Shown: positions 1-64,000 of the stretch, piece after piece
Position numbering within the stretch: position 1 is the first letter of the stretch
Layout of the letters: every line of letters starts with the position of its first letter
From: Maridesulfovibrio salexigens DSM 2638
GTDB lineage: Bacteria > Desulfobacterota > Desulfovibrionia > Desulfovibrionales > Desulfovibrionaceae
DNA length: 64,000 nt
Assembly: GCF_000023445.1 (NCBI RefSeq)
Contig: NC_012881.1
Span: 1,493,501-1,557,500, forward strand
Direction: 5' to 3'
Translations under genes and position numbers: made by a program
The notes under the pieces: model-generated
Told to the model about the DNA's origin: nothing
The model's database searches: none
The model's input: only the letters and a program-made list of their open reading frames with translations

Positions 1-2
1 AG

Positions 3-869
3 CCTTGTCCTTACAACCCGGACTATGAAGGCAATCCGCTGTTGCTTGCTCCCTGGACCGAGATCGATGGGGTTATGACCGAAGAAGAGTGCGAGCATAT
101 CCGTGCCCTGTATGCTGAAAAGGTCACCCTTGTTGATAAATGGCTTGGAAAACTTTTCGATTCTCTCAAGGCTCAGGGCCTTTGGGATAATACTATGGTA
201 ATCGTCACTTCCGACCACGGTCAGCCTATGGGTAGCGGTGAACACGGTCATGGACTGATGCGTAAGTGCCGTCCCTGGCCTTATGAAGAACTGGTTCATG
301 TTCCCCTGCTGGTTCACGCTCCGGGTATGGAAGGCGGTAAGCGGATTGAGTCTTTTGTTCAGAACGTTGACATCACTGCCACTGTTCTTGACGGTCTGGG
401 GCTCGGAACAGATGCTGTTGATGAGACCGGACATGAAGGTATCTCCACCTATGATGCTGATGATATGCACGGTATCAGCCTGCTGCCCGTTATGCGTGGC
501 GAAACAGATACTGTCCGTGATTTTGCCATCGCCGGATACTACGGCATGTCATGGTCCATCGTTGATCATGATTACAGCTACATCCACTGGTTGCAAAAGG
601 AGATAGACACCGACTCCATGAACAAGGTATTTTATGACGGTTCGGGGTCAGGCGGTAATGCCGGTGCGCAGTCAGCAAAACTGGAAATGAAGGAAGACAT
701 GTGGACTTGTGTTCCCGGAGCGGAAGTTTCGGTTCCCCAGTCAGATGAGCTTTATGATCGTCGCAAGGATCCTTTCCAGTTGAACAATATCATTGAAAGT
801 AATCCGGAAAAAGCTAAGGAAATGCTCCAGAAGTTGAAACTCTACATAGGGGAGCTGAGAACTTCTTAA
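3..869 (+). CDS. Sulfatase family protein (3' part only)
   Basis: The reading frame is open from base 3, so the gene starts left of the window; the TTG at 42 is only an internal codon. The visible ~288 residues hold the C-terminal half of an alkaline-phosphatase-fold sulfatase: a VTSDHGQPMG segment with the Asp-His pair that ligates the metal, then an EHGHG stretch and a VHVPLLVHAPG strand typical of arylsulfatase-type enzymes. The catalytic Cys/Ser segment would lie upstream and cannot be seen. Such enzymes hydrolyse sulfate (or phosphonate) esters; the substrate is not deducible. A 44-bp gap separates it from the Crp/Fnr gene. Confidence 0.85.
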   Translation, partial: PCPYNPDYEGNPLLLAPWTEIDGVMTEEECEHIRALYAEKVTLVDKWLGKLFDSLKAQGLWDNTMVIVTSDHGQPMGSGEHGHGLMRKCRPWPYEELVHVPLLVHAPGMEGGKRIESFVQNVDITATVLDGLGLGTDAVDETGHEGISTYDADDMHGISLLPVMRGETDTVRDFAIAGYYGMSWSIVDHDYSYIHWLQKEIDTDSMNKVFYDGSGSGGNAGAQSAKLEMKEDMWTCVPGAEVSVPQSDELYDRRKDPFQLNNIIESNPEKAKEMLQKLKLYIGELRTS

Positions 870-913
870 TGCTTGATCGATTCTAACCCCGGTTCCCTCG
901 CATAGGAGCATAT

Positions 914-1591
914 ATGTCTACACTTAAGATCGATGAATTCTGGCGAATCAAAGGTAATAGCGATGTCTGGAACAAGGTTATTGACCTTGGTGTCCGTCAG
1001 GAATTTAAGAAGGGTGAACATATAATCCTTGCGGGGGAAACGGTAACTGAGCTGCATTATCTTCGATCCGGTTCAGTACGTATGGTGCGTACATCGCTCG
1101 AGGGTAACGAGAAGGTTATCATGCATGTTGAGCATCATTCCCTTTTCTGTGAGGTTCCGTTTTTTACCGAAGAACCGATCACCAGCTCTTTTAGCTGCCA
1201 TGAAGATGCTGTGGTCTATTCTTTTCCAAAGGATACCGTGGACAATATGCTGGCGGCGCATCCTTCAATTGCCAAGGATATTATCCGTACACTTTCCATG
1301 AAGGTGAGCGTACTCAGCAACCAGTTGGCATCTCTTGGGCTTGATACCCTTGAGAAGAGGATAGTGAAATTTATTCTGTTGCGTTATAACTCAACTGAAC
1401 TGGCAGAAAACGATACTATTTCCTTAGGCTCGCTCAGTATGAAAGGGGTTGCGTCCATTCTCGGGGTTCACAGAGCCTCGTTGTACAAGGCCCTTAAGTC
1501 TCTTGAGAAAGCCGGATATATCAGAATACTGGCTGAAAACAGGTTGCAACTGCTGAATATCGATGCTCTTGCGGCTATCGCATACCATTGA
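914..1591 (+). CDS. Crp/Fnr family transcriptional regulator
   Basis: The 225-aa product has an N-terminal cyclic-nucleotide-binding-like beta roll (about residues 20-120, KKGEHIILAGE and YLRSGSVRMVR segments) and a C-terminal winged helix (about 150-215) with recognition helix VASILGVHRASLYKALKSLE. There is no Fnr-type N-terminal cysteine cluster, so an iron-sulfur oxygen sensor is unlikely; the effector is unknown. The start ATG is preceded by AGGAG. It lies directly upstream of thioredoxin and thioredoxin reductase genes on the same strand, so it may control this thiol-redox cluster (inference). Confidence 0.9.
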   Translation: MSTLKIDEFWRIKGNSDVWNKVIDLGVRQEFKKGEHIILAGETVTELHYLRSGSVRMVRTSLEGNEKVIMHVEHHSLFCEVPFFTEEPITSSFSCHEDAVVYSFPKDTVDNMLAAHPSIAKDIIRTLSMKVSVLSNQLASLGLDTLEKRIVKFILLRYNSTELAENDTISLGSLSMKGVASILGVHRASLYKALKSLEKAGYIRILAENRLQLLNIDALAAIAYH

Positions 1592-1634
1592 TTTTGATTA
1601 GCTAATAACCATTTTGATTCAAAGGTGGATACCA

Positions 1635-1949
1635 ATGAGTGAAATTAAAGATATTACCGAACTGGCCTCTGTTGAGCATTTTGGCTCTCTGGATGAGGCT
1701 ATTGTTATTTTTTATAAGGAACTTTGCCCTCATTGCAAAAATATGGAGAAGGTGCTCGTCAAATTCGGTGCCAAGGCTCCGCAGGTTGCTCTTTTCAGCG
1801 TGGATAGTGAGAAACATGTGAACCTGATGTCCGAATATGCTTTTGAGCGCGTTCCTACACTGCTTTTCATTCGTGAAGGCAAGGTAATCAAGACCCATTC
1901 CGGGCTCATGAATCCGCGTGAGCTGAAAGCCCTTTACGCATCCCTGTAA
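1635..1949 (+). CDS. Thioredoxin-family protein (CPHC active site)
   Basis: I choose the ATG at 1635, preceded by AAAGGTGG, over an upstream non-ATG start; this gives 104 aa. The active site is C31-P-H-C34, after a typical thioredoxin beta strand (AIVIFYKEL), and the cis-Pro loop follows in FERVPTLLFIREGK. CPHC rather than the CGPC of canonical thioredoxin suggests a different redox potential or partner. It is cytoplasmic, with no signal peptide. The thioredoxin reductase gene begins 17 bp downstream, so the pair probably works as a dedicated reductase/thioredoxin couple. Confidence 0.88.
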   Translation: MSEIKDITELASVEHFGSLDEAIVIFYKELCPHCKNMEKVLVKFGAKAPQVALFSVDSEKHVNLMSEYAFERVPTLLFIREGKVIKTHSGLMNPRELKALYASL

Positions 1950-1966
1950 CGACTCCGGAGGCGATC

Positions 1967-2881
1967 ATGAGCAATGCATATGATCTAATAATTCTTGGGG
2001 GCGGTGTTGCGGGGATGACCTCGGCCATCTATGCATCCCGGGCCAACCTGAAAGTCCTTTTGCTGGATGAGAACGCTTGCGGCGGGCTGGTCAACTGGAC
2101 CAAGGTGGTTGAAAACATGCCATCTTATAAATCCATCGGCGGTATGGAGCTGGTGGAACGTGTTCAGGAGCAGGTAGAAGAGCTCGGCGTGACTGTCGAA
2201 GAGGCTGCCTGTATTGATTCAATGGATCTTTCCGGAACAATTAAGACCATTGAGGCTGACGACGAAGTATATACAGCCAAAGCTGTCATTGTCGCCACAG
2301 GACGGAAACCGGCTCCGTTGGAGGCTGCCGGTGATTGCGAACAGGTGCATTATTGTGCCGTTTGTGATGGCTCAGCGTATATCGACAAGCGGGTTCTCAT
2401 TGTAGGGGGAGGCAACAGCGGTTTTGACGAAGCTCTTTCTTTGCTTGATCTGGGGATTAGCGAACTGACCCTTATCGAAAAAATGGACCGTTTTTTTGCT
2501 GCTTCGTCCACGCAGGCCCAGCTCGCGGAGCGTAGTAACGCTACCATGCATCTTTCAACTGAAGTTGTATCTGTAAACCATAGTGATAAGCTCGAGTCTG
2601 TCACATTTCGCAACGTTGAAACAGGCGAAGAGTATACTCACGAATGTGACGGTATTTTTGTTTTCATGGGGCAGCATCCCGGAACCGAATCTTTTGCTGA
2701 GTTGCTTGATCTTGATGCTGATGGTTACATAGTTACAGATGATGACATGGCGACATCCGTTCCCGGAGTGTTTGCCGCAGGTGACGTAAGGCCCAAGAAG
2801 TACCGCCAGATAACCACTGCCATGTCCGATGGGACCATAGCGGCTCTTGAAGCGGAACGTTTTATCCACAGTATGAAGTAA
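1967..2881 (+). CDS. trxB: Thioredoxin reductase-like FAD/NAD(P)H oxidoreductase
   Basis: The 304-aa length is normal for low-molecular-weight thioredoxin reductase. Visible motifs are the N-terminal FAD dinucleotide fold (GGGVAGMTSA, residues 11-20), the redox-active pair C130-A-V-C133-D-G, a second nucleotide fold (VLIVGGGNSGFDEA) and the C-terminal FAD-binding GVFAAGDVR. It presumably transfers electrons from NAD(P)H to the CPHC thioredoxin encoded just upstream. GGAGG precedes the ATG. The NAD(P)H preference cannot be settled by eye. Confidence 0.9.
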   Translation: MSNAYDLIILGGGVAGMTSAIYASRANLKVLLLDENACGGLVNWTKVVENMPSYKSIGGMELVERVQEQVEELGVTVEEAACIDSMDLSGTIKTIEADDEVYTAKAVIVATGRKPAPLEAAGDCEQVHYCAVCDGSAYIDKRVLIVGGGNSGFDEALSLLDLGISELTLIEKMDRFFAASSTQAQLAERSNATMHLSTEVVSVNHSDKLESVTFRNVETGEEYTHECDGIFVFMGQHPGTESFAELLDLDADGYIVTDDDMATSVPGVFAAGDVRPKKYRQITTAMSDGTIAALEAERFIHSMK

Positions 2882-2884
2882 TTT

Positions 2885-3172
2885 ATGTTAGGGCTCAGGA
2901 TTAATATTCTTGACCCTGACACAAGCAAGGCTGAGCGGGCCGCAAGGCGACTCCGTTCTCTCCTTAAAGGCGAGGGCGTTCAGGCTTGTGTTCAGGTCAC
3001 TACTTGTTATCTGGAAATTTCAAGGCAGGGGTTGAAGGATAAAACCCCTGTGATTTCAGTAAATAATATAAATTATCAATGTAAAAGTCTTAACGATTCC
3101 CTTCTTGCCGATTTTTCTGCATGGCTGGCCAGTAATTTGGACTGTCATTTGAACGAAAATGTCATTTCCTGA
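2885..3172 (+). CDS. Small thioredoxin-fold-like protein lacking a CXXC motif
   Basis: This 95-aa product begins 4 bp after the trxB stop and is probably translationally coupled. I do not recognise a named family. The layout (LRINILD strand, helix of AERAARRLRSLL, central VTTCYLEI, then TPVISVNNINYQCKS and a C-terminal LLADFSAWLASNL helix) resembles small thioredoxin/glutaredoxin-like proteins of the MTH895 type. The usual N-terminal CXXC is absent; cysteines occur only further on. A role with the upstream thioredoxin pair is inferred from position alone. Confidence 0.6.
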   Translation: MLGLRINILDPDTSKAERAARRLRSLLKGEGVQACVQVTTCYLEISRQGLKDKTPVISVNNINYQCKSLNDSLLADFSAWLASNLDCHLNENVIS

Positions 3173-3257
3173 TTTCACGGCAGACGATTGCTTTCAATAG
3201 AGTAAAATCACTGGTCAAGAAAATGTAATGCAGACCAGTCAGACTTTCCATAGAAAT

Positions 3258-3298
3258 AAAAGCCTTACGAAGAATTATCTTTGTAAGGCTTTTGTTTT
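3258..3298 (+). terminator. Rho-independent terminator after the thioredoxin operon
   Basis: An 11-bp perfect stem (AAAAGCCTTAC / GTAAGGCTTTT) with a 14-nt loop is followed by a T-rich run. It lies about 85 bp after the last gene of the Crp/thioredoxin cluster. The 250 bp from here to 3548 are AT-rich and hold no gene; they presumably carry the promoter of the diguanylate cyclase. Confidence 0.8.
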
Positions 3299-3548
3299 TG
3301 GCGTGCAATTTATAGTGGCGTTGAAATTTATTGAGGCTATCCCTTTTAGTGTAATGCTTCCTGTTTCTAATTGACCTGAGTCATTTTATTAGGAAGTAAC
3401 CTAATGGTATTTTTGAGATACAGATAGTTTTGCTTTTTTTAGTCATTTTTTTTGCCATAAATTTATGAAAATGATAATATTTCAATATGTAACTGATATT
3501 TGTCTACGAGATCAGCGGTTGAAATTAGTATATATGAATAGGTGAGTT

Positions 3549-4898
3549 ATGCGTAAGTTCTATGAAGGTAAATTAATAAGGAAGGCCATTGTGATGATTC
3601 TTGCTTTTAGCTTTGTAGGTCTCCTGATTGTTTTTTATTTTTATTTTAAGTCGTTGGATGATTTAGCTGCTGAAAACATGCGCCAAAGGGTAATGGTTGC
3701 GTTAGAAGTTGAGACAAGTATTCAGCAGGAAATACTTGAAGAGTATACATTTTGGGATGAAGCATACGACAATTGCATTGAAAATGTGAATGAAAAATGG
3801 ATTTCACTTAATACCGGAGACTACATATTCAGTCAGCTTGGTGTTGCTTTTAGCTTGGCAATAGATCCGAGTGGGAGTTTTACTTATGTAGATGCTGCTG
3901 ATGATCAAAAAATGAGTTTGTATAAGCAGCTGCTTGGGCCGGAGATAGATTCCCTTTTGAAAAAGGTGCCAGGAAGCTCTCTGCCAACAAAAGTTGTTAG
4001 CGGATATGTTACTATTGGGGATGATTTTTACCTTGTAAGTGTTGGCCCATTTATAAGTGAAAAAACAAAACAGATACGTTTTCCTGCTAGTTATTTGGCT
4101 TTTGGAAAGAAGATAGATTCTGATTATATTAAAAAGATCGGCGAAAAATATAGATTAAATAATCTTGATTTTAGATATAGATTTGAAGACTGCGACCATA
4201 GTCTTAAGATACATGATCAAGCGAACCGTTTGATCGGATGCGTAGTATGGGACAAAGTTTATCCCAGCCGGGAAATTTTGCCGTTTCTTACTTTAGTGGT
4301 CTGCTTATTCTATCTCGTAGCTAGTGGTATTTGTATGGTCGTATTGAAGCGGGAAGCCGGGAATATTAAAGAGCAGGAAGAGCATTTATATTTCATGGCC
4401 ACCAAAGATTATCTCACAGGTGTCAGCAACAGAAGACATGTAATGGAACTTGGACAGCAGATGCTTGCCGCACATCAGAGGAGTGCGTGTAATCTTTCAG
4501 TGCTTGTCTTGGATATCGACTATTTCAAGACAATAAATGACCAGTTTGGGCATGAGGTTGGGGACCGGGCTCTAAGCTCTTTTTCGAAGTTATGCTCAGG
4601 GGTGCTACGTTCCTCCGATGTTTTCGGTCGCTTCGGGGGAGAAGAATTTTTAGCAGTACTCCATGATACAGAAATTGACGAAGCAGTTGAGGTGGCTGAA
4701 AGGATGCGCAGAACTGTTGAAAAGGGGTCCGTCAATAGTGATGGTCTTCCCCAGTTAACAGTCAGCATCGGTGTTGCAGTTGACTTTCCCGGCGATGATT
4801 TTGAAATGATTATACGCAGAGCTGATGAAGCCTTATTTAAAGCCAAGTCAAAAGGTCGTAATCTGGTTGAAGTTTATGATGGAAGTGATGTTGGCTGA
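3549..4898 (+). CDS. Membrane diguanylate cyclase with CHASE4-type sensor domain
   Basis: The 449-aa protein has one transmembrane helix at about residues 12-33, a periplasmic domain of about 210 residues with the CHASE4-like segment FWDEAYDNCIENVNEKWI, a second helix at about 243-265 and a C-terminal GGDEF domain. The catalytic loop reads GGEEF (363-367), so the enzyme should make c-di-GMP from GTP. An RSSD inhibitory I-site sits five residues before it, predicting product feedback inhibition. The gene is monocistronic and convergent with the next one. The ligand of the sensor domain is unknown. Confidence 0.9.
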   Translation: MRKFYEGKLIRKAIVMILAFSFVGLLIVFYFYFKSLDDLAAENMRQRVMVALEVETSIQQEILEEYTFWDEAYDNCIENVNEKWISLNTGDYIFSQLGVAFSLAIDPSGSFTYVDAADDQKMSLYKQLLGPEIDSLLKKVPGSSLPTKVVSGYVTIGDDFYLVSVGPFISEKTKQIRFPASYLAFGKKIDSDYIKKIGEKYRLNNLDFRYRFEDCDHSLKIHDQANRLIGCVVWDKVYPSREILPFLTLVVCLFYLVASGICMVVLKREAGNIKEQEEHLYFMATKDYLTGVSNRRHVMELGQQMLAAHQRSACNLSVLVLDIDYFKTINDQFGHEVGDRALSSFSKLCSGVLRSSDVFGRFGGEEFLAVLHDTEIDEAVEVAERMRRTVEKGSVNSDGLPQLTVSIGVAVDFPGDDFEMIIRRADEALFKAKSKGRNLVEVYDGSDVG

Positions 4899-4914
4899 GT
4901 TGTAAAGATTTGAT

Positions 4915-5538
4915 TTATCCCTGATCTTCATCACAATTATAAGTTAACCAGCGCGGATAATATAAATTATAATGAATTGCGAGAAGGCGGAAAGAAATAA
5001 TTGTAGCAACACCGCATAGCCATGCACTGTTGAATCCTGGAGTAAATTGGTCGAGCAGTGCATACAGAATTGCTCCTAACAGAGCCGGTGTTGCGTAGAA
5101 TTCTCGCCCGAGTAGTAAGGGCATCCTTCCGGTTAGAACGTCACGCAGCATGCCGCCTGAAATTCCGGTAATAAGTCCCATAAGTACAGAAACCGTATAG
5201 TTGTTGCCTAAACTAAGGGCTTTTTGCATGGCGGTAATGGTAAAAAGGGCCATTCCAAATGTATCGATATAGATAAATAATTTCAGAATACGGGAAACAG
5301 AACGGACGCAAAAGAATGTCGCAATTGCAGCTATTATTGCCACCCACAGGTAAGTCAGATCTGCTATCCAGAAGACCGGACGGGAATCTAGAATCATATC
5401 TCTTATTGTACCGCCCCCAAGGGCTGTAACAACACCAAGCAAAACGATACTGAAAATATCCATATTACGTTTGCCTGCTGCAATTACCCCGGTTACGGAA
5501 AAAGCAACGATTCCTAACATTCCTAGATAATAAACCAT
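4915..5538 (-). CDS. TRIC/UPF0126 family integral membrane protein
   Basis: The 207-aa, roughly seven-helix protein contains the duplicated signature of the family: GGGTIRDMILD followed by PVFW in the first half, and GGMLRDVLTGRMPLLL in the second. Bacterial members are related to trimeric intracellular cation channels; some (YadS/YicG type) have been linked to amino acid transport, so the substrate stays open. It is encoded just downstream of, and on the same strand as, the histidine kinase gene, 23 bp away, but no functional link is evident. Confidence 0.85.
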   Translation of the reverse strand: MVYYLGMLGIVAFSVTGVIAAGKRNMDIFSIVLLGVVTALGGGTIRDMILDSRPVFWIADLTYLWVAIIAAIATFFCVRSVSRILKLFIYIDTFGMALFTITAMQKALSLGNNYTVSVLMGLITGISGGMLRDVLTGRMPLLLGREFYATPALLGAILYALLDQFTPGFNSAWLCGVATIISFRLLAIHYNLYYPRWLTYNCDEDQG

Positions 5539-5561
5539 GAAGATCTATCCTTTCAAGATGC

Positions 5562-7832
5562 CTAATCCTCGCCTATATCACCGCGCGGGAAAGTAATGGT
5601 AAAACATGCCCCGAGGTCTTCTTTAGTGGAAGCGGAGATTGTTCCATTGTAGTCCTTGATTATTCCGTAGGATATGGAAAGGCCGAGCCCGGTCCCTTTG
5701 CCTACGTCTTTAGTGGTAAAGAAAGGTTCGAAGAGACGGGTCTGAATGGGGTCCGGGATTCCCGGTCCTGTATCGCAAATCTCAATGACTACATTCTCAT
5801 CAGTAAAGTCTGTGGTTATGTAAATTTTCTTGTTGTCGGCAAGAGGAACACTGTCCTTCCAGCGTTCTTCGATCGCATCGCGGGCATTAATAAGCAGGTT
5901 GATGACCACCTGTTCAAGTCGGTTGGAATCAGCTTTGATTATGGGAAGGTGGCTGTTGAGGTTCCATTCCACGCTGATGTTGCGCAGGGTGAGCTGTCTG
6001 CTGAAGAAATCAAAACCGCGCCTGAGCACATCGTTGACCTGTACGGGCATGGTTTTCATGTCGGATTTTCGACCGAACTCACGCATGTGCTCGATGATCT
6101 TGCTGGCACGGTTGACGTGGGTATCCACACCTTCTGCCATTTCCTTTAGAACTTTGGGCTCAACCTGCTGGTTGCGAGTTACCTTACGCATGAGCAGATT
6201 ACTGATGGTCTTAAGAATCGCCAGCGGCTGGTTAAGCTCATGAGCAACACCGGATGCCATTTCCCCGAGAGTACTCATTTTGCTGGCCTGAATAAGTTGC
6301 TGTTCCGCTTCGAGTTTTTGCGTAACATCACTGCAGGTGACGATCAGGGTACGATTGCCGTCAAATTCCGCAGGAGAGATTCTAAGCATGGCGTAAATTG
6401 TATTGCCTGACTTAGTAAGGTGTGAGCAAGGGCCGATTTCTTTCCTTACTTTGATCAGATGCTCATAGTCATTTTGTTCTTCTTCTCTAAATAGTTTGAG
6501 AAAAGAACTTCCTAGAATCATATCACGTGAATATCCATAGATCTCCTCAACCGGATCATTGCAGTTCAGGATGGTCAGGTCTTCTGCGTCCAGCACGAAT
6601 ACGGCCTGCGGAATAGAATCAAAAATTGCGTGATAGCGCAGCTCGGAGGCTGCAAGGCTTTCTTCAAGTTCCTTGCGGCGGGTAATATCGAGCATCATTT
6701 CCATGGCAGCAACAATTTTGCCTTCCCTATCTTTGATAGGGGAGGTGTATACTATCCAGTGGATAGGCTTGCCATCCTTGGAAAGCCCGGATTCCTCACT
6801 CATATGCGGGGTCAGGTCAAAGAAGGTTCTTTCGACCGGACATTCTTCACATTTGCGGTCTCGGTCTTTGTTGATCTGGTAACACTGTCTGCCACGCGGT
6901 TTACCGAAATGTTTTTCATAAGCTTTGTTATGACGGATAACCTTGAAATTTAGGTCGACCACAGAGACCAGACAGGGAACGTTGTCGAACAGGTCGCGGT
7001 ACTCTTCTTTCTGTTCAAGAAGGGCACGGTGTTTTTCCTGAACCTGCCTGCCCATCATGTTGAAGGCATCTGCAAGAGTACCGATTTCATCAGTCTGGGC
7101 TAGTTGGATTTCAACAAAATCCTGAGCAGATCCGAATTTTCGTGTGGCAGTGATCAGTGTTCTGATAGGTTTAAAAATGAAATTGTAGGCAAAAACAAAC
7201 AGGGCTCCAAAGGTGGCGATAAATACAACCAGTGCTATGCCGAAGTTGGCTTGTTCAAAGGTGGTAAGTATGGAGTCCTTTTTTTCTGTAGAAATTTCAA
7301 GGTCCAGCAGTCCGAGCAGTTGTTCGTCTTTAGCGTGAACATGGCAGGGGCCGGGAGCACAGCCCTCGGAATTGGGGATCGGTGTCATTATCCCCATGAA
7401 TTTTTTACCGTTGATGGTCTTTAGTCTGGTGCGCTGCTCAAGACTCATGGTTGCCGGAGGATTGTCCAATTGGTGACAGTTCCAGCAGGGTGGACTTTTT
7501 ATGTCGATGACGTTGAGAATTTCATCCGGATCATTTGAATAGATGATCTGGCCTTTTTTGTTAATGACCCGGATGGATTTGATTTCACCTTGTCTGCTGA
7601 TGTTGTTGATATCATTTTGAATAAATTCTTTTGAATCAAGCATCATGGCGTGATGCAGGCTCAGCAGTACTGTGTCGGAAAGCATGGCAATATCGGATTG
7701 AATATTGCCGGTGACATTCTTCTTAAAGAAAACCACATTAAAGCTCGTCCAGAGAATCACACTTAGAAGAAGGGTGACTCCACCGGAGAGGAGCATTTTC
7801 ATGATCAGGGTGTGGCGGTATTTTTTAAACAC
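5562..7832 (-). CDS. Sensor histidine kinase with di-haem c-type periplasmic domain and two PAS domains
   Basis: The 756-aa protein has transmembrane helices at about 13-33 and 196-219 enclosing a periplasmic domain. That domain carries C116-W-N-C-H120, a standard c-type haem site, and C158-APGP-C163-H164, a CX4CH site of the kind seen in cytochrome c3. HAMP (about 220-275), a cysteine-bearing PAS, a second PAS, HisKA (GVAHELNQPLAIL) and an HATPase domain (GTGLGLSIS) follow. It starts at GTG with AGGA seven bases upstream. The position beside rrf2 and the hmc cluster suggests it senses periplasmic redox state or electron flow; that role is inferred. Confidence 0.88.
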   Translation of the reverse strand: MFKKYRHTLIMKMLLSGGVTLLLSVILWTSFNVVFFKKNVTGNIQSDIAMLSDTVLLSLHHAMMLDSKEFIQNDINNISRQGEIKSIRVINKKGQIIYSNDPDEILNVIDIKSPPCWNCHQLDNPPATMSLEQRTRLKTINGKKFMGIMTPIPNSEGCAPGPCHVHAKDEQLLGLLDLEISTEKKDSILTTFEQANFGIALVVFIATFGALFVFAYNFIFKPIRTLITATRKFGSAQDFVEIQLAQTDEIGTLADAFNMMGRQVQEKHRALLEQKEEYRDLFDNVPCLVSVVDLNFKVIRHNKAYEKHFGKPRGRQCYQINKDRDRKCEECPVERTFFDLTPHMSEESGLSKDGKPIHWIVYTSPIKDREGKIVAAMEMMLDITRRKELEESLAASELRYHAIFDSIPQAVFVLDAEDLTILNCNDPVEEIYGYSRDMILGSSFLKLFREEEQNDYEHLIKVRKEIGPCSHLTKSGNTIYAMLRISPAEFDGNRTLIVTCSDVTQKLEAEQQLIQASKMSTLGEMASGVAHELNQPLAILKTISNLLMRKVTRNQQVEPKVLKEMAEGVDTHVNRASKIIEHMREFGRKSDMKTMPVQVNDVLRRGFDFFSRQLTLRNISVEWNLNSHLPIIKADSNRLEQVVINLLINARDAIEERWKDSVPLADNKKIYITTDFTDENVVIEICDTGPGIPDPIQTRLFEPFFTTKDVGKGTGLGLSISYGIIKDYNGTISASTKEDLGACFTITFPRGDIGED

Positions 7833-7860
7833 TCAACATCCTGCGTATTATGATTTTCTA

Positions 7861-8292
7861 TTACTCGGGCCTGTCCATGGGACAAAGGCGGGCATCTTTA
7901 ATCAGGTCGGCCAGAGTGTACGAATCAAGCATCTTATACATGGCTTGGTTTGCATCGTCCCAGATGGAACGGCGCAAACAGACGGCTGCTCTGGTGCAGG
8001 TGGTCATGTCTCCATCGCAATCGAGAATTTTGTCTTCTCCCTCTAGGGCTTCGGTGAGTTTGCCGAGTGAAATTTCTTCAGGTGCCATTGTCAGCACATT
8101 CCCGCCGTTGGGACCGCGCTTTCCCTTGATGTAGCCTGACTCTTTGAGGATTTTGAGGATCTTTTCGAGATACTTCAGTGAAATGTTTTCTCTACGTGCT
8201 GAATCTTTACTGGGAACAGGACCATTTTCCGAGTGAAGGGCAATGTCGAGCAGCAGACGTGCTCCGTATCTTGAACGGGTGGTAAGTTTCAT
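7861..8292 (-). CDS. rrf2: Rrf2 family transcriptional regulator with Fe-S-type cysteine cluster
   Basis: The 143-aa protein opens with the Rrf2 winged helix (MKLTTRSRYGARLLLDIALH) and has the family stretch KYLEKILKILKESGYIKGKRGPNGG. Three cysteines in a C-X6-C-X5-C pattern (residues about 105-120) match the cluster-binding site of IscR/NsrR-type members. In Desulfovibrio vulgaris Rrf2 belongs to the hmc operon and represses it; here it is separated from hmc by the two-component genes but stays in the same minus-strand array. A perfect palindrome 29 bp upstream may be its own operator. Confidence 0.92.
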   Translation of the reverse strand: MKLTTRSRYGARLLLDIALHSENGPVPSKDSARRENISLKYLEKILKILKESGYIKGKRGPNGGNVLTMAPEEISLGKLTEALEGEDKILDCDGDMTTCTRAAVCLRRSIWDDANQAMYKMLDSYTLADLIKDARLCPMDRPE

Positions 8293-8320
8293 TAAATTAA
8301 TTGTCGCTGTTTAAAATTAT

Positions 8321-8332
8321 TAGAATATTCTA
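8321..8332. promoter_or_regulatory. Palindrome TAGAATATTCTA upstream of rrf2
   Basis: A perfect 12-bp palindrome lies 29-40 bp before the rrf2 start codon inside an AT-rich promoter-like stretch. Rrf2-type regulators often bind such sites and regulate themselves. Binding is not shown; this is a candidate only. Confidence 0.4.
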
Positions 8333-8393
8333 TAGCTTCTTAAGCTCTTATAGCAGGATGCCGTCAAGATTGAAAGTAGCGGCAATCATTACA

Positions 8394-10343
8394 CTATACA
8401 CAAGGACAAGGTCTGGGCTGTTTTTTGATCTCGGCCTTTCTGGGCAGTAAGATTGTAAACGTCGTTCCCTGGTTTGGTTCAGATTCTACGCTTATCTTGC
8501 CGCCGTGCTGCTCAATTGTCTGGTTGGAAATGAACAGACCTATTCCGGTACCCCGTTTGCCTTTGGAAGAAAAGAAAAGAGTAAATATCTTTTCACGGGT
8601 TTCCTGATCCATGCCCGAGCCGTTGTCACTGATCTTGATTTCGATCTCGTCTGCTATTTCTCGGGCGGATATGTTTATAGAATATTCCTTGTCTGGAAGC
8701 GGCGAATCACAGGCATCCACTGCATTCTCCAGAAAGTTTACTAAAGCGGCAGACATGGAGCTGGTATCTATTTCAATATTGCCGAGTTCTTTGGGAATGT
8801 CGATGTTATAGGAAACATTTGCAGCAGCAGCTTTCGTCGCAATCAGAGCTGCGGTATCGCGCAGGAAGTTACCAGCGCCAATGGTCTCGGTCTCGATTTC
8901 GCGGGATTTTGCGTAGTAAAGGATGTCCAGCACCATTTTTTTGACCCGGCCAACCACATCTTTCAAAGTTTTGGTAGCATCTTCAACTCTGGTGGAATCA
9001 TTTTTACGCAGACCGGATTCAAGGCGGTATAAGCCTCCATCCAGAGCAGTAAGCATCCCTTTTACACCATGAGACATGGAACCAAGCATGAAACCAAGTG
9101 ATGTCAGGTGATCCTGAAGTCGACGAATCTCGGTAATGTCAGTAGACATTTCCATTACCTGCTTGATCTCTCCATATGCATTACGCAGAGGGGCAGACCA
9201 GACCAGCATGTTTTTCTGTTCGCCGTTTTTGGTTGTAACTACTGTCTCCATCTGGTGTGATTCACCGTCTTTGAAAGTACGCTGGACCGGACATTCATCA
9301 CAGGGAGTATCACGGTGTTTGTAGGATGAGTAGCAGGTGCCTCCAATCGGTTCCAGAAAGTCATCCTTAAAACGCCGGTTAACTTCCGCTATGGTGTAGT
9401 CCTTGTTTTGGACAGAGATATAGCAGGGGGCTTCGTCAAAAAGACGCTGAAATTTTGATTGCGTTTCAAGCAGTTCATCACGCAAACGTTGCAGCTCGGT
9501 CATATCCACGGAAATATCGAGAACAAGTTCGATCTCTCCATTCTTAGCGGGGATGGGAGCCGTATAGACGGTTACAGGGATTTCTTCTCCGTCTTCTGTT
9601 ATAAAAGTTTCCTTGCTGCGCTGGCCTTTACCGGTCTGGAAGGTAAGTTGAACCGGACATGCGTTCCCTGCTGAAGTTCGGTCGGAGTATATATCAAAGC
9701 TGTTTTTACCGACCACGTCACCGAGACGTTCTTTGAGAAGTTTGTTTGTGGCGACAATTTCGAGGTAGCGGTTGTGGATGGAGACCAGACAGGGAAGTTC
9801 GTTAAACATGCTGCTCTCGGATTCCACTTCATGGGCCGCATTCGATAGGGCGTCAGTAATCCCTTCCACAACCTGACAGGCAGCGTTCTGGCGTTCAAGC
9901 TCAACAATGCGGCTGGTCTTTTCTTCGACCATTTTTTCGAGATTTTCTGTGTATTCCTTAACCTGCCGCTTAAGATGAATTTTTTCCATTACCCGCTCAA
10001 GAGAGAGTTCAAGAACATCATCATCAACGGGTTTGGTAATAAAGTCGGCAGCATCGTTCTTAAGAGATTCAATGGCCAGATCAAGATCTCCATGCCCAGT
10101 AAGCATGATGACTTCAATGTGCGGATGGTCTTCTTTGATGGCTTTAAGTAAATCGATACCATCCATTCTCGGCATTTTGATGTCGGTGACAATTATATCA
10201 GGGTGAAAATTTTCAAGCAGCTTAAGAGCCTCAACCCCGTTTTCCGCAGTTTCAACCGTATAACCGAAATCCATAAGAGTGAGTCCGAGGAATCTTCTAA
10301 GGCCTTCCTCATCATCAACAAGCATAATTTTATTGTCACTCAT
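8394..10343 (-). CDS. Response regulator-histidine kinase hybrid (REC-PAS-PAS-HisKA-HATPase)
   Basis: I place the start at the ATG at 10343 (MSDNKIMLVDDE), where the REC domain begins; an ATG seven codons upstream (10364) is possible and has a GGAG nine bases before it. A receiver domain (IVTDIKMPRMDG phosphorylation loop) and a coiled linker are followed by two PAS domains. The second has the C...CDECP cluster; the first keeps only the final Cys-Pro. An unusual HisKA (SMSHGVKGML) and a catalytic domain (GTGIGLFIS) end the protein. It has no membrane segment, so it is a soluble kinase probably fed by phosphotransfer within this regulatory cluster. Confidence 0.88.
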   Translation of the reverse strand: MSDNKIMLVDDEEGLRRFLGLTLMDFGYTVETAENGVEALKLLENFHPDIIVTDIKMPRMDGIDLLKAIKEDHPHIEVIMLTGHGDLDLAIESLKNDAADFITKPVDDDVLELSLERVMEKIHLKRQVKEYTENLEKMVEEKTSRIVELERQNAACQVVEGITDALSNAAHEVESESSMFNELPCLVSIHNRYLEIVATNKLLKERLGDVVGKNSFDIYSDRTSAGNACPVQLTFQTGKGQRSKETFITEDGEEIPVTVYTAPIPAKNGEIELVLDISVDMTELQRLRDELLETQSKFQRLFDEAPCYISVQNKDYTIAEVNRRFKDDFLEPIGGTCYSSYKHRDTPCDECPVQRTFKDGESHQMETVVTTKNGEQKNMLVWSAPLRNAYGEIKQVMEMSTDITEIRRLQDHLTSLGFMLGSMSHGVKGMLTALDGGLYRLESGLRKNDSTRVEDATKTLKDVVGRVKKMVLDILYYAKSREIETETIGAGNFLRDTAALIATKAAAANVSYNIDIPKELGNIEIDTSSMSAALVNFLENAVDACDSPLPDKEYSINISAREIADEIEIKISDNGSGMDQETREKIFTLFFSSKGKRGTGIGLFISNQTIEQHGGKISVESEPNQGTTFTILLPRKAEIKKQPRPCPCV

Positions 10344-10432
10344 CACTGCACCCCGCAAAGTCATGACACAAGTCTCCAGCCAAATCGCCGGACAAAATTC
10401 AAGTTAGAAAGGCCCCCCCGTCGACAAGCAAG

Positions 10433-10798
10433 CTAGTCGTCGGTCTCGCCCAGAGCCTTTCTAACTATTTCAATAACTTCAGTGGGATCAAAAGGCTTTT
10501 TAATTGTTGCCACAGCCCGTTTGATCGCCATGTGAATTCCCGGAAGACCGCTGATAACGATTACCGGGATATTGGAAAATTCATCTTCGAGGGTCAGGCG
10601 TCTGTAGAAACGCGGTCCCCATTCATGGGGCATTTCCAGATCAAGAGTAATCAGGTCCGGCTTTTCGGCCATGGCCACATCGAAGGCAGATACGCCGTCG
10701 GACGCACGACAAGTAAGGTAACCGTGGTCCTCGAATACCGTTACGAGGTAATCCACGATATACGGGTCATCATCCACAACCATTATTTTTTTGGGCAT
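10433..10798 (-). CDS. Single-domain response regulator (second copy)
   Basis: The ATG at 10798 has AGGTGG five bases upstream and is preferred over an earlier GTG, giving 121 aa. It is a stand-alone receiver: DDD acidic pocket near the N terminus, phospho-acceptor in LITLDLEMP, switch Ser in VIVISGL and Lys in KKPFD. It is clearly a paralogue of the 117-aa regulator upstream, sharing the uncommon EWGPRFYR segment. No output domain is present, so it acts through protein contacts or phosphorelay. It is separated from the hmc transcript by a terminator and may start a transcript continuing into the hybrid kinase gene 69 bp on. Confidence 0.88.
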   Translation of the reverse strand: MPKKIMVVDDDPYIVDYLVTVFEDHGYLTCRASDGVSAFDVAMAEKPDLITLDLEMPHEWGPRFYRRLTLEDEFSNIPVIVISGLPGIHMAIKRAVATIKKPFDPTEVIEIVRKALGETDD

Positions 10799-10882
10799 TA
10801 TTTCCACCTGTGCAATGATTTTAAGGGGTTATGTTTCCCTGTGGGATGAAGCCTACACCTAGCCTGCATGTTATTTCAAGTT

Positions 10883-10920
10883 AAAAAAATGGCCGGCCGG
10901 TGTGTGAACACCGACCGGCC
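10883..10920 (-). terminator. Strong terminator ending the hmc-usp-response regulator transcript
   Basis: A GC-rich 13-bp stem (GGCCGGYCGGTGT paired with its complement, one mismatch) with a four-base loop is followed on the minus strand by seven U. It lies 20-57 bp after the 117-aa response regulator stop and separates the hmc operon from the second regulator gene. Confidence 0.85.
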
Positions 10921-10939
10921 CGATATGGATTCCCGTGGA

Positions 10940-11293
10940 TTAGCCGATTGTGTCCTTCACAATCCTGATTAGCTCTTCTGCATCGAAGGGCTTGGTCAGA
11001 GTAGCTACAGCTTTGGGAATTGCGTACTTATTAGCGTTCAGACCGCTGATAACGATAACCGGAGTTCTTTTGAACTCATCGTTCTGGGAAAGCTTGCGGT
11101 AGAAACGGGGACCCCACTCACCGGGCATTTCCAGATCAAGAGTGATAAGGTCAGGTTTCTCAGTTTCCACAGCTTCCATAGCAACGGAACCGTCTTCGGC
11201 CATTGCAGTTTCGTAGCCGTTATCGGTGAACAGTTCGCTCAGGTAAGAACGAATATCCTGATCGTCATCTATAATTAAGATCTTCTTAGACAT
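10940..11293 (-). CDS. Single-domain response regulator of the hmc operon (Rrf1-like)
   Basis: The 117-aa receiver-only protein has DDD, LITLDLEMP, VIVISGL and TKPFD motifs and a strong AGGAGG ribosome site. In D. vulgaris the hmc operon ends with rrf1, a response regulator, so this gene is the positional counterpart; a universal stress protein gene is inserted between it and hmcF here. It shares the EWGPRFYR segment with the next regulator, pointing to a tandem duplication. It is the last gene before the terminator. Confidence 0.88.
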   Translation of the reverse strand: MSKKILIIDDDQDIRSYLSELFTDNGYETAMAEDGSVAMEAVETEKPDLITLDLEMPGEWGPRFYRKLSQNDEFKRTPVIVISGLNANKYAIPKAVATLTKPFDAEELIRIVKDTIG

Positions 11294-11331
11294 AATAACT
11301 CCTCCTGTTGAATCTTTTCCCTCGTTATTTC

Positions 11332-11360
11332 CCGGCAGCCTGAAGGTGTTAGGCTGCCGG
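11332..11360 (-). other. Intergenic stem-loop between usp and response regulator
   Basis: A 10-bp perfect stem (CCGGCAGCCT / AGGCTGCCGG) with a 9-base loop lies between two co-directional genes. No U tract follows on the minus strand, so it is more likely an RNA stability or processing element than a terminator. Confidence 0.5.
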
Positions 11361-11396
11361 AATTAGCGATTAATCAGATTCAGTTATACTTACAGC

Positions 11397-12290
11397 CTAA
11401 ACTTTATCGGGCTTGCTGACGCTGACCACCGGGCAGTTTGCCCTTAAGATGACCTGCTCAACGGTTGAACCGATACGTGCTCTTTCCGGATCAAGCTCAT
11501 TGGTGTGATGGGCGAGGCAGATAAGGTCCACGCTCTTTTCACGGGCAAGCTTGACGATCTCGACGTAGGGAGTTCCTTCCCATACTTCGATGTCGTAGTT
11601 TTTGAAATCACCCATAAGAGGGACGTAGGTTTCTCTGATACGCTTGCGGGCGATGATCAGGTTTTCCTCGATTTCATTCTGGTCCAGAACCTTGCCGCTG
11701 ATATCCAGGGCATGGAAGATAGTCAGGTCGCAGTCGAGTTCGCGGGCTGTGGACAGAGCGAATTTGAAAGCGCTCTCAGCCTGCTTGGAGAAGTCGGTAC
11801 CAAAAAGGATGTTGGAGAACCCGCCCCAGTAGGATGCGGATTCACGGTGTACGGAAAGAACCGGGCAGCGAGCGGCTTTTGCTACTTTCTGCATGGTGCT
11901 TCCGGGGTAACCCTTGTGGAATGATGCACTTTCGCCGGAGCTTGCAGCCATGACCACGAGGTCGCTGTCAGCTTTACGGGCTTCACGCAGGATTTCACGG
12001 GAAGGTACACCGGTTGTCAGAACGATCTTGGCGTTGTCAGCTCCTTCGAACTGTTTGGCAAAGGTGGTTTTGAGTTCTTCTTCAACCCAAGCGAGGTATT
12101 CTTCATCAACCTCAACCTCTTCACCGGTTCGAACGTCGTTGACAACGTGGGAAAAAGCCTTGGTAGGCACACCCACAACATGGAAGATCGTTACTTCGGA
12201 ACCGTAGCGTTTCGCCATGTCGAAGGCTACGCGGGCGGCACCGAAGCTCGCAGGAGAGCCGGTAGTCGCCAAAAGGATTTTCTTAAACAT
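11397..12290 (-). CDS. Universal stress protein with two tandem Usp domains
   Basis: The 297-aa protein has two UspA-type domains (about 1-148 and 155-297). Each begins with a beta strand (KKILLATTGS; SNILFGTDFS) and ends with the nucleotide-binding signature, GYPGSTMQKVAKAARCPVLSV in the first and ARIGSTVEQVILRANCPVVSV in the second. The G-X-S/T pattern suggests ATP binding in both. It is cytoplasmic. It is cotranscribed with hmcF (62 bp gap), which couples a stress/energy-status protein to the Hmc complex; its exact role is unknown. Confidence 0.92.
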   Translation of the reverse strand: MFKKILLATTGSPASFGAARVAFDMAKRYGSEVTIFHVVGVPTKAFSHVVNDVRTGEEVEVDEEYLAWVEEELKTTFAKQFEGADNAKIVLTTGVPSREILREARKADSDLVVMAASSGESASFHKGYPGSTMQKVAKAARCPVLSVHRESASYWGGFSNILFGTDFSKQAESAFKFALSTARELDCDLTIFHALDISGKVLDQNEIEENLIIARKRIRETYVPLMGDFKNYDIEVWEGTPYVEIVKLAREKSVDLICLAHHTNELDPERARIGSTVEQVILRANCPVVSVSKPDKV

Positions 12291-12326
12291 GTGACACCTC
12301 GTTCGTTGCGGACAATATCAGATAAT

Positions 12327-12348
12327 CATCGGCCCCGAAGGGCCGATG
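12327..12348 (-). other. Hairpin between hmcF and usp
   Basis: A 9-bp perfect stem (CATCGGCCC / GGGCCGATG) with a four-base loop starts right after the hmcF stop. It lacks a U tract and is probably a processing or partial attenuation element within the operon. Confidence 0.45.
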
Positions 12349-12352
12349 GCTA

Positions 12353-13741
12353 CTACCATTCGACTCGCATGCCTTCGGGAACGTCCAGCATACCAATGAT
12401 CAGGGGCTTAAGGAAGGACCAGCGGATACCGATCTCATATTCTTCCTCAAGATCTCGGATTGCGTCCCAGCAGTTATGACAGGGAGCAATAACCAGCTTA
12501 CAGCCGGTGTCGAGGATCTGATCCATTTTTTTACGCAGGGCTACGTTGCGCTGTTCGCGGTACATGCCGATTCCGTTGAATCCGCCACCGCCACCGCAGC
12601 AGTAGTTATGTTCCTTATTAGGTGCCATTTCCACGAAGTATCCGGGCTCTACAATGTAGCTGATAATTTCGCGGGTAACATCTTTAAGACCCTGGTTACG
12701 CACGTAGTTACAAGAATCCTGAAGGGTTACAGGTTCTTTAATGCGTTTCGCGGGGTCGATTTTAAGCTTGCCTTCGCGCAGTGCTTCAGCCAGCCATTCA
12801 ACGTAGTGAATGTAGGGCTTGGGCGGAAGACCGTCTTCACGACCGGCCCAGTAGGGGCCTTCGATAACGGTTGCGCGGTGAGCGTGACCGCACTCGGTAC
12901 CGGTTACGCGTGCAGGGTTCAAACGTTCAATCGCATCGTAGACGTGGTTGACGTTGTCCTTGCAGCATTCCCAGTCACCGGCAAACATGGACAGGGAAGT
13001 CTGTTCCCAGCCTTCAGAAGGCACGGTCCAGTTGGTTCCTGCCACGTGGAAGAGAATCGCAGCTTCAGCGAGATCTTCCGGGTAGTGCTTGGGCTCACGG
13101 GCGTTACATGTGTACATGATATCGGCGTCCTGCTTGTCCACAGGGATGGTCAGACCTGGCCATTCTTCCTCGGTCTCTTCAGCCATCCACTCACAGGTTT
13201 CAACCCAGTCTTCAGTGGTGACGTCCATCTGTGCGCGGTAAACGCGGTGCATGCCGGAACCGATTTTCAGTTCCCAGGGAACAAAGCCCTGAGAGTAGAG
13301 GAGTCCACGCAGGTAGGAGAACATGACACCCATGTCGATGCCGTGGGGGCAGTACATACCGCAGCGGTTGCAGCAGGTGCACTGGGACCAGGCAACTTCC
13401 ATGCAGTGGCGCATGAAGGCGTTGTCCACCTGTCCTTTTTTCTTGACGATGTGGCCAAGAGTGGACTGGATTTTATAAGAAGGTACCTGTTCGGGTACAC
13501 AGTCGTTAACCTGATAAAGGAAACAGCTGTCGGCGCAGAGGCCGCAGTGGGCGCAGATTTCAAGCCAGGTTTTGGTTCTGGACTTCATGGTCTTCTGGAT
13601 AGTGGCCCACAATGCATTTGTGTCCACGTCCAGCTGTTCCATCTCAGCGTAGTATTGCTTGCCGCTCTTGTCCGCGAGAGTCAGCTTAAGCTGCTCGTCG
13701 GTTTTGATCGGCTGTCTGTTACAAAGCTTACCTTGAGGCAT
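12353..13741 (-). CDS. hmcF: HmcF, cytoplasmic HdrD-like iron-sulfur subunit of the Hmc complex
   Basis: The 462-aa protein has two [4Fe-4S] ferredoxin motifs (C63, C66, C69, C73 and C121, C124, C127, C131-Pro) followed by two CCG domains of the heterodisulfide-reductase type, the first starting with a CC pair near [10 protein letters not shown] and the second with [12 protein letters not shown] and later APCHNC. It is expected on the cytoplasmic face, handing electrons to or from the membrane subunits HmcC/HmcE. There is no signal peptide. It is 33 bp downstream of hmcE. Confidence 0.93.
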
Positions 13742-13774
13742 TTTCTTTCTCCTGTTCGGCTGTGATTCTTCCTG

Positions 13775-14452
13775 TTACCAGGAGAAGGTGGAGCCTTTCA
13801 TACCGCCGCGTTTAATGCCGTAGTCCATTCCGAGCTGTGCACGGGAACAGAAGAAGAGCACGCAGTGGCTGAGTTTGGTGAAAGGCAGGCACAGCAACCA
13901 GATTTCGCCGGTAATAATGTGGGTCAGCAGCCAGAAGTTGTAGTCACCCATGTGGTAACGGGCGATGAGGCCGGTTACGAAAGGAGCTACGGTGATGATC
14001 AGCAGCAGGTAATCATATGCTGTGGTCAGGATTCTTACTTCCGGGAGTGCAAAGCGGCGGGCGATGATAGCAACGCAGGCCACGATTACAGTCCATGACA
14101 GCAGGTCCGCAAGGAATGCGGGCATCTGCGGCAGGCTGAAGCCCAGGTTTTCTTGCAGCATGATGTTATGAGCTGCGAGGAAAATGGGGGTTAAAAGCAG
14201 TCCGATGTGGAATGCAAAGAATATGAAAGTAAAGCCGGGTTTCTTTCTCCATCCACGTGCACCCACGGGATTGAGCCAGCTGATTATCGAATTGAATGCA
14301 CCTTTAAGTCCATAGGACATGTGGGCTTTGTATGCCACGCGGTCGAGCTGCTGGCTGAGGCCCTTGAAGTAGAGCACGATGCGAACCAGCAGGCCGCCGA
14401 AGCTGATCGCGAAGACCAGCCAGAGCAGGGGCCCTGTCAGAAGTTCATACAT
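13775..14452 (-). CDS. hmcE: HmcE, integral membrane cytochrome b-like subunit
   Basis: The 225-aa product has five or so transmembrane helices and resembles NarI/DsrM-type haem b subunits, with histidines placed in helices (AFHIGLLLTPIFLAAHN; LTHIITGEIWLLCLPFTKLSH). It should carry electrons across the membrane between the periplasmic cytochrome side and HmcF. It sits in the conserved hmc order between hmcD and hmcF. Confidence 0.9.
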   Translation of the reverse strand: MYELLTGPLLWLVFAISFGGLLVRIVLYFKGLSQQLDRVAYKAHMSYGLKGAFNSIISWLNPVGARGWRKKPGFTFIFFAFHIGLLLTPIFLAAHNIMLQENLGFSLPQMPAFLADLLSWTVIVACVAIIARRFALPEVRILTTAYDYLLLIITVAPFVTGLIARYHMGDYNFWLLTHIITGEIWLLCLPFTKLSHCVLFFCSRAQLGMDYGIKRGGMKGSTFSW

Positions 14453-14476
14453 TATAGTTTCTCCTCGAATCTCGGC

Positions 14477-14638
14477 TTAATGGTGGTCGCCGTAGTTCTT
14501 CTTGTTTTCGTCACGGTAGGCCTTTCCACCCATGAGGAACTGCCAGAACATAGTGACTCCGACCAGTGCTCCACCCATCAGAAGGTACATGATACCTTTG
14601 GTGAATGTGTAGTATTCCTGAAGGTTATGTGCTTCCAT
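14477..14638 (-). CDS. hmcD: HmcD, 53-aa small membrane subunit
   Basis: Reading the minus strand from the ATG at 14638 gives MEAHNLQEYYTFTKGIMYLL... ending ...KKNYGDHH. There is a single transmembrane helix at about residues 15-38 and a charged cytoplasmic tail. AAGGAG lies just upstream. The size, one-helix topology and position between hmcC and hmcE match HmcD of D. vulgaris. Its function in the complex is unknown; it may be an assembly or stability subunit. The gene is short enough to be missed by length-filtered gene calling. Confidence 0.88.
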   Translation of the reverse strand: MEAHNLQEYYTFTKGIMYLLMGGALVGVTMFWQFLMGGKAYRDENKKNYGDHH

Positions 14639-14661
14639 TTTACTATCTCCTTAAGGTCGGC

Positions 14662-15834
14662 CTAGTGGTCGCCTTTGTAGTCAGAGTGCTCAAAGAAGAT
14701 GGGCATTCTGGTGGTGATGAAACGGAAAATCACAACACCGAGAGTTACGATGAATACGGAGATTCCGATTTCAGTCATGCTGGGGAAGTACCTGTCAGCT
14801 GCGGGCAGGTGGTAGTTGAACGCAATCATGGAAACGTTGAACCTGTTGAACACGATACCGAGAACGGTAATGATCGCTGCTTTTTTGATCAGGCCAAGGT
14901 TTCTGTCACGTACACCCACAGCATAGAGGAAGCAGGGCAGGGCCACGAAGCCGAGCATTTCAGTCAGGAACACAAGTCCGTAACCGGATGCGAGGTAGTG
15001 CCAGTTGTTATCGTAAGCTACACCCATGGTTTTGATGAAGAAGTAGCCGAAGAGAACAAGTGACGCAGCCTTACCGAAGCCGAATACGACACTGTCGTGG
15101 TGCTTGAGGTATTCTTCGTCCATCATGCGGTGCAGCTTCTTGTGGGACATGGAGCCCTCGAAGATGACCATGGACATACCTGCTGCAATACTTGAAACAA
15201 AGAAGTAGAGCGGCATGTAGGGTGAATACCAGAGCGGATGCAGCTTGGACGGTGCGATGGTGTACAGCGCGCCGAGAGAAGACTGGTGCAGGGTGGAGAG
15301 CACTACGCCGAAGATAGTCAGCACGAGGGTCAGTTTAACGACCACTTTGCGGATTTTCTTCCAGCCCAGCCATTCAAACATGGCCGGAGTGAACTCGATG
15401 AAGAGCACAGTCAGGTAAAGCATAACGCACAGACCAACTTCGAAGAGCAGGGAGGTTGTACCCTGAGATACGAAGATGGGGTAAGGCAGTCTCCACGGAC
15501 GACCGAGGTCGTACTGCAGAGCGAATACAACCAGAGCGTAGCCGAGGAAGGCTGTCAGGATTGCCGGACGTACAGCGGAGTGAAAGCGCTTGAGTCCGAA
15601 GATATAGCAGGCTGCGGAGGTAGTGTATCCGCCTGCTGCAAGGGCAACACCGCAGAGCAGGTCGAATCCGATCCAGATTCCCCACGGGTTGTTGTCATCA
15701 AGGTTGGTTACGGGACCGATCCCCTGAGTGAATCTGAGTACGGAGAGTACCAGACCCATTACGAGGATGGCGCCAGCCACCAGATTGAAGGTATTGAAGG
15801 CCGATTTAGGGCCGTTGTTCGCGGGAGTGGACAT
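14662..15834 (-). CDS. hmcC: HmcC, NrfD-like polytopic membrane subunit
   Basis: The 390-aa protein has about ten transmembrane helices and belongs to the NrfD/PsrC family of quinone-interacting membrane anchors (NNPWGIWIGFDLLCGVALAAGG near the N terminus, with charged residues in the early helices). It partners the ferredoxin-like HmcB. Its start codon overlaps the hmcB stop by one base (TAATG), which implies translational coupling. Confidence 0.93.
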   Translation of the reverse strand: MSTPANNGPKSAFNTFNLVAGAILVMGLVLSVLRFTQGIGPVTNLDDNNPWGIWIGFDLLCGVALAAGGYTTSAACYIFGLKRFHSAVRPAILTAFLGYALVVFALQYDLGRPWRLPYPIFVSQGTTSLLFEVGLCVMLYLTVLFIEFTPAMFEWLGWKKIRKVVVKLTLVLTIFGVVLSTLHQSSLGALYTIAPSKLHPLWYSPYMPLYFFVSSIAAGMSMVIFEGSMSHKKLHRMMDEEYLKHHDSVVFGFGKAASLVLFGYFFIKTMGVAYDNNWHYLASGYGLVFLTEMLGFVALPCFLYAVGVRDRNLGLIKKAAIITVLGIVFNRFNVSMIAFNYHLPAADRYFPSMTEIGISVFIVTLGVVIFRFITTRMPIFFEHSDYKGDH

Positions 15835-16895
15835 TATGATTCCTCCTTCTCGCTGTTTTCAGCCACTTCTTCCTCTTTGGGAGCAAGGGCTTCTTCCACG
15901 GCTTTCTTGACCTCGACTTCGATTTTGCGCTTGTTGGCTACATCAGCCTTTTCAAGTGCATCGGAGAGAGTCTTTTCAGCTTCCGCGCTTGCCTTGGCAA
16001 GTGCGTTCTTTACTGCTTCCTCACGCTCTTCGTCAGCGATTTTGCTGTTGCGTTTGCTTACAGCGTAGATACCGCCGAGAAGTACGGGCCAGAGACCTGC
16101 AACCATGGGAACTGCTGCCAGTGCTCCGGCAGTGAGTTCGGGTGCGGACTTGGTACCGAGGTCTTCGCGCATGCCGATTTCGTTGAAGGGTACTCCGGAG
16201 AGATACATCCAGCTGGTGCCGCCCATTTCATTTTCACCGTAGATGTGGTGAACGTAACGGTCAGGGTTGCGGCGGATGCGCTCGCGAGCGATGGTGATGA
16301 GTTCTTCCCTTTCACCGAAAACAAGTGCTTCCTTGGGGCAGTCCTCAACACAGCCGGGCAGTTTGCCTTCAGCCAGACGGGGTGCGCACATGGTGCACTT
16401 CATGACTCTGGGAGTCAGGGGCTCATCATATTCGTAAGTCGGGACTTCGAAGGGGCACGCTACCATGCAGTAGCGGCAACCTACACAAACCGACTCATCG
16501 TAAACAACTGCGCCGTTGGGCAGTTTCTTGAATGCTTTTACAAAGCATGCGGATGCGCAGGCGGGCTCAAGACAGTGGTTGCACTGGGACTTACGGAACA
16601 CGGGGTTCTTGGGTCCACCGTACTTGTTGACCACGGTAAAGGTCTTGGCATCGGTTCTGCGTTTGTTATCCAGCACGGACAGGTCGTCGAATTTTTTCTC
16701 GGGCTCGGGAAGCTTGTTGACCTTGTTACAGGCCGCTTCACATTTGCGGCAACCGATACAGCGGGTCGCGTCGAAGAGTACACCCTTGCTACCGGGATAA
16801 CCCTTGAACTCCTTGCCTGCGGCCTCGGCTCCTGCGGGGAGGCTTGCTCCCACGCAGGCTGCGCCAAGCATTCCGAGGAATGTTCTGCGTTGCAT
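15834..16895 (-). CDS. hmcB: HmcB, Tat-exported four-cluster ferredoxin subunit with membrane anchor and coiled tail
   Basis: The 353-aa protein starts with a Tat signal ([10 protein letters not shown], twin arginine at 3-4, ending at AGAEA). Four Cys groups follow: C46/49/52/56, a [13 protein letters not shown] group, [13 protein letters not shown] and a CTMC...CVEDCPK group, the set of an NrfC/HybA-type protein. A transmembrane helix lies at about 255-280, and the last ~70 residues are a charged, Ala/Glu/Lys-rich helix likely to form a coiled coil. It transfers electrons between the 16-haem HmcA and HmcC. Confidence 0.93.
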
Positions 16896-16924
16896 TTATC
16901 TGTTCTCCTTCAGGCTATCCGTTA

Positions 16925-18562
16925 CTATTTCTTCGCGTGACATGCGGTGCAGTCAGTTGAAGCAGGCTTCTCAATGTTCATAGCGTCATGACAGGTCATG
17001 CACTGAACATGGTAAGCAGCCTTGAGGGCCGGACGTCCGTCCTGAACTTTACCGCCGTGACAGCTTGCGCAGCTCGGCGGAGTCGCGCTTGCAGGGCTGT
17101 TGTGGTGGCAGCTTCCACACACGGTAAGCGGTGTGCTGTGGAAAGCGTTAGCCATATTATCACCCTTCATCTTGTCGACCATGCTCATGATGATCTTACG
17201 GTGGGGCAGCTTGCTGGCTTTGTATTCATTTTCGAGGACGTTGATGGTCACGAATTCGGGAATGTCCTTTTCAGCAACCAGTACCGGGGAGGTAGGACGC
17301 TCCACAATCAGCTTGGACGCAATGGCTGCCTTGGCGGAGGCATCCATCTCGACGGGCTCGCTGGAGGTGGAAGCGGGGCCGTTATGACAAACGGCGCAGG
17401 TTTCCTTGGACTGGATTACATTCTTAGGCATGAGTTCATGACAACCTGCACAATTCGGGTCTTTCTGCTTAACGGCGTGACAGCCCACACAGGATCTGGT
17501 GCTGTCGGCCTTGTGCATGGCCTTGTCAAGAGTAACGAATCCGCCATCCTTGGAACCACGAACGGTGTGACATGAGGAGCATGACTTATTCATGGTTTCG
17601 TGGTGGCAGGAGCTACAGGAGTCAGTGTAATCTTCGTGAGCTTTATGATTAAAAGCTACACCAGCCATGGTTGCTTTTACAGCAACGTTGTCCTGTACCG
17701 GAGCGGTAAGCAGAACAGCATCAGGCTGGTTTCTGGGCAGGCGAGGAAGCTTGCCGCCCATTTTCTGCAGAACAGCAGCGTTGTCTTCCTTGAGGTCAGC
17801 AGCCTGATTCAGGCCGTGACAACCGGCACAGTCGACAGGACCGGTCTTTTCAGCCTTGGCAGCTTTCATTTCAAGGTGACAGGATACACACTGGCCGTGG
17901 TAAGCTTCAGAAGTTTTGAGCTTAACATCGCCGGTGGGCTTGGCGGTATGACATACGCCACAATTTTCTTCCTGTCCTTTTACGTATTCAAGCTTCTTAT
18001 CAAGCTTGTTGTATACGTGGTGACAGGCTCCACAGTTGGTGTCCTGACCTGCATCTTTAGCGATGAGCTTGGAATCCCAGTGGCGGTAGTGGAGAATGTT
18101 CTCCATGCCAGCGGGAGCACGCTCTGCTGTGATTTCAGGTTCAGCAACGTGACAGCTGCGACATTCACCAACCTGAGGTCCGGTTTTCTTTCCGGCCTTG
18201 GCGTCGGCAGCATGACAGCTGATACAACCGTTGTGGTAAATTTCTTTAAGCTGTTCAGGAGTGCCGTTCTCAAGTCTTTTGAACTTGTAGGATACGGTTT
18301 CCTCGTTTTTCTGGTGGCAGGCAGTACAGTCTTTGCCTTGCTCGGCCACCGCCTTAGCGTGTGTTTCATGGAGAAACGCAACGGCAGGCAGTTCCAGTTC
18401 TTCCTGAGCGGCAATAGTGTCGATCATGATCAGATCAGGACGCTTGTTGCCGTTTTCCTGGGGGGTTCCGACCATGCTCAGTGCTTCCATATGGAAGCCG
18501 AGCACCCCGGCCAGGACGATCAGGATACCGGACAATCGCAATAGTTTCTTTCCGTTTGCCAT
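16925..18562 (-). CDS. hmcA: HmcA, 16-haem high-molecular-weight cytochrome c
   Basis: The 545-aa precursor has an N-terminal signal (about residues 1-30) and sixteen CXXCH motifs that I counted one by one, from CTACH near residue 80 to CTACH at the extreme C terminus. Both the length and haem number match the D. vulgaris Hmc cytochrome. It is periplasmic and accepts electrons from hydrogenases through type I cytochrome c3, feeding the transmembrane Hmc complex. It is the first gene of the operon, with repeated palindromic elements 170-240 bp upstream. Confidence 0.96.
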   Translation of the reverse strand: MANGKKLLRLSGILIVLAGVLGFHMEALSMVGTPQENGNKRPDLIMIDTIAAQEELELPAVAFLHETHAKAVAEQGKDCTACHQKNEETVSYKFKRLENGTPEQLKEIYHNGCISCHAADAKAGKKTGPQVGECRSCHVAEPEITAERAPAGMENILHYRHWDSKLIAKDAGQDTNCGACHHVYNKLDKKLEYVKGQEENCGVCHTAKPTGDVKLKTSEAYHGQCVSCHLEMKAAKAEKTGPVDCAGCHGLNQAADLKEDNAAVLQKMGGKLPRLPRNQPDAVLLTAPVQDNVAVKATMAGVAFNHKAHEDYTDSCSSCHHETMNKSCSSCHTVRGSKDGGFVTLDKAMHKADSTRSCVGCHAVKQKDPNCAGCHELMPKNVIQSKETCAVCHNGPASTSSEPVEMDASAKAAIASKLIVERPTSPVLVAEKDIPEFVTINVLENEYKASKLPHRKIIMSMVDKMKGDNMANAFHSTPLTVCGSCHHNSPASATPPSCASCHGGKVQDGRPALKAAYHVQCMTCHDAMNIEKPASTDCTACHAKK

Positions 18563-18733
18563 GATATGGATCCCCTCTCAATGCAATTGGTCCTGGAGCC
18601 TCTTACTCCAGACCTTTGTTGCTCCGGCCGGTTTTTTATAACTATTCACAGCTTTTATTCCTCCGTGGAAAGCCGTTTTGCAGAATAATTTGTCTAACCG
18701 TTCCGGTGCGCCTCATTTCCCATCCATCGGGTT

Positions 18734-18800
18734 GGTATTAATACCTCCTCAATAGATAGGTTTTTATACCTGCTCGATAGGTATGTTATTAATCTACCTT
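18734..18800. promoter_or_regulatory. Cluster of TACCT/AGGTA inverted repeats upstream of hmcA
   Basis: Within 67 bp there are GGTATTAATACC (perfect palindrome, 18734-18745), two direct copies of ATACCTSCTCRATAG (starting at 18741 and 18766, 25 bp apart), the palindrome ATACCT-N7-AGGTAT (18766-18784) and a further AGGTA...TACCT pair ending at 18799. This looks like a multi-site operator for the hmc promoter; Rrf2 or another regulator is a candidate. The rest of 18563-19017 holds no other gene. Confidence 0.55.
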
Positions 18801-19017
18801 CCGTCAAGGGGTGTTTGCAAAAAGTTGGGGTTGGTAATTCTTCACTTTTATGGTCTGAAATTATGAAAATCATTAACTTTTACTGACGCAATAAAATTGT
18901 CAAAATGATCGGATTTCTACCTGACCGAAATTTGAAAATCCTTGACACAAAATCAATTTGCCCCGAAAAAGCAGCGGAGAAAAACGGCATAAATGCCGGG
19001 GAGCGTTTGAATATAGA

Positions 19018-19341
19018 ATGAAATATTATTTTGAAATACTTAAAAAGTTTAATGATTTTAACGGTAATGCCAGCCGCAGGGAATTTATACATTTTGTCCT
19101 CTGTCATTGTGGCGTAATTGCAGTTCTGCTCTTTTTGGGCTTTGCTATTGAGCATCCTTTTGCGCTCAAGGTAGTCAATACTGTGAGTGGGCTTTTTGTG
19201 GTCGGAACTTCCCTGTCTTGCGTGTCTCTTTTGGTCCGCAGGATGAACGCTCTGGGCCGTAGTCCAAAACTGCTGCTGTTGGCTTTGATTCCCGTGTTAG
19301 GATGGATTTATCTGTTGTTTATCTGCCTGAAAAAGGACTGA
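19018..19341 (+). CDS. DUF805 family inner-membrane protein
   Basis: I start at the ATG at 19018 (MKYYFEILKKFNDFNG), which aligns with the family start, rather than a non-ATG codon 60 bp earlier; this gives 107 aa. The family pattern is visible: an N-terminal amphipathic F-NG-ASRREF segment, three to four hydrophobic helices, the RRMNALGRSPKLLLL motif (RRLHD-like) and a final LIPVLGWIYLLFICL helix. Function is unknown. It is divergent from hmcA and monocistronic. Confidence 0.8.
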   Translation: MKYYFEILKKFNDFNGNASRREFIHFVLCHCGVIAVLLFLGFAIEHPFALKVVNTVSGLFVVGTSLSCVSLLVRRMNALGRSPKLLLLALIPVLGWIYLLFICLKKD

Positions 19342-19382
19342 GTATGGATTGATGTCTTTCAAGTCTAAGTGCTGGTAAATTT

Positions 19383-19427
19383 AAAGAAAAAGGTCCTGAA
19401 ACTTTAAGTTTCAGGACCTTTTTCTTT
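19383..19427 (+). terminator. Bidirectional terminator after the DUF805 gene
   Basis: A 22-bp perfect inverted repeat around AGGTCCTGAAACTT, with A-rich left and T-rich right flanks, can act in both directions. It lies 42 bp after the DUF805 stop and about 160 bp beyond the rmuC stop on the other strand. Confidence 0.9.
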
Positions 19428-19583
19428 AGGTTTGTTTCTTTGCCGCAAAGGGTAGGGTGAAAAACAAAATTTTAACCCTCGCTATCTTTTCAGCAAATTT
19501 GCATAACATACCCAGAAGCAGAAAAGAATCACATGTCATCACTCCCTTGATGAAAATGCCCCATGGAAAGGGCGGCTACCCTC

Positions 19584-21008
19584 CTAGCCGTCCTTTTCTC
19601 CTTCTGTCAGCATTTGAAATTCATCGCTGCCCAGTGCTTCCTCGGTCAAATCCTTTTTTATGGAGCGTTTGGGCTTTACTCCCAATTCTTTCAGCATTTC
19701 AGCCTGTCGTATGAGGTTGCCGGAACCGTTGCAAAGCTTGGTGCGGGCTTTCTCGTATGAATCCTGAGTCTGGCGGATTCGTTCACCGACTTTTTCCAGA
19801 TCGTCTACGAAATTTCTAAATTTATCGTAAAGAATTGCACCGCGATTGGCGATTTCCTGTGCATTTTGATTCTGCCGTTCTTGCCGCCAAATGTGGGCTA
19901 CGGTTCTAATTACAAAAAGCAGGGTGCTGGGGCTGACGATAAGCACGTTCTTATTCCAGGCTTCCTGCCACAGGGCAACATCATTGGAAATCGCCAGCGC
20001 AAAGGCCGGTTCAATTGGGACGAACATGATCACGAAATCCGGCGATTTGATGCCGTATAAATCCTGATAGTTTTTTGTCGATAATCCCTTAAGGTGGGCT
20101 TTGATGGAGTTGATGTGTCCTTTTAAAGCGACCTCGCGCTTTGTTTCGTCTTCAGCCTCAGTATATTTCAGGTAATCGGTCAGCGAGACTTTGGAATCCA
20201 CTACCAGATGTTTTTCTTCCGGGAGGTGGATAACAACGTCAGGTTGCACTCTGGTTCCGTCCTGACGGGTATGACTGACCTGCACCGTATATTCATGATC
20301 TTTGCGCAGCCCTGATGCTTCAAGGACCCGCTCAAGAATAAGCTCTCCCCAATCTCCACGCGTCTTGGATTGCCCTTTTAAAGCCTTGGTCAGGTTGTGG
20401 GCATCATCGGATAGCTGACGGTTGAGATTCATCAGCTGCTTAACCTGTGCAGCCAATTCGGATCTGTCCTTGCCCTCCTGAAAATAAGCCTTTTCAACCT
20501 GTTCCTGAAATTCATGTATTTTCACGCCCAGAGGAGCAAGTATCTGTTTGATATTGGTGGCGTTTTGGTCAGTGAATTTTTTGGACTTTTCTTCTAGAAT
20601 TTCTCCGGCTAGACTTTTGAATTTATCGGAGAGTTCTTCCTTGGCTTCTTGAAGTAAAGTCAGTTTTTCCTGTCCTTGTTTTTTCTCATTATCAAGATTG
20701 GCTTTGGTCGCTTTGTATTTGCCGTACAGGTTGGAGTAAGCCGTGGTCAGCTTATGTTTTTGCGCTCGTTGCTGTGCCAGTTCTTTTTTAAGTTCCGGTA
20801 ACTGTGTCGCCTGTTCTTCAAGTCTGGCACCAAGCTGGAGCTGCTCTTGAAGGTGATCCTGGAGTCCTTCAACTTTTTCTTTTTCTTCCGCCAGTCGTCT
20901 TTTGCCGATAACGGCGGAGATAATCATCCCAAGCACAAGTCCGGCAAAAAAAATGCCCAGTAAAACATATTCATTTCCAATCATTTCAAAGGATGGCAGG
21001 GAGAACAC
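19584..21008 (-). CDS. rmuC: RmuC family DNA recombination protein
   Basis: The 474-aa protein has an N-terminal transmembrane helix (about 13-34), a long coiled coil (about 35-165) and the RmuC domain (about 175-440) with the conserved GDWGELILERVLEASGLRKD, VDSKVSLTDY and IMFVPIEPAF segments. The domain belongs to the PD-(D/E)XK nuclease superfamily, and E. coli RmuC limits recombination at inverted repeats. The gene stands alone between two terminators. Confidence 0.92.
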   Translation of the reverse strand: MFSLPSFEMIGNEYVLLGIFFAGLVLGMIISAVIGKRRLAEEKEKVEGLQDHLQEQLQLGARLEEQATQLPELKKELAQQRAQKHKLTTAYSNLYGKYKATKANLDNEKKQGQEKLTLLQEAKEELSDKFKSLAGEILEEKSKKFTDQNATNIKQILAPLGVKIHEFQEQVEKAYFQEGKDRSELAAQVKQLMNLNRQLSDDAHNLTKALKGQSKTRGDWGELILERVLEASGLRKDHEYTVQVSHTRQDGTRVQPDVVIHLPEEKHLVVDSKVSLTDYLKYTEAEDETKREVALKGHINSIKAHLKGLSTKNYQDLYGIKSPDFVIMFVPIEPAFALAISNDVALWQEAWNKNVLIVSPSTLLFVIRTVAHIWRQERQNQNAQEIANRGAILYDKFRNFVDDLEKVGERIRQTQDSYEKARTKLCNGSGNLIRQAEMLKELGVKPKRSIKKDLTEEALGSDEFQMLTEGEKDG

Positions 21009-21120
21009 TGGAACCTCACATTTCAGAATTAGTAGTCGAGTTTAAATCCGTGTGCTCGATAGCATATGTCTTTTCATTAATATAGTGTGCGGGGAGGGGG
21101 TGATTCAGTCTGTCAAAATT

Positions 21121-21156
21121 CAAAAGCCCCGAGAACGTGTTGTTCCGGGGCTTTTG
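21121..21156 (-). terminator. Terminator after the cytochrome b operon
   Basis: A perfect 11-bp stem (CAAAAGCCCCG / CGGGGCTTTTG) is flanked by T-rich sequence on both strands and lies 13 bp after the cytochrome b stop codon. Confidence 0.88.
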
Positions 21157-21168
21157 AGTATTAGTCTT

Positions 21169-21969
21169 TTACCAGCTGACCTGATAAAAATTCATCAGGC
21201 CTCCTACAACCAGATAGATACCGATCGCAACTGCGCTGAGTCCGATCACATATGATAGGGCTCTTCGGGTTACGGGAACGTCTTCGGAGGTCATCCCTTC
21301 AAGCTTCCCGCTAACCACTAAGCGAGATATCCAAGCGGGGCGTTCCTCTATTGTTAATTTGAGATTTGCATCACCAGCAAACATTGACTGGTCCATAGGG
21401 AAATTGTGCCGTCGCAAATGGGCAACCGCAAAATGGATGATGAATACATGCAGCATGGCAAGTCCTGCCTCGATACGATGTATCCATAAGGCTACATTGA
21501 GAGTCCAGCCCTCGAATAACGCCGTGGTTTCAAGGGGTGAATAAAGCATAAGGCCGGTTATTCCGAGTATTGTCATGCCCCAAAACACTGCCCAGTAGTC
21601 AAATTTCTCCCAATATCCCCAGCGTTCAAAACTAGGGGCTTTACCGCCGAACATCCAGCGCAAATGACTGAAGAACTGTTTCAAATCCCTGCCTTGCATC
21701 CAGAGGGTATCTCCGGCATGCAGCTTCTTAGTAAAGGAGATAAACAGTACATATGCAATATGGCACACAAAAAGGAAAAGCATGAATAGTCCTATGTATT
21801 TGTGTATCACAAGGCATCCTTCATAGCCTCCCAATGGTTGCGCAAGCATTTTTCCCCATGCTGTTTCAATGTACATTCTGGCTGTGCCGGTGACGGCCTG
21901 CACCAGAAAGGAACACATCAGCAGGATGTGGAACAGCTTTTGTGTCGGGGTGAATCTTACAATCCTCAT
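21169..21969 (-). CDS. Di-haem cytochrome b (b561/FdnI-like) membrane subunit
   Basis: The 266-aa protein has five transmembrane helices and helix histidines in a spacing like formate-dehydrogenase gamma/cytochrome b561 subunits (FTPTQKLFHILLMCSFLVQAVTG; HKYIGLFMLFLFVCHIAY; HRIEAGLAMLHVFIIHFAVAH). It probably exchanges electrons with the quinone pool. Its start overlaps the preceding trihaem cytochrome gene by 4 bp (ATGA), so the products very likely form one complex. Confidence 0.82.
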   Translation of the reverse strand: MRIVRFTPTQKLFHILLMCSFLVQAVTGTARMYIETAWGKMLAQPLGGYEGCLVIHKYIGLFMLFLFVCHIAYVLFISFTKKLHAGDTLWMQGRDLKQFFSHLRWMFGGKAPSFERWGYWEKFDYWAVFWGMTILGITGLMLYSPLETTALFEGWTLNVALWIHRIEAGLAMLHVFIIHFAVAHLRRHNFPMDQSMFAGDANLKLTIEERPAWISRLVVSGKLEGMTSEDVPVTRRALSYVIGLSAVAIGIYLVVGGLMNFYQVSW

Positions 21970-22616
21970 TTGTCACCCCCTTTGCGTTTACGGGTGAATA
22001 GTTCGCGTAGCATCCAAAGTCCGGTATGGGGCAGGAATATTGCGAACGTTCCGACAGCAATTGCCAGCATGATCCATACAGCCCAGAATAGAGCGGGGAA
22101 ACTTTCAGCGGTTCCGGCCATAATCGGTGATGGTTCGTGCACAACGAACATTGCAAAAGAAGCGCTTGCTCCCTCGTGACACTTGGCGCAGACATAGGCA
22201 TGCCTGCGGATGGGGTTCAGAGGTGAGTAATAATAATTTACCCCCGCAATGGGATCGCTGCCGTGACATTGACGGCAACTGATATTGTTTCGGGTGGTAT
22301 GGCGATTATTACGCGCTTCGACCTTATGACAATTTTCGCATGACTGGTGTGCATAGTTCTTTACCAAAGCATGCGCGTCTGCCTGATAGGATGCATCAGA
22401 GCCGCGGCCCCCTGTGCTGATCACCCCGGAAGGTGAGTTCCATTGCCTGAAAGGGCTGCCTCGTCCGGGTTTGACTTCGTATTGCTGATAATAGCCCGTA
22501 CTTGCTTCCCGAAGCTTGTATCGGTCAGCTCCTGCAAGTTCTTCCTGCGCTGCACACGGCTGCGAAAGGGATAAACCCGCAATAATCAGGGCCATATAGA
22601 GTGCAAATCTTTGCAT
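21966..22616 (-). CDS. Trihaem membrane-anchored cytochrome c
   Basis: The 216-aa protein has a signal peptide (cleavage near CAAQE), three CXXCH motifs (CENCH, CRQCH, CAKCH) and a C-terminal transmembrane helix (about 172-205, FPALFWAVWIMLAIAVGTFA). The haem domain is therefore periplasmic and tethered to the membrane, between the octahaem lipoprotein encoded upstream (9-bp gap) and the cytochrome b encoded downstream. It probably links the two electronically; no enzyme activity is evident. Confidence 0.85.
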   Translation of the reverse strand: MQRFALYMALIIAGLSLSQPCAAQEELAGADRYKLREASTGYYQQYEVKPGRGSPFRQWNSPSGVISTGGRGSDASYQADAHALVKNYAHQSCENCHKVEARNNRHTTRNNISCRQCHGSDPIAGVNYYYSPLNPIRRHAYVCAKCHEGASASFAMFVVHEPSPIMAGTAESFPALFWAVWIMLAIAVGTFAIFLPHTGLWMLRELFTRKRKGGDK

Positions 22617-22625
22617 GAGTGCCCC

Positions 22626-23912
22626 CTATTTATATACATTCACCGGCTGCATTACCTTGCCCTGCGGTGCAGGCATGGAGGCTAGCTCTTCAAATCTTTT
22701 CTGCAACTCGACCAGATTATCATCCTTATGGCGGTGACATGTCTGACAGGAGTTGGGATTTTCAGGATTATTGATTGTTTCAGAAGGCAGCAATGTCTTA
22801 AAGACATGACTGTGAATATCAGCTGATTCCGCACTCTTGGCGATGCGTGGCATATGACAACCTACACAATTCGCAAAGGAATGAATGGAATGAGCCATAT
22901 TACTGTTTTGTTGCTTATGGCAGGTCAGGCATGATGCAGACCCGGCGGCCTTGGTCTGAAAGCGTGTTGCGGGCATCCCCAGTTCATGCACAGAGTGACA
23001 GGATGTACAAGTTACACCTTCTCTGCGGTGTTCAGACTTGAGCCAGTCAATATACTGTTGATGGTGGGCCTTTGAAAATTCATTAGGGTAGACATGTTTC
23101 TTATCGCCGCTTGCGTAAGAGGTTGAGACATAAAAAGGTTCAAGAGCTTTGCCGGGAGTATATCCGACTGCCCAGCTAGCACCTTTTTGCATTGTTGATT
23201 TTCCTCTGTTGTGACAGCTTCCACAAATTTGTACAGCTGTTCCGCGGGGCAATTTGGCTGGGTTGATGATGGTTTCACGTTTTTCAAAGAGAGCTGTTTT
23301 AGGCAATGCGGCATGCCAGGAGCCAGCACCATGACAGGCTTCACAGCCTACTCCGGGCTCAGAGAATGTTCCTTTGGAAGGATCATTTTTATCAAGTTTT
23401 ACGCCGGTGGTGTGGCAGCCACCACACTTGAGCAGCCAAGGGCGTTTGTCCCAATCATTGTCGTGATAATTTACCCAGCGTCCCGTTTCAGTATTAAACT
23501 GGATTGGCGAGATATAAAGTACGCCATCTTTTTCAACAATGTAACGCTGCTTCCACTCGTTGCCGAGTGTATATTTAATTTCATCTTTCTTCGGGAAATA
23601 TATTTTGTCCAAGGGCATTTTAAGCTTACCCTTTTCTTCAAGTTTTTTAAAATCAGCCATAATGACTTTATGGTTGATATCTACAATGAAGGCATCCTTG
23701 TTTTTGGTTACATCTTGAGCCATCCGGCTGTGGTTGGTTATTTTCCATGAATCATAATGTTCAAGATGACAGGTTTTACAGTTTTCCGAACCTACAAAAG
23801 CTTTAGGTTGAGAGGTGATTTTAGCAACATTGACCGATTCACCTGAAGAACATCCGCTCGCGAGCAGAGCTAGCAGGGCAACGCAAACATGAATGAAACA
23901 CGTTTTTCGCAT
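22626..23912 (-). CDS. Octahaem cytochrome c lipoprotein
   Basis: The start is placed at the ATG at 23912, six bases after AAGGAG; an ATG two codons earlier abuts the ribosome site. The ~428-aa precursor has a lipobox (LLASG-C) and eight CXXCH motifs: CKTCH, CGGCH, CEACH, CGSCH, CTSCH, CLTCH, CVGCH, CQTCH. The layout resembles the cytochrome c554/octahaem reductase superfamily, but no CXXCK catalytic haem site is present, so nitrite-reductase-type activity is not supported. With the two following genes it forms a quinone-to-periplasm electron chain of unknown terminal acceptor or donor. Confidence 0.85.
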   Translation of the reverse strand: MRKTCFIHVCVALLALLASGCSSGESVNVAKITSQPKAFVGSENCKTCHLEHYDSWKITNHSRMAQDVTKNKDAFIVDINHKVIMADFKKLEEKGKLKMPLDKIYFPKKDEIKYTLGNEWKQRYIVEKDGVLYISPIQFNTETGRWVNYHDNDWDKRPWLLKCGGCHTTGVKLDKNDPSKGTFSEPGVGCEACHGAGSWHAALPKTALFEKRETIINPAKLPRGTAVQICGSCHNRGKSTMQKGASWAVGYTPGKALEPFYVSTSYASGDKKHVYPNEFSKAHHQQYIDWLKSEHRREGVTCTSCHSVHELGMPATRFQTKAAGSASCLTCHKQQNSNMAHSIHSFANCVGCHMPRIAKSAESADIHSHVFKTLLPSETINNPENPNSCQTCHRHKDDNLVELQKRFEELASMPAPQGKVMQPVNVYK

Positions 23913-23918
23913 ACTCAT

Positions 23919-24244
23919 CTCCTTGGTTGAAATAAATTAAAGATTTATCTTTTCAATCCAACGTTTTAACTGAGTAAAGAGTGCTATAATGGTTTTTTTA
24001 AAAAAATTTTAATGGTGATACATTAACACAAATGCAGAAATAAACACAGCTATACATAAATAAAGTGTAAAATATTGGGATAGAGCTGGAGAAGGGAAAA
24101 AAGAAGAAGGGCTAGCGTGGAGACGCCAGCCCTTCTTTGTTGTCGAGTGTTTTTTTATATTTAGAATGAGCAATAAGAAAATGGTTAACCCGTTTTTGAA
24201 ATCCATTTCTTCCAGAACTTACACCATTAACTCCTCCTTATTTT
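23919..24244. other. Gene-free interval with a terminator
   Basis: This interval holds the promoter side of the octahaem operon (AT-rich, about 23930-24000) and a strong hairpin at 24104-24137. A minus-strand open frame here is built across the hairpin and shows no coding character. Confidence 0.6.
24104..24137 (-). terminator. Terminator downstream of the DUF169 gene
   Basis: A 10-bp stem (AAGAAGGGCT / AGCCCTTCTT) extended by further pairs around a GAGA loop is followed on the minus strand by a U-rich run. It lies about 110 bp after the DUF169 stop codon. Confidence 0.78.
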
Positions 24245-25054
24245 CTACAGCATATCTTCCCAGAGCGGGGATGAAAATATTCCATCTTCTGCTGCATTTT
24301 CATATTGGAGATATAGTTTCCAAGGCATTGATAAAGTAAGGGTGTCTTGAGGAAGCGTCTTGCGGACATGTTTGCGGGCAGCAAGATCGGTAAGTCCGAG
24401 GACCGGACGTGGCTGGGGGGATTCCGCCTGCTGAAAAACGTATGCTCCTATCATCTGGCAGGCTGCTCCCTGCGGAGCCATAATATCCATCAGTCCATCG
24501 TGGATTGACCCGGCAAGAGTAATGAGGGCTGAGAGTTGGAGCGGATTTACAACAAAAATTATTGATTCAGGTGTTTCTTCTTCACTAACTTGGGAAAGAG
24601 GTTTTAATATTCGGTATTTCTCTTTGAAATTGTACAAGGGAAGTTCTTCAGTCATCCAGCGATGGGCTTTTTCCGGTGTAGCGTGGAATTTTTCGCCTAC
24701 TGTAAGTTTATTAACCATATGCTTGGGAGCGTTGTCGATCATTTGCTGATATGCTTCCGGGTTTTTGGCGGAGTAGATGCCTTTAGAGAAAAAGGCTTCG
24801 AATGTATCAAGGCCGCCCATTGCTGATGGGTAAACAGAGCCGAAACCCAGTCCGGCTGAAGCACCGGGGCAACCGTATGTGTTACGATCAAACACTGCTG
24901 TTTTACCATGCGCGCTGACTTGTGCGAACATAGTCATAATACAGACATATTTCCCCATTTTGGGTTGCAGGTTTTCGTCTGGGCGGACGTCTGAACGGAG
25001 CAGTGCAACAGGGTGGAGTTTCGGCTTCAAGTGAGCCTCAATAATACTTTTCAT
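24245..25054 (-). CDS. DUF169 family protein
   Basis: The 269-aa protein matches the DUF169 pattern: an N-terminal helix followed by HPVALLRS, KYVCIMTMFAQVSAHGKTAVFD, a conserved CPGASAGLGFG segment, and later IIFVVNPLQLSALI and QGAACQMI. The conserved cysteines (CIM, YGCPGA, AAC) hint at metal or cofactor binding but none is established. It lacks a signal peptide, so it is cytoplasmic. It lies 65 bp after the tetrahaem cytochrome gene and may be cotranscribed with it. Confidence 0.82.
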   Translation of the reverse strand: MKSIIEAHLKPKLHPVALLRSDVRPDENLQPKMGKYVCIMTMFAQVSAHGKTAVFDRNTYGCPGASAGLGFGSVYPSAMGGLDTFEAFFSKGIYSAKNPEAYQQMIDNAPKHMVNKLTVGEKFHATPEKAHRWMTEELPLYNFKEKYRILKPLSQVSEEETPESIIFVVNPLQLSALITLAGSIHDGLMDIMAPQGAACQMIGAYVFQQAESPQPRPVLGLTDLAARKHVRKTLPQDTLTLSMPWKLYLQYENAAEDGIFSSPLWEDML

Positions 25055-25119
25055 GTCCTTCTCCTATTTGATGGTGGGTGTTGGTTTTTTGAGTATATTT
25101 TAAGCGGGCTGGTGGGGTT

Positions 25120-25563
25120 TTAAGACCTGTATTTCCGGTCATCGTGACGCGAGTGTCTATCCTCGCGTTCATGTCCAAGGTGGCAGGATTTACATGTTTT
25201 GGGGGCAATGTCGTCTTTAACGGTTTGGTGGCAACCTACGCAGGATTGTTTTGAAGTTTTGCTGTGCCATGCCTGGTAGTATCCTTCCGGATCATTAATG
25301 GCTTGTTCGCTTGTATCGTTATGACAGGTGCGACAAGCTTGTATCTCTTCTTTGTTCTGATCGGTATGATGGCAAGTAAAACAGTCGATTCCCTCTTCTG
25401 CATGTTCCTGATGCGAGAAGGAGACTCCATCGTGAAAGTTTGTCGAGTTGTAAGGTGTGATGAAGTCTTTTGAAGAGTCATCATTGGGGGAGCTCATCAC
25501 ATGCCCAATCCAGAGACTCAATGCTGCTAACGAAACAATGATTATGATACTTTTCTTCTTCAT
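25120..25563 (-). CDS. Tetrahaem class III (c3-like) cytochrome
   Basis: The ATG at 25563 (MKKKSIIIIVSLAALSLWIG) gives a clean signal sequence and ~147 aa; an ATG eight codons upstream is possible, and neither has a clear ribosome site. Four CXXCH motifs (CFTCHH, CRTCH, CVGCH, CKSCH) and the SFSHQEHAEEGIDC segment with axial-ligand histidines fit cytochrome c3. It ends with a His/Arg/Asp-rich tail of about 15 residues. It is a periplasmic electron carrier, possibly shuttling to Hmc or the octahaem chain. Confidence 0.85.
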   Translation of the reverse strand: MKKKSIIIIVSLAALSLWIGHVMSSPNDDSSKDFITPYNSTNFHDGVSFSHQEHAEEGIDCFTCHHTDQNKEEIQACRTCHNDTSEQAINDPEGYYQAWHSKTSKQSCVGCHQTVKDDIAPKTCKSCHLGHEREDRHSRHDDRKYRS

Positions 25564-25739
25564 GAGGTACTGCCATGGTTTGTGCATTTATGGGGGAATG
25601 CCGTTATCTCTTTAGCTACAGAAAGTGCAAATTCATACCAGAACGAATTATCTGGTTGGTTCTGATCTTGGGCGAGATAGCTTTCGTGTGGATTGCGTGA
25701 AAATTACATGGCTGTAATGATGAAAAAGGTATTAAACGA

Positions 25740-25775
25740 AAAAAGGGTTAGCTCCCAACAGGAGCTAACCCTTTT
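25740..25775 (-). terminator. Terminator after the GntR gene (bidirectional)
   Basis: AAAAGGGTTAGCTCC and its complement form a stem of about 15 bp around a short loop, with A/T-rich flanks on both sides. It lies 35 bp after the GntR stop codon. Confidence 0.88.
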
Positions 25776-25808
25776 CAATACTTGAAAACTTCAATCAACT
25801 AGACAAAT

Positions 25809-26540
25809 TTATCCCTTATGGACATCTACTCCATACTTGGACATGCGCTTACCGGAATCGGTGTAGTGCTTGCGGATAGTCTTTTCGAGTCTGGAAGGAC
25901 GACCTGATTTGAGGGCTTCCAGAATAACCAGGTGGCGCTCGTAGACTTGTTGAGGGGTGTAGAGGTTTATCCAGCGCTTGTAGAGCAGGAACTTGGAGAT
26001 TCCCTGACAGGAGCGTCGGCAGAGCTCTATAAGAAGTTCATTATCTATGCGGGAAAAGAGAATGTTGTGGAATGTGGTATCCAGCTTGGTCAGTGATTCA
26101 TGATCCTTGCCGGATTCTGCAACCTCACGCATCTGTTCCACGATCTGTTCGAGATTGGAAATATCTTCATCAGTGTAGAGGGGCAGGGCCTGTGTTACCG
26201 CGGCGGCTTCAAGTACTCCCCCTGTGAAATAGCTGTCCATGATCTGCTTGGCAGTGAGTGCGGATACGTGTTTGCCTTTTTGCGGCTCGGACTTGATGAG
26301 TCCTTCACGGGCGAGAATCTGCAATGCTTCGCGGATGGGAGCGCGGCTGATTCCCAGTTTTTCAGCCAACAGCACTTCTTTGACCTGATCTCCGGGGGAT
26401 AATTCCCCTTCGAGGATGGATTGCTTAATGTATTCAGCGACTTGTTCGCTATAAGTTAGCTTTTTGATGCCGTCCATGGAATCTCCAGTACTGAAAGGGT
26501 CGCGCGTGTCTGCAAGTATTCTATCAAAAATTTGTGTCAT
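25809..26540 (-). CDS. GntR family regulator, FadR subfamily (FCD domain)
   Basis: The 243-aa protein has an N-terminal GntR winged helix (about 28-95: SEQVAEYIKQSILEGELSPG; LGISRAPIREALQILAREGLI) and an all-helical FCD ligand-binding domain (about 105-235) with metal-ligand-type residues (LDTTFHNILF; RHLVILEALKSG). FCD regulators typically sense small carboxylates or amino acids. It sits at the end of the TRAP/unknown gene array. The ATGTCGACAT sites near ridA and the symporter gene fit the GT-N2-AC pattern of this subfamily, making it the best local candidate to bind them. Confidence 0.9.
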   Translation of the reverse strand: MTQIFDRILADTRDPFSTGDSMDGIKKLTYSEQVAEYIKQSILEGELSPGDQVKEVLLAEKLGISRAPIREALQILAREGLIKSEPQKGKHVSALTAKQIMDSYFTGGVLEAAAVTQALPLYTDEDISNLEQIVEQMREVAESGKDHESLTKLDTTFHNILFSRIDNELLIELCRRSCQGISKFLLYKRWINLYTPQQVYERHLVILEALKSGRPSRLEKTIRKHYTDSGKRMSKYGVDVHKG

Positions 26541-26657
26541 TTAGATATCGTGAAGTTTATGGGTTGTCGAGTCTTACCAGCACGAATGCTTTCGGAAACA
26601 TATTTCCAAGCACGCTTAAATCTCTGGAGAAAAAATAATACAATCCCGAATGTTAGT

Positions 26658-26669
26658 TGTTTGCAAACA
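26658..26669. promoter_or_regulatory. Palindrome TGTTTGCAAACA upstream of the GntR gene
   Basis: A perfect 12-bp palindrome lies about 120 bp upstream of the GntR start and 51 bp after the stop of the 409-aa gene. It could be an operator; a weaker CAGGCC/GGCCTG hairpin follows at 26674-26696. The role is unproven. Confidence 0.3.
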
Positions 26670-26719
26670 GGAACAGGCCAACCAAACGGAAGGCCTGCCT
26701 GTAGGGGCTGCACAATCTA

Positions 26720-27949
26720 TTAAAACAAAAATTCGTGTTCAGCTTCGTTGAATGAAAAGCGTTCTTCCAATTGCGTCTGCGCTTTTTCGGCATTTGCCGC
26801 CAGCCTAGGCAGGGCATTTATGATGACATCCATGTATTTGGCAGAGTCTACAGTTGTGAATGCCGGAATTTTCCATTCTTTGATGTAATCTTCCGATACT
26901 ACCATAGAAAGAACTGCGCTGGTTCCGGGCATTATGCCCCCACCACCTACCTGATCATGCATGTGTGCACTCATGAAGGTTACACCGCCCGCATCTTGGC
27001 TTACTAGCAATGCCAACTCGCTGATGAGTTTTACTTTTTCTGCGGATGTTTCCGCCGAAGTAAAGTTGTTGCCGATCTCAGTGATGCGTCTGCCAAGGGC
27101 TTGCACTGCGCCTTTTAGTTCCCCTGTATGACGGGGGTAGGCGGTGTCTGAACTGAGATGTGGCAGTCCAGCTGCTTCAATACCGGAAAGCAGAGCTTCA
27201 TAAACGTATTGGTTGTCTGACTCAGCGTTGATTCGCACCCACATACGGTCATGATCAACCCCTTCACATATGGAAGGAACGTAGGCTTTACTCTCAAGGA
27301 TGATGGTTGGCAAGCGGTCAAGGTCGAGGTCTTTCATTGCGCGGCCTTTATCGCCGAGAGCTATGTTGCCTTCAAGGTCTTCATCCGGACCGAGGCCACC
27401 TTCATTGGCATTCACAAGCGCCAGTATGGAAACCGGGGTTTCGTTAATCAGCAGGCGGGTACCGATGCAGCCGCCAATTTTATTGGGCATGTCTTCATTG
27501 CCGCGAATAAAGCTGCCGGGAAATTTTTTTTCAAAGGTGTCCATGACTGCAAGGCAGCAGGCGGACTGAAAGGCTACCGGACCTTCGAGTACTCCCTGTC
27601 CATAGATGCGGCCGAATACCTGAAATGCGCATGACTGACTATATGTTGCATCCAAGTTTTTTGCAGCTGCCAAAAGCTTTGCTTCATGGGGAGTGAATCC
27701 CCGACGGGCGGTTGCTTTGCCTGTGCCGCCGTCTTTGGTGGTTACGGTCACTTCACCGGAAAATATATTTACATTGACTTCGGCAATGGTGGTATCAGCG
27801 GGGTAGGCTTTCTTGATGATTTCAATTGCTGTGGCGAACCCGGCGGAATCATCTTGTACAAAACCGCAATGGCTGTGCACATGACCGACTCCGGCATGGC
27901 CGGAAATGCCGAGGATGCTTTTTCCTTCAGGATTGGGAGTAATCTGCAT
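26720..27949 (-). CDS. Unrecognised 409-aa protein encoded with a TRAP transporter
   Basis: I do not recognise this family. The N terminus is rich in histidine (GISGHAGVGHVHSHCGF), which could bind metal. Other notable stretches are SQSCAF, a QSACCLAV cysteine pair, NANEGGLGPDEDLEGN and a Gly-rich MHDQVGGGGIMPGTSA loop. There is no signal peptide or transmembrane helix, so it is cytoplasmic. It is encoded 59 bp after dctM with a terminator-like hairpin in between, suggesting reduced co-expression with the transporter. A role in metabolising the transported substrate is an inference from position. Confidence 0.75.
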   Translation of the reverse strand: MQITPNPEGKSILGISGHAGVGHVHSHCGFVQDDSAGFATAIEIIKKAYPADTTIAEVNVNIFSGEVTVTTKDGGTGKATARRGFTPHEAKLLAAAKNLDATYSQSCAFQVFGRIYGQGVLEGPVAFQSACCLAVMDTFEKKFPGSFIRGNEDMPNKIGGCIGTRLLINETPVSILALVNANEGGLGPDEDLEGNIALGDKGRAMKDLDLDRLPTIILESKAYVPSICEGVDHDRMWVRINAESDNQYVYEALLSGIEAAGLPHLSSDTAYPRHTGELKGAVQALGRRITEIGNNFTSAETSAEKVKLISELALLVSQDAGGVTFMSAHMHDQVGGGGIMPGTSAVLSMVVSEDYIKEWKIPAFTTVDSAKYMDVIINALPRLAANAEKAQTQLEERFSFNEAEHEFLF

Positions 27950-27969
27950 GCGTTTTGCTCCGAAAAAGG

Positions 27970-28004
27970 TTGCCCGCCGCCTGGAGGGTGACGGCGGGCA
28001 AAGT
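27970..28004 (-). terminator. Hairpin with short U tract between dctM and the 409-aa gene
   Basis: A 10-bp stem (TTGCCCGCCG / CGGCGGGCAA) is followed on the minus strand by ACCTTTTTC, immediately before the ribosome site of the 409-aa gene. It probably acts as a leaky terminator lowering expression of that gene. Confidence 0.6.
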
Positions 28005-28008
28005 ATTA

Positions 28009-29289
28009 TTACAGCCCGGGCAGCCAGAGTGCCATGGGCGGGAAGAAGACAATGGCGAGGAGTGCCAGAATCATCGTGAACAGGAAGGGCATAACAGCGG
28101 CACTGAGTTTTTCAATGCTGATGTTACCGATGCTGCAACCTACGAAGAGGTTTACACCAACTGGAGGAGTCAGGAAGCCCATGGAAGCACAGACGATCAT
28201 GACAATACCGAAGTGAATCGGGTTCATGCCCAGAACCTTAACCACAGGCAGGAGCAGCGGGGTCAGGATGAGGATGTTTGCCAGTGCGTCCATGAAGGTA
28301 CCCATGATCAGCAGGAAAACCAGAATGATCGGGATAAGAACGTACTTGTTGTCAGAAACTCCAACGAGGAATTTTACGAGCATATCGGGTACATTGTAGA
28401 AGAGCAGGATCTGACCGAGCGCTGTCGCTGTGGCAACCACTAAGAAGATGGATGCAGTGGTCAGCGCTGTACCTTTGAAGATCTCGGTTACCTTTTTCCA
28501 GCTCAGAGTGCGCAGTACGAGACCTTCGGCAACAAAGGCGTAGAGTACAGCGATAACACCAGCTTCGGTGGGGGTGGTCAGTCCACCGTAGATACCGCCG
28601 AGAACGATGAGTGGTACCATGAGTGCTACAATGGAATCCTTGAGTGCAGTCATGATTTCCTTGAAGGTGGCGCGCTCACCGGAGCCGGTGTAGCCGTGTT
28701 TCTTGGAAAGGATGTAGCTGCAGATCATGAGGCAGATACCAACGAAAATACCGGGAATGACACCTGCGATGAACAGGTCACCGACAGAAACACCGGCTGT
28801 GGTACCGTAAATGATCAGCGGTACACTGGGTGGAATCATAACGCCCAGACAACCCGCTGCGGTGTTGACGGCAGTAGAGAAGGAGGTGCTATAGCCTTCT
28901 TTTTTCATGGAGGGGACCATGATTCCGCCAACAGCCGCAACGGTTGCAGGTGCTGAACCGGACAATGCTCCGTAGAACATGCTGGTTAGGATGGAAATGT
29001 GAGCCATTCCGCCGGTAATATGACCGACAAGGCTTTTAGAAACGGTCAGCAGGCGTTGGGCCATACTACCCTTCTGCATGATCTCACCCGCCATAATAAA
29101 GAACGGGACAGCCATGAGCGGGAATACATCAAGAGATGTGACCATTTTTTGAATCAGGAATTCGTAGGGCAGCATGTCGCCTGCCCAGATACCCACGATA
29201 ACGCTCATTCCGATGGCGACACCAATAGGTACGCTCAGGAACAGGAACGATGCGAGTGCAAGAAATGTAAGGACTATTGCGGTATCCAT
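28009..29289 (-). CDS. dctM: TRAP transporter large permease (DctM)
   Basis: The 426-aa protein has about twelve transmembrane helices. Family segments include SGSAPATVAAVGGIMVPSM, GVMIPPSVPLIIYG and, near the end, PPVGVNLFVGC. It forms the ion-coupled translocation channel of a tripartite transporter with DctQ and the solute receptor DctP encoded just upstream. The substrate is not identifiable; neighbours suggest an amino acid, keto acid or related carboxylate. Confidence 0.93.
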   Translation of the reverse strand: MDTAIVLTFLALASFLFLSVPIGVAIGMSVIVGIWAGDMLPYEFLIQKMVTSLDVFPLMAVPFFIMAGEIMQKGSMAQRLLTVSKSLVGHITGGMAHISILTSMFYGALSGSAPATVAAVGGIMVPSMKKEGYSTSFSTAVNTAAGCLGVMIPPSVPLIIYGTTAGVSVGDLFIAGVIPGIFVGICLMICSYILSKKHGYTGSGERATFKEIMTALKDSIVALMVPLIVLGGIYGGLTTPTEAGVIAVLYAFVAEGLVLRTLSWKKVTEIFKGTALTTASIFLVVATATALGQILLFYNVPDMLVKFLVGVSDNKYVLIPIILVFLLIMGTFMDALANILILTPLLLPVVKVLGMNPIHFGIVMIVCASMGFLTPPVGVNLFVGCSIGNISIEKLSAAVMPFLFTMILALLAIVFFPPMALWLPGL

Positions 29290-29302
29290 TTATATAAACC
29301 TT

Positions 29303-29791
29303 CTATTTTTCCACCGGGGAGGCGAATTTAATATCACCCCGGATAATGGAGAGCACACGCTGTGCGGTGCGGATGGCCATGAGGCCCATGCCGACGGGAA
29401 CACTGAGGAATACCCAGTACATCTGGATTTCAAGGGCCGGGGTCTTCTGCCCGGTGCCAGCGAGAAAATCAGCCATCTGGAAACCCCAGACAGAGGTGCA
29501 TACACAGAATCCGATGGTGCAGATGTAGGCCGCCAGAGTTACATATTTGGCTATGTTCGGGCCGAAGCTGCGGAGAATGGTTACTTCCAGGTGGCGGTCT
29601 TTTTGAGTCGCATAGCTGCAACCGACATAGACGGACCAGATGAAGAGGTAGCGGGCCAGTTCTTCAGACCAGTCCAGCGAACTTTGCAGGACGTAGCGCA
29701 TGAAGACCTGAACTGCGATGATCAGGGCCATGCCTGCGAGACAGGTAGATGATACGACCCCTTCGACTTTATCGAATAAATTTTTACTCAT
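29303..29791 (-). CDS. dctQ: TRAP transporter small permease (DctQ)
   Basis: I start at the ATG at 29791 (MSKNLFDKVEG) rather than a GTG ten codons upstream that lies inside a hairpin; this gives 162 aa. Four transmembrane helices and the DctQ signature (FMRYVLQSSLDWSEELARYLFIW) are present. It pairs with DctM, 13 bp downstream. Confidence 0.9.
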   Translation of the reverse strand: MSKNLFDKVEGVVSSTCLAGMALIIAVQVFMRYVLQSSLDWSEELARYLFIWSVYVGCSYATQKDRHLEVTILRSFGPNIAKYVTLAAYICTIGFCVCTSVWGFQMADFLAGTGQKTPALEIQMYWVFLSVPVGMGLMAIRTAQRVLSIIRGDIKFASPVEK

Positions 29792-29810
29792 GGCGCTCAC
29801 GCTTTTTTGA

Positions 29811-29849
29811 ACAGCGGCCACCGGGAAGTTTGTTCCAGTGGCCGCTGTA
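29811..29849 (-). other. Stem-loop between dctP and dctQ
   Basis: An 11-bp perfect stem (ACAGCGGCCAC / GTGGCCGCTGT) with an inner GGAA/TTCC extension begins 5 bp after the dctP stop. The minus-strand downstream sequence is A-rich, not U-rich. This is the layout of an mRNA-stabilising hairpin that lets the binding protein be made in excess of the permeases. Confidence 0.6.
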
Positions 29850-29853
29850 TGTT

Positions 29854-30849
29854 TTATTTACCAGCTGCAATAGTAGCTTTAGCTCTTTCAATCAGGTCTT
29901 TACCGATACGTTTTTCAAACTGGTTGTATACGCCTTTGGTGGCTTCTGCCCAGCGAGCACGTTCTTCAGGAGTGAGAGTGTAAACGGTCACACCTTTGTC
30001 GGCCAGTTTAGCCATGATTTCTTTTTCACCGTCACGGATGAGCTTGCGTTCGTACAGTTTTGCTTCTTCGAAAGCTTCGAGGATGGTAACTTTGTCTGCA
30101 TCATCGAGGGAATCGAGGAAACGTTTGGACATCATTACGAGGTGGGGGGAGTAAAGGGAGTTAACAATAGTAAGGTTGTTGTTAACTTCGGGGAAGTTGT
30201 TGTGCCATGCAAGGTTGAGGTCGATATCGATGCCGTCAACAGTCTTTTGCTGCAGGGCGGTGTATACTTCACCCCAGGAAATAGGAGTGGGGTTGATGCC
30301 GAGACCTTTCAGGGTGGCGATGTGCGCTTTAGAAGGAGTAGAGCGGATTTTGAGGCCCTTAGCATCTTCGAGAGTTTTTACGGTGCGCTGGTTGTTCCAA
30401 AGGTTACGGAAACCGATTTCAATGTAACCGAGGCCGATGATACCGGTTTTTTCCAGTGCTTTTGCAGCGGTCATGCCGATAGGACCATCGGTGATCAGGT
30501 CCGCAGACTCGTAAGTGGGGAACAGAAAAGGCAGGTCGAAGATCAGGAAATCATCGGAGAAAGGAGCAAGGTTCGGAGTGGAAGCGGAACCCATCTGCAA
30601 CATGTTGAACTGCAGGCCCTGTACAACTGCGTCGAAGTTACCGAATTTGGAGCTGTCGTAGATGTCGACGCGGAACTTACCGTCGGTGCGGGTTTCAACG
30701 AGTTCTTTGAATTTTTCAAAAGCCTGACCCATGGGGTGCTGGGGGACGTTGGGGTGGGCCAGTTTAATTACAGTGGGACCTGCAAACGCGGCGGTGGACA
30801 GAACCAGAACAGCCACGAGAGCGATCAGCATTGCGGAAATACGAGACAT
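29854..30849 (-). CDS. dctP: TRAP transporter solute-binding protein (DctP family)
   Basis: The 331-aa precursor has a Sec signal peptide (cleaved near AFA-GP). DctP hallmarks are the N-terminal IKLAHPNVPQHPMGQAFEKF, the substrate-carboxylate-binding arginine in LKIRSTPSKAH, and SWGEVYTALQQKTVDGIDID. It captures an organic acid in the periplasm. A GAGGAGA ribosome site precedes the start, and a sigma-54-like promoter lies 30-45 bp upstream. Confidence 0.94.
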   Translation of the reverse strand: MSRISAMLIALVAVLVLSTAAFAGPTVIKLAHPNVPQHPMGQAFEKFKELVETRTDGKFRVDIYDSSKFGNFDAVVQGLQFNMLQMGSASTPNLAPFSDDFLIFDLPFLFPTYESADLITDGPIGMTAAKALEKTGIIGLGYIEIGFRNLWNNQRTVKTLEDAKGLKIRSTPSKAHIATLKGLGINPTPISWGEVYTALQQKTVDGIDIDLNLAWHNNFPEVNNNLTIVNSLYSPHLVMMSKRFLDSLDDADKVTILEAFEEAKLYERKLIRDGEKEIMAKLADKGVTVYTLTPEERARWAEATKGVYNQFEKRIGKDLIERAKATIAAGK

Positions 30850-30878
30850 TGATTTCTCCTCTTTTACGGAAGCGATTC

Positions 30879-30894
30879 AACAAGAGTCGTGCCG
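30879..30894 (-). promoter_or_regulatory. Sigma-54-like promoter of the TRAP operon
   Basis: On the minus strand the sequence reads CGGCACGACTCTTGTT, against the consensus TGGCACG-N4-TTGCW: the GGCACG block and the TTG are at exact spacing, but the terminal GC is GT. The predicted start site lies about 20 bp before the dctP ATG. Confidence 0.4.
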
Positions 30895-30941
30895 CTTCTC
30901 ATTTCAGAACCTTATACCTAATAACCTTAAGCCATTATCTA

Positions 30942-30971
30942 AAGGCCCGCACTGAAAAAAGCGCGGGCCTT
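30942..30971 (-). terminator. Terminator-like hairpin after dcyD
   Basis: A 9-bp GC-rich stem (AAGGCCCGC / GCGGGCCTT) with a 12-base loop lies 10 bp after the dcyD stop codon and before the TRAP promoter; the minus-strand U tract is short. Confidence 0.65.
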
Positions 30972-30980
30972 GTTTATTAA

Positions 30981-31982
30981 TTAGTCGCGGAAGGTGTCCA
31001 GATATGCATAGAGAGCCGGGGAGCCGCCGGTATGCAGGAAGAGAACGTTGGAACCTTCGGGGAAGTGTCCTTTGCGGACGAGGTCTACGAGACCTGCCAT
31101 TGCTTTACCGGAGTATACGGGGTCAAGCAGGATACCTTCGGTGGAAGCAAGCAGTTTAACTGCTTCAACCATAGAATCGGTGGGCAGGGAGTAGCCGGGG
31201 CCGACGTAAGAGTCGAAACACTCAACTGCTTCAGAGGGGATACCGCCTTTAACGCCAACGCGCTCAGCAGTTTCTACTGCCAGTTTGTGAACGATGCCTT
31301 CCTGTACGTCTTTGGGACGGCTTACGTTAACACCGGATACGGGGATGTTGGCGTTGCAGCCGTGCATACCTACAACAACACCTGCGTGGGTGCCTGCGGA
31401 ACCGGAAGGAACAACCATGTGGTCAATTTTAAGACCCATTTCGAAGAGCTGCTGCAGGGTTTCTTCTGCGCATGCTACGTAACCGGTTGCACCGATGGTG
31501 TTGGATGCGCCGCCGGGGATGATGTAAGGTTTTTTACCTTCAGCTTCCAGTTTTGCTGCCAGTTTTTCCATTTCGCCCATCATGTCAGAACCGCCGGGAA
31601 CTACATCGATGGATTTAACGCCCATGAGCTGGAACAGGAAGTTGTTACCGGAAGCTTCAGGCTTGTAGCTGCCCTTTACGCGCTCTTCGAGAACGAGGTG
31701 GCAGTCCATACCTTCTTTAACTGCCCAGGAGAGGGTCAGACGTGCATGGTTGGACTGAACAGCACCGCAGGTGATGATGGTGTCAGCACCTTTTTCGATT
31801 GCGTCAGCGATGCAGAAGTCGAGCTTGCGGGTTTTGTTACCGCCAGCACAACCGGGGAGCAGGTCGTCGCGCTTGATAAAGATGTTTACTTTGCCGCCGA
31901 GCGCTTCGGAGAAAGCCGGAGCTGCTTCGATGGGTGTGGGGTTTTTAACATAGCCGCGACGGGGAAATTTAGCGAGGTTCAT
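30981..31982 (-). CDS. PLP-dependent D-cysteine desulfhydrase / cysteate lyase-like enzyme
   Basis: The 333-aa fold-type II PLP enzyme of the ACC deaminase/DcyD family has the cofactor lysine at K50 in CAGGNKTRKLDF. Other family segments are CGAVQSNHARLTLSWA, IPGGASNTIGATGY, SGSAGTHAGVVVG and the final LFLHTGGSPALYAY. D-cysteine desulfhydrase makes pyruvate, ammonia and sulfide; the closely related CuyA splits L-cysteate into pyruvate, ammonia and sulfite, which a sulfate reducer could respire. The sequence alone does not decide between them. It forms a pair with ridA, 20 bp upstream. Confidence 0.85.
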   Translation of the reverse strand: MNLAKFPRRGYVKNPTPIEAAPAFSEALGGKVNIFIKRDDLLPGCAGGNKTRKLDFCIADAIEKGADTIITCGAVQSNHARLTLSWAVKEGMDCHLVLEERVKGSYKPEASGNNFLFQLMGVKSIDVVPGGSDMMGEMEKLAAKLEAEGKKPYIIPGGASNTIGATGYVACAEETLQQLFEMGLKIDHMVVPSGSAGTHAGVVVGMHGCNANIPVSGVNVSRPKDVQEGIVHKLAVETAERVGVKGGIPSEAVECFDSYVGPGYSLPTDSMVEAVKLLASTEGILLDPVYSGKAMAGLVDLVRKGHFPEGSNVLFLHTGGSPALYAYLDTFRD

Positions 31983-32002
31983 AGTTTTTTTCCTCTATTT
32001 AA

Positions 32003-32386
32003 TTATTTAAGGTTGATAATTGCTTCAACTTCGATGTCCGAGCCGAGGGGCAGTGCTGCCACCTGAAAGGCGCTGCGGGCAGGGAAGGGCTTGTTAAAAT
32101 ATTCACCATACACGCCGTTCACTGCCTGAAAGTCAGCGATGTCAGCGAGGTAAACGGTGGTTTTGACAGCATTGTCCAGAGAGGTGCCTGCCTCTTCTGC
32201 AATCGCGCTCAGGTTTTTAAATACCTGGTGGGCACGGTCTTCGATGCTGCCTTCGACCATTTTTCCGGTTGCCGGATCAATGGGCAGTGCACCGGAAGTA
32301 AAGAGAAAGTCGCCAGCGGCCACAGCCTGGGAGTAGGGGCCGATTGCGGCAGGAGCATTAGAAGTGTCGATGATGGTTTTGCTCAT
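32003..32386 (-). CDS. ridA: RidA family enamine/imine deaminase
   Basis: The start at 32386 (MSKTIIDTSN, GGAGA nine bases upstream) gives 127 aa. RidA features are APAAIGPYSQAV near the N terminus, FTSGALPIDPATGK, and the substrate-binding arginine in FPARSAFQVAALPLG. RidA hydrolyses the 2-aminoacrylate released by PLP beta-eliminating enzymes. Pairing with the desulfhydrase/lyase-like gene downstream makes biochemical sense. It is the first gene of its transcript, under two ATGTCGACAT sites. Confidence 0.92.
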   Translation of the reverse strand: MSKTIIDTSNAPAAIGPYSQAVAAGDFLFTSGALPIDPATGKMVEGSIEDRAHQVFKNLSAIAEEAGTSLDNAVKTTVYLADIADFQAVNGVYGEYFNKPFPARSAFQVAALPLGSDIEVEAIINLK

Positions 32387-32427
32387 CTTGAATTTTCTCC
32401 ATTTGAAATTCAATTGATTTGTTTAAA

Positions 32428-32496
32428 TGACGACTGTCTAATGTCGACATTTTGAAAACGTGAGTATTTTCTATATGTCGACATCTCGGCTGTCAA
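32428..32496 (-). promoter_or_regulatory. ridA-dcyD promoter with two ATGTCGACAT operators
   Basis: On the minus strand a TTGACA -35 (complement at 32491-32496) and a TATAGA -10 (32470-32475) or TAGAAA variant flank one ATGTCGACAT palindrome (32475-32484). A second copy (32441-32450) lies just downstream of the predicted start site. This is a typical repression layout. The motif fits the GT-N2-AC pattern of FadR-type GntR proteins. Confidence 0.65.
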
Positions 32497-32726
32497 CAGA
32501 AATGTGCTGGATTTCACAAGTTAGATGTGTTGGTTTGCAATAAATGTATGAAATATTGATATTTTTATGATTAAAAAAGTTTGAAAAATTGAAATGAGAG
32601 TTAGGGAAAAAAGTGTCTATCGGAGGGCTTTTGCGTTGTTCTCTTGGTCTGGATAGTTATATATATTTTAAAGAAAATGACAAAAATACAATTGTTCATG
32701 AATGTATTCATGAATGCTAAGTGAAA

Positions 32727-32769
32727 CAAATCCCCATAAAAGCTCAATTTTAGCCTTTATGGGGATTTG
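32727..32769 (-). terminator. Terminator after the symporter gene
   Basis: A 14-bp perfect stem (CAAATCCCCATAAA and complement) with a 15-base loop ends in a T-rich run on both strands, 26 bp after the symporter stop. Confidence 0.88.
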
Positions 32770-32794
32770 TTTTGTTGTGATTGATTTCTTGGGT

Positions 32795-34027
32795 CTATTT
32801 GTGAGCTTCAGCTTCTTCAAGCTGGTCAAGGCTTGTGGCTGCAACTTCGCGGTCCAGTTCGCCTCCGAGGGAAGCGACAACAACACCGGCAGAGTTGTCG
32901 CCGAAAATGTTGGTGGTAGTTCTGAACATATCAAGGATTCTGTCGATACCTGCTACGATTGCAATTCCTTCCAGCGGAAGTCCTACAGATTCGAGAACCA
33001 TGGTCAGCATGATTAATCCGCCGCCGGGAATGCTGGCTGTGCCGATGGAAGCGAGTACGGCAGTGAGGACAATGGTTGCCTGCTGAGTGAGGGTTAACTC
33101 AATGCCAAATGCATTTGCAACGAACATCGCTGCCACAGACTGGTACAATGCAGTACCGTCCATGTTGATAGTCAGAGCCATAGGCATGGTGAAGCCGAAG
33201 ACTTTTTTAGGAACTCCAAGCTGTTTCTGGGCACGCATGGAAAAGGGGAATGCTGCTGCCGCGCTACAGGTGGAAAGACCTACGAGGGCTGGTTCCATTA
33301 CTTTTTTGAGAAAGTCCATGGGGGAGACGCGAGCGATCAGGGCAATCAAGCCTGTGTATGTGAATAAGATGTGAGCAGCACATGCAAGGAAGGTGGCCGC
33401 GATCAGTTTAGCCATGGGCATAAGGATATCAAGACCGAATTTGCCGGTAGTCCATGCAATCAGAGCAAATACGCCATAAGGAGCAAAGCTAATTACAATG
33501 TCAGACACTTTGAACATAACTTCGGCAATGCCTTCAAAGAATTTTTTAACAGGCTCTCCAGCTTCGCCGGTCATTGAAAGTCCTGCTCCGAAGAGAAGTG
33601 CGAACACGATGATCTGTAACACGCGTCCTTTTGCAAGGGCTTCCATGGGGTTGATCGGAAACATGCTTACGATCATTTCCATCGGTCCTACAGTCTCAGG
33701 GCGCTGAATTGCAGCAATTTCTCCGAGGGAAAGTCCTGTGCCGGGCTGCACAAAGTTGGCAACAATAAGCCCGATAACAACTGCTACGGTTGTTGTTCCC
33801 ATGAAATACGCAACCGTCCTGAATCCCAGTTTTCCTAAATTACGGACGTCTCCGGTACTAACGACTCCGGTAATCAATGTAGAGAGGATCAGGGGGACAA
33901 CAATAACTCTGAGGCAGCGAATAAAAATGTCGCCTATCGGTTTTAAGTATGCTGCCTTATCACCTAAGACTAATCCTGCAATTATTCCAAGTATGAGTCC
34001 TAGTAATATTTTGTGGTAAAGTTTCAT
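32795..34027 (-). CDS. Dicarboxylate/amino acid:cation symporter (SLC1/DAACS family)
   Basis: The 410-aa protein has the SLC1 fold: eight helices plus two re-entrant loops. The first loop shows STCSAAAAFPFSMRAQ, helix 7 NMDGTALYQ (cation site), the second loop SIPGGGLIMLTMVLESVGLP and helix 8 DRILDMFRTTTNIFGDNSAG. GltP transports glutamate/aspartate and DctA C4-dicarboxylates. The substrate Arg/Asp positions in helix 8 cannot be assigned safely by eye, so specificity is left open. It is a single-gene transcript with an ATGTCGACAT operator about 245 bp upstream. Confidence 0.92.
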   Translation of the reverse strand: MKLYHKILLGLILGIIAGLVLGDKAAYLKPIGDIFIRCLRVIVVPLILSTLITGVVSTGDVRNLGKLGFRTVAYFMGTTTVAVVIGLIVANFVQPGTGLSLGEIAAIQRPETVGPMEMIVSMFPINPMEALAKGRVLQIIVFALLFGAGLSMTGEAGEPVKKFFEGIAEVMFKVSDIVISFAPYGVFALIAWTTGKFGLDILMPMAKLIAATFLACAAHILFTYTGLIALIARVSPMDFLKKVMEPALVGLSTCSAAAAFPFSMRAQKQLGVPKKVFGFTMPMALTINMDGTALYQSVAAMFVANAFGIELTLTQQATIVLTAVLASIGTASIPGGGLIMLTMVLESVGLPLEGIAIVAGIDRILDMFRTTTNIFGDNSAGVVVASLGGELDREVAATSLDQLEEAEAHK

Positions 34028-34256
34028 TGTCTCCTCCTGAGAGTTTAGGTTTGGCTACATCCTCATGTCCGTCAATTATGATTTTGGCGGAAAAGGATTA
34101 AGGTGTTGTTTAATTTTCGGCGTAATAGAAATTTGTAAGACCGAGAATTAAAGGGCTGCCTGTTGTAAAGTTCCGCACTGATTGTGCGGTTTGTGGTGAT
34201 CGCAATGATCGACCGAAAAATACTCCTTCTCACTTTTGCTCTGTCTTAATGGCGAA

Positions 34257-34287
34257 TGGCGACTGTCAAATGTCGACATTATGGAAA
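34257..34287. promoter_or_regulatory. Third ATGTCGACAT operator, upstream of the symporter gene
   Basis: The palindrome is at 34270-34279. The surrounding 31 bp match the 31 bp around the ridA-proximal site (32428-32458) at 27 positions, far beyond the palindrome itself. A minus-strand TTGACA lies about 50 bp upstream, so the site would sit in the promoter region. The rest of 34028-34663 holds no gene I can support. Confidence 0.6.
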
Positions 34288-34663
34288 TTGATGTTTGCTT
34301 TTTATGTTTGGATTTAGGGTTTGTCAATTGAAATGTGAGAATATTCACAATCGAACTAGGGTCTAATTGTTGTTATTCACTGAAATAAAAGGGCTTTATT
34401 TTAATCAGTAAAATATACTTTTCTTGTGTGTTGAGTGTCTCTTTTCGTTCTTTGTGAAGGATTTTTTGAATAACGAGAGTGTTGCTTCAGGGTAAAATAA
34501 TACGACTTTGATGGCGTTGTGCAGGGTAGGAAAAAGTTGGTGGCTGTTAATTCTAATGGGTTACCTTAGAGGCAATAATGAATAAGGTTTAAATATTGTT
34601 GAATTTTAAATAATCAGATATGCATACCTTTATTCGGAATTTAACATCAAGGGTAAGTGCGGT

Positions 34664-35419
34664 ATGAAAAGGGTGTTCTGTTTTGGGTTGGCTCTTTATT
34701 TTATGAGTATTGTTTCAGCTTTTGCAGGTGATCGGCTGACTGTGCTTACTGAGGATTGGCCTCCTTACAGTTATGAATCAGATGGTAGGGTGGTAGGCCT
34801 AAGTGCTGACCTTGTAGTACAGACTCTTGCCAGGGCTGGTTTTGATTATTCTCTGAACATTAAGCCTTGGAAGCGTGCTTATAAAGAAACACTGAGTAAT
34901 AAAGCTACCATTCTATTTACAACCAGTCGTACGGAACAGCGTGAAAAAATGTTCAAGTGGGTGGGGCCGCTCTTTCCCAGAAAAATAGTTTTATATCGCT
35001 TGAAGAGAAACAAACATATCGTGGTTAATTCGTTTGATGATTTACGTAAGTATAAAATTGGAGTTTTGCGCGGCGGTTCAGTTGAAGAAATTTTAAAAGC
35101 GCGTGGATTTGAACAGGGCTGCAATTACGATGAGGCTGCAACGAATAAGCAGAATATCCTTAAATTGTTTTTAAATCGTATCGATCTCATTCCCGGATCG
35201 GAAGTGACAATGGCACATAGGATGAAGTCAACGTCACATAAGTTTAGTGATTTAGAAATGGCTTTTGTCTTAGTTGATCAGGGTGGTTACTATATCGCGG
35301 TCAATAAAGAGACACCCGATGATGTTGTGAGACGAATTCAAGGCGCTTTCGATTCTTTGATAGCTGAAGGTGGGAGGGATAAAATTATCAAAACATATTT
35401 GGGAGATTTAAATCATTAG
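34664..35419 (+). CDS. Orphan periplasmic amino-acid-type solute-binding protein (SBP_bac_3)
   Basis: The 251-aa precursor has a signal peptide (cleavage after SAFA) and the family-3 binding-protein pattern: LTVLTEDWPPYSYESDGRVVG, LSADLVVQTLARAGF, and YKIGVLRGGSVEEILKARG. No ABC permease or ATPase gene is adjacent, so it may work as a stand-alone sensor or with distant partners. Such orphans are frequent in Desulfovibrio. It is monocistronic. Confidence 0.85.
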   Translation: MKRVFCFGLALYFMSIVSAFAGDRLTVLTEDWPPYSYESDGRVVGLSADLVVQTLARAGFDYSLNIKPWKRAYKETLSNKATILFTTSRTEQREKMFKWVGPLFPRKIVLYRLKRNKHIVVNSFDDLRKYKIGVLRGGSVEEILKARGFEQGCNYDEAATNKQNILKLFLNRIDLIPGSEVTMAHRMKSTSHKFSDLEMAFVLVDQGGYYIAVNKETPDDVVRRIQGAFDSLIAEGGRDKIIKTYLGDLNH

Positions 35420-35921
35420 AAATCAATAGGCTTTTTTGTGTGCTTGCTTAAATAGTGTTTGATCATATAAATTAATTATTTATAAAAGTTGAATGGCGTT
35501 TGTTCGTCTTCTGATTCAGGTTGAGGAGAGTTGTGTTCTGGTAGGGCATTCCATGCGGAGTGTCCTTTTTTTTGTTGGCAGGCTGACGATTTTTAAGTTT
35601 TTGCACAATTATGTAAAATAGCCGCGGAATTATTTTGTCGTTTTACGACTTAAAACGCATAAAATTTAAAAAAATGATAAAATTTTAGAATTAAATTTAA
35701 CAAATAACGTTTTTGTTGAACGTAACCTCTGGTAAAACTTCTGACTGGACAATTTTATGCATTTGCGGGTGTTAAAATCCTGCGTTTTTTAGAGGGATTT
35801 GGTTTTGAGGTTAATAACTTGCCAATATTCTGAGGTGTTATCTTGTTTTAGCAGAATATGGCATGCAAATTGTTTTAGCTTCAGGACCAAATAAAAAACA
35901 TATGATAAAGGGGTAGTACCA
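35420..35921. other. AT-rich 500-bp leader region of the dgcN operon
   Basis: No gene is visible. The stretch is markedly AT-rich around 35640-35720 and contains a sigma-54-like site at 35859-35874 and the AAAGGGG ribosome site of the next gene. Confidence 0.55.
35859..35874 (+). promoter_or_regulatory. Sigma-54-like promoter of the dgcN operon
   Basis: TGGCATGCAAATTGTT matches TGGCAY-N5-TTG with the terminal GC replaced by GT, the same deviation as the TRAP-operon site. The predicted start site would be about 35 bp before the ATG. Confidence 0.35.
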
Positions 35922-36917
35922 ATGTTTGAAGCACCATATTTACTTTTTCTCGGAGATGCTCCGGATGCTCTGGCTGCAAAAATGGCTCAGGGTATTTATG
36001 ACTGGAGACCTGAAGCTGTTGCCGGACAGTTTCGTATGGAAGAGTGTGGAGCAGATCTTGGAATTAAGGATCTTTCTATTAAAGAAGCAGCTGAAGCCGG
36101 AGTTAAGACTCTTGTCATCGGTGTTGTAAACCGTGGCGGTATTATCTCAGAAGGTTGGAAATCCATTCTTGTGGAAGCTCTTGAAGCCGGAATGGACATC
36201 GCATCCGGGCTGCATACTCTTCTGCGTGATCAGCCTGAGCTTGTTGAAGCTGCTGAAAAGAATGACTGTTCTTTGCACGATGTTCGTATTCCCACTGTTA
36301 AGTATCCCATTGCAAATGGTAAAAACCGCAGCGGCAAGCGTTGTCTTGCTGTCGGTACCGATTGCTCTGTTGGTAAAATGTACACCACACTCGCTATGGA
36401 TCGCGAAATGAAAAAGCAGGGCCGTAAGTCCACTTTCCGTGCTACCGGTCAGACTGGTATTCTGATCGAAGGTAACGGCGTACCTCTTGATGCGGTTATT
36501 GCCGATTTTATGGCCGGTTCTGTGGAATACATCACTCCTGACAATGATGCTGACCATTGGGATTTCATCGAAGGTCAGGGCAGCCTTTTTCATGCATCCT
36601 ACTCAGGTGTAACTATGGCCCTGATTCATGGCGGTCAGCCTGATGCTCTGATTCTTTGCCACGAACCTACTCGCGAAACCATGCGCGGTCTGCCTGATTA
36701 CACCCTGCCTTCCCTTGAAGAGCTTCGCGAAATGGTGATGCCTATTGCTAAAGTAGTTAATCCTGATTGCAAGGCAGTGGCCTGCTCTATCAATACTCAG
36801 CACATGTCTGAAGATGAGGCTCTTACCTACCTTGCTGAAGTAGAAAAACAGATGGGAATTCCCGCTGTTGATCCTTTCCGTCAGGGTGCAGAACGTCTTA
36901 TTGAGGCTCTGGGATAA
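35922..36917 (+). CDS. dgcN: DUF1611 family protein, DgcN-like D-glutamate N-acetyltransferase
   Basis: The 331-aa protein has an N-terminal Rossmann-like domain and a C-terminal P-loop-like domain with GTDCSVGKM (145-153), the DUF1611 signature, plus GQTGILIEGNGVPLDAV and HGGQPDALILCHEPTR. DUF1611 members next to an enolase-superfamily epimerase have been described as DgcN, which acetylates D-glutamate in a D-glutamate catabolic route with DgcA. The immediate overlap with the epimerase gene (TAATG) supports that pairing here; substrate is inferred. Confidence 0.8.
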   Translation: MFEAPYLLFLGDAPDALAAKMAQGIYDWRPEAVAGQFRMEECGADLGIKDLSIKEAAEAGVKTLVIGVVNRGGIISEGWKSILVEALEAGMDIASGLHTLLRDQPELVEAAEKNDCSLHDVRIPTVKYPIANGKNRSGKRCLAVGTDCSVGKMYTTLAMDREMKKQGRKSTFRATGQTGILIEGNGVPLDAVIADFMAGSVEYITPDNDADHWDFIEGQGSLFHASYSGVTMALIHGGQPDALILCHEPTRETMRGLPDYTLPSLEELREMVMPIAKVVNPDCKAVACSINTQHMSEDEALTYLAEVEKQMGIPAVDPFRQGAERLIEALG

Positions 36918-37885
36918 TGAAAATCTCGGTAACAAAAGACGTTTTCCCGCTGGCGCAGGTTTTTACTATTGCGCGCGGATCACGCACCGAAGCTGTTGTG
37001 CTGCGGGTTGAGATCGAAGAAGACGGTTTTACCGGGCGTGGGGAATGCGTTCCCTACGCCCGCTACAATGAAACCGTTGATTCTGTCACCGCACAGATCG
37101 AAGGTTTGAATACTCCTATTACCCGTGAAGAATTGCAGTCTGCACTTCCTGCCGGGGCGGCGCGTAATGCTGTGGATTGCGCTCTTTGGGATCTGGAAGC
37201 AAAGAAGGCCGGAGTTCCGGTATGGAAGCTGGCTGGAATCAGCGAATCTACCCCGGAAGTTACAGCTTATACACTTTCCCTCGATACTCCAGAGAAGATG
37301 GAAGAACAGGCTGCAAAAAATTCAAACCGTCCTCTGCTTAAAACCAAGCTTGGCGGCGGGATTGAAGATATTGCCCGTATTGAAGCTGTGCGTAGGGGAG
37401 CTCCTGATGCCCGCATAATTGTGGATGCAAATGAAGGTTGGACTGCTGACATTTACCGTGAGATGGCTCCTGTGTTGGTTCGTCTCGGTGTGGAAATGGT
37501 GGAACAGCCGCTTCCTTCTTCGGATGATGAAGCCCTGCTGGATATTGAAAGAGTTCTGCCTGTCTGTGCTGATGAATCCTGCCATGACCGTGAGTCCCTG
37601 CCTGCTTTGAAGGGCAAATATGATATGATTAATATCAAGCTGGACAAGACCGGAGGTTTGACCGAAGCTATCAAACTGCGTGAAGCTGCTTTAGCTGAGG
37701 GTTATAAGGTTATGGTCGGATGTATGGTCGGTTCTTCGCTGGCAATGGCACCTGCTGTGCTGGTTGCAAGCGGTGCTGATGTAGTAGATCTTGACGGGCC
37801 TTTACTTTTGGCAGAAGACAGGGAATCCCCATTGGAATACGATGACAAATTTGTCTTTCCCCCACAGAGTTCTTTGTGGGGCTAG
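36917..37885 (+). CDS. dgcA: Enolase-superfamily epimerase, DgcA-like (N-acetyl-D-glutamate or dipeptide epimerase)
   Basis: The 322-aa protein has the capping domain and barrel of the muconate-lactonizing/Ala-Glu epimerase group. Catalytic positions are visible: K142-T-K144, metal ligands D170 (VDANEGW), E196 (EQPLP) and D219 (ADESCH), and K241 (NIKLDKTGG). It could be an L-Ala-D/L-Glu epimerase. The coupling to the DUF1611 gene favours an N-acetylglutamate racemase step. Cytoplasmic. Confidence 0.85.
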   Translation: MKISVTKDVFPLAQVFTIARGSRTEAVVLRVEIEEDGFTGRGECVPYARYNETVDSVTAQIEGLNTPITREELQSALPAGAARNAVDCALWDLEAKKAGVPVWKLAGISESTPEVTAYTLSLDTPEKMEEQAAKNSNRPLLKTKLGGGIEDIARIEAVRRGAPDARIIVDANEGWTADIYREMAPVLVRLGVEMVEQPLPSSDDEALLDIERVLPVCADESCHDRESLPALKGKYDMINIKLDKTGGLTEAIKLREAALAEGYKVMVGCMVGSSLAMAPAVLVASGADVVDLDGPLLLAEDRESPLEYDDKFVFPPQSSLWG

Positions 37886-37919
37886 TAGTTAATCTCTCAT
37901 ATTGGAATAAGTGAAAAAA

Positions 37920-38765
37920 ATGAGTCGTATTGTATACGTAAATGGTGCTTACGTACCTGAAGAAGAGGCAATGGTTTCTGTTTTTGACCGTGGTTTTCTG
38001 TTTGCTGACGGTATTTACGAAGTAACTGCTGTTGTGGATGGAAAAATCTGTGAATGGGATGGTCATATCGGTCGTCTGGAGCGTTCTCTCGGCGAAATCG
38101 GCATGTCTATGCCCATGAGCGCTGAAGAACTTCTCGAAGTTCACCGCGAAATGGTTAAGCGTAACAATCTCGAAGAAGGTGCTATTTATCTGCAGGTTAC
38201 CCGCGGGGCTGCTGATCGTGATTTCGTTATGCCCGAAGGTCTTGATCAGACTGTTGTTCTTTTTACTCAAGCTAAGAAACTTACCGGTGCAAAATCCGGT
38301 CTGCGTGTGATTTCCGTCCCTGATATCCGTTGGGGCCGTCGCGACATTAAGACCGTTCAGCTTCTGGCTGCTTCTCTGGTTAAGACCGAAGCCAAGAAGA
38401 AAGGTAAGGATGATGCATGGATGGTTGAGGATGGCTTCGTAACAGAAGGTTCTTCCAACAATACCTACATTGTTACCAAGGAAGGAAAGATTATTACCCG
38501 TAACCTTTCCAACTCCATTCTGCCCGGAATTACCCGTAAATCCGTACTTCGCATTGTTGAAGAACTGGATATGGAAATTGAAGAGCGTCCTTTCACTATT
38601 GAGGAAGCCCAGAATGCTGCTGAAGCTTTTATGACCGCTGCTACTTCTTTTGTTACTCCGGTTATTGAAGTTGATGGCGTTGAGCTTAACGGTGGTACCC
38701 CCGGTCCGGTAAGCAAGCGTCTTGGTGAAGTTTATATTGAGGAAAGCCGTAAAGCTTCCTGTTAA
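37920..38765 (+). CDS. Class IV aminotransferase, D-amino acid transaminase-like
   Basis: The start is at the ATG at 37920 (MSRIVYVNGAYVPEEEA) or a GTG three codons earlier. The ~281-aa product shows FDRGFLFADGIYEV, the PLP-lysine segment RRDIKTVQLLAASLVKTEAKKKG, EGSSNNTYIV and the NSILPGITR phosphate loop, all best matching D-alanine/D-amino acid transaminases. It would move amino groups from D-amino acids to 2-oxoglutarate, producing D-glutamate for the preceding two enzymes (inference). A branched-chain aminotransferase is the main alternative. Confidence 0.85.
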   Translation: MSRIVYVNGAYVPEEEAMVSVFDRGFLFADGIYEVTAVVDGKICEWDGHIGRLERSLGEIGMSMPMSAEELLEVHREMVKRNNLEEGAIYLQVTRGAADRDFVMPEGLDQTVVLFTQAKKLTGAKSGLRVISVPDIRWGRRDIKTVQLLAASLVKTEAKKKGKDDAWMVEDGFVTEGSSNNTYIVTKEGKIITRNLSNSILPGITRKSVLRIVEELDMEIEERPFTIEEAQNAAEAFMTAATSFVTPVIEVDGVELNGGTPGPVSKRLGEVYIEESRKASC

Positions 38766-38832
38766 GAATATTTGCGTAACTTGGGGAAGTTAACGCTCCT
38801 GAACAGACAATCGTCTGTGTTTATTGACTGAA

Positions 38833-38870
38833 AGGCGGTCCGCTTCTTTTGAGGCGGACCGCCTGTTTTT
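38833..38870 (+). terminator. Terminator of the dgcN-dgcA-transaminase operon
   Basis: An 11-bp GC-rich perfect stem (AGGCGGTCCGC / GCGGACCGCCT) with a 10-base loop is followed by GTTTTTG. Confidence 0.92.
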
Positions 38871-38961
38871 GTTTAAAGTTGCGGTTGGATTTATTGTAAT
38901 AGTTTTACATGTAATGATGGTAGCTTGTAATATCGGTTAAAGCTATGTTACATTTCAAGTA

Positions 38962-40002
38962 ATGCTTATACGAAATAAATATAATATTTTTTTAGGTTTT
39001 AAGTTAAGTCTTAAGCCTTTAGTCTGTTTTCTTTTGTTGTTCTTTTTAGTTTTGTCATATGATTTGGCAATTGCAGCAAATAAGACTGTTGTTGTGGTCA
39101 ATAGTTATAATCGTGATTTTAAATGGGTAAAAGAGCATAACGGCATTTTAAAAAGAGGTCTTTCAGGTGAGGCCGATGTCTTTTGCCATTATCTTGATTT
39201 CAAGAGACTTAGCAAAGAGCAGGCTGAGCGAAATGTTGAGGCTGTTAAAAGTATTCTGGCTGAGCAAAGACCATCGGTCGTTGTTCTTACTGATGATTAT
39301 GCACTTAAATCTTTAGGTCAATTTCTTGTCGACCGTGACATTCCAGTCGTTTTTTTAGGTATTAACGGTAATGCACGTGGGTACGTGGATAATATCCGTA
39401 GAGTCACAGGAGTCTTTGAAAGGCCTCTTGTTAAACGTTCTGTGGCTTATTTAACGGAGATTGTCGGAGCTGGTAAGTATCTTGTCCTTATGGATGACAG
39501 TTTGAGTTCAAGGGTTTTTGTGCAGGAGTCCCTTAAGGGGGAGCAGAGTTTTAATGTTTCCGGAGCACATGCGGATATTTTACTTATTCAGGATTTTAGT
39601 GATTGGCAGGAAAAGGTCAAAGCAGCTTCTGATACCGGATACTTATGTATAATAATCGGTACTTATCATATTTTTAAAGATAAAAAGGGGAATCATATTC
39701 CCAGCACAGAGGTCATAAAGTGGACTTCGGAACATGCCCCTGTCCCTGTTTTTGCTCTTTGGGATTTTTCTGTGGGTCAAGGTATGGCTATTGGGGGGTA
39801 TGTCCTTTCTGGAATTGCTCAGGGCCGTGAAGCACTGAAAATGGTTAAAAGAATTTTAACAGGCGAAAAGACAGAAAATATTCACCCCGTTATTGGTAAA
39901 AGGGGGCAATTGCTCTTTAGCGCTCCTGAAATGAAGCGCTGGAATGTAACTATACCGGATTCGCTGAGCTCGAAGGGATTTCAAATTAAGATAATCCGTT
40001 GA
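38962..40002 (+). CDS. Periplasmic ABC-type substrate-binding protein (PF04392-like)
   Basis: The 346-aa precursor has a long N-terminal hydrophobic signal (about residues 14-38, ending AIAANK) and a type-I periplasmic-binding fold: TVVVVNSYNRDFKWVKEHN, PSVVVLTDDYALKSLG, IPVVFLGINGNARGYV and FALWDFSVGQGMAIGGYVLSG. These orphan receptors often feed signalling proteins rather than transporters. No permease gene is adjacent and no good ribosome site precedes the ATG. Confidence 0.75.
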   Translation: MLIRNKYNIFLGFKLSLKPLVCFLLLFFLVLSYDLAIAANKTVVVVNSYNRDFKWVKEHNGILKRGLSGEADVFCHYLDFKRLSKEQAERNVEAVKSILAEQRPSVVVLTDDYALKSLGQFLVDRDIPVVFLGINGNARGYVDNIRRVTGVFERPLVKRSVAYLTEIVGAGKYLVLMDDSLSSRVFVQESLKGEQSFNVSGAHADILLIQDFSDWQEKVKAASDTGYLCIIIGTYHIFKDKKGNHIPSTEVIKWTSEHAPVPVFALWDFSVGQGMAIGGYVLSGIAQGREALKMVKRILTGEKTENIHPVIGKRGQLLFSAPEMKRWNVTIPDSLSSKGFQIKIIR

Positions 40003-40012
40003 GCTCGAGTGG

Positions 40013-41560
40013 CTAGCTTATCATTCGTGCTGCGGCCTGCGCACATTTCTCTCCATCCATGGCTGCGGATATAATTCCACCTGCATATCCTGCCCCTTCT
40101 CCGCACGGGAAGAGTCCTTTGATCTGCACATGCTCCAATGTTTCCCGGTCACGCGGGATGCGTACCGGGGAGCTGGTGCGAGATTCAACTGCCAGTACTT
40201 TGGCTTCGTTTGAGTCAAATCCTTTGAATTTTTTACCCAATGCTTTTAATCCGTTGCGCAATGCTTCTGATTGGATAAATGGCAGCAGTTCATGTACCGG
40301 AGCTGAATAGGTTCCGGGAATGTATGATGTCTTGGGGATTGATTTTGAGATACGTCCTTCAATGAAATCGTTGACCCGTTGAGCCGGGGCTTGCTGGGTA
40401 ACTCCATCTCCGGCGGCGAACATGTTTTTCTCCGCAGCCGCCTGATATTTCAAAGCACAGAAAGGATCGCCGGGGTTTTCCAGATCTTCGATTTTAACTT
40501 CAGCCACCAAGCCTGCGTTAGCAAAAGGAGCATTGCGCGCGGCAAGGCTCATGCCGTTCAGGACCAGTTCTCCCGGAGCTGTTGATGCCGGGACAATGTA
40601 GCCGCCCGGACACATGCAGAATGAGAATACACCGCGCCCCATCGCTTGAGTTGAAATGCGGTAGCTTGCTGCGGGAAGGTTCTCGTGGCGAGGTGACTGA
40701 TGGTAGAAAATTTTATCAATCAGCGGTTGGGGGTGTTCAATACGTACACCTAATGCAAAAGGTTTTGCTTCAATTCTGATGTCCTGATCGGCAAGGGCGT
40801 AAAAAATGTCGCGCGCTGAATGTCCGGTAGCTAAGATTACAGCGTCAGCTTTGATTTCATTACCTCCCGCAATAACTCCGGCCATGCGATCACCGTCAAG
40901 AACAAATGAATCCACACGGGTGTTGAAATGTACTTCGCCTCCACAGGAGATGATGTCATCACGCATTTTGCTGACAATACGCGGCAGTACGTTTGAACCG
41001 AGATGCGGGTGTGCATCAATACGTATGTCTCCGGGGGCACCGTTTGCAATGAGCAGGTCAAGGATGCGGCCTACGTTGCCTCGTTTGGTTGCTCGGGTGT
41101 AGAGCTTGCCATCTGAATAGGTTCCGGCACCACCTTCGCCGAAGCAATAGTTGGAGTCCGGGTTGACCAGTCCTTCAGTGTAGATCTTTTTCAGGTCTTT
41201 ACGGCGGTCATTCACGGTGCGTCCGCGTTCAATAATGATAGGCTTAATGCCTTGCTCCAGCAGGGTTAGTGCTGCAAAATATCCGGCAGGTCCGGCCCCG
41301 GCAATGACGACCTGCTTGCCGTTCAAGGGCAGGGGAGTGAATACAGATTTTTGCGGTTCCACGGTTTCGGGGTCGCCGATAGCAACTTGCAGGATAAAGT
41401 GCGGTTTGCGGGAGCGCGCGTCAATTGAGCGGCGCAGAACACGTGTGGAAATATCTTCATTGTCCGGCAGACCGGCGGCCTTAAGAGCTTCTTTGCGGAT
41501 GGCACCGGGAAGATTGATTTGCTCGGGATTGATTTTGATCTGTACTTTTACCTGTTTCAT
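40013..41560 (-). CDS. FAD-dependent dehydrogenase (COG2509 type)
   Basis: The 515-aa protein has an N-terminal ~80-residue domain (VKVQIKINPEQ...ISTRVLRRSIDARSR) followed by an FAD fold (VVIAGAGPAGYFAALTLLEQG), CFGEGGAGTYSDGKLYTR and a C-terminal LFPCGEGAGYAGGIISAAMDG. This layout is specific to a conserved but poorly characterised oxidoreductase family widespread in anaerobes. It is cytoplasmic and convergent with the preceding gene (10-bp gap). Confidence 0.9.
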   Translation of the reverse strand: MKQVKVQIKINPEQINLPGAIRKEALKAAGLPDNEDISTRVLRRSIDARSRKPHFILQVAIGDPETVEPQKSVFTPLPLNGKQVVIAGAGPAGYFAALTLLEQGIKPIIIERGRTVNDRRKDLKKIYTEGLVNPDSNYCFGEGGAGTYSDGKLYTRATKRGNVGRILDLLIANGAPGDIRIDAHPHLGSNVLPRIVSKMRDDIISCGGEVHFNTRVDSFVLDGDRMAGVIAGGNEIKADAVILATGHSARDIFYALADQDIRIEAKPFALGVRIEHPQPLIDKIFYHQSPRHENLPAASYRISTQAMGRGVFSFCMCPGGYIVPASTAPGELVLNGMSLAARNAPFANAGLVAEVKIEDLENPGDPFCALKYQAAAEKNMFAAGDGVTQQAPAQRVNDFIEGRISKSIPKTSYIPGTYSAPVHELLPFIQSEALRNGLKALGKKFKGFDSNEAKVLAVESRTSSPVRIPRDRETLEHVQIKGLFPCGEGAGYAGGIISAAMDGEKCAQAAARMIS

Positions 41561-41767
41561 GGCAGCAGCCCTCTTTAATTATTGAAGTCCGCCTACCTCT
41601 ACCGACTGATCTGCTAAAGTCAATGTAAATTATGCGGGGCATGGTTTTCAGCTATTTGGCTGATTGTCTTTCGAGAGAACTAAGTTACCACTTTTACATG
41701 GAGTTCGGTTGTGAATTGTAATTAAATTGTAAGTAGGCATGTAAATGTCGGTATGAGGAGAAAATAA

Positions 41768-42376
41768 ATGAAAGTAACAGTCGTCAATGGAAGTGCCAGA
41801 ATAAAAGGTAATTCACATGCTATTGTGAATGCTTTGTGTGAAGGGTTTGCTGAAGATGCGGAAATAAAGTCGTATGAACTGTCTAAAATGACGAACAGCG
41901 GTTGCCTTGGTTGCATGTCATGCAAAGGGAAAACTGAGCGTTGTATCATCCAAGATGATCTTACGCCTGTTTATGAAGAGATACACGAAAGCGATGTGCT
42001 CGTGTTGGCCAGCCCAGTTTATTTTGGAGATGTTAGCGGGCAGGCTAAAATATTTATTGACCGGCTCTATCATCTATTTGCGCCTGATTTTCATGATGGG
42101 TTCGATCCAGAAGGTGGAGTAATTGAAGAGAAGATGCGGAGCTATAGTCGTCTTAAGAGAGGAGTTAAATTTGTGTTTGTCACTTCTCAGGGGGCTGCGA
42201 TGGAAGATATGTACGCTGATATTCAAGGACGTTACCCATTGTTTTTTAAATATCTTGGATTTGATGAAGTTTACTCAATCCGGGGGCTCGGTGACCCCAT
42301 TGCTTTCCCCGAAGCCAACCGTATGGAAGATGCTCTGGAGCAGGCCAGAGAGCTTGGTAAACGATTAAGTTTTTAG
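41768..42376 (+). CDS. Iron-sulfur flavoprotein / NADPH-dependent FMN reductase family
   Basis: The 202-aa protein has a flavodoxin-like fold with the FMN-phosphate loop NGSARIKGNSH near the N terminus and a compact cysteine motif C46-X2-C49-X2-C52-X6-C59, as in archaeal/bacterial Isf proteins that carry a [4Fe-4S] cluster. ASPVYFGDVSGQAKIFIDR contacts FMN. It probably acts as a cytosolic electron carrier or reduces oxygen/peroxide; the partner is unknown. Monocistronic with its own terminator. Confidence 0.88.
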   Translation: MKVTVVNGSARIKGNSHAIVNALCEGFAEDAEIKSYELSKMTNSGCLGCMSCKGKTERCIIQDDLTPVYEEIHESDVLVLASPVYFGDVSGQAKIFIDRLYHLFAPDFHDGFDPEGGVIEEKMRSYSRLKRGVKFVFVTSQGAAMEDMYADIQGRYPLFFKYLGFDEVYSIRGLGDPIAFPEANRMEDALEQARELGKRLSF

Positions 42377-42462
42377 ATTATCGAGGTGTAAGTTGCCTTC
42401 AGGCATAGTTGCTGCTTTTGTTAAAAATAGAACAATTGCAGGCAGGTTTTTAAGGAAAATGA

Positions 42463-42491
42463 AGCCGTCACCACTCTGGTGGCGGCTTTTT
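42463..42491 (+). terminator. Terminator after the iron-sulfur flavoprotein gene
   Basis: An 11-base stem (AGCCGTCACCA / TGGTGGCGGCT, one mismatch) with a very short loop is followed by TTTTT. Confidence 0.82.
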
Positions 42492-42568
42492 GCGTTCAAA
42501 AATTGCAGAATTATTATTTTAGGATGTAAAATAAATTGAGATTGTGAAAATAGGCGTAAAGTTTATTT

Positions 42569-42627
42569 AAATGTGAAAAAAAGAATTAATAAAAAACAGT
42601 TGACGAGGTCACTTTTAGGCGTATGTT
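42569..42627 (+). promoter_or_regulatory. Promoter of the 71-aa orphan, twin of the one at 44358
   Basis: AAATGTGAAAAAAAGAATTAA is followed after 10 bp by TTGACGAGG (-35 TTGACG at 42600-42605) and, with a 16-bp spacer, TATGTT as -10 (42622-42627). The A-rich block looks like an UP element. The same blocks at identical spacing precede the 45-aa gene. Confidence 0.7.
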
Positions 42628-42659
42628 TTTCTCAACGTCTTTTGAAAAGGAGCTAAGAA

Positions 42660-42875
42660 ATGGCACTTGAATTGTATTTTGCACTTACTTTGTTGTTTTT
42701 TGTTTCTGTGAGCGCAGTAGCCGAAGCAGAACAGTATGTTGAGGACAATGTTTTAGTTAAATCAAAAAGAATTAATGGTGTTTTTAAATTGTTAAAGGAT
42801 AAAATTGCAAAGTTTTATCGTAACGATGATGAATTTTACTGTTTTTTCAAAAAAGATGCATTCGATTTGGATTAG
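42660..42875 (+). CDS. Small orphan protein of 71 aa
   Basis: A strong AAGGAG site precedes the ATG. The protein has a hydrophobic N-terminal helix (residues about 5-20) that could be a signal or membrane anchor, with a possible cleavage after VAEAE. A Lys-rich middle (NGVFKLLKDKIAKFYRNDDE) and an acidic end follow. No family is recognised. It has its own strong promoter and terminator, so it is likely a real, well-expressed gene. Confidence 0.65.
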   Translation: MALELYFALTLLFFVSVSAVAEAEQYVEDNVLVKSKRINGVFKLLKDKIAKFYRNDDEFYCFFKKDAFDLD

Positions 42876-42904
42876 TTGAATTAGAATTGGATTCAACTCG
42901 AATA

Positions 42905-42940
42905 CAAAAACCCCGTTCTGGTAACAGAGCGGGGTTTTTG
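42905..42940 (+). terminator. Terminator of the 71-aa gene
   Basis: A perfect 11-bp core (CAAAAACCCCG / CGGGGTTTTTG), extended inward, ends in a T run. Confidence 0.9.
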
Positions 42941-43035
42941 TATTTCTGCTGAAAATTAGTTTGCGGAGCAATGATAAGAGGTGTAATTGTTGTGCTTATT
43001 TACTGATAGGATCTCCGTCAGAGAAGGAAATGCTG

Positions 43036-44202
43036 ATGAATAGTCTTCTAAAAATACAGCTTGCGGTTTTTGCCCTTGTCTCAGCTTCTTTTACCAATAT
43101 CTATCTTCCTCAACCTGTCCTTCCCATTCTGCAATCTGAATTTCAGATCAGTCCTGTGCAGGCTTCATTTGCGGTCTCTTTCGTAATCCTAGGAATAGTG
43201 CTCTCCAATCTTTTTTTCGGCTACCTTTCGGATAGGTATCCGGTCAAACCGATAATTTTTGCCGGTGGTGTTTTTGTGGCTGCCGGTGGTCTTATCTGTT
43301 CTCTGACCCACGATTACACAGTGCTGGTTGGCGCGAGACTTCTGCAAGGTCTTTTCATCCCTGCTTTGACTACCAGTATAGCTGCTTGGCTGGCTCGAAC
43401 TCTTCCTGCTAAGCGATTAAGCGTTGTCATGGGCTCGTATGTTTCGGCTACTATTCTAGGCGGATTGGGAGGCAGATTGTTAGGAGGTTGGATTCATCCT
43501 CCTCTGCATTGGCGGTATGCATTTGCTACAGCTTCAGTGCTGATTCTGGTCACAACTATTCTGGCTGTATTTATCCTACCTGCAAGCGAAGAGAAAGATA
43601 TTGCAGATGTTCGTACCAGTAATGGTAAGGAAACATATTTATCATTACTCAAGCGCAAAGAGCTTCTCCTTATATATGCTTGCGGGGCCGGTAGTCTTTT
43701 GATTTTTTCCCCGGTTTTCAACTACCTTCCATACAGGCTTTCACATCCACCGTTCGATCTTTCCACTGAGACAATTACCCTGGTTTATCTGGTCTATATT
43801 CTCGGTATTTTTTTGGGGCCTCTAGCTGGAAGGCTCAGCGCTCAGTTCGGGGGAGGGGTGATGTTGCTTTCCAGTTCTGTACTTTTGGGTACTTCGCTTT
43901 TGTTACTTTTGCTCCCTTCAATAACAGCGGTTGTTTTCGGATTACTGGGAGTTTGCGCAGGCTTTTTTACAATTCATACAGTAGCGGTGGTCCTTTTGAA
44001 TCGTAAACTGACCTGTAGTCATGGCAAAGCCAATGCTCTGTATGTTTTGTTTTATTATAGTGGAGGCTGGTTAGGGATTACGGGGGCCGGTTTTGCTTAT
44101 GAATATGCAGACTGGCAAGGTGTGATCACATTTTTAGCTAGTTTTTTGATTATTCCGATTAGCGCAGGGTTGCTTGAGCGAAGGATAGACAATAGATCAT
44201 AG
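43036..44202 (+). CDS. MFS transporter
   Basis: I start at the ATG at 43036 (MNSLLKIQLAVFALV), which has AGAAGGA at proper distance, giving 388 aa. About twelve helices are visible with the MFS loop motif GYLSDRYPVKP between helices 2 and 3 and GARLLQGLFIPALTTSIAAW in helix 4. It resembles drug:proton antiporters of the YnfM type (sequence FTNIYLPQPVLPILQSEF). Substrate unknown. Single gene. Confidence 0.9.
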   Translation: MNSLLKIQLAVFALVSASFTNIYLPQPVLPILQSEFQISPVQASFAVSFVILGIVLSNLFFGYLSDRYPVKPIIFAGGVFVAAGGLICSLTHDYTVLVGARLLQGLFIPALTTSIAAWLARTLPAKRLSVVMGSYVSATILGGLGGRLLGGWIHPPLHWRYAFATASVLILVTTILAVFILPASEEKDIADVRTSNGKETYLSLLKRKELLLIYACGAGSLLIFSPVFNYLPYRLSHPPFDLSTETITLVYLVYILGIFLGPLAGRLSAQFGGGVMLLSSSVLLGTSLLLLLLPSITAVVFGLLGVCAGFFTIHTVAVVLLNRKLTCSHGKANALYVLFYYSGGWLGITGAGFAYEYADWQGVITFLASFLIIPISAGLLERRIDNRS

Positions 44203-44357
44203 CGGGTTGATATTTAATATAAAACAGCCCTTTGCGCTGTTAATGAGGCGTGTTTCGTCAGGCGGAAAGGCTTATTTTATATGCGATTGAATTTGCATTC
44301 AGTTTGTCTTGTTCAATGAATTTAAGTTGTTATGTTTAAGTAATGAATGTGAATATA

Positions 44358-44416
44358 AAATGTGAAAAAAAGAATTAAGTGAATCTCATTGACGAGGGGT
44401 TTTTTCTGCGTACACT
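44358..44416 (+). promoter_or_regulatory. Promoter of the 45-aa orphan, twin of the one at 42569
   Basis: AAATGTGAAAAAAAGAATTAA, 10 bp, TTGACGAGG (-35 at 44389-44394), 16-bp spacer, TACACT -10 (44411-44416). The 21-bp A-rich block and the TTGACGAGG are identical to the other copy, with the same spacing to GCGTA. Confidence 0.7.
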
Positions 44417-44490
44417 GAAAGTAAGTTCTTAGAAAAAAGAAATCTTAAAAAAGATTTTTGATTGTACTTTTAGTTGTAGGAGCGTTTTTT

Positions 44491-44628
44491 ATGTTTATGT
44501 GTTGGTTGTGTGGAATTGCAAGAATTGTTGAAGATGTCTTTTTCGCTAATGCTGAAAAGGCTTGCGTTGTTGTTGAAAGAACCAACCGTGAAAATAAACT
44601 AAGAAATCGTTACAACGATAAGTATTAA
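44491..44628 (+). CDS. Small orphan protein of 45 aa
   Basis: Reading from the ATG at 44491 gives MFMCWLCGIARIVEDVFFAN followed by AEKACVVVERTNRENKLRNR and YNDKY. GTAGGAG precedes it. A CWLC pair near the N terminus and a basic, hydrophilic C terminus are the only features. No family recognised. The strong promoter and terminator, shared in style with the 71-aa gene, argue that it is expressed. Confidence 0.55.
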   Translation: MFMCWLCGIARIVEDVFFANAEKACVVVERTNRENKLRNRYNDKY

Positions 44629-44660
44629 TATTTTTCGATAGTCATTCCTCCTGAGAGATG

Positions 44661-44701
44661 CAGGCCGTGGTTCGTTGGTGAACCACGGCCTGTCTTTTTT
44701 T
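44661..44701 (+). terminator. Terminator of the 45-aa gene
   Basis: A 13-bp perfect stem (CAGGCCGTGGTTC / GAACCACGGCCTG) with a 6-base loop is followed by GTC and seven T. Confidence 0.92.
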
Positions 44702-44708
44702 GTACTAA

Positions 44709-47117
44709 TTAATCACACCCGTGGGTCAACCGAATTACTTCAGCGCGCATACGAGCTTTCGAGTACAAGGCTATTGCGGCTACCGCACGGTCGCATACCG
44801 GAAAGACCGGAACCCCGTTTTCAAGCAGCTTGTCTCTTAAAGGATCATATAGCCTGCCGCCATCTACAATTGCGAGTATCGGCTTTTCACTCTTCTTGAC
44901 GATTTGAATGAGCAGGTTGCCGAGGGAATTCTCGTCTTCCATTGAAAAAGCCGGAATTGTCGGCTCTGCCAAGGTATGCATGGACGGTGAAAGCGGGTCC
45001 AGCCCGATTACAATGGAATCAACCGCTGGATCTTTAGCAAGTATTTCAGCCATGCTGGCGTGAATTACATCATTTGATCCTGGGGTGAGGTCCAGAGGGT
45101 TCTGGATGGTTACCAGTGCTTTTAGTCTGTTCTTTTCGAGAATCTCATCTATGTTATTGATAGATTCTTCACTGAATCGTGCCAGTTCAATATCATAGTC
45201 ATCAGACTGAATGGAATCAGCCATTCCTACTGCTTCGAATCCGGCTCCACTGACCGCAGCAAGCCTGTCGCCGCAAATGGTTTTGGTGCTCAGCTTTTCC
45301 GCCAGCATGAAAAGGTCCTGAAATTCCTGAAAGGTTCGGGCCACGATTGCTCCGGCTTGGCGTACGCAGCTTTCGCAGACCATGTAATCGCCAGCAAGAG
45401 AAGCTGTGTGCCCGCTGGTGGCCGTTTTCCCTTCCGGAGTTCTTCCGGCTTTGTAAAAGACCACTTCCTTACCGTTCATTACTGCCTGCCGTACGGCGGT
45501 GCAGAATTCCAATCCGTCAAGATCGTTGAATCCTTCAGCATAGACGGCAATGACGTCCACTTCTTCTGAATCTTTGAAATAATGGATCATGTCGCCAAGG
45601 GTCAGGTCAGTCTGGTTGCCCATGGAAATCATGTAAGCCGGATTAAGTTCCGGGCATTGGCTGTAGCGGAAGACCATGAAGGCCCCGCTTTGACTGATCA
45701 GTGCTGAACGCTGGTATGGCGCGTTGCGGTCTTTGGGTAGCTTCTCATCTGGAATGAACCATGTATCGTACCCGCCGGGACGAGAAACCACTCCCATGCA
45801 GTTTGCGCCGATAAAGACCGGTCCGCCGTCAGCTTCAGCATGTTTTTCATTGATGCTGGCAATGACCTGTTCCGCACGCTCTTTACTATCTTCGGTTTCT
45901 CCCATGCCTCCGGGGATGAGCATTACACTCTTGGCGCAGTCCAGTTCAATAACCTTATCTACGAGGTCTGGAACATGCTGGGCGGCAATGGCGACCACCA
46001 AAAGATCAAGCTGATGATCCAGTGCATCAAAGCTAGGTACACAGCGCACACCGTCAACTTCGTTACAGCCTTCACGGATAACAACTACGTCTTCCTTTGC
46101 GTATCCTTCAGCCAGAACATTATCGAGAATGATCCGTCCGAAGTTCCTGCGGGTGGAGGATACCCCGATTATACCGATTTTTTTAGGATGCAGAAGGTTG
46201 TGTATTTTCTCCACAGGACGGGGCAGCGGCATTTGGTCCGGTCTGGAAAAACGACATAAACCGTCCAGAGGAACCATCAGGTATTCGGTAAAAGCAAAGG
46301 GGTTAATTTCCAGCTCTTCAATGACGAATTCAGCTTTGGGATTGGAAGGGGAAAAGTATTTACCCATTTCAATAAAGGAATCAAAGCATTCAATAAGCTG
46401 TTCATCAGTGACAATCCGTCGCTGTCCGCGAGTGAGACCTGCCAGCTTTTTATATGAGATGGTGTTTTTGAAAAGCTGGAAAAAAGTTTGTCCGTCCACC
46501 ATTTGTACGGATGCGGCAACAATGGCCTGTCCTTTGCGGAAGCGTTCGGCGTAAAGCTCGGTGTCAGTTCCGCCGAGTCCGGCACTGATGATGGTACCGA
46601 ACTCTCTGGTCCGGCGCAGGCCTACAATGAGTTCGTTGCCGAAAGAGTCAGAATCCGGGGGCATGAACTGAACCTGTAGAACTCCTCTGAGATCACGGCT
46701 GATGGCCTTGATCAGTGCTTCCCCGTGCAGTCCTTTGTATTCTTCAGGTGCATGGTCAGGGTCTCTTTCTATATATGATGCGAAGTTTTCCGGCACTTCA
46801 TACATCATGCCGCGTACAGCGGAGCGGATCTTTGAGGGTTCTTTTTTTACAATGCGCACTCCTCCAACTTCCGTTTTATGGACGATAGTAGGGGAGACTA
46901 TTTTCAGTACTGCTTTTTCGCCCGGTATGGAGGTCAGTTCTTCATCGGAAAAACGTGCTCCGCGCGGCAGCAGGTTTGCGGCAGGAGGTGTTTCTGCACC
47001 GGAGTTCGCCAGCAGGTTGTATACTTCATATTCAAAAAGATAATCACGTCCTTCATTGTCAGCATTGCCGAACAGGTCGTTGATAGCTTCAAAGCTGATT
47101 TCGTTTTCAATAAACAT
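44709..47117 (-). CDS. ADP-forming acyl-CoA synthetase, ATP-grasp domain first
   Basis: The 802-aa protein begins with an ATP-grasp (beta-like) domain (about 20-270: AVLKIVSPTIVHKTEVGGVRI; ELEINPF). The CoA-binding Rossmann domain (about 305-410: HPKKIGIIGVSSTRRNFG) and the succinyl-CoA-ligase-like domains come next, with SQSGAFMV and the phospho-histidine loop SGHTASLAGD. It should interconvert acyl-CoA, ADP and phosphate with acid, CoA and ATP. The beta-then-alpha order is the reverse of the commoner fused form. No GNAT domain is present. Confidence 0.88.
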   Translation of the reverse strand: MFIENEISFEAINDLFGNADNEGRDYLFEYEVYNLLANSGAETPPAANLLPRGARFSDEELTSIPGEKAVLKIVSPTIVHKTEVGGVRIVKKEPSKIRSAVRGMMYEVPENFASYIERDPDHAPEEYKGLHGEALIKAISRDLRGVLQVQFMPPDSDSFGNELIVGLRRTREFGTIISAGLGGTDTELYAERFRKGQAIVAASVQMVDGQTFFQLFKNTISYKKLAGLTRGQRRIVTDEQLIECFDSFIEMGKYFSPSNPKAEFVIEELEINPFAFTEYLMVPLDGLCRFSRPDQMPLPRPVEKIHNLLHPKKIGIIGVSSTRRNFGRIILDNVLAEGYAKEDVVVIREGCNEVDGVRCVPSFDALDHQLDLLVVAIAAQHVPDLVDKVIELDCAKSVMLIPGGMGETEDSKERAEQVIASINEKHAEADGGPVFIGANCMGVVSRPGGYDTWFIPDEKLPKDRNAPYQRSALISQSGAFMVFRYSQCPELNPAYMISMGNQTDLTLGDMIHYFKDSEEVDVIAVYAEGFNDLDGLEFCTAVRQAVMNGKEVVFYKAGRTPEGKTATSGHTASLAGDYMVCESCVRQAGAIVARTFQEFQDLFMLAEKLSTKTICGDRLAAVSGAGFEAVGMADSIQSDDYDIELARFSEESINNIDEILEKNRLKALVTIQNPLDLTPGSNDVIHASMAEILAKDPAVDSIVIGLDPLSPSMHTLAEPTIPAFSMEDENSLGNLLIQIVKKSEKPILAIVDGGRLYDPLRDKLLENGVPVFPVCDRAVAAIALYSKARMRAEVIRLTHGCD

Positions 47118-47225
47118 GTGTACTCACTTTGCATGAATTTAAGTTCTGAGCATTGTATGCCATATCTTCTTTAAAGGGTACAAGACGGATTTTGACGTAT
47201 TTAGGGCATTTTATCAGAAATCAGC

Positions 47226-47265
47226 GCAGGGCGGACCCGAGTCTTCTGACTCGGGTCCGCCCTGC
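47226..47265. repeat. 18-bp perfect hairpin at the left edge of the accessory island
   Basis: GCAGGGCGGACCCGAGTC and its exact complement are separated by TTCT. There is no T run on either side, so a simple rho-independent terminator is unlikely. It lies in the 288-bp gap between the acyl-CoA synthetase start and the first phage gene, where the backbone gives way to the island. Confidence 0.7.
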
Positions 47266-47405
47266 TGCATATTATGTATTTCGAAGGGGGCGAATGAGGA
47301 CACTGAATGACCGCATACTTCGTTGAATCGTAGATATCGGACTACTTCACAAGCTGAATTCTCTCCGGGAAATTGTTTTTTACCTAAAGTAAGGAGGCAG
47401 TAGTA

Positions 47406-47741
47406 ATGACAACGGACTCCGGTTTTCTGGAGGATGAACAGCTTGAAGCTGAAAAGGTTCGTGAGGAACATCTTAGGATCAACGAACAGTTTCTTTCAGA
47501 TGTTCGGGCCACATTCAATACTTCGCACGGCAAGAGGGTGTTTACCTTTTTGTTGGAGCAGGGCGGGGTGAATGCGCTTTTGTTTTCCAAAGAGAGCGAT
47601 ATTTATCGCAACGTGGCCGTTCATGATTTTGTTGTTGAAAATGTACTTGGCCCGGTGATCAGTGCCGATGAGGAAATTTACCTTTCCATTATCCGCGAAC
47701 GGGCTGAACAAATGAGAAAAGAAGAGGAGGAACGAAAATGA
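47406..47741 (+). CDS. Phage head-module protein, Bbp19-like
   Basis: The 111-aa protein is helical and charged, with DVRATFNTSHGKRVFTFLLEQGGV, the pattern of Bbp19-type phage proteins (a short region where one residue block precedes a GRRVL/W-like helix). Members are encoded between portal and scaffold/capsid genes. AAGGAGG precedes the ATG. Its stop overlaps the next start (ATGATG). No portal or terminase gene lies upstream, so this is a remnant. Confidence 0.65.
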   Translation: MTTDSGFLEDEQLEAEKVREEHLRINEQFLSDVRATFNTSHGKRVFTFLLEQGGVNALLFSKESDIYRNVAVHDFVVENVLGPVISADEEIYLSIIRERAEQMRKEEEERK

Positions 47742-48376
47742 TGGATTTCCCGGTTAGTGATGATCCGCAGCCGGATCATTACTCTCCACAGGCAAAAATG
47801 AAAGACGATCTGCCGGAACCCGTACTTGGCGGTGATGCTTTTCTGGAAGATGAGTTTGCCGGAGAGCAGGATGGACCTGCTGTAGAGGAAGCCGAGCAGT
47901 TGTTGGATAATCCGGTTCCCAGTGCGCCGGAAGCGTATGAGCTCAATTATGGCATGCCGGACGGGATAGACCCCTATGTGGACCGTCAGTTCCGGCAGTT
48001 TGCTCACGAAAACGGGGTTAGCGGAGAAATGGCCCAGAAACTGGTGGATTTTCATAACTCGCTTGAATCGGCTCGTTATCAGGACCACCAGACTCAGGCT
48101 GGCGAGTGGGAGAGACAAACCCGTGCGCTTCCCGGCTGGCACGGAAACAATTACCGCAAGAATATGGGTGTAGCCAATAAGGCTTTGCAGGCTTTTGCTT
48201 CTCCGGTTCTTGCCAAGATGATCAGGGAATCCGGCTATTCCTGTCACCCTGAGGTTGTTAAAGCTTTTTACAATGTCGGCAGGCGTCTAACTGAAGATTC
48301 CTACGTGGATAGCAAAAGTAATACACCCCGTAAGAAGACAATCGGGGAAATTCTTTATCCCAACCAGCCGATTTAA
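47738..48376 (+). CDS. Phage head scaffolding-like protein
   Basis: The 212-aa protein is acidic and proline-rich in its first third and helical later, ending with ASPVLAKMIRESGYSCHPEVVKAFYNVGRRL and a basic tail. This C-terminal pattern is typical of capsid assembly scaffolds of P22/podovirus-like phages. It sits directly before the capsid gene, as expected. It overlaps the preceding gene by 4 bp. Confidence 0.7.
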   Translation: MMDFPVSDDPQPDHYSPQAKMKDDLPEPVLGGDAFLEDEFAGEQDGPAVEEAEQLLDNPVPSAPEAYELNYGMPDGIDPYVDRQFRQFAHENGVSGEMAQKLVDFHNSLESARYQDHQTQAGEWERQTRALPGWHGNNYRKNMGVANKALQAFASPVLAKMIRESGYSCHPEVVKAFYNVGRRLTEDSYVDSKSNTPRKKTIGEILYPNQPI

Positions 48377-48412
48377 AAAAGTCTTGTGAAAGATGTGGTG
48401 TGTTTTGCGATT

Positions 48413-48440
48413 CTTAAACCCTTTTGCAAAAGGGGTTAAG
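48413..48440. repeat. Hairpin between scaffold and capsid genes
   Basis: CTTAAACCCTTTTG / CAAAAGGGGTTAAG forms a 14-bp stem with one mismatch, followed by CCGCCGGAGGCG, itself able to fold. Such elements occur as dispersed repeats in Desulfovibrio genomes; here it lies inside the phage module. Confidence 0.5.
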
Positions 48441-48556
48441 CCGCCGGAGGCGAAATTTTGTAACTAAATCACTTAGCGCATCAAATCTCTGAACGCTTAA
48501 AGCGTCATATAATTAAGAGCTCCCAAGAGGGCCGAATCTCGTGAGGAGAATTAATT

Positions 48557-49090
48557 ATGGCAACTCTTGGTATGAATGCACTTACCCTTTCCGATTGGAG
48601 TGGACGTCTTGATCCTAACGGTAAAGTTTCCGAGATCACGGAAGTTCTGGCCCACACCAACGAAATTCTCGATGACGCTGCATGGGTGGAAGGCAACCTG
48701 CCCACCGGACACCGTACCACCGTGCGTACCGACCTGCCCACTGTGAGCTGGCGTAAGCTTAACTATGGTATCAAACCCAGTAAGTCCCGCACCAAGCAGA
48801 TCGATGATACCTGTGGCATGCTTGAATCCTATGCGGAAATGGATAAAGCCCTTTCCGATCTTAACGGCCATTCTTCCAATTTCCGTACTTCTGAAGAGCG
48901 TGCTTTTCTTGAAGCCATGAATAAGGAATTTGCCGACACCTTTGTCTACGGTGATACCGCGCTTGAGCCTGAAAAATTCCTCGGCCTCGCACCGCGCTTC
49001 AATTCTCTTGAAGACAAGAATGTCATCGACTTCGGTGGAACCGGTAACAATTGCACTTCTATTTGGATTGTATGTTGGTGTTGTCTTTGA
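48557..49090 (+). pseudogene. Phage major capsid protein gene, truncated by insertion
   Basis: GAGGAG precedes the ATG. The first ~173 codons read as a podovirus/P22-like major capsid protein (LDDAAWVEGNLPTGHRTTVR, SWRKLNYGI, FNSLEDKNVIDFGGTGNNCT). After SIWIVCW, around base 49080, homology stops and three foreign codons reach a TGA; intact relatives continue with a Gly/Asp and a ~150-residue remainder. The break coincides with a sequence that is then repeated in tandem. The missing 3' part is not found in the window. Confidence 0.8.
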
Positions 49091-49154
49091 ATATCCTTTA
49101 AGTTCAGCATGTTATTGTTACATAGATTTTTCGCTTGTGTCCGGTATTGGGTCC
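49063..49154. repeat. Repeat unit R1 of an attachment-site-like array
   Basis: Core TTGGATTGTATGTTGGTG (49063-49080, still in the capsid reading frame) is followed by diverged sequence containing TTTAAGTTCA and the arm-like pair GTGTCC...GGGTCC at +74 and +86. It is the first of three units of 91-92 bp. Confidence 0.65.
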
Positions 49155-49238
49155 ATTTCGCCATACTGATTCAAATACTCAACTTCTCCATAAGATTCTG
49201 ATTTTACATTAAAAATCCTAGGACACATTTGCCCTCGT

Positions 49239-49330
49239 CTGGATCGTATGTTGGTGTTTATCTCTTAAGGGTTGTAAATTCAAAGGTTTATTGATCGCTG
49301 GTTGTGTCCTGTTGTGCGTCCAATGTGTCC
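49239..49330. repeat. Repeat unit R2 of the attachment-site-like array
   Basis: Core CTGGATCGTATGTTGGTG (49239-49256) matches R1 at 16 of 18 bases and keeps the capsid codons for VWIVCW. Arms follow: GTGTCC (+65), GCGTCC (+77), GTGTCC (+86). An inverted AGGACACAT precedes it at 49210-49218. Confidence 0.65.
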
Positions 49331-49383
49331 GGCTCTTAACATCTTGTATTTGTGGATAATTTTAAAGGACACATGATCCTAGG

Positions 49384-49474
49384 CTGGGTTGTTTGCTGGT
49401 GGTTGTTTGTGAAGGTTCATAAATTCAAGTGTTTACTGGGTGGAGCTGTGTCCGGGAGAGCGTCCAATGTGTCC
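49384..49474. repeat. Repeat unit R3 of the attachment-site-like array
   Basis: Core CTGGGTTGTTTGCTGGTG (49384-49401) is a more diverged copy. TAAATTCAA and the 16-bp GCGTCCAATGTGTCCG are identical to R2. An inverted AGGACACAT precedes it at 49367-49375. No gene lies between 49091 and 49505. Confidence 0.65.
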
Positions 49475-49505
49475 GTTCTACTTGGATGAATGTTTAGGTT
49501 TCAGA

Positions 49506-49955
49506 TTATGTTACTAAAATGATGGCTAATAAGCCGAAGAAATGAGTTATTCTTTGTGCCATGTTTTGAACCGGCCCTAATATATCTTGCCCTGATACCG
49601 ATCTTTCATGAATTGATGGTTTTGATTCGGCAACAGAAAATGCAAAGTTTGCTGACAGGGCTGATACGATCATTTTAAAGTCTAAATTATGATCAACAAA
49701 TATATTTATAAATAAGAAGATCAAGGCAAAGAATAATACACCTGCTGAAAATGTTAAACTGAACTTACTATGAATCTTTTCTAAGCTATCAACATAGAAC
49801 TCATTTCTTGTTAATTTAGGGAATTTTATTAAGGCAAACTCTTTTGCTTTCTCCCAAGGCCTAAAGAGTAATATTAAAGTTAAAATTAAGTGTCCAAGCC
49901 AGTCTTTCATTTCAATATTTGCGGCATCAATAGTGGATTCGTCTGATTTATTCAT
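49506..49955 (-). CDS. Small membrane protein of the endonuclease module
   Basis: The 149-aa protein has three hydrophobic segments (about 20-34, 65-90 and 132-149), separated by charged loops; I recognise no family. It starts 6 bp after the endonuclease I stop on the same strand, so the two are very likely one operon. It could be an immunity or anchoring partner (inference). The gene is AT-rich like its neighbour, unlike the backbone. Confidence 0.65.
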   Translation of the reverse strand: MNKSDESTIDAANIEMKDWLGHLILTLILLFRPWEKAKEFALIKFPKLTRNEFYVDSLEKIHSKFSLTFSAGVLFFALIFLFINIFVDHNLDFKMIVSALSANFAFSVAESKPSIHERSVSGQDILGPVQNMAQRITHFFGLLAIILVT

Positions 49956-49961
49956 AAGGTA

Positions 49962-50708
49962 TTACTCACAAACAACAAAAGGATTCACGTTACCCTGAAT
50001 CTTTTCAATCCTTTTAGCACGAACACATTCCCATTCAGATGTCGGGTACATCTTGTCCCAAGCATCCATTAACTTTCTTTGAGCTTTGTTCATCTTATAT
50101 CGTGGGTATGCCCATTCCATGTATTTATATGTTCGGGCTATCCTTCCACGTGAATTAACGGGAGGTTCAGCTTTCCTGTTATCAATCTTCATCGAACATG
50201 ATCCGAAGTCAGATTCTTCATCCGGTAACAACGTGAAGTTGTAGTTCTGTCTCATGGCGTTGACTGCACCAATAGCTGGGTAAAGATTGTAAAGATCACT
50301 TTGCATGTAGCGGTATTCAGTGTTTGTCTTTTCGGCACATTTGCGACCTTTAAAAGATTTTCCCCGTTTATCCACGCATCTGGCATCGCCTTCGCGCCAT
50401 TCAGTAAAGGTATGCCCGAAGTTTTCGGCAGGAACGACATGTTCCCATTCGATTTTTTTTGCTCGTTTTTGATATGTTGAAGTTGTGAATCCGGCTGGAG
50501 GTGTTACCAGTTTTTTACTGTCGAATTTTGCTCCACAATATATTGTTTCTCGATGATCGAAATATACCTGCTGTTCAAGTAGCTTTTTGGACTTGTTGAA
50601 TGATTGGATCAAGGTGTTGCCACGATGATTGTTTGAAGATCCAGCACAGCAGATGATCGGGATCAAAAGGAATATTAGTAAAGCTGAAATAAATGATTTT
50701 ATCTTCAT
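49962..50708 (-). CDS. Secreted endonuclease I family (HNH/beta-beta-alpha-metal) nuclease
   Basis: The 248-aa precursor has a signal peptide (about residues 1-22, LLIPIICCAG; a Cys pair could also be a lipobox-like site). The EndA/Vvn signature is present: IEWEHVVPAENFG with the catalytic His, and DLYNLYPAIGAVNAMRQNYNF with the metal-binding Asn. Family enzymes cut DNA in the periplasm or outside the cell, and disulfides are expected from the many Cys. In a defence island it may degrade incoming DNA during entry (inference). Confidence 0.9.
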   Translation of the reverse strand: MKIKSFISALLIFLLIPIICCAGSSNNHRGNTLIQSFNKSKKLLEQQVYFDHRETIYCGAKFDSKKLVTPPAGFTTSTYQKRAKKIEWEHVVPAENFGHTFTEWREGDARCVDKRGKSFKGRKCAEKTNTEYRYMQSDLYNLYPAIGAVNAMRQNYNFTLLPDEESDFGSCSMKIDNRKAEPPVNSRGRIARTYKYMEWAYPRYKMNKAQRKLMDAWDKMYPTSEWECVRAKRIEKIQGNVNPFVVCE

Positions 50709-50843
50709 ATTAATTTTTCACAACCTCCGGCGTGACAGGAGGGAGGCCGCCCGACGTGGCCAATGAATTCAATCGGTTAGTTCTTAATGATTGCTTGGGT
50801 CATGTCAGATGATGCTGAAATTTTACATGATGTTCCTGATCAT

Positions 50844-50870
50844 TTGTGTCCGGTTTGTGTCCTGTATTTT
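50844..50870. repeat. Isolated GTGTCC arm pair (R4) between endonuclease and Kiwa genes
   Basis: TTTGTGTCCGGTTTGTGTCCTG repeats the GTGTCC arm twice, 11 bp apart, closely like the arms of R1-R3, but no clear core is attached. It may mark the other boundary of the endonuclease module. The 220-bp interval 50709-50929 holds no gene. Confidence 0.5.
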
Positions 50871-50929
50871 GCCTACGTTGAAATTAATTTTGTTGAGGAT
50901 ATCCGGCTACCCGAAAATTAAGAAAATAG

Positions 50930-51844
50930 TTAAACTTGTTGGGTTGAGTTTGCATCATACATAAGTCCACTATTCATAGATGTAAGTCTACGGTCTCCTA
51001 GTGCGGTCAATAGTTCTGATATCTTATTTTCTTCTGGTTCGATCTTGTCTCCAACAAATTTAAAGTTAAATTTTAATTCTTTGTTGTTGGCTTTTAAATT
51101 CTTCATAAATTTTTCTTGAGCATAAAAACCTTTAGCTACAACCTCTGACAATCTTTTTAATCGCATACTGTTGTTTCCAACGTATTTTTTGATCTTTTCA
51201 CTACTTGTGAGAACACCAAGGTCTATAAGCTCAGTGTAGGCTGAATCTGCAACTTCTAGTAAGTTTTCTTTATAGTCAAATATCTGGGAATATGGATTAA
51301 AGTTAATTATGTACTCGATATTATCCATAACGATGACATCAAAGTTTTTGGTAACTCTAAATGAATGATCTTCCTCGAGTTGTTTTAAAGAACCTTCATT
51401 TATAAACATGCTTGCGTACGATGTATTTTTCGTCGACCATGTCGCACCGATCCATTTAAAGGCATGGATAAACCCTGATTTTATTTTGAATTTAACGCAG
51501 TAGTATTTAGTGTTTTGTAGGTCTTTTAAGTCTGAAATAGAGTTTTGTGCTATAGGAATATTTGTACTTTTAATACGCAAGCTTGCTTTTGATGTTGTGG
51601 ATTGAAACATACATTGCCCATCACCGGGTACGCACTCAACAGAATAATTTAAAGCTTCCCCTAATGATGAAACGCTTTCACTTAAGGCTTGATTAAAAAA
51701 ATTGGCTGGCGACTGCTTACCTTTTGTTTCCATGACAACAGGCTTTGCCCGATCTTGCCGTCCACCTGAGTATGATATTTTATATCTCCACAGAGAATGA
51801 GTGTCAGCATTTTCTACAGCGTCTTTTAGTGTTTCAAGGTGCAT
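50930..51844 (-). CDS. kwaB: Kiwa defence protein KwaB (DUF4868)
   Basis: The 304-aa protein matches DUF4868: an N-terminal region followed by TKNFDVIVMDNIEYIINFNPYSQIFDYKENL, the typical 'disease-response-like' strand/helix block, and a helical C terminus. Its partner, a four-helix membrane protein, is encoded immediately upstream with a one-base TAATG overlap, exactly the Kiwa gene pair. KwaB is the effector that works with the membrane sensor KwaA against phage. It is clearly AT-rich, as are neighbours. Confidence 0.78.
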   Translation of the reverse strand: MHLETLKDAVENADTHSLWRYKISYSGGRQDRAKPVVMETKGKQSPANFFNQALSESVSSLGEALNYSVECVPGDGQCMFQSTTSKASLRIKSTNIPIAQNSISDLKDLQNTKYYCVKFKIKSGFIHAFKWIGATWSTKNTSYASMFINEGSLKQLEEDHSFRVTKNFDVIVMDNIEYIINFNPYSQIFDYKENLLEVADSAYTELIDLGVLTSSEKIKKYVGNNSMRLKRLSEVVAKGFYAQEKFMKNLKANNKELKFNFKFVGDKIEPEENKISELLTALGDRRLTSMNSGLMYDANSTQQV

Positions 51845-52476
51845 TAATTATCCTTTTGGGTTATGAAAAGAATACCGGAAACATTAACCGCATAGGCTTT
51901 TTCATTTATCTCGATTTTATGCTTAGATAAAATGTTATCGGTAACGGTTATGCTGTTATCTTCGTAAGTTGCCTGCATGTATTTGTAGCCTAATATGATC
52001 ATCATAGGGTTGAAAAATATTGCCCCGCTTTTATAGGATATTGCAAACATTGTTGTCAAAAAAATTAACAAGCTGATTATTTCAAGTTTGTTCCCGATGT
52101 CTAATGAGAAGAAAGCTGCGATGTAAGGAACTGAGTAGTTGGCGATGTCAGTGGGGAGTGTTTTTGTTTGGTCGATTTTTATCTCTACCCCGGTACATCT
52201 TTCTATCTCATTTAAAATCCAGCATAATATTAGCAATGATACCGCTGGTGTGAATATAATGAAGCAAACTAAAAGAGGATTTTTTACAGGTAGCGAGAAT
52301 TCAAGTAGGTCAAAATTTCCCCAAAAGTTTGAGGATAAAAGTGAATATAGCTCATGCCAGCTTAATAGGCTTTGATACTTAGTAGAGTCAAAATTTTTAA
52401 CAACCAAGATTAACGCAAGTGGTAAGTATGAACTAATAAAAATAAAGACCGGGGCTAGATTTCTAAGTTTTGCCAT
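51844..52476 (-). CDS. kwaA: Kiwa defence protein KwaA (membrane sensor)
   Basis: The 210-aa protein has four transmembrane helices (about 8-27, 68-88, 115-130, 132-160), starting with FIFISSYLPLALILV and containing the FNPMMIILGYKYM segment after helix 4 seen in KwaA proteins, and a short cytoplasmic beta-rich end (ITVTDNILSKHKIEINEKAYAV). Size, topology and the coupled kwaB gene support the call. It lies 12 bp after the hsdR stop, so it may be read from the hsd transcript. Confidence 0.75.
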   Translation of the reverse strand: MAKLRNLAPVFIFISSYLPLALILVVKNFDSTKYQSLLSWHELYSLLSSNFWGNFDLLEFSLPVKNPLLVCFIIFTPAVSLLILCWILNEIERCTGVEIKIDQTKTLPTDIANYSVPYIAAFFSLDIGNKLEIISLLIFLTTMFAISYKSGAIFFNPMMIILGYKYMQATYEDNSITVTDNILSKHKIEINEKAYAVNVSGILFITQKDN

Positions 52477-52488
52477 GTTCTTCCTTAC

Positions 52489-54897
52489 CTACACCGCAAT
52501 ATACAATCGTTCCTGAAACCCGACAAAAACATTCCTGATCTCGGCGATGCTTCCGAGTACTGTTTTGGCATCTTGGACGGAGTTGTATTTAAGGTTCAGA
52601 AGTTCGGGCAACTTATCGTCATCGAGTTCGTTGATTCCTTCGGATACGTACTCTGCCAGCACGAAGGATAGGAACTCCTGTTGGTTGTTGCTGTATTCTT
52701 CGAAGATCAGGTCCTTGCGTTTATCTACTCTTTCTTCCCTGCTGATGGGAGCGAGGGCGAAGGCGATGTAGGCCAGAACATCATACAGGTCACTTTTCTC
52801 TGCATTGATGATCGTGCTTAAGTCGCGCAATTGTTCCTGCCCGTAGCCCTTTTCTTCAAGACCGGAGAGCAGTTTCTTTCTTGTGTCCGGTTTACCCCAG
52901 AGGTTGCGGAGTTCGTCTTCATCTTTGAACAGTTCGGGAAGATCACCATACATCTGCTTGATAAACTCTGCTGCCGACATGGGTTTGCCTTCGGTGGACC
53001 AGAAGGTTGTTGCCATCATATGTTGAATCTGGCGTGATTTACCGTCTGCAAGCTTGATTTTAAGCTTCGTTTTCTTTTCGCAAACACATGGATGTTCGCC
53101 GCACTTCGGGCATGGTTGAACTTTCTTTTCGCATACACAGGGAAGTTGACCGCAGATGGAGCATGGTTCAGGCGGTTTGATCTCACATGTGCAAGGATTA
53201 TTACCACATCTACTACATGGTTCAGGTTCTACTGGTTCACCGTCCCATTCGGGATCATTGAAATGTTCATAAGCTTTTACGAAGTCGTAGATGGTGAAAT
53301 AATCTTTGCCATCGAATAAACGTGTGCCTCGTCCAACGATCTGCTTGAATTCGATCATGGAATTGACCGGACGCAGCAGAACAATGTTACGCACGTTTCT
53401 GGCATCCACCCCGGTGGAAAGCTTTTGCGAAGTTGTGAGTATGGTCGGAATGGTCTTTTCGTTATCCTGAAATATTCTGAGCCATTTTTCACCTTCGGCA
53501 AGGTCTTGAGCAACTACACGGACGCAATAGTTAGGATCGGAACATGTTTTTTGCTGATTGATGATGTCGCGCAGGATTCCGGCATGGTGCTGGGTGGCAC
53601 CGAAAACAATGGTCTTCTGGGATTGATCAATATTATCCATGAAGATTTTAACACGATGTTCTTCGCGGGCTTTAATTTCGATAGACCTGTTGAATTCATT
53701 CTCGCCGTACCTTTTGCCTTCCTCAACTTCTCCTTGAATGATCTCATCATCGGAAGTGTAGACGTATTCATCAAGGGTAGTTGCTATCTGAACAACTTTG
53801 AACGGGGTCAGAAAGCCATCATTGATACCGTCTTTAAGTGAATATGTATAAACTGGATCACCGAAGTAACCGTAGGTGTCGGCATTGTTGGTGCGTCTGG
53901 GAGTTGCTGTTAGGCCAAGTTGCACTGCGGGCGCAAAGTATTCGAGGATGCCGCGCCATGTAGATTCATCTTTTGCTCCCCCACGGTGACACTCATCAAT
54001 AATGATGAAGTCGAAGAAATCAGGTGGATAGTCACCGAAGTTTGGTGCCGAGTTACCTTCTGCATCGATTCCGCTCATGAAGGTCTGGAATATGGTGAAG
54101 AAGATATTTCCGTTCTTGGGAACCATGCCCTTTTTACGAATAGCATCGGGGGATATGCGCACCAGTGCGTCTTCGGGGAATGCAGAGAATGAGTTGTAAG
54201 CCTGATCCGCCAGAATGTTACGGTCCGCAAGGAAGAGGATACGGGGGCGGCGTGTGATCTCTTCACCTTCACGCCATTCCTTGATGTTCCAGCGGCTGTG
54301 AAACAGCTTCCATGACAACTGAAATGCGATGAATGTCTTACCTGTTCCGGTGGCTAGAGTGAGCAGGATACGGTCTTTACCCGCTGCTATTGCTTCAAGT
54401 GCCTGATTGATGGCATTGTGCTGGTAATAGCGAGCTTCCCATGTGCCACCCTTGTCTTCGAATGGAACAGATGAGAAACGGTTACGCCACTCGTTTTCTT
54501 CGGCAAATGTTTCGTCCCAGAGTTCTTGGGGGGTGGGAAAAGCATCAACATGGGATTCGGCCCCTGTTTCCATGTCGATGCGGTAGACGGTGTGACCGTT
54601 GGTGGAATATGCGAATCTGGTCTTGAGCTTATCGGCGTAGCGTTTGGCCTGTTGCACACCTTCGGTATCGGATAAGGATTCACGTTTGGCCTCGATGACA
54701 GCAAGTTTCTGACCTTTGTAGACGAGAACGTAATCCGCAATATCCTGCTTTCCACGTCTGCCACCACCTATCAAACGACCATTGGTGATGACTTCACGTT
54801 TGACCCGGCTTTCATCAACTTTACCCCATCCACAGGAAGTAAGGGCCGGATCAATAAGTTCCGCACGAGTTTCAGCTTCATTCCGGTTGCTGTTCAT
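52489..54897 (-). CDS. hsdR: Type I restriction enzyme R subunit (HsdR) with triple cysteine-rich insert
   Basis: The 802-aa protein has the N-terminal PD-(D/E)XK nuclease (ADYVLVYKGQKLAVIEAKRE), a SF2 translocase with LATGTGKTF and DECH boxes, and a C-terminal region of the EcoEI type. At about 580-630 it contains three tandem PCX2CGX2PCXCE modules, probably zinc ribbons, not usual for HsdR. It cuts unmethylated DNA after ATP-driven translocation. It is the distal gene of the hsd operon, 231 bp after the embedded nuclease gene. Confidence 0.9.
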   Translation of the reverse strand: MNSNRNEAETRAELIDPALTSCGWGKVDESRVKREVITNGRLIGGGRRGKQDIADYVLVYKGQKLAVIEAKRESLSDTEGVQQAKRYADKLKTRFAYSTNGHTVYRIDMETGAESHVDAFPTPQELWDETFAEENEWRNRFSSVPFEDKGGTWEARYYQHNAINQALEAIAAGKDRILLTLATGTGKTFIAFQLSWKLFHSRWNIKEWREGEEITRRPRILFLADRNILADQAYNSFSAFPEDALVRISPDAIRKKGMVPKNGNIFFTIFQTFMSGIDAEGNSAPNFGDYPPDFFDFIIIDECHRGGAKDESTWRGILEYFAPAVQLGLTATPRRTNNADTYGYFGDPVYTYSLKDGINDGFLTPFKVVQIATTLDEYVYTSDDEIIQGEVEEGKRYGENEFNRSIEIKAREEHRVKIFMDNIDQSQKTIVFGATQHHAGILRDIINQQKTCSDPNYCVRVVAQDLAEGEKWLRIFQDNEKTIPTILTTSQKLSTGVDARNVRNIVLLRPVNSMIEFKQIVGRGTRLFDGKDYFTIYDFVKAYEHFNDPEWDGEPVEPEPCSRCGNNPCTCEIKPPEPCSICGQLPCVCEKKVQPCPKCGEHPCVCEKKTKLKIKLADGKSRQIQHMMATTFWSTEGKPMSAAEFIKQMYGDLPELFKDEDELRNLWGKPDTRKKLLSGLEEKGYGQEQLRDLSTIINAEKSDLYDVLAYIAFALAPISREERVDKRKDLIFEEYSNNQQEFLSFVLAEYVSEGINELDDDKLPELLNLKYNSVQDAKTVLGSIAEIRNVFVGFQERLYIAV

Positions 54898-55128
54898 ATA
54901 TCCACCTGAGGTTGAAAATCTATATTTGAGTCGTGTGCATCCTTTTAAAACGTAAAGCTGATATTTGCAAAATAAAAATAGAAATTAAGGTTAGAGTTGA
55001 AGAACTTAACTGCTCTGTTTCATAGGGGAAGGTTGCCGGAGAGTGGTGAAGTTGATTTGCGTTAAAGCACTATGGGGCCGCAGCTTTGAATTTTCATGAA
55101 GTTATCGGCAGGTCGGGTCGATGAATGG
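54898..55128. other. 231-bp gap between the embedded nuclease gene and hsdR
   Basis: No gene, hairpin with a T run or clear promoter was seen. The gap may let hsdR be expressed separately from hsdM-hsdS, as in delayed restriction. Confidence 0.4.
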
Positions 55129-55680
55129 TTATTGTTTGATTCTGGTTACTGACCATCCGTATGCTGCCGGGAGAGTTTTGATGTCACAGGCCATTCTTTT
55201 GTCACAACATACTGGCTTAAGCACAGATTTCATTCTTTGGTGCAGGTTCGCAATAAGATTACGACCGTTTCCCCGTGGATCATTGCAATGCTGACCAAGG
55301 TCAACAAATGAAACGAAACGTTTTTTTACTTCTGGATCAAGCAGCGCACGGTAGAAATGTTTTAGCTCGGTATCGCCACACATTTTTGCGCAGGTAAGCC
55401 CCGCCATAGTGTCGATAAATTTTTCAGATAAAACTCGTGGCAGGTCGCTCACAAGTTCTTTCATTTTTTCGGTTGTTGCCGTGTCGTAATCTTTGACTTC
55501 GATAATATACAGAATATTTTCGGGCTTGTTCAGAAGTAACAGGTCAACGCAGCGAACAGAATTAATCTTTTTCTGGATGTCTTTTCTGATCTTGCAGTCT
55601 TCGTATACCGAGTATTCCCAATCGTCAGGAAAGCTGAATTCAAGAGTTTTATCAACGATTACTTCCTTACTCATCGCCAT
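55129..55680 (-). CDS. PD-(D/E)XK-like nuclease partner of the AAA ATPase
   Basis: I start at the ATG at 55680 (MAMSKEVIVDKTLEF) or the next at 55674; an upstream frame extension runs inside the ATPase gene. The ~183-aa protein shows D46 in RCVDLLLL and E61-V-K63 in YIIEVKDY, the D...EXK pattern of the restriction-endonuclease fold. The C terminus is Cys/Lys-rich. It overlaps the ATPase gene by 14 bp, so the two must be coupled. I recognise no named family; nuclease activity is inferred from the motif. Confidence 0.7.
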   Translation of the reverse strand: MAMSKEVIVDKTLEFSFPDDWEYSVYEDCKIRKDIQKKINSVRCVDLLLLNKPENILYIIEVKDYDTATTEKMKELVSDLPRVLSEKFIDTMAGLTCAKMCGDTELKHFYRALLDPEVKKRFVSFVDLGQHCNDPRGNGRNLIANLHQRMKSVLKPVCCDKRMACDIKTLPAAYGWSVTRIKQ

Positions 55681-56731
55681 ACTCCAAAGAAAGATACCGA
55701 TCACTTTGCTCCAGTTCAGCTTCAAGCGACTGAATGTCGTCAATATCTTCAATGGAATCACCCTGACTTACTTTAACACCGTCCGATGTTTCTGAAAGTC
55801 CGAAGAAGCGCAGGTCCGTATCTTTCTGTCGGCTGAGGATGTCCAGTTCACGCATGAGGAATAAGCTATGCGTGGCAACAACAACCTGTATGCCGTAGTC
55901 GGCAAGGCTGGTCATGGCCTTTGCTACCAGTTTCAGCAGTTGCGGGTTCAGGTTACTTTCCGGTTCATCCCAGAAGAGTGTGCTGCCTTTAACCAGCGAA
56001 CCGTTGCGCAGCAGGTGGGCCAGCATACCGACCTTGCACAGACCTTCCGCAACCAGCGGGGCTTCCAGTTCACCTATGGATTCTTTTTCAAAGTAGAACT
56101 GGCTGTTCTTCTCGATGAATTTACCACCATTGAAGACATCTTTTTCAATAGTCAGGAGGATGTCTGAAATTTCTTCAAGTCTTTTGCCTTTAAGCGGTTT
56201 TCTCCCGAGAGCTTTGGCAAGGTCATAGTATGTGTGGTCAAACGATAGTTCCCGATCTTCAATTGCTTGAGCAAGGCCGGGGTAGATTGTGAGAATTTCT
56301 TTTGGCGGGATGTATATGGAGGCTTCAACCCGTACAGTCTGGGACGGTTGGTAATGGGATATGGGTGATCCTGTTTCCGAGTCGAATGAAAACTCTGACT
56401 TCGCAAAGTCATCTGGAAAATCGAAAAGAGTTCCCTCCAATTTAGTTTCATATATATTGCTGTCGGTGTTCTGTTTTCGTCCTAGATGGCTGAATCCCAT
56501 AACTTTAAAAGTATTCATAAGTTTTGAAAAGATCCAACCCCAACCTTTTGCTGTATAGCTTTCTCCTTCCAAACCCATCTGGTATTTTTCCTGACAGATT
56601 ACATACCCAGCCTTCAACAAATGACTCTTACCAACACCATTCCTACCGATGATGAAGTTGATACCTTTGGAGAAGTTCAGTTCAGCTTCCGAGAAAGCGG
56701 TGAAGTTGGTAAGCTTTAAATTTTTCAGCAT
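55667..56731 (-). CDS. AAA ATPase (SMC/OLD-like, AAA_21 type) embedded in the hsd operon
   Basis: The 354-aa protein begins MLKNLKLTNFTAF and has Walker A GRNGVGKS (29-36), an ABC-like helical insert, Walker B LFWDEPESNLNP and a His switch VVATHSLFLMREL. Such ATPases are the sensor half of two-gene defence modules (PARIS, Septu, Gabija-like). Here the partner is a PD-(D/E)XK-like protein with an overlapping gene, not TOPRIM or HNH. It lies between the HEPN-like gene and the nuclease gene. Confidence 0.88.
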   Translation of the reverse strand: MLKNLKLTNFTAFSEAELNFSKGINFIIGRNGVGKSHLLKAGYVICQEKYQMGLEGESYTAKGWGWIFSKLMNTFKVMGFSHLGRKQNTDSNIYETKLEGTLFDFPDDFAKSEFSFDSETGSPISHYQPSQTVRVEASIYIPPKEILTIYPGLAQAIEDRELSFDHTYYDLAKALGRKPLKGKRLEEISDILLTIEKDVFNGGKFIEKNSQFYFEKESIGELEAPLVAEGLCKVGMLAHLLRNGSLVKGSTLFWDEPESNLNPQLLKLVAKAMTSLADYGIQVVVATHSLFLMRELDILSRQKDTDLRFFGLSETSDGVKVSQGDSIEDIDDIQSLEAELEQSDRYLSLEYGDE

Positions 56732-56824
56732 AATATACTCCCGGTCATTCTTGAGGGCATCTTAAAGAAAAACAGTCCGTTTGATAAGGTAAACATCACA
56801 ACTCCCCAGCAATCGCCTATTAAT

Positions 56825-57733
56825 TCATTCCGATTCAAAAGTGACAACATCTTTTGCAATTAAATCTTCACGCAGCTGTTGTCCAAGTGGTGGCTGCATC
56901 TCATTTAAGAAAAGACAAATAAAATCTAACATTGTGTTCCAGTTAGCGAGAATTTGGGCATGAAAAACGACGATATGGCTACCTTCTTCATTATAGGAAT
57001 GAAGTGCCACAGGAGAAAAGGACATCAGGTTTGATTGCTCTAGCTCAATCGCGTGTATTCTCTTACGATGTTTGCTTAATTCTTTTAGCTTTTTTTGAAT
57101 ATCCTCGTGAAGGTATCGTCTACAATTGTCACGATTTTCCCAGAGGTTTTCCTTTTCTTTTTCAAGTTGTTGATAGGTTTCAAGTTTATTCGGGCTAAGT
57201 ACATTTTCAGGTATATACAGCGGTATTCTATGTGCCAAGGAATGACGAAAGTTGTTCAAATGCCTGCACCATGAAGACATTCCTTCGGTTGAGAAATATT
57301 TTCGAAGTGGTTCAGGAAGAATCTTTTTAATTTTGGAATTTACTTTCTTGCTTAAAAATGAAGCTTGTCTTTTTTCGCTTTCCGAAATTTCGATTCCTGA
57401 CATCTCTATACTAACACGGGCGAGGTTTTCGAATGCTCCGTACATATGGATGTAAAACGATTGTAGATAGATAGTAATATCAAGAGCTATGTCTGGATCA
57501 TCCAATTTACGTGTGTCCGGTGGGCATAGTTCGTAAATACGTTCTATACATCGACGCATCATAACTAGTCTTCTCAAAACACCGTGCGTAATATATTCAC
57601 GAGCATTTTCTTCTGCTTCAAGGTGAACCACAAGATAATCAGCAACAATGGCCCATGATGGCATTACCCCACTAAAACTTTTGTTTAACTTCGCTAGATC
57701 CTCATCTGAATAGAATTGGGAATCAGCCATCAC
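56825..57733 (-). CDS. HEPN-like helical protein with RX4H motif, embedded in the hsd operon
   Basis: The 302-aa protein is almost all helical. NNFRHSLAHRIPLY contains R-X4-H, the catalytic signature of HEPN ribonucleases, preceded by long helices (YLQSFYIHMYGAFENLARVSIEMSG) as in Cthe_2314/abortive-infection-type HEPN proteins. Its start overlaps the hsdS stop by 4 bp (ATGA), so it is translated with the specificity subunit. It may be an RNase toxin released when restriction fails (inference); the RNase call rests on the motif. Confidence 0.65.
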   Translation of the reverse strand: MMADSQFYSDEDLAKLNKSFSGVMPSWAIVADYLVVHLEAEENAREYITHGVLRRLVMMRRCIERIYELCPPDTRKLDDPDIALDITIYLQSFYIHMYGAFENLARVSIEMSGIEISESEKRQASFLSKKVNSKIKKILPEPLRKYFSTEGMSSWCRHLNNFRHSLAHRIPLYIPENVLSPNKLETYQQLEKEKENLWENRDNCRRYLHEDIQKKLKELSKHRKRIHAIELEQSNLMSFSPVALHSYNEEGSHIVVFHAQILANWNTMLDFICLFLNEMQPPLGQQLREDLIAKDVVTFESE

Positions 57734-58896
57734 AACTCCCCGGCAAACGCCTTTTGCAGGATCGATTGTTTCAGGTCTTGGAGGTTGGTTAGTTTTTGTT
57801 GGTATAGCTGTGTCATCTTGAGATAATTCTGTTTGGCCTCAGATACTTTCCCGACTATGTCTTTCTGTTCTTTTAAAGATGGTAACCTAACGGGTAATTT
57901 TTTGATAATTCCCATATTCAAACCAGACATGATTGCGCCTTTCGCCTTAGACGTTAGGAAGCTAATGGCTGTAGGGTGATAAAGAAAGTACGCATGAAGA
58001 TATTCAGGAAGGCAGATGTCATGATCCAAGGTTATACAACATAAATGCTTAGTATTGATTGCTAATGGGATGTCATCAGGAATGACAGCACATCTTCCAC
58101 AAGTTCCCATAATAGTGATTATGACATCTCCGGGATGTACGGTATACCTTGATAGTTGTTCATATTTTTCATCAGTGATGAAGCGATGTTTACCCCATGA
58201 AAATTCATTCTTCACTGCATTATCAATCCCAAGAACTGCGATCCCCTCATCTACAAATTCTTTATGAAGAAGTTGGCTTCCGAAAGGTCCGGTTCTCATT
58301 GATCCTTTTTCTTTTACAGCAAGGTCCGCCACCAGCTTTGATTCCCATTGTTGGGCATCAGGGTCAACAAAAATACTGTCCGCGACAAGCCTTTCAAACA
58401 ACTCCCGAGCATTGGCAAGGTTCTTCTCGGTGTTGGCGATAGCTTTATCAATGGACGCAAAAGCTTTGTCGAGGATGCCGACTATTCGTTTTTGTTCTGA
58501 ACTATCAGAAGGAATTAATATCGACTCAGAATGAACGTTGTTCCTGTTTAATGTCGGAACTCCTGCGCCACTGGCAAATCGCTTCAGGTCGATATGTTTC
58601 AAAAGATAAAAAATAAACCGGGGGTCATTTCCGAAATAATTTTTAACATAGAGAGTTGTATTTAAGGGCCAGAAATCGTCCTCAATATAAAATAATGAAC
58701 CTATGCTGCCGCTTCGTCCTGTGACAACTCCGGGACCAGCGACTTTTGGTTCATTATGGGAATCAATACAACCACTAGAGCTTATCAGAGGATGTTCTCC
58801 TTTTACTCTGAGTCTTTTAGGTAAATCGAACCCTCTTTGAAGAGTGCAGGATTCACCTAGTGTTTTTTTATCCCATCCTTTCGGCAAAACCATCAC
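57730..58896 (-). CDS. hsdS: Type I restriction-modification specificity subunit (HsdS)
   Basis: The 388-aa protein shows the two-half architecture: target recognition domain 1 (about 5-130, LPKGWDKKTLGESCTLQRGFD), central conserved helix (SEQKRIVGILDKAFASIDKAIANTEKNL), domain 2 (about 185-335) and a distal conserved helix (LKEQKDIVGKVSEAKQNYLKM). It sets the recognised bipartite DNA sequence, which cannot be read from the protein. It overlaps hsdM by 4 bp. Confidence 0.93.
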   Translation of the reverse strand: MMVLPKGWDKKTLGESCTLQRGFDLPKRLRVKGEHPLISSSGCIDSHNEPKVAGPGVVTGRSGSIGSLFYIEDDFWPLNTTLYVKNYFGNDPRFIFYLLKHIDLKRFASGAGVPTLNRNNVHSESILIPSDSSEQKRIVGILDKAFASIDKAIANTEKNLANARELFERLVADSIFVDPDAQQWESKLVADLAVKEKGSMRTGPFGSQLLHKEFVDEGIAVLGIDNAVKNEFSWGKHRFITDEKYEQLSRYTVHPGDVIITIMGTCGRCAVIPDDIPLAINTKHLCCITLDHDICLPEYLHAYFLYHPTAISFLTSKAKGAIMSGLNMGIIKKLPVRLPSLKEQKDIVGKVSEAKQNYLKMTQLYQQKLTNLQDLKQSILQKAFAGEL

Positions 58897-60362
58897 AACA
58901 TCCCCCGCACAACACCCAAAACATCAGCAGTTTCCTTATCAAGCTCCACCATCTCGGCAAGTATCTCTTCGGGACTACGCAGGGGGGCTTCTTCGGGTGC
59001 ATTGGGATTCTTCACGGAAAGGTCGAAACTCTCCTGATCAACATCCTTGAAATCAACTACCCATGACTTTTCCGATTCCTGCTGATCTTTCTGAAGTTCG
59101 ATGAATTCTTTCAGATCATCGTCATTAAGCGGATTGGTCTTGCCGAGACTTCTGCCGGGATCAAGCTGGTAATACCATGTTTTACGGGTAGCTGCTCCTT
59201 TCTCAAAGAACAGCACAACGGTTTTAACTCCCGCACCGAGGAAGGTTCCACCGGGGCAATCGAGGACAGTGTGCAGGTTGCAGCTTTCCAGCAGTTCCTT
59301 TCTTAGCGACTTGGAAGCATTGTCGGAGTTGGACAGGAAGGTGTTCTTGATCACAACCGCCGCCCGGCCTCCGGCTTTGAGGTACTTGATGAAATGTTGC
59401 AGGAACAGGAAAGCGGTTTCCCCGGTCTTGATGGGGAAGTTCTGCTGTATCTCCTTGCGTTCCTTGCCGCCGAAAGGAGGGTTGGCGAGGATGATGTCGT
59501 AGCGGTCCTTTTCCTGAACATCGGCGAGGTTGTCGGCAAGGGTGTTGGTATGCAGGATGTTCGGGGTATCAATGCCATGCAGGATCATATTCATGATGGC
59601 GATGACGTAAGCCAGACTTTTCTTTTCCTTGCCGTAGAAGGTGGAAGTTTGTAGCGATCTGAGCTGATCAACGCTGAGTTTGGCTTCCTTGCCGTCACTG
59701 CCGTAGCGCAGATGATCGTAGCTTTCACAGAGGAACCCTGCGGAACCGCAAGCACCGTCATAAATAGTTTCACCGATGGTCGGGGAGGCAACCTTGATCA
59801 TAGCCCGGATAAGAGGTCTGGGGGTGTAGTATTCACCTCCGTTGCGTCCGGCATTGCCCATGTTCTTGATCTTGGTTTCGTACAGATGGGAAAGCTCGTG
59901 CTTCTCCTTCTGGGACTTGAACTGCAACTTATCCATGAGTTCAAGAGCGTCACGCAGGGAATAGCCGGACTGAAATTTGTTTTTAATCTCCCCGAATATC
60001 TCACCGATCTTGTATTCAATGGTGTCGGCAGATGAGGCACGCTGCTTGAATCCTTTCAGGTAGGGGAAAAGCTCTTCATCAACATAGGTGATAAGGTCGT
60101 CACCTGTGAGTGCGCTGTCATGGTCAAAACTACCGTCTGCGTTCTTCGGTGCCGCCCAGCTGGACCAGCGATGTTCTGCATCAATGATGAACTCGTAGTC
60201 GTTACCGCGCAGTTCTTCATCCTCAGCCCGGGCTGCTTCAAGATCATCAAGATACTTGAGGAAGAGCATCCACGAGGTCTGTTCGGTGTAGTCCAGTTCG
60301 GAGGAGCATCCAGCTTCCTTCCAGAGAACGTCATCTATATTCTTAAAAGTCTGCTCAAACAT
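58893..60362 (-). CDS. hsdM: Type I restriction-modification methyltransferase (HsdM)
   Basis: I start at the ATG at 60362 (MFEQTFKNIDDVLWKEAG) with AAGGA upstream, giving 489 aa; an upstream extension lacks family homology. N-terminal HsdM helical domain, then the SAM-binding segment TIGETIYDGACGSAGFLCES and the catalytic NPPFGG motif (DIILANPPFGGKE) of N6-adenine methyltransferases are present. It modifies host DNA and, with HsdS and HsdR, forms the restriction complex. First gene of the operon. Confidence 0.94.
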   Translation of the reverse strand: MFEQTFKNIDDVLWKEAGCSSELDYTEQTSWMLFLKYLDDLEAARAEDEELRGNDYEFIIDAEHRWSSWAAPKNADGSFDHDSALTGDDLITYVDEELFPYLKGFKQRASSADTIEYKIGEIFGEIKNKFQSGYSLRDALELMDKLQFKSQKEKHELSHLYETKIKNMGNAGRNGGEYYTPRPLIRAMIKVASPTIGETIYDGACGSAGFLCESYDHLRYGSDGKEAKLSVDQLRSLQTSTFYGKEKKSLAYVIAIMNMILHGIDTPNILHTNTLADNLADVQEKDRYDIILANPPFGGKERKEIQQNFPIKTGETAFLFLQHFIKYLKAGGRAAVVIKNTFLSNSDNASKSLRKELLESCNLHTVLDCPGGTFLGAGVKTVVLFFEKGAATRKTWYYQLDPGRSLGKTNPLNDDDLKEFIELQKDQQESEKSWVVDFKDVDQESFDLSVKNPNAPEEAPLRSPEEILAEMVELDKETADVLGVVRGML

Positions 60363-60751
60363 TGAAAATCCTTTATTTTGATCCTGCTTATAACAGGCAG
60401 ATGCCAGTGTCCATGTTGCCGGACCGGAAACACCCAAGTTCGGCGCAACTAGCGTGATGATCAGATACAGGATTCATTCATGGTCCGCAACGGCTTGGAG
60501 AAGCTACGGTGATGTGGGATGAAGCTGATTTTAAAGTAATATTTTGCTGAAATTATGGGATATTTTGGGGAGTTTGCGGGGTTGGAATCAAATATTAAGC
60601 GCGTATTTGGGCCGGAATGGCTGTTTTTACGCGATTTTCTTGGGAAAATGATGGTTGGGCAATGTTTGCTGTCCAATTATGTGGAGAGGGGATTTTTGTT
60701 GAGTGGTGATTTTAAAAATATTGCAATTGTTTTATAACGTATTTCAATGGT

Positions 60752-60827
60752 CAAGTATATGCCAAAAAAAGCTTCAAAAGTCTACTATTTCTTGCGTACA
60801 TAGAAATATGTTGGCGTTATATACTTG
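60752..60827. repeat. Spaced inverted repeat CAAGTATAT-GCCAA
   Basis: CAAGTATATGCCAA (60752-60765) and TTGGCGTTATATACTTG (60811-60827) are inverted copies differing by a 3-base insertion, 45 bp apart, upstream of the 91-aa gene. It could be a regulator-binding or recombination site. Confidence 0.4.
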
Positions 60828-60875
60828 TATTAATGTAAAATAAAAATTTGAGTCAGTTTTTTATGATGTGTGTGG

Positions 60876-60903
60876 TTGACATGAAGTGTGTAGGTGTTAA
60901 ATA
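60876..60903 (+). promoter_or_regulatory. Sigma-70-type promoter of the 91-aa/256-aa operon
   Basis: TTGACA (60876-60881), a 16-bp spacer and TAAATA (60898-60903) lie 85 bp before the start at 60988. Confidence 0.5.
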
Positions 60904-60987
60904 GATCGAAATCTCAAAAATGAAGGATATTGCTATGGAATATTACATTAGGATTTAAAAACAAAACACTTTAAAAAGGAAATGTAT

Positions 60988-61263
60988 ATGTTCAAATTAT
61001 CAAACAAACCATTAATTAACAATTCAATTGGATTGAAAAGCATTCAAGATGTTCGAAGCAACTTTGATCAATGTTGCATCGGGCATTGCGATCATGACTT
61101 AATCTCTGGTGGAGATGCGAGAGCTCCGGGAAAGTTCGTAGAACTTATCCAGACCATTTTGAAAGTTCGCAAGCATTGTCAGGTAAAGCCAAGGTTTGAG
61201 GCGTTGCTAAATGTTTGTGCCGGACAGAATGTCGATAATCGTATCAATCACATAACAATATAG
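60988..61263 (+). CDS. Hypothetical protein, 91 aa
   Basis: The ATG at 60988 has AAGGA at good distance; an ATG two codons earlier is too close. The protein contains a Cys/His group (QCCIGHCDHD) that could bind metal and a C-terminal helix rich in Lys/Val. I recognise no family. It is followed after 12 bp by the 256-aa gene, so they form an operon. Confidence 0.55.
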   Translation: MFKLSNKPLINNSIGLKSIQDVRSNFDQCCIGHCDHDLISGGDARAPGKFVELIQTILKVRKHCQVKPRFEALLNVCAGQNVDNRINHITI

Positions 61264-61275
61264 GAGATTAAGAAT

Positions 61276-62046
61276 ATGACAAATTTCAAGAAAAATGACC
61301 AAGTAGAAAACAATGGCAATGCTCAAGTAAACTCTGGAGCTGTTGAACCCCAGTCCGGTGCGCAGGATGGTGGTGGTCAACCTACTTCCGGCTCTGGTAC
61401 TAATTCCCAGCCAGGTAAGGGCGAAGGTCAGGACAACCCTGAACCAACTGTTAAGTCTCCAACCGAGAAGTTGACTGAATTTTTAAAGGATAAGCATCTC
61501 GGCACAGAAATACACGTTTCTGATATTGTTGGAGCTTGTGGGTGCAAGGATGATGAATGTGTTGATGTTATCCGCGATCTTAATATGCAGCTACGCAAGA
61601 AGTTCCAGTTTCTTGGCGAAGATGGGAAGCTCCTGATTAAAAGAAGATCATTTTCGGAAAAGGAAGAACCTAAAGCTATTGAGATGTTGAAGTCTCTTTT
61701 TGAAGAAGCGAAAAGTTCTGAAAGCAACTCCGTCAAACTTAAAGATATTTGTGAGCTTCTTCAATGTGATCCGGGTGCTGGCGAAGCTATCTTTTATAAA
61801 TCTTGTTATGCACTTAAAGTGTTCGTTGAGCTTGATAAAGTCACGGGGTATGAGGATAAAACTAAATCCGATAATGCCAAGTTTCATGATAGAGGGTGGA
61901 GTCTTGGTAAGAAGGCCTCTGATGACAGTATGGACCGAGCAGGTGTCCCTTTAGAACATCGACCTGAAGTAGGTGCTAATTACTATCACGAGGTTGATCC
62001 AAAAGAAGAAGTCATAAAAATTTATTATCGGAGAAAAATTGCATAG
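61276..62046 (+). CDS. Hypothetical protein with disordered N terminus and two helix-turn-helix-like blocks
   Basis: The 256-aa protein starts with ~60 residues of Gly/Gln/Asn/Ser-rich, probably disordered sequence. Two similar compact blocks follow: EIHVSDIVGACGCKDDECVDVIRDLNMQL (about 78-106) and SVKLKDICELLQCDPGAGEAIFYKSCYAL (about 152-180), each with a winged-helix-like pattern. No family is recognised; DNA binding is a guess. TAGGAG precedes the ATG; a terminator follows. Confidence 0.6.
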   Translation: MTNFKKNDQVENNGNAQVNSGAVEPQSGAQDGGGQPTSGSGTNSQPGKGEGQDNPEPTVKSPTEKLTEFLKDKHLGTEIHVSDIVGACGCKDDECVDVIRDLNMQLRKKFQFLGEDGKLLIKRRSFSEKEEPKAIEMLKSLFEEAKSSESNSVKLKDICELLQCDPGAGEAIFYKSCYALKVFVELDKVTGYEDKTKSDNAKFHDRGWSLGKKASDDSMDRAGVPLEHRPEVGANYYHEVDPKEEVIKIYYRRKIA

Positions 62047-62078
62047 TTTCTGATCCGGTAAAAATGTTATCCAGACTT

Positions 62079-62116
62079 AGCCGAGGTTCCGAACTTTATC
62101 GGGGCCTCGGCTTTTA
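62079..62116 (+). terminator. Terminator after the 256-aa gene
   Basis: An 8-bp stem (AGCCGAGG / CCTCGGCT) extended by weaker inner pairs is followed by TTTT. Confidence 0.75.
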
Positions 62117-62249
62117 CTTTGTCTTGTATATCCATCTTCCAAAATGTTGGATTGAACTTTCCAGAAGATGCCGGAACCTTCGTGACCAGATAAATTGAAA
62201 GAGGATAATCTTCTAAGTTGATTGAAAATATTAACTTGAAAGGAGATTC

Positions 62250-62639
62250 ATGATGAATAGTGATGGTTTCGAATTGATCTACAGTTATACCCGGAAGCAA
62301 GCGATTGAAGATGGTGTTCTTATCGATGTTACCGAACAGGCCAAGGAAGTTGGCTTCAAAGTTCCTACGGCAGTTTCTGACCGTCTTTACCATGAGTATG
62401 TGGTTCCATCGAAAGAAATGGAAAATTCAGGGCAATCAGTTGAAGGTCGTCTGCATGATCTGTTGCATCTAGCTGCATTGTGCGCCCGAAGTCGGTGGGA
62501 TGGTAGCCGGGTTTATTTCGATGTTATGTTCCAGATGGAAGAAGGACCGAAGTTTGAAGAAGTTCATGTTGTCGCAATCATCGGTGCGGGTGACGATGGC
62601 AATCCTGTCATGACCATATGTAGACCTGAGGATGAATAA
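62250..62639 (+). CDS. DUF6573 family protein
   Basis: The 129-aa protein follows the DUF6573 pattern: a YTRKQAIEDGVLIDVTEQAKEVGFK opening, a GRLHDLLHLAALCARS helix and a final beta-rich VVAIIGAGDDGNPVMTICRPEDE. This family is common on plasmids and integrative elements; function unknown. AAAGGAG precedes the ATG pair at 62250/62253. It is a sign of a mobile element at this edge. Confidence 0.82.
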   Translation: MMNSDGFELIYSYTRKQAIEDGVLIDVTEQAKEVGFKVPTAVSDRLYHEYVVPSKEMENSGQSVEGRLHDLLHLAALCARSRWDGSRVYFDVMFQMEEGPKFEEVHVVAIIGAGDDGNPVMTICRPEDE

Positions 62640-62651
62640 GGATCGTACTGA

Positions 62652-62692
62652 TCAAAAAAAGACCACTTCGTGATGAGGTGGTCTTTTTGATT
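62652..62692. terminator. Bidirectional terminator between DUF6573 and XRE genes
   Basis: ATCAAAAAAAGACCAC and GGTGGTCTTTTTGAT pair around an A/T-containing loop; both strands end in a T run, serving the two convergent genes. Confidence 0.88.
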
Positions 62693-62701
62693 TGAAGCGT
62701 A

Positions 62702-63025
62702 TTATTTTAGTATTTCGGAGACTAGCTTGTGCAGGAAAACGATTTGTTCATCGCTGGTTTTCTGGATCATCCATAGCAGGTCTTTTTCAAGTTCTTCTCG
62801 TGTCGGTTGGGCAGTATCGAAGTCCAGAATATCTTTGACTGGAACTTTCAAACCATTGGCAATCTTGTTCAGAGCATCCACAGTTAGTTTCGATGATCCA
62901 CGTTCTATTTCACTGATATATTTGTCGTTCAGGTCGGATTCGTTGCCGAGCTGGGCCTGCGTGAGACCTCGCTTTTTTCTGATTGATCTGATCTTATTGC
63001 CAACTAATTTCGAAATTTCAGCCAT
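62702..63025 (-). CDS. XRE family transcriptional regulator
   Basis: The 107-aa protein has a Cro/CI-type helix-turn-helix at about residues 10-65 (IRSIRKKRGLTQAQLGNESDLNDKYISEIERG, KLTVDALNKIANGLKVPV) and a short C-terminal helix. It is divergent from the small zinc-ribbon genes and probably represses them and itself. Repeats of ATTCTTG at 63081-63120 in the shared promoter region are candidate sites. Confidence 0.88.
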   Translation of the reverse strand: MAEISKLVGNKIRSIRKKRGLTQAQLGNESDLNDKYISEIERGSSKLTVDALNKIANGLKVPVKDILDFDTAQPTREELEKDLLWMIQKTSDEQIVFLHKLVSEILK

Positions 63026-63080
63026 ATACGACTCCTTGAGCAGTATAGTGGCGGTCCTTGTGGTTTATATAAACATGCTG

Positions 63081-63120
63081 ATTCTTGAAAATTTTGTAAT
63101 TAAATTCTTGCCAATTCTTG
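63081..63120. promoter_or_regulatory. Three ATTCTTG repeats between the XRE and zinc-ribbon genes
   Basis: ATTCTTG occurs at 63081-63087, 63104-63110 and 63114-63120 in a very AT-rich divergent promoter region. The last two are 10 bp apart, one helical turn, as expected for stacked regulator contacts. Unproven. Confidence 0.4.
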
Positions 63121-63181
63121 ATAAAGGAATAAAATAAATAAAAATATCAATCTTATTAAACCATTATACATGGAGGTTCCT

Positions 63182-63328
63182 ATGGGACAGGATTGCGAGT
63201 TCTGTGGCGAGAATCTTGACGATACTGGCTATGATCACGAAGACGGCACCTATTGTGGCAATTGCTCGACCATGAACGAAGGAGATTGGGATGGTGACCA
63301 TGATGGGGGATACGATGACTATGAATAA
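63182..63328 (+). CDS. 48-aa zinc-ribbon protein, copy 1
   Basis: From the ATG at 63182 (GGAGG six bases upstream): CEFCGENLDDTGYDHEDGTY then CGNCST, i.e. two CXXC knuckles 17 residues apart, and a strongly acidic Asp/Gly/Tyr tail. It is a minimal treble-clef/zinc-ribbon protein. It overlaps copy 2 by 14 bp. Function unknown; small ribbons of this kind often bind nucleic acid or act as adaptors. Confidence 0.7.
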   Translation: MGQDCEFCGENLDDTGYDHEDGTYCGNCSTMNEGDWDGDHDGGYDDYE

Positions 63329-63461
63329 TGAAACCGAGCAGGTAAAACCGGAAACAATCGACCTTAGTAGAAAATGCAGTTTCTGCGGGAGCAATTTAGC
63401 CGATACCGGAGTGGACCACCCTGACGGCATTCTCTGCACCAACTGCTCGACTCTCAACTAG
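63315..63461 (+). CDS. 48-aa zinc-ribbon protein, copy 2
   Basis: Start at 63315 or 63321, inside the end of copy 1. The C-terminal half CSFCGSNLADTGVDHPDGIL then CTNCSTLN repeats copy 1 almost position by position (CXFCGXNLXDTGXDHXDG, CXNCST), but the charged extension is at the N terminus instead of the C terminus. The pair is a tandem duplication with translational coupling. Confidence 0.7.
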   Translation: MTMNNETEQVKPETIDLSRKCSFCGSNLADTGVDHPDGILCTNCSTLN

Positions 63462-63490
63462 ATTCATAAGTTTCGGTAAGGTTTTTTGAA

Positions 63491-63520
63491 GCCCCAGACT
63501 AACCTCTGGGGTTTCTTTTG
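63491..63520 (+). terminator. Terminator after the zinc-ribbon genes
   Basis: CCCCAGA / TCTGGGG with a six-base loop is followed by TTTCTTTT. Confidence 0.82.
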
Positions 63521-63547
63521 CATTTTTCCCATTGATAAGGAGTTGGG

Positions 63548-64000
63548 ATGTTTGAGCTAAGTTTTCTCAATATTGGTGTGTTGATCTGCGGGGGGATCGC
63601 AACCTTCGCAATATATTCCTATTATAATTTGGAGTTGCCCAAAATGATAACTACGTTTGTAGTGGTGTTTTTAGTCTTCATGCTGTTAGCCCACTATACT
63701 TCATGGTTCAGTTATGTGGTTGGCCTTGTTGTAGTCTTGGCAATTTTTGGAGTCATTGGGAGCATGCAGGACGGAAATAAAGGTGTGAAGAGAATGACAA
63801 CAAAGTCTACGGATACTACGAAGCCGGAGAGAAAAAGACCGACACCAAAGAATGATATTGAAAATGCAAGGATGCAGAAGATCAAAGCGTGGGATGATGC
63901 GTATTATGCTGCATTTTATGATTCAACGGTCAAACATGTAATGAAGATGCGTAGTTCCAATGTTGATAAGATTCAAGTAGCTCCATCCATGAGCGAAATG
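63548..64000 (+). CDS. Membrane protein, truncated by the window end
   Basis: The frame from the ATG at 63548 (AAGGAGTTGGG upstream) stays open to the last base, 151 codons. It starts with two or three hydrophobic helices (about residues 8-24, 33-50, 53-73) followed by a basic, hydrophilic region (TTKPERKRPTPKND) and a helical part. No family recognised. It is probably part of the same mobile element. Confidence 0.65.
   Translation, partial: MFELSFLNIGVLICGGIATFAIYSYYNLELPKMITTFVVVFLVFMLLAHYTSWFSYVVGLVVVLAIFGVIGSMQDGNKGVKRMTTKSTDTTKPERKRPTPKNDIENARMQKIKAWDDAYYAAFYDSTVKHVMKMRSSNVDKIQVAPSMSEM

Follow-up and report, generated by a model that had tools for sequence, protein, structure and literature searches.

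Gene transfer agents (GTAs) are tamed viruses that bacteria use for DNA sharing. They are thought to benefit the host population, and the matching conflict with selfish elements has mostly been modelled for competence. The closest described elements to the one reported here are the HE-PICIs, which occupy 14 sites in nine late genes of lambdoid prophages, most commonly the capsid gene, and whose type case (11capE of E. coli NRG857c) excises upon induction (PMC10111431). Tandem accretion arrays and cis-mobilizable elements have been described in the ssrA islands of Dehalococcoides (PMC3146451). Among GTAs, the nearest relevant system is Dd1 of Desulfovibrio desulfuricans ATCC 27774, the Ddes_0703-0720 island (PMC5701242, PMC6854486).

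We analysed a stretch of 64,000 nucleotides of the Maridesulfovibrio salexigens DSM 2638 genome (the window, genome bases 1493501-1557500), in which a major capsid gene is interrupted. Our main reading, with a probability of roughly 0.85, is that an island with a tRNA-type tyrosine integrase has inserted site-specifically into a GTA-like capsid gene, with an accretion array at its attachment sites and the effects on particle formation predicted below. At the level of sequence the insertion is demonstrated by the cores, the arm sites, both junctions, the intact frame of the empty site, the integrase, the cargo and a sister island. A literature search found no earlier report of an element inside a GTA gene.

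The locus resembles HE-PICIs in being a tyrosine-integrase island within a late gene, here the major capsid gene that HE-PICIs use most often, with a short identity block, repeated arm motifs and an integrase oriented with the late gene, which would be restored upon excision. The original prediction regarded an element in a capsid gene as new in kind, which it is not, because HE-PICIs already integrate there (PMC10111431). However, the 11capE integrase shares just 21% identity with that of the island over 131 aa, with a long branch in the tree. The doubled TGTATTGC att motif present at the 11capE integrase is absent from the island, which has GTGTCC triplets. HE-PICIs are 11 kb long and carry primase, AlpA and capsid genes, whereas the capsid island is 25 kb long and carries defence genes, and the host of the former is a lambdoid helper prophage rather than a GP7-type capsid gene among scattered GTA-like genes. 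Since integrase clade, att motif and host type are all unlike, membership of the HE-PICIs was rejected.

The split capsid gene and the inserted island

The frame at 48557-49090 matches positions 1-161 of 313 of the GP7 major capsid profile (PF20911, E=7e-70, profile search), and its PHROG match is major head protein. The frame terminates as ...CTSIWIVCW-CCL-stop, three codons past WIVCW, as expected from the original prediction of a capsid frame that is normal up to SIWIVCW and then stops. Downstream there is no simple deletion. The 3' half of the gene lies on the same strand and in register, with 25 kb between the halves, and when the flanks are fused at their common TGG they yield an uninterrupted 322-aa capsid protein that is 94% identical to that of a congener (G140). 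The insertion point is codons 170-174 (WIVCW). Features of the locus are collected in Table 1.

Table 1. Features of the capsid locus, the island and related sites (window positions unless marked as genome or contig)
Feature	Position	Strand	Evidence or remark
GTA-like head-block gene, phrog_528-like, 111 aa	47406..47741	+	PHROG 8e-9; orthologue in 17/17 genus genomes
Scaffold/protease gene, phrog_458	47738..48376	+	PHROG 1e-30
Interrupted major capsid gene, 5' part, codons 1-174, GTA-like, GP7 family	48557..49078	+	PF20911 1-161/313
Island portion inside window	49064..64000	+	runs on to attR at genome 1567515
R1 core, attL; capsid flank left, element flank right	49064..49081	+	shares TGGATTGT with attR
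R1 arm sites, GTGTCC and degenerate GGGTCC	49137..49153	+	motif search
Inverted arm-type hexamer GGACAC ahead of R2	49221..49226	-	
R2 core, attP-like, CCTCGTC followed by TGGATCGTATGTTGGTGTT	49240..49257	+	match to predicted attP
R2 arm triplet GTGTCC/GCGTCC/GTGTCC	49304..49330	+	
Inverted GGACAC ahead of R3	49367..49372	-	
R3 core, diverged, attP-like	49385..49402	+	
R3 arm triplet GTGTCC/GCGTCC/GTGTCC	49448..49474	+	
149-aa cargo protein, no function assigned	49506..49955	-	no Pfam match
Endonuclease I family nuclease, cargo	49962..50708	-	PF04231 4e-28
Core-less GTGTCC arm pair, between endonuclease I and KwaB	50846..50862	+	resembles attR arm, p<=0.001
KwaB (Kiwa defence)	50930..51844	-	PF16162 3e-52; PADLOC KwaB
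KwaA (Kiwa defence)	51844..52476	-	PADLOC KwaA 3e-55
HsdR, Type I restriction	52489..54897	-	profile match including PADLOC
AAA ATPase, HEC-02 candidate defence family	55667..56731	-	PADLOC HEC-02B 1e-90
HsdS specificity subunit	57730..58896	-	PADLOC search
HsdM methyltransferase	58893..60362	-	profile match including PADLOC
DUF6573 backbone gene, 53% to that of sister island	62250..62639	+	profile match
XRE/Cro-CI regulator	62702..63025	-	profile match
584-aa P-loop-containing ATPase-like island protein	genome 1560217-1561971		
Tyrosine integrase	genome 1564775-1566091	as capsid gene	PF00589, 1e-27
Capsid 3' half, PF20911 profile positions 156-312	genome 1567512-1567967	as 5' half	profile match
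attR, fourth core	genome 1567515		at right junction with capsid 3' half
Sister island, 22,156 bp, from 45-bp tRNA-Asp fragment to tRNA-Asp	G105:C9:48941-71097		

The gene is split in one of the 17 genomes of the genus and intact in 16 related species, and no relative has a capsid that stops at this point. No further split capsid was found in the 17 genus genomes, and 149 family genomes gave only apparent contig breaks. On the branch leading to this genome the capsid has 2 nonsynonymous and 12 synonymous private changes, without gaps or stops, and it resembles intact orthologues. Because the split gene is undecayed in both halves, the insertion would be either recent or reversible, the gene in the latter case often being restored under selection.

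The insert between the outer cores measures 24,951 bp, with a G+C content of 0.41 as against 0.45-0.46 in the flanks, and the integrase ends 1.4 kb ahead of its right end. The locus has the features of a genomic island, namely an integrase, attL and attR sharing a core, arm sites and an empty site in relatives. The original prediction had placed a capsid 3' half, a last copy of the core and an integrase to the right of the array, and all three are there. It had also proposed defence cargo, which is represented by Kiwa, Type I restriction and a HEC-02-like ATPase. The segment between hsdR and hsdS (55129-56731) encodes this ATPase together with a downstream NERD/HinfI-like protein with weak matches. 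The remaining cargo includes a serine resolvase, HTH regulators and several proteins without assignment. The 584-aa P-loop protein, a possible replication ATPase, has no match in Pfam, PHROG, NCBIfam or PDB sequences.

No excisionase gene was identified in the island, and no packaging, capsid or terminase genes were recognised there. Neither AlpA nor primase was found among the island proteins scanned, which cover the small frames in part, and the same set contains no relaxase or conjugation genes of the kind that would mark an ICE or IME. We found no support for the suggestion that the element is a satellite or acts against phages through its insertion.

The integrase belongs to a family associated with tRNA genes. 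Of its homologues in the Desulfovibrionaceae, 20 were examined (31-45% identity), and most lie near such a gene, chiefly tRNA-Glu. At E<=1e-70 a search of 395 genomes of the phylum returned the integrase itself and one other, and viral contigs held no relative. Its sister is an integrase in a member of the same genus (G105; branch support 100/99), where the island carries a GTGTCC pair just within each end; no other such pairs occur in 58 kb of the contig, and 147 kb of background sequence lacks them altogether. Both islands have GTGTCC arms, a common backbone (DUF6573, at 53%, and proteins of 149 and 309 aa) and Type I restriction. The sister island differs in its target, tRNA-Asp, in having one att copy per end and in its arm spacings. 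It also encodes a second small tyrosine recombinase of 202 aa.

Because the sister integrase's tRNA-Asp element has GTGTCC repeats at both ends, we take these repeats to be integrase arm sites. The capsid site is best explained by a switch to a new target in which the arm motif was retained. In the mechanism that we propose, the 24,951-bp island, whose integrase family normally acts at tRNA genes, would have recombined into the WIVCW codons of the capsid gene. These codons, being conserved, single-copy and non-essential, would act as a safe harbour replacing the tRNA gene.

Attachment cores, arm sites and the tandem array

The window contains exactly three occurrences of the core pattern TGGRTYGTNTGYTGGTG (R1, R2 and R3), within a base or two of the positions originally predicted, and there are none in 100 dinucleotide shuffles. 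Over the 18-bp core R1 agrees with R2 at 17 positions, with R3 at 14 and with attR at 15. W-(I/V)-V-C-W can be read from every copy, in keeping with the proposal that the core mimics conserved capsid codons. Most differences between the copies fall at third positions of codons, the pattern also seen among the capsid genes of the genus, which suggests that the cores derive from such genes.

R1 and attR have in common the identity block TGGATTGT. To the left of this block is capsid sequence at R1 and CCTCGTC at attR, and to its right is ATGTTGGTGTT at R1 and capsid sequence at attR. The attR junction thus reads CCTCGTC-TGGATTGTGTGCTGG-TCTGATCAG, the core followed by capsid codons. Joining the left side of attR to the right side of R1 gives the predicted attP, CCTCGTCTGGATTGTATGTTGGTGTT, to which R2 is identical at 25 of 26 positions. 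Because of this fit, R2, and less well R3, can be regarded as attP-like internal sites. The exact crossover point is not fixed, since the core copies differ.

With the core excluded, the arm stretches of R2 and R3 are clearly homologous (p<=0.0005; score of 48 against a null maximum of 27), whereas that of R1 gives a weaker signal (p about 0.02-0.035). At R2 and R3, GTGTCC occurs at +63/64 and +84/85 with GCGTCC in between, and R1 has one exact and one degenerate copy. The conserved stretches and GTGTCC-type hexamers that were predicted after each core are therefore clear at R2 and R3 and attenuated at R1. The predicted inverted GGACAC hexamers do precede R2 and R3. At attR there are three GTGTCC copies at -128, -117 and -106, an exact 11-bp spacing; this triplet in 11-bp steps was not seen in 200 shuffles and occurs once among the 17 genus genomes. 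With attL, attR, arm repeats and an integrase near attR, the sites are those of a tyrosine recombinase, as had been proposed. The degenerate arms of R1 may make excision at this site inefficient.

An accretion array is expected to have attP-like sites inside the attL-attR interval, as seen here. R1-R2-R3 is accordingly read, as in the original prediction, as a tandem accretion array that would consist of attL, two attP-like sites, the full island and attR. The first two accreted units would formerly have been whole elements, of which deletion has left 176 and 145 bp. The core-less arm pair may be the worn end of another accreted unit. The locus shares with the Dehalococcoides ssrA arrays multiple att copies in direct repeat and integrase-less units flanked by att sites; it differs in the very short units and in a target that is a protein-coding capsid gene. 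Comparison of the R2-R3 DNA with 247 family genomes gave only chance matches of 16-42 bp, so that a second array, with or without capsid genes, is absent from them. An Rfam scan in and around the array produced no match.

An accidental insertion without function, into a dispensable gene whose att site was off-target or had newly arisen, has in our estimation a little less than an even chance of being the whole explanation. Only one of the 17 species carries the insertion, integrase targets drift over time, and a neutral account covers every sequence feature. It fits less easily with R2 and R3, which already bear capsid-like cores with mostly wobble differences and so suggest more than one round at such sites.

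The R copies have diverged far beyond the level of change in the capsid halves, and because of this excess they were probably distinct before they met here. The same divergence bears on a slippage-type local tandem duplication of the left end of the island, which would generate R1-R3 without accreted units. Duplication would explain the like order of core, arms and GGACAC in the units, as well as the GGACAC flank that is common to R2 and R3 and missing at attR. However, given the undecayed capsid halves, the differences in arms and cores are too large for copying after insertion, and the left flank of R2 is the CCTCGTC of attR, as expected of an internal attP-like site. We therefore consider duplication unlikely.

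Predicted effects of the insertion

While the island is present, the full capsid protein, and hence a GTA particle, would not form. Recombination of R1 with attR would remove the island and rebuild the capsid gene exactly, whereas the gene would stay broken if excision used R3. A tentative extension, which we hold to be somewhat improbable, is that the integrase has evolved specificity for GTA capsid codons, in which case carriers would automatically be GTA non-producers, or producers only after excision. The original prediction went further and envisaged a family of elements inserting into capsid genes; we observed one insertion event in one species.

The insertion might reflect an intragenomic conflict, in which the island would profit by silencing the GTA production of its carrier and escaping GTA lysis. 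DNA-transfer genes are repeatedly inactivated by elements (PMC4774983), and Rocha proposed that the curing model might extend to GTAs (PMC4795794). The shift of target from a tRNA to a GTA gene and the defence cargo are in line with this. The parallel with competence-gene-disrupting elements, which have been discussed as a chromosomal-curing conflict (PMC4774983), lies in the breaking of host gene-exchange machinery by insertion. However, this is a single case, and adaptation and accident are inseparable in a single event. In addition, loss of the capsid would halt GTA donation rather than reception or DNA uptake, and would therefore leave the carrier unprotected from curing by incoming GTA DNA. 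Such an advantage to the island seems to us doubtful.

Somewhat less likely again is that the island is a regulated element embedded in the GTA, which excises on GTA induction, permits capsid synthesis only then, and is possibly packaged itself. This alternative concerns the effect only and is compatible with our reading of the structure as an integrase-driven insertion. Exact restoration by R1 x attR excision would suit it, as would the common orientation of integrase and capsid gene and the behaviour of HE-PICIs in lambdoid prophages (PMC10111431). On this branch, moreover, constraint is relaxed neither in the split gene nor in the other GTA genes, although recency accounts equally well for an undecayed gene. 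Against it, none of the packaging, capsid, terminase, AlpA or primase genes was recognised in the island, and the integrase is unrelated to the HE-PICI clade.

The GTA-like target and its significance

The original prediction spoke of a phage head gene. The interrupted gene instead appears to belong to a scattered set. Block A, containing the scaffold gene, the capsid gene and phrog_427, is followed by host-type genes for a universal stress protein, a small membrane protein and a histidine kinase. Block B contains tail and internal virion genes, with bioF and its neighbours next. A further group of genes, 1.04 Mb away, comprises TerL, portal, GTA_holin_3TM (PF11351, 9e-29; next to terminase and portal) and a TerS-like frame slightly longer than 90 codons. 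This second GTA-like locus (genome 2572001-2592000; L099:7998-13881) also encodes a GNAT protein and is flanked by TetR/HlyD/ABC transporter genes. Because the same transporter-associated genes flank the capsid block in genome G048 (L040), the arrangement suggests an ancestral single cluster that was later split into capsid and TerL/portal loci.

The definition of a GTA calls for particles that package random host DNA, and less than their own genes, and deliver it to other cells; it also includes two genomic criteria: fixation in host genomes, often in several loci, and vertical inheritance with co-diversification (PMC9662315). Regarding the first, the structural blocks are divided by host genes and lie up to 1.04 Mb apart. 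Each of the 17 genus members has one copy of the capsid gene and one of the portal gene, and in three congeners the capsid block has the same host-gene neighbours. Regarding the second, dN/dS relative to G140 is 0.02-0.06 for most structural genes and 0.10 for the small phrog_528 gene, with rpoB at 0.021, and protein distances track those of rpoB (Mantel r 0.86-0.95, p<=0.0005). Topology is partly conflicting: the MCP and portal trees agree with rpoB in 9-10 of 14 splits and part of the conflicts are supported. These conflicts might stem from exchange within the genus.

From these genes we infer that the target is a lineage-wide, scattered and vertically inherited GTA-like structural gene set that would form particles. 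Such phage structural genes in several loci are a feature of GTAs, Dd1 especially, as are the GTA-type holin and a short terminase-small-like frame ahead of TerL; the Maridesulfovibrio genes make up a candidate system of this kind. An ordinary or decaying prophage is an improbable target even though the capsid belongs to the family found in Epsilon15-like phages, with relatives in phage-like viral contigs as well as enterobacterial genomes. Against a prophage, capsid and portal are present as single copies in 17 of 17 genomes, host neighbours are shared, the structural blocks are interrupted by host genes and lie as much as 1 Mb apart, and the genes show strong purifying selection and correlation with rpoB.

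In a separate genus of the family (g40; L049, L055, L335-L339), capsid, portal and TerL genes are grouped with an XRE-type repressor in a single conserved cluster, some 15 kb long, in 7 of 7 genomes compared. This is possibly a candidate Dd1-type GTA locus.

The interest of the locus lies more in its target than in any novelty of mechanism. The novel part, as judged from the DNA, would be the retargeting of a tRNA-type, defence-carrying island to a GTA-like capsid gene. The tRNA-Asp sister comparison shows how an integrase family can switch its target yet keep its arm motif. If the integrase does target capsid codons, it would represent the first site-specific conflict seen between mobile elements and GTAs, a parallel to the disruption of competence genes by insertion. 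A GTA-like capsid gene occupied by a defence island whose integrase has been retargeted offers a natural case in a probably culturable type strain, with the gene intact in 16 related species. Finally, no description of a GTA in Maridesulfovibrio was found in a literature search, and the genes point to an apparently undescribed, scattered GTA candidate throughout a genus of marine sulfate-reducing bacteria that falls in the same family as the classical and genetically little-studied Dd1 GTA.
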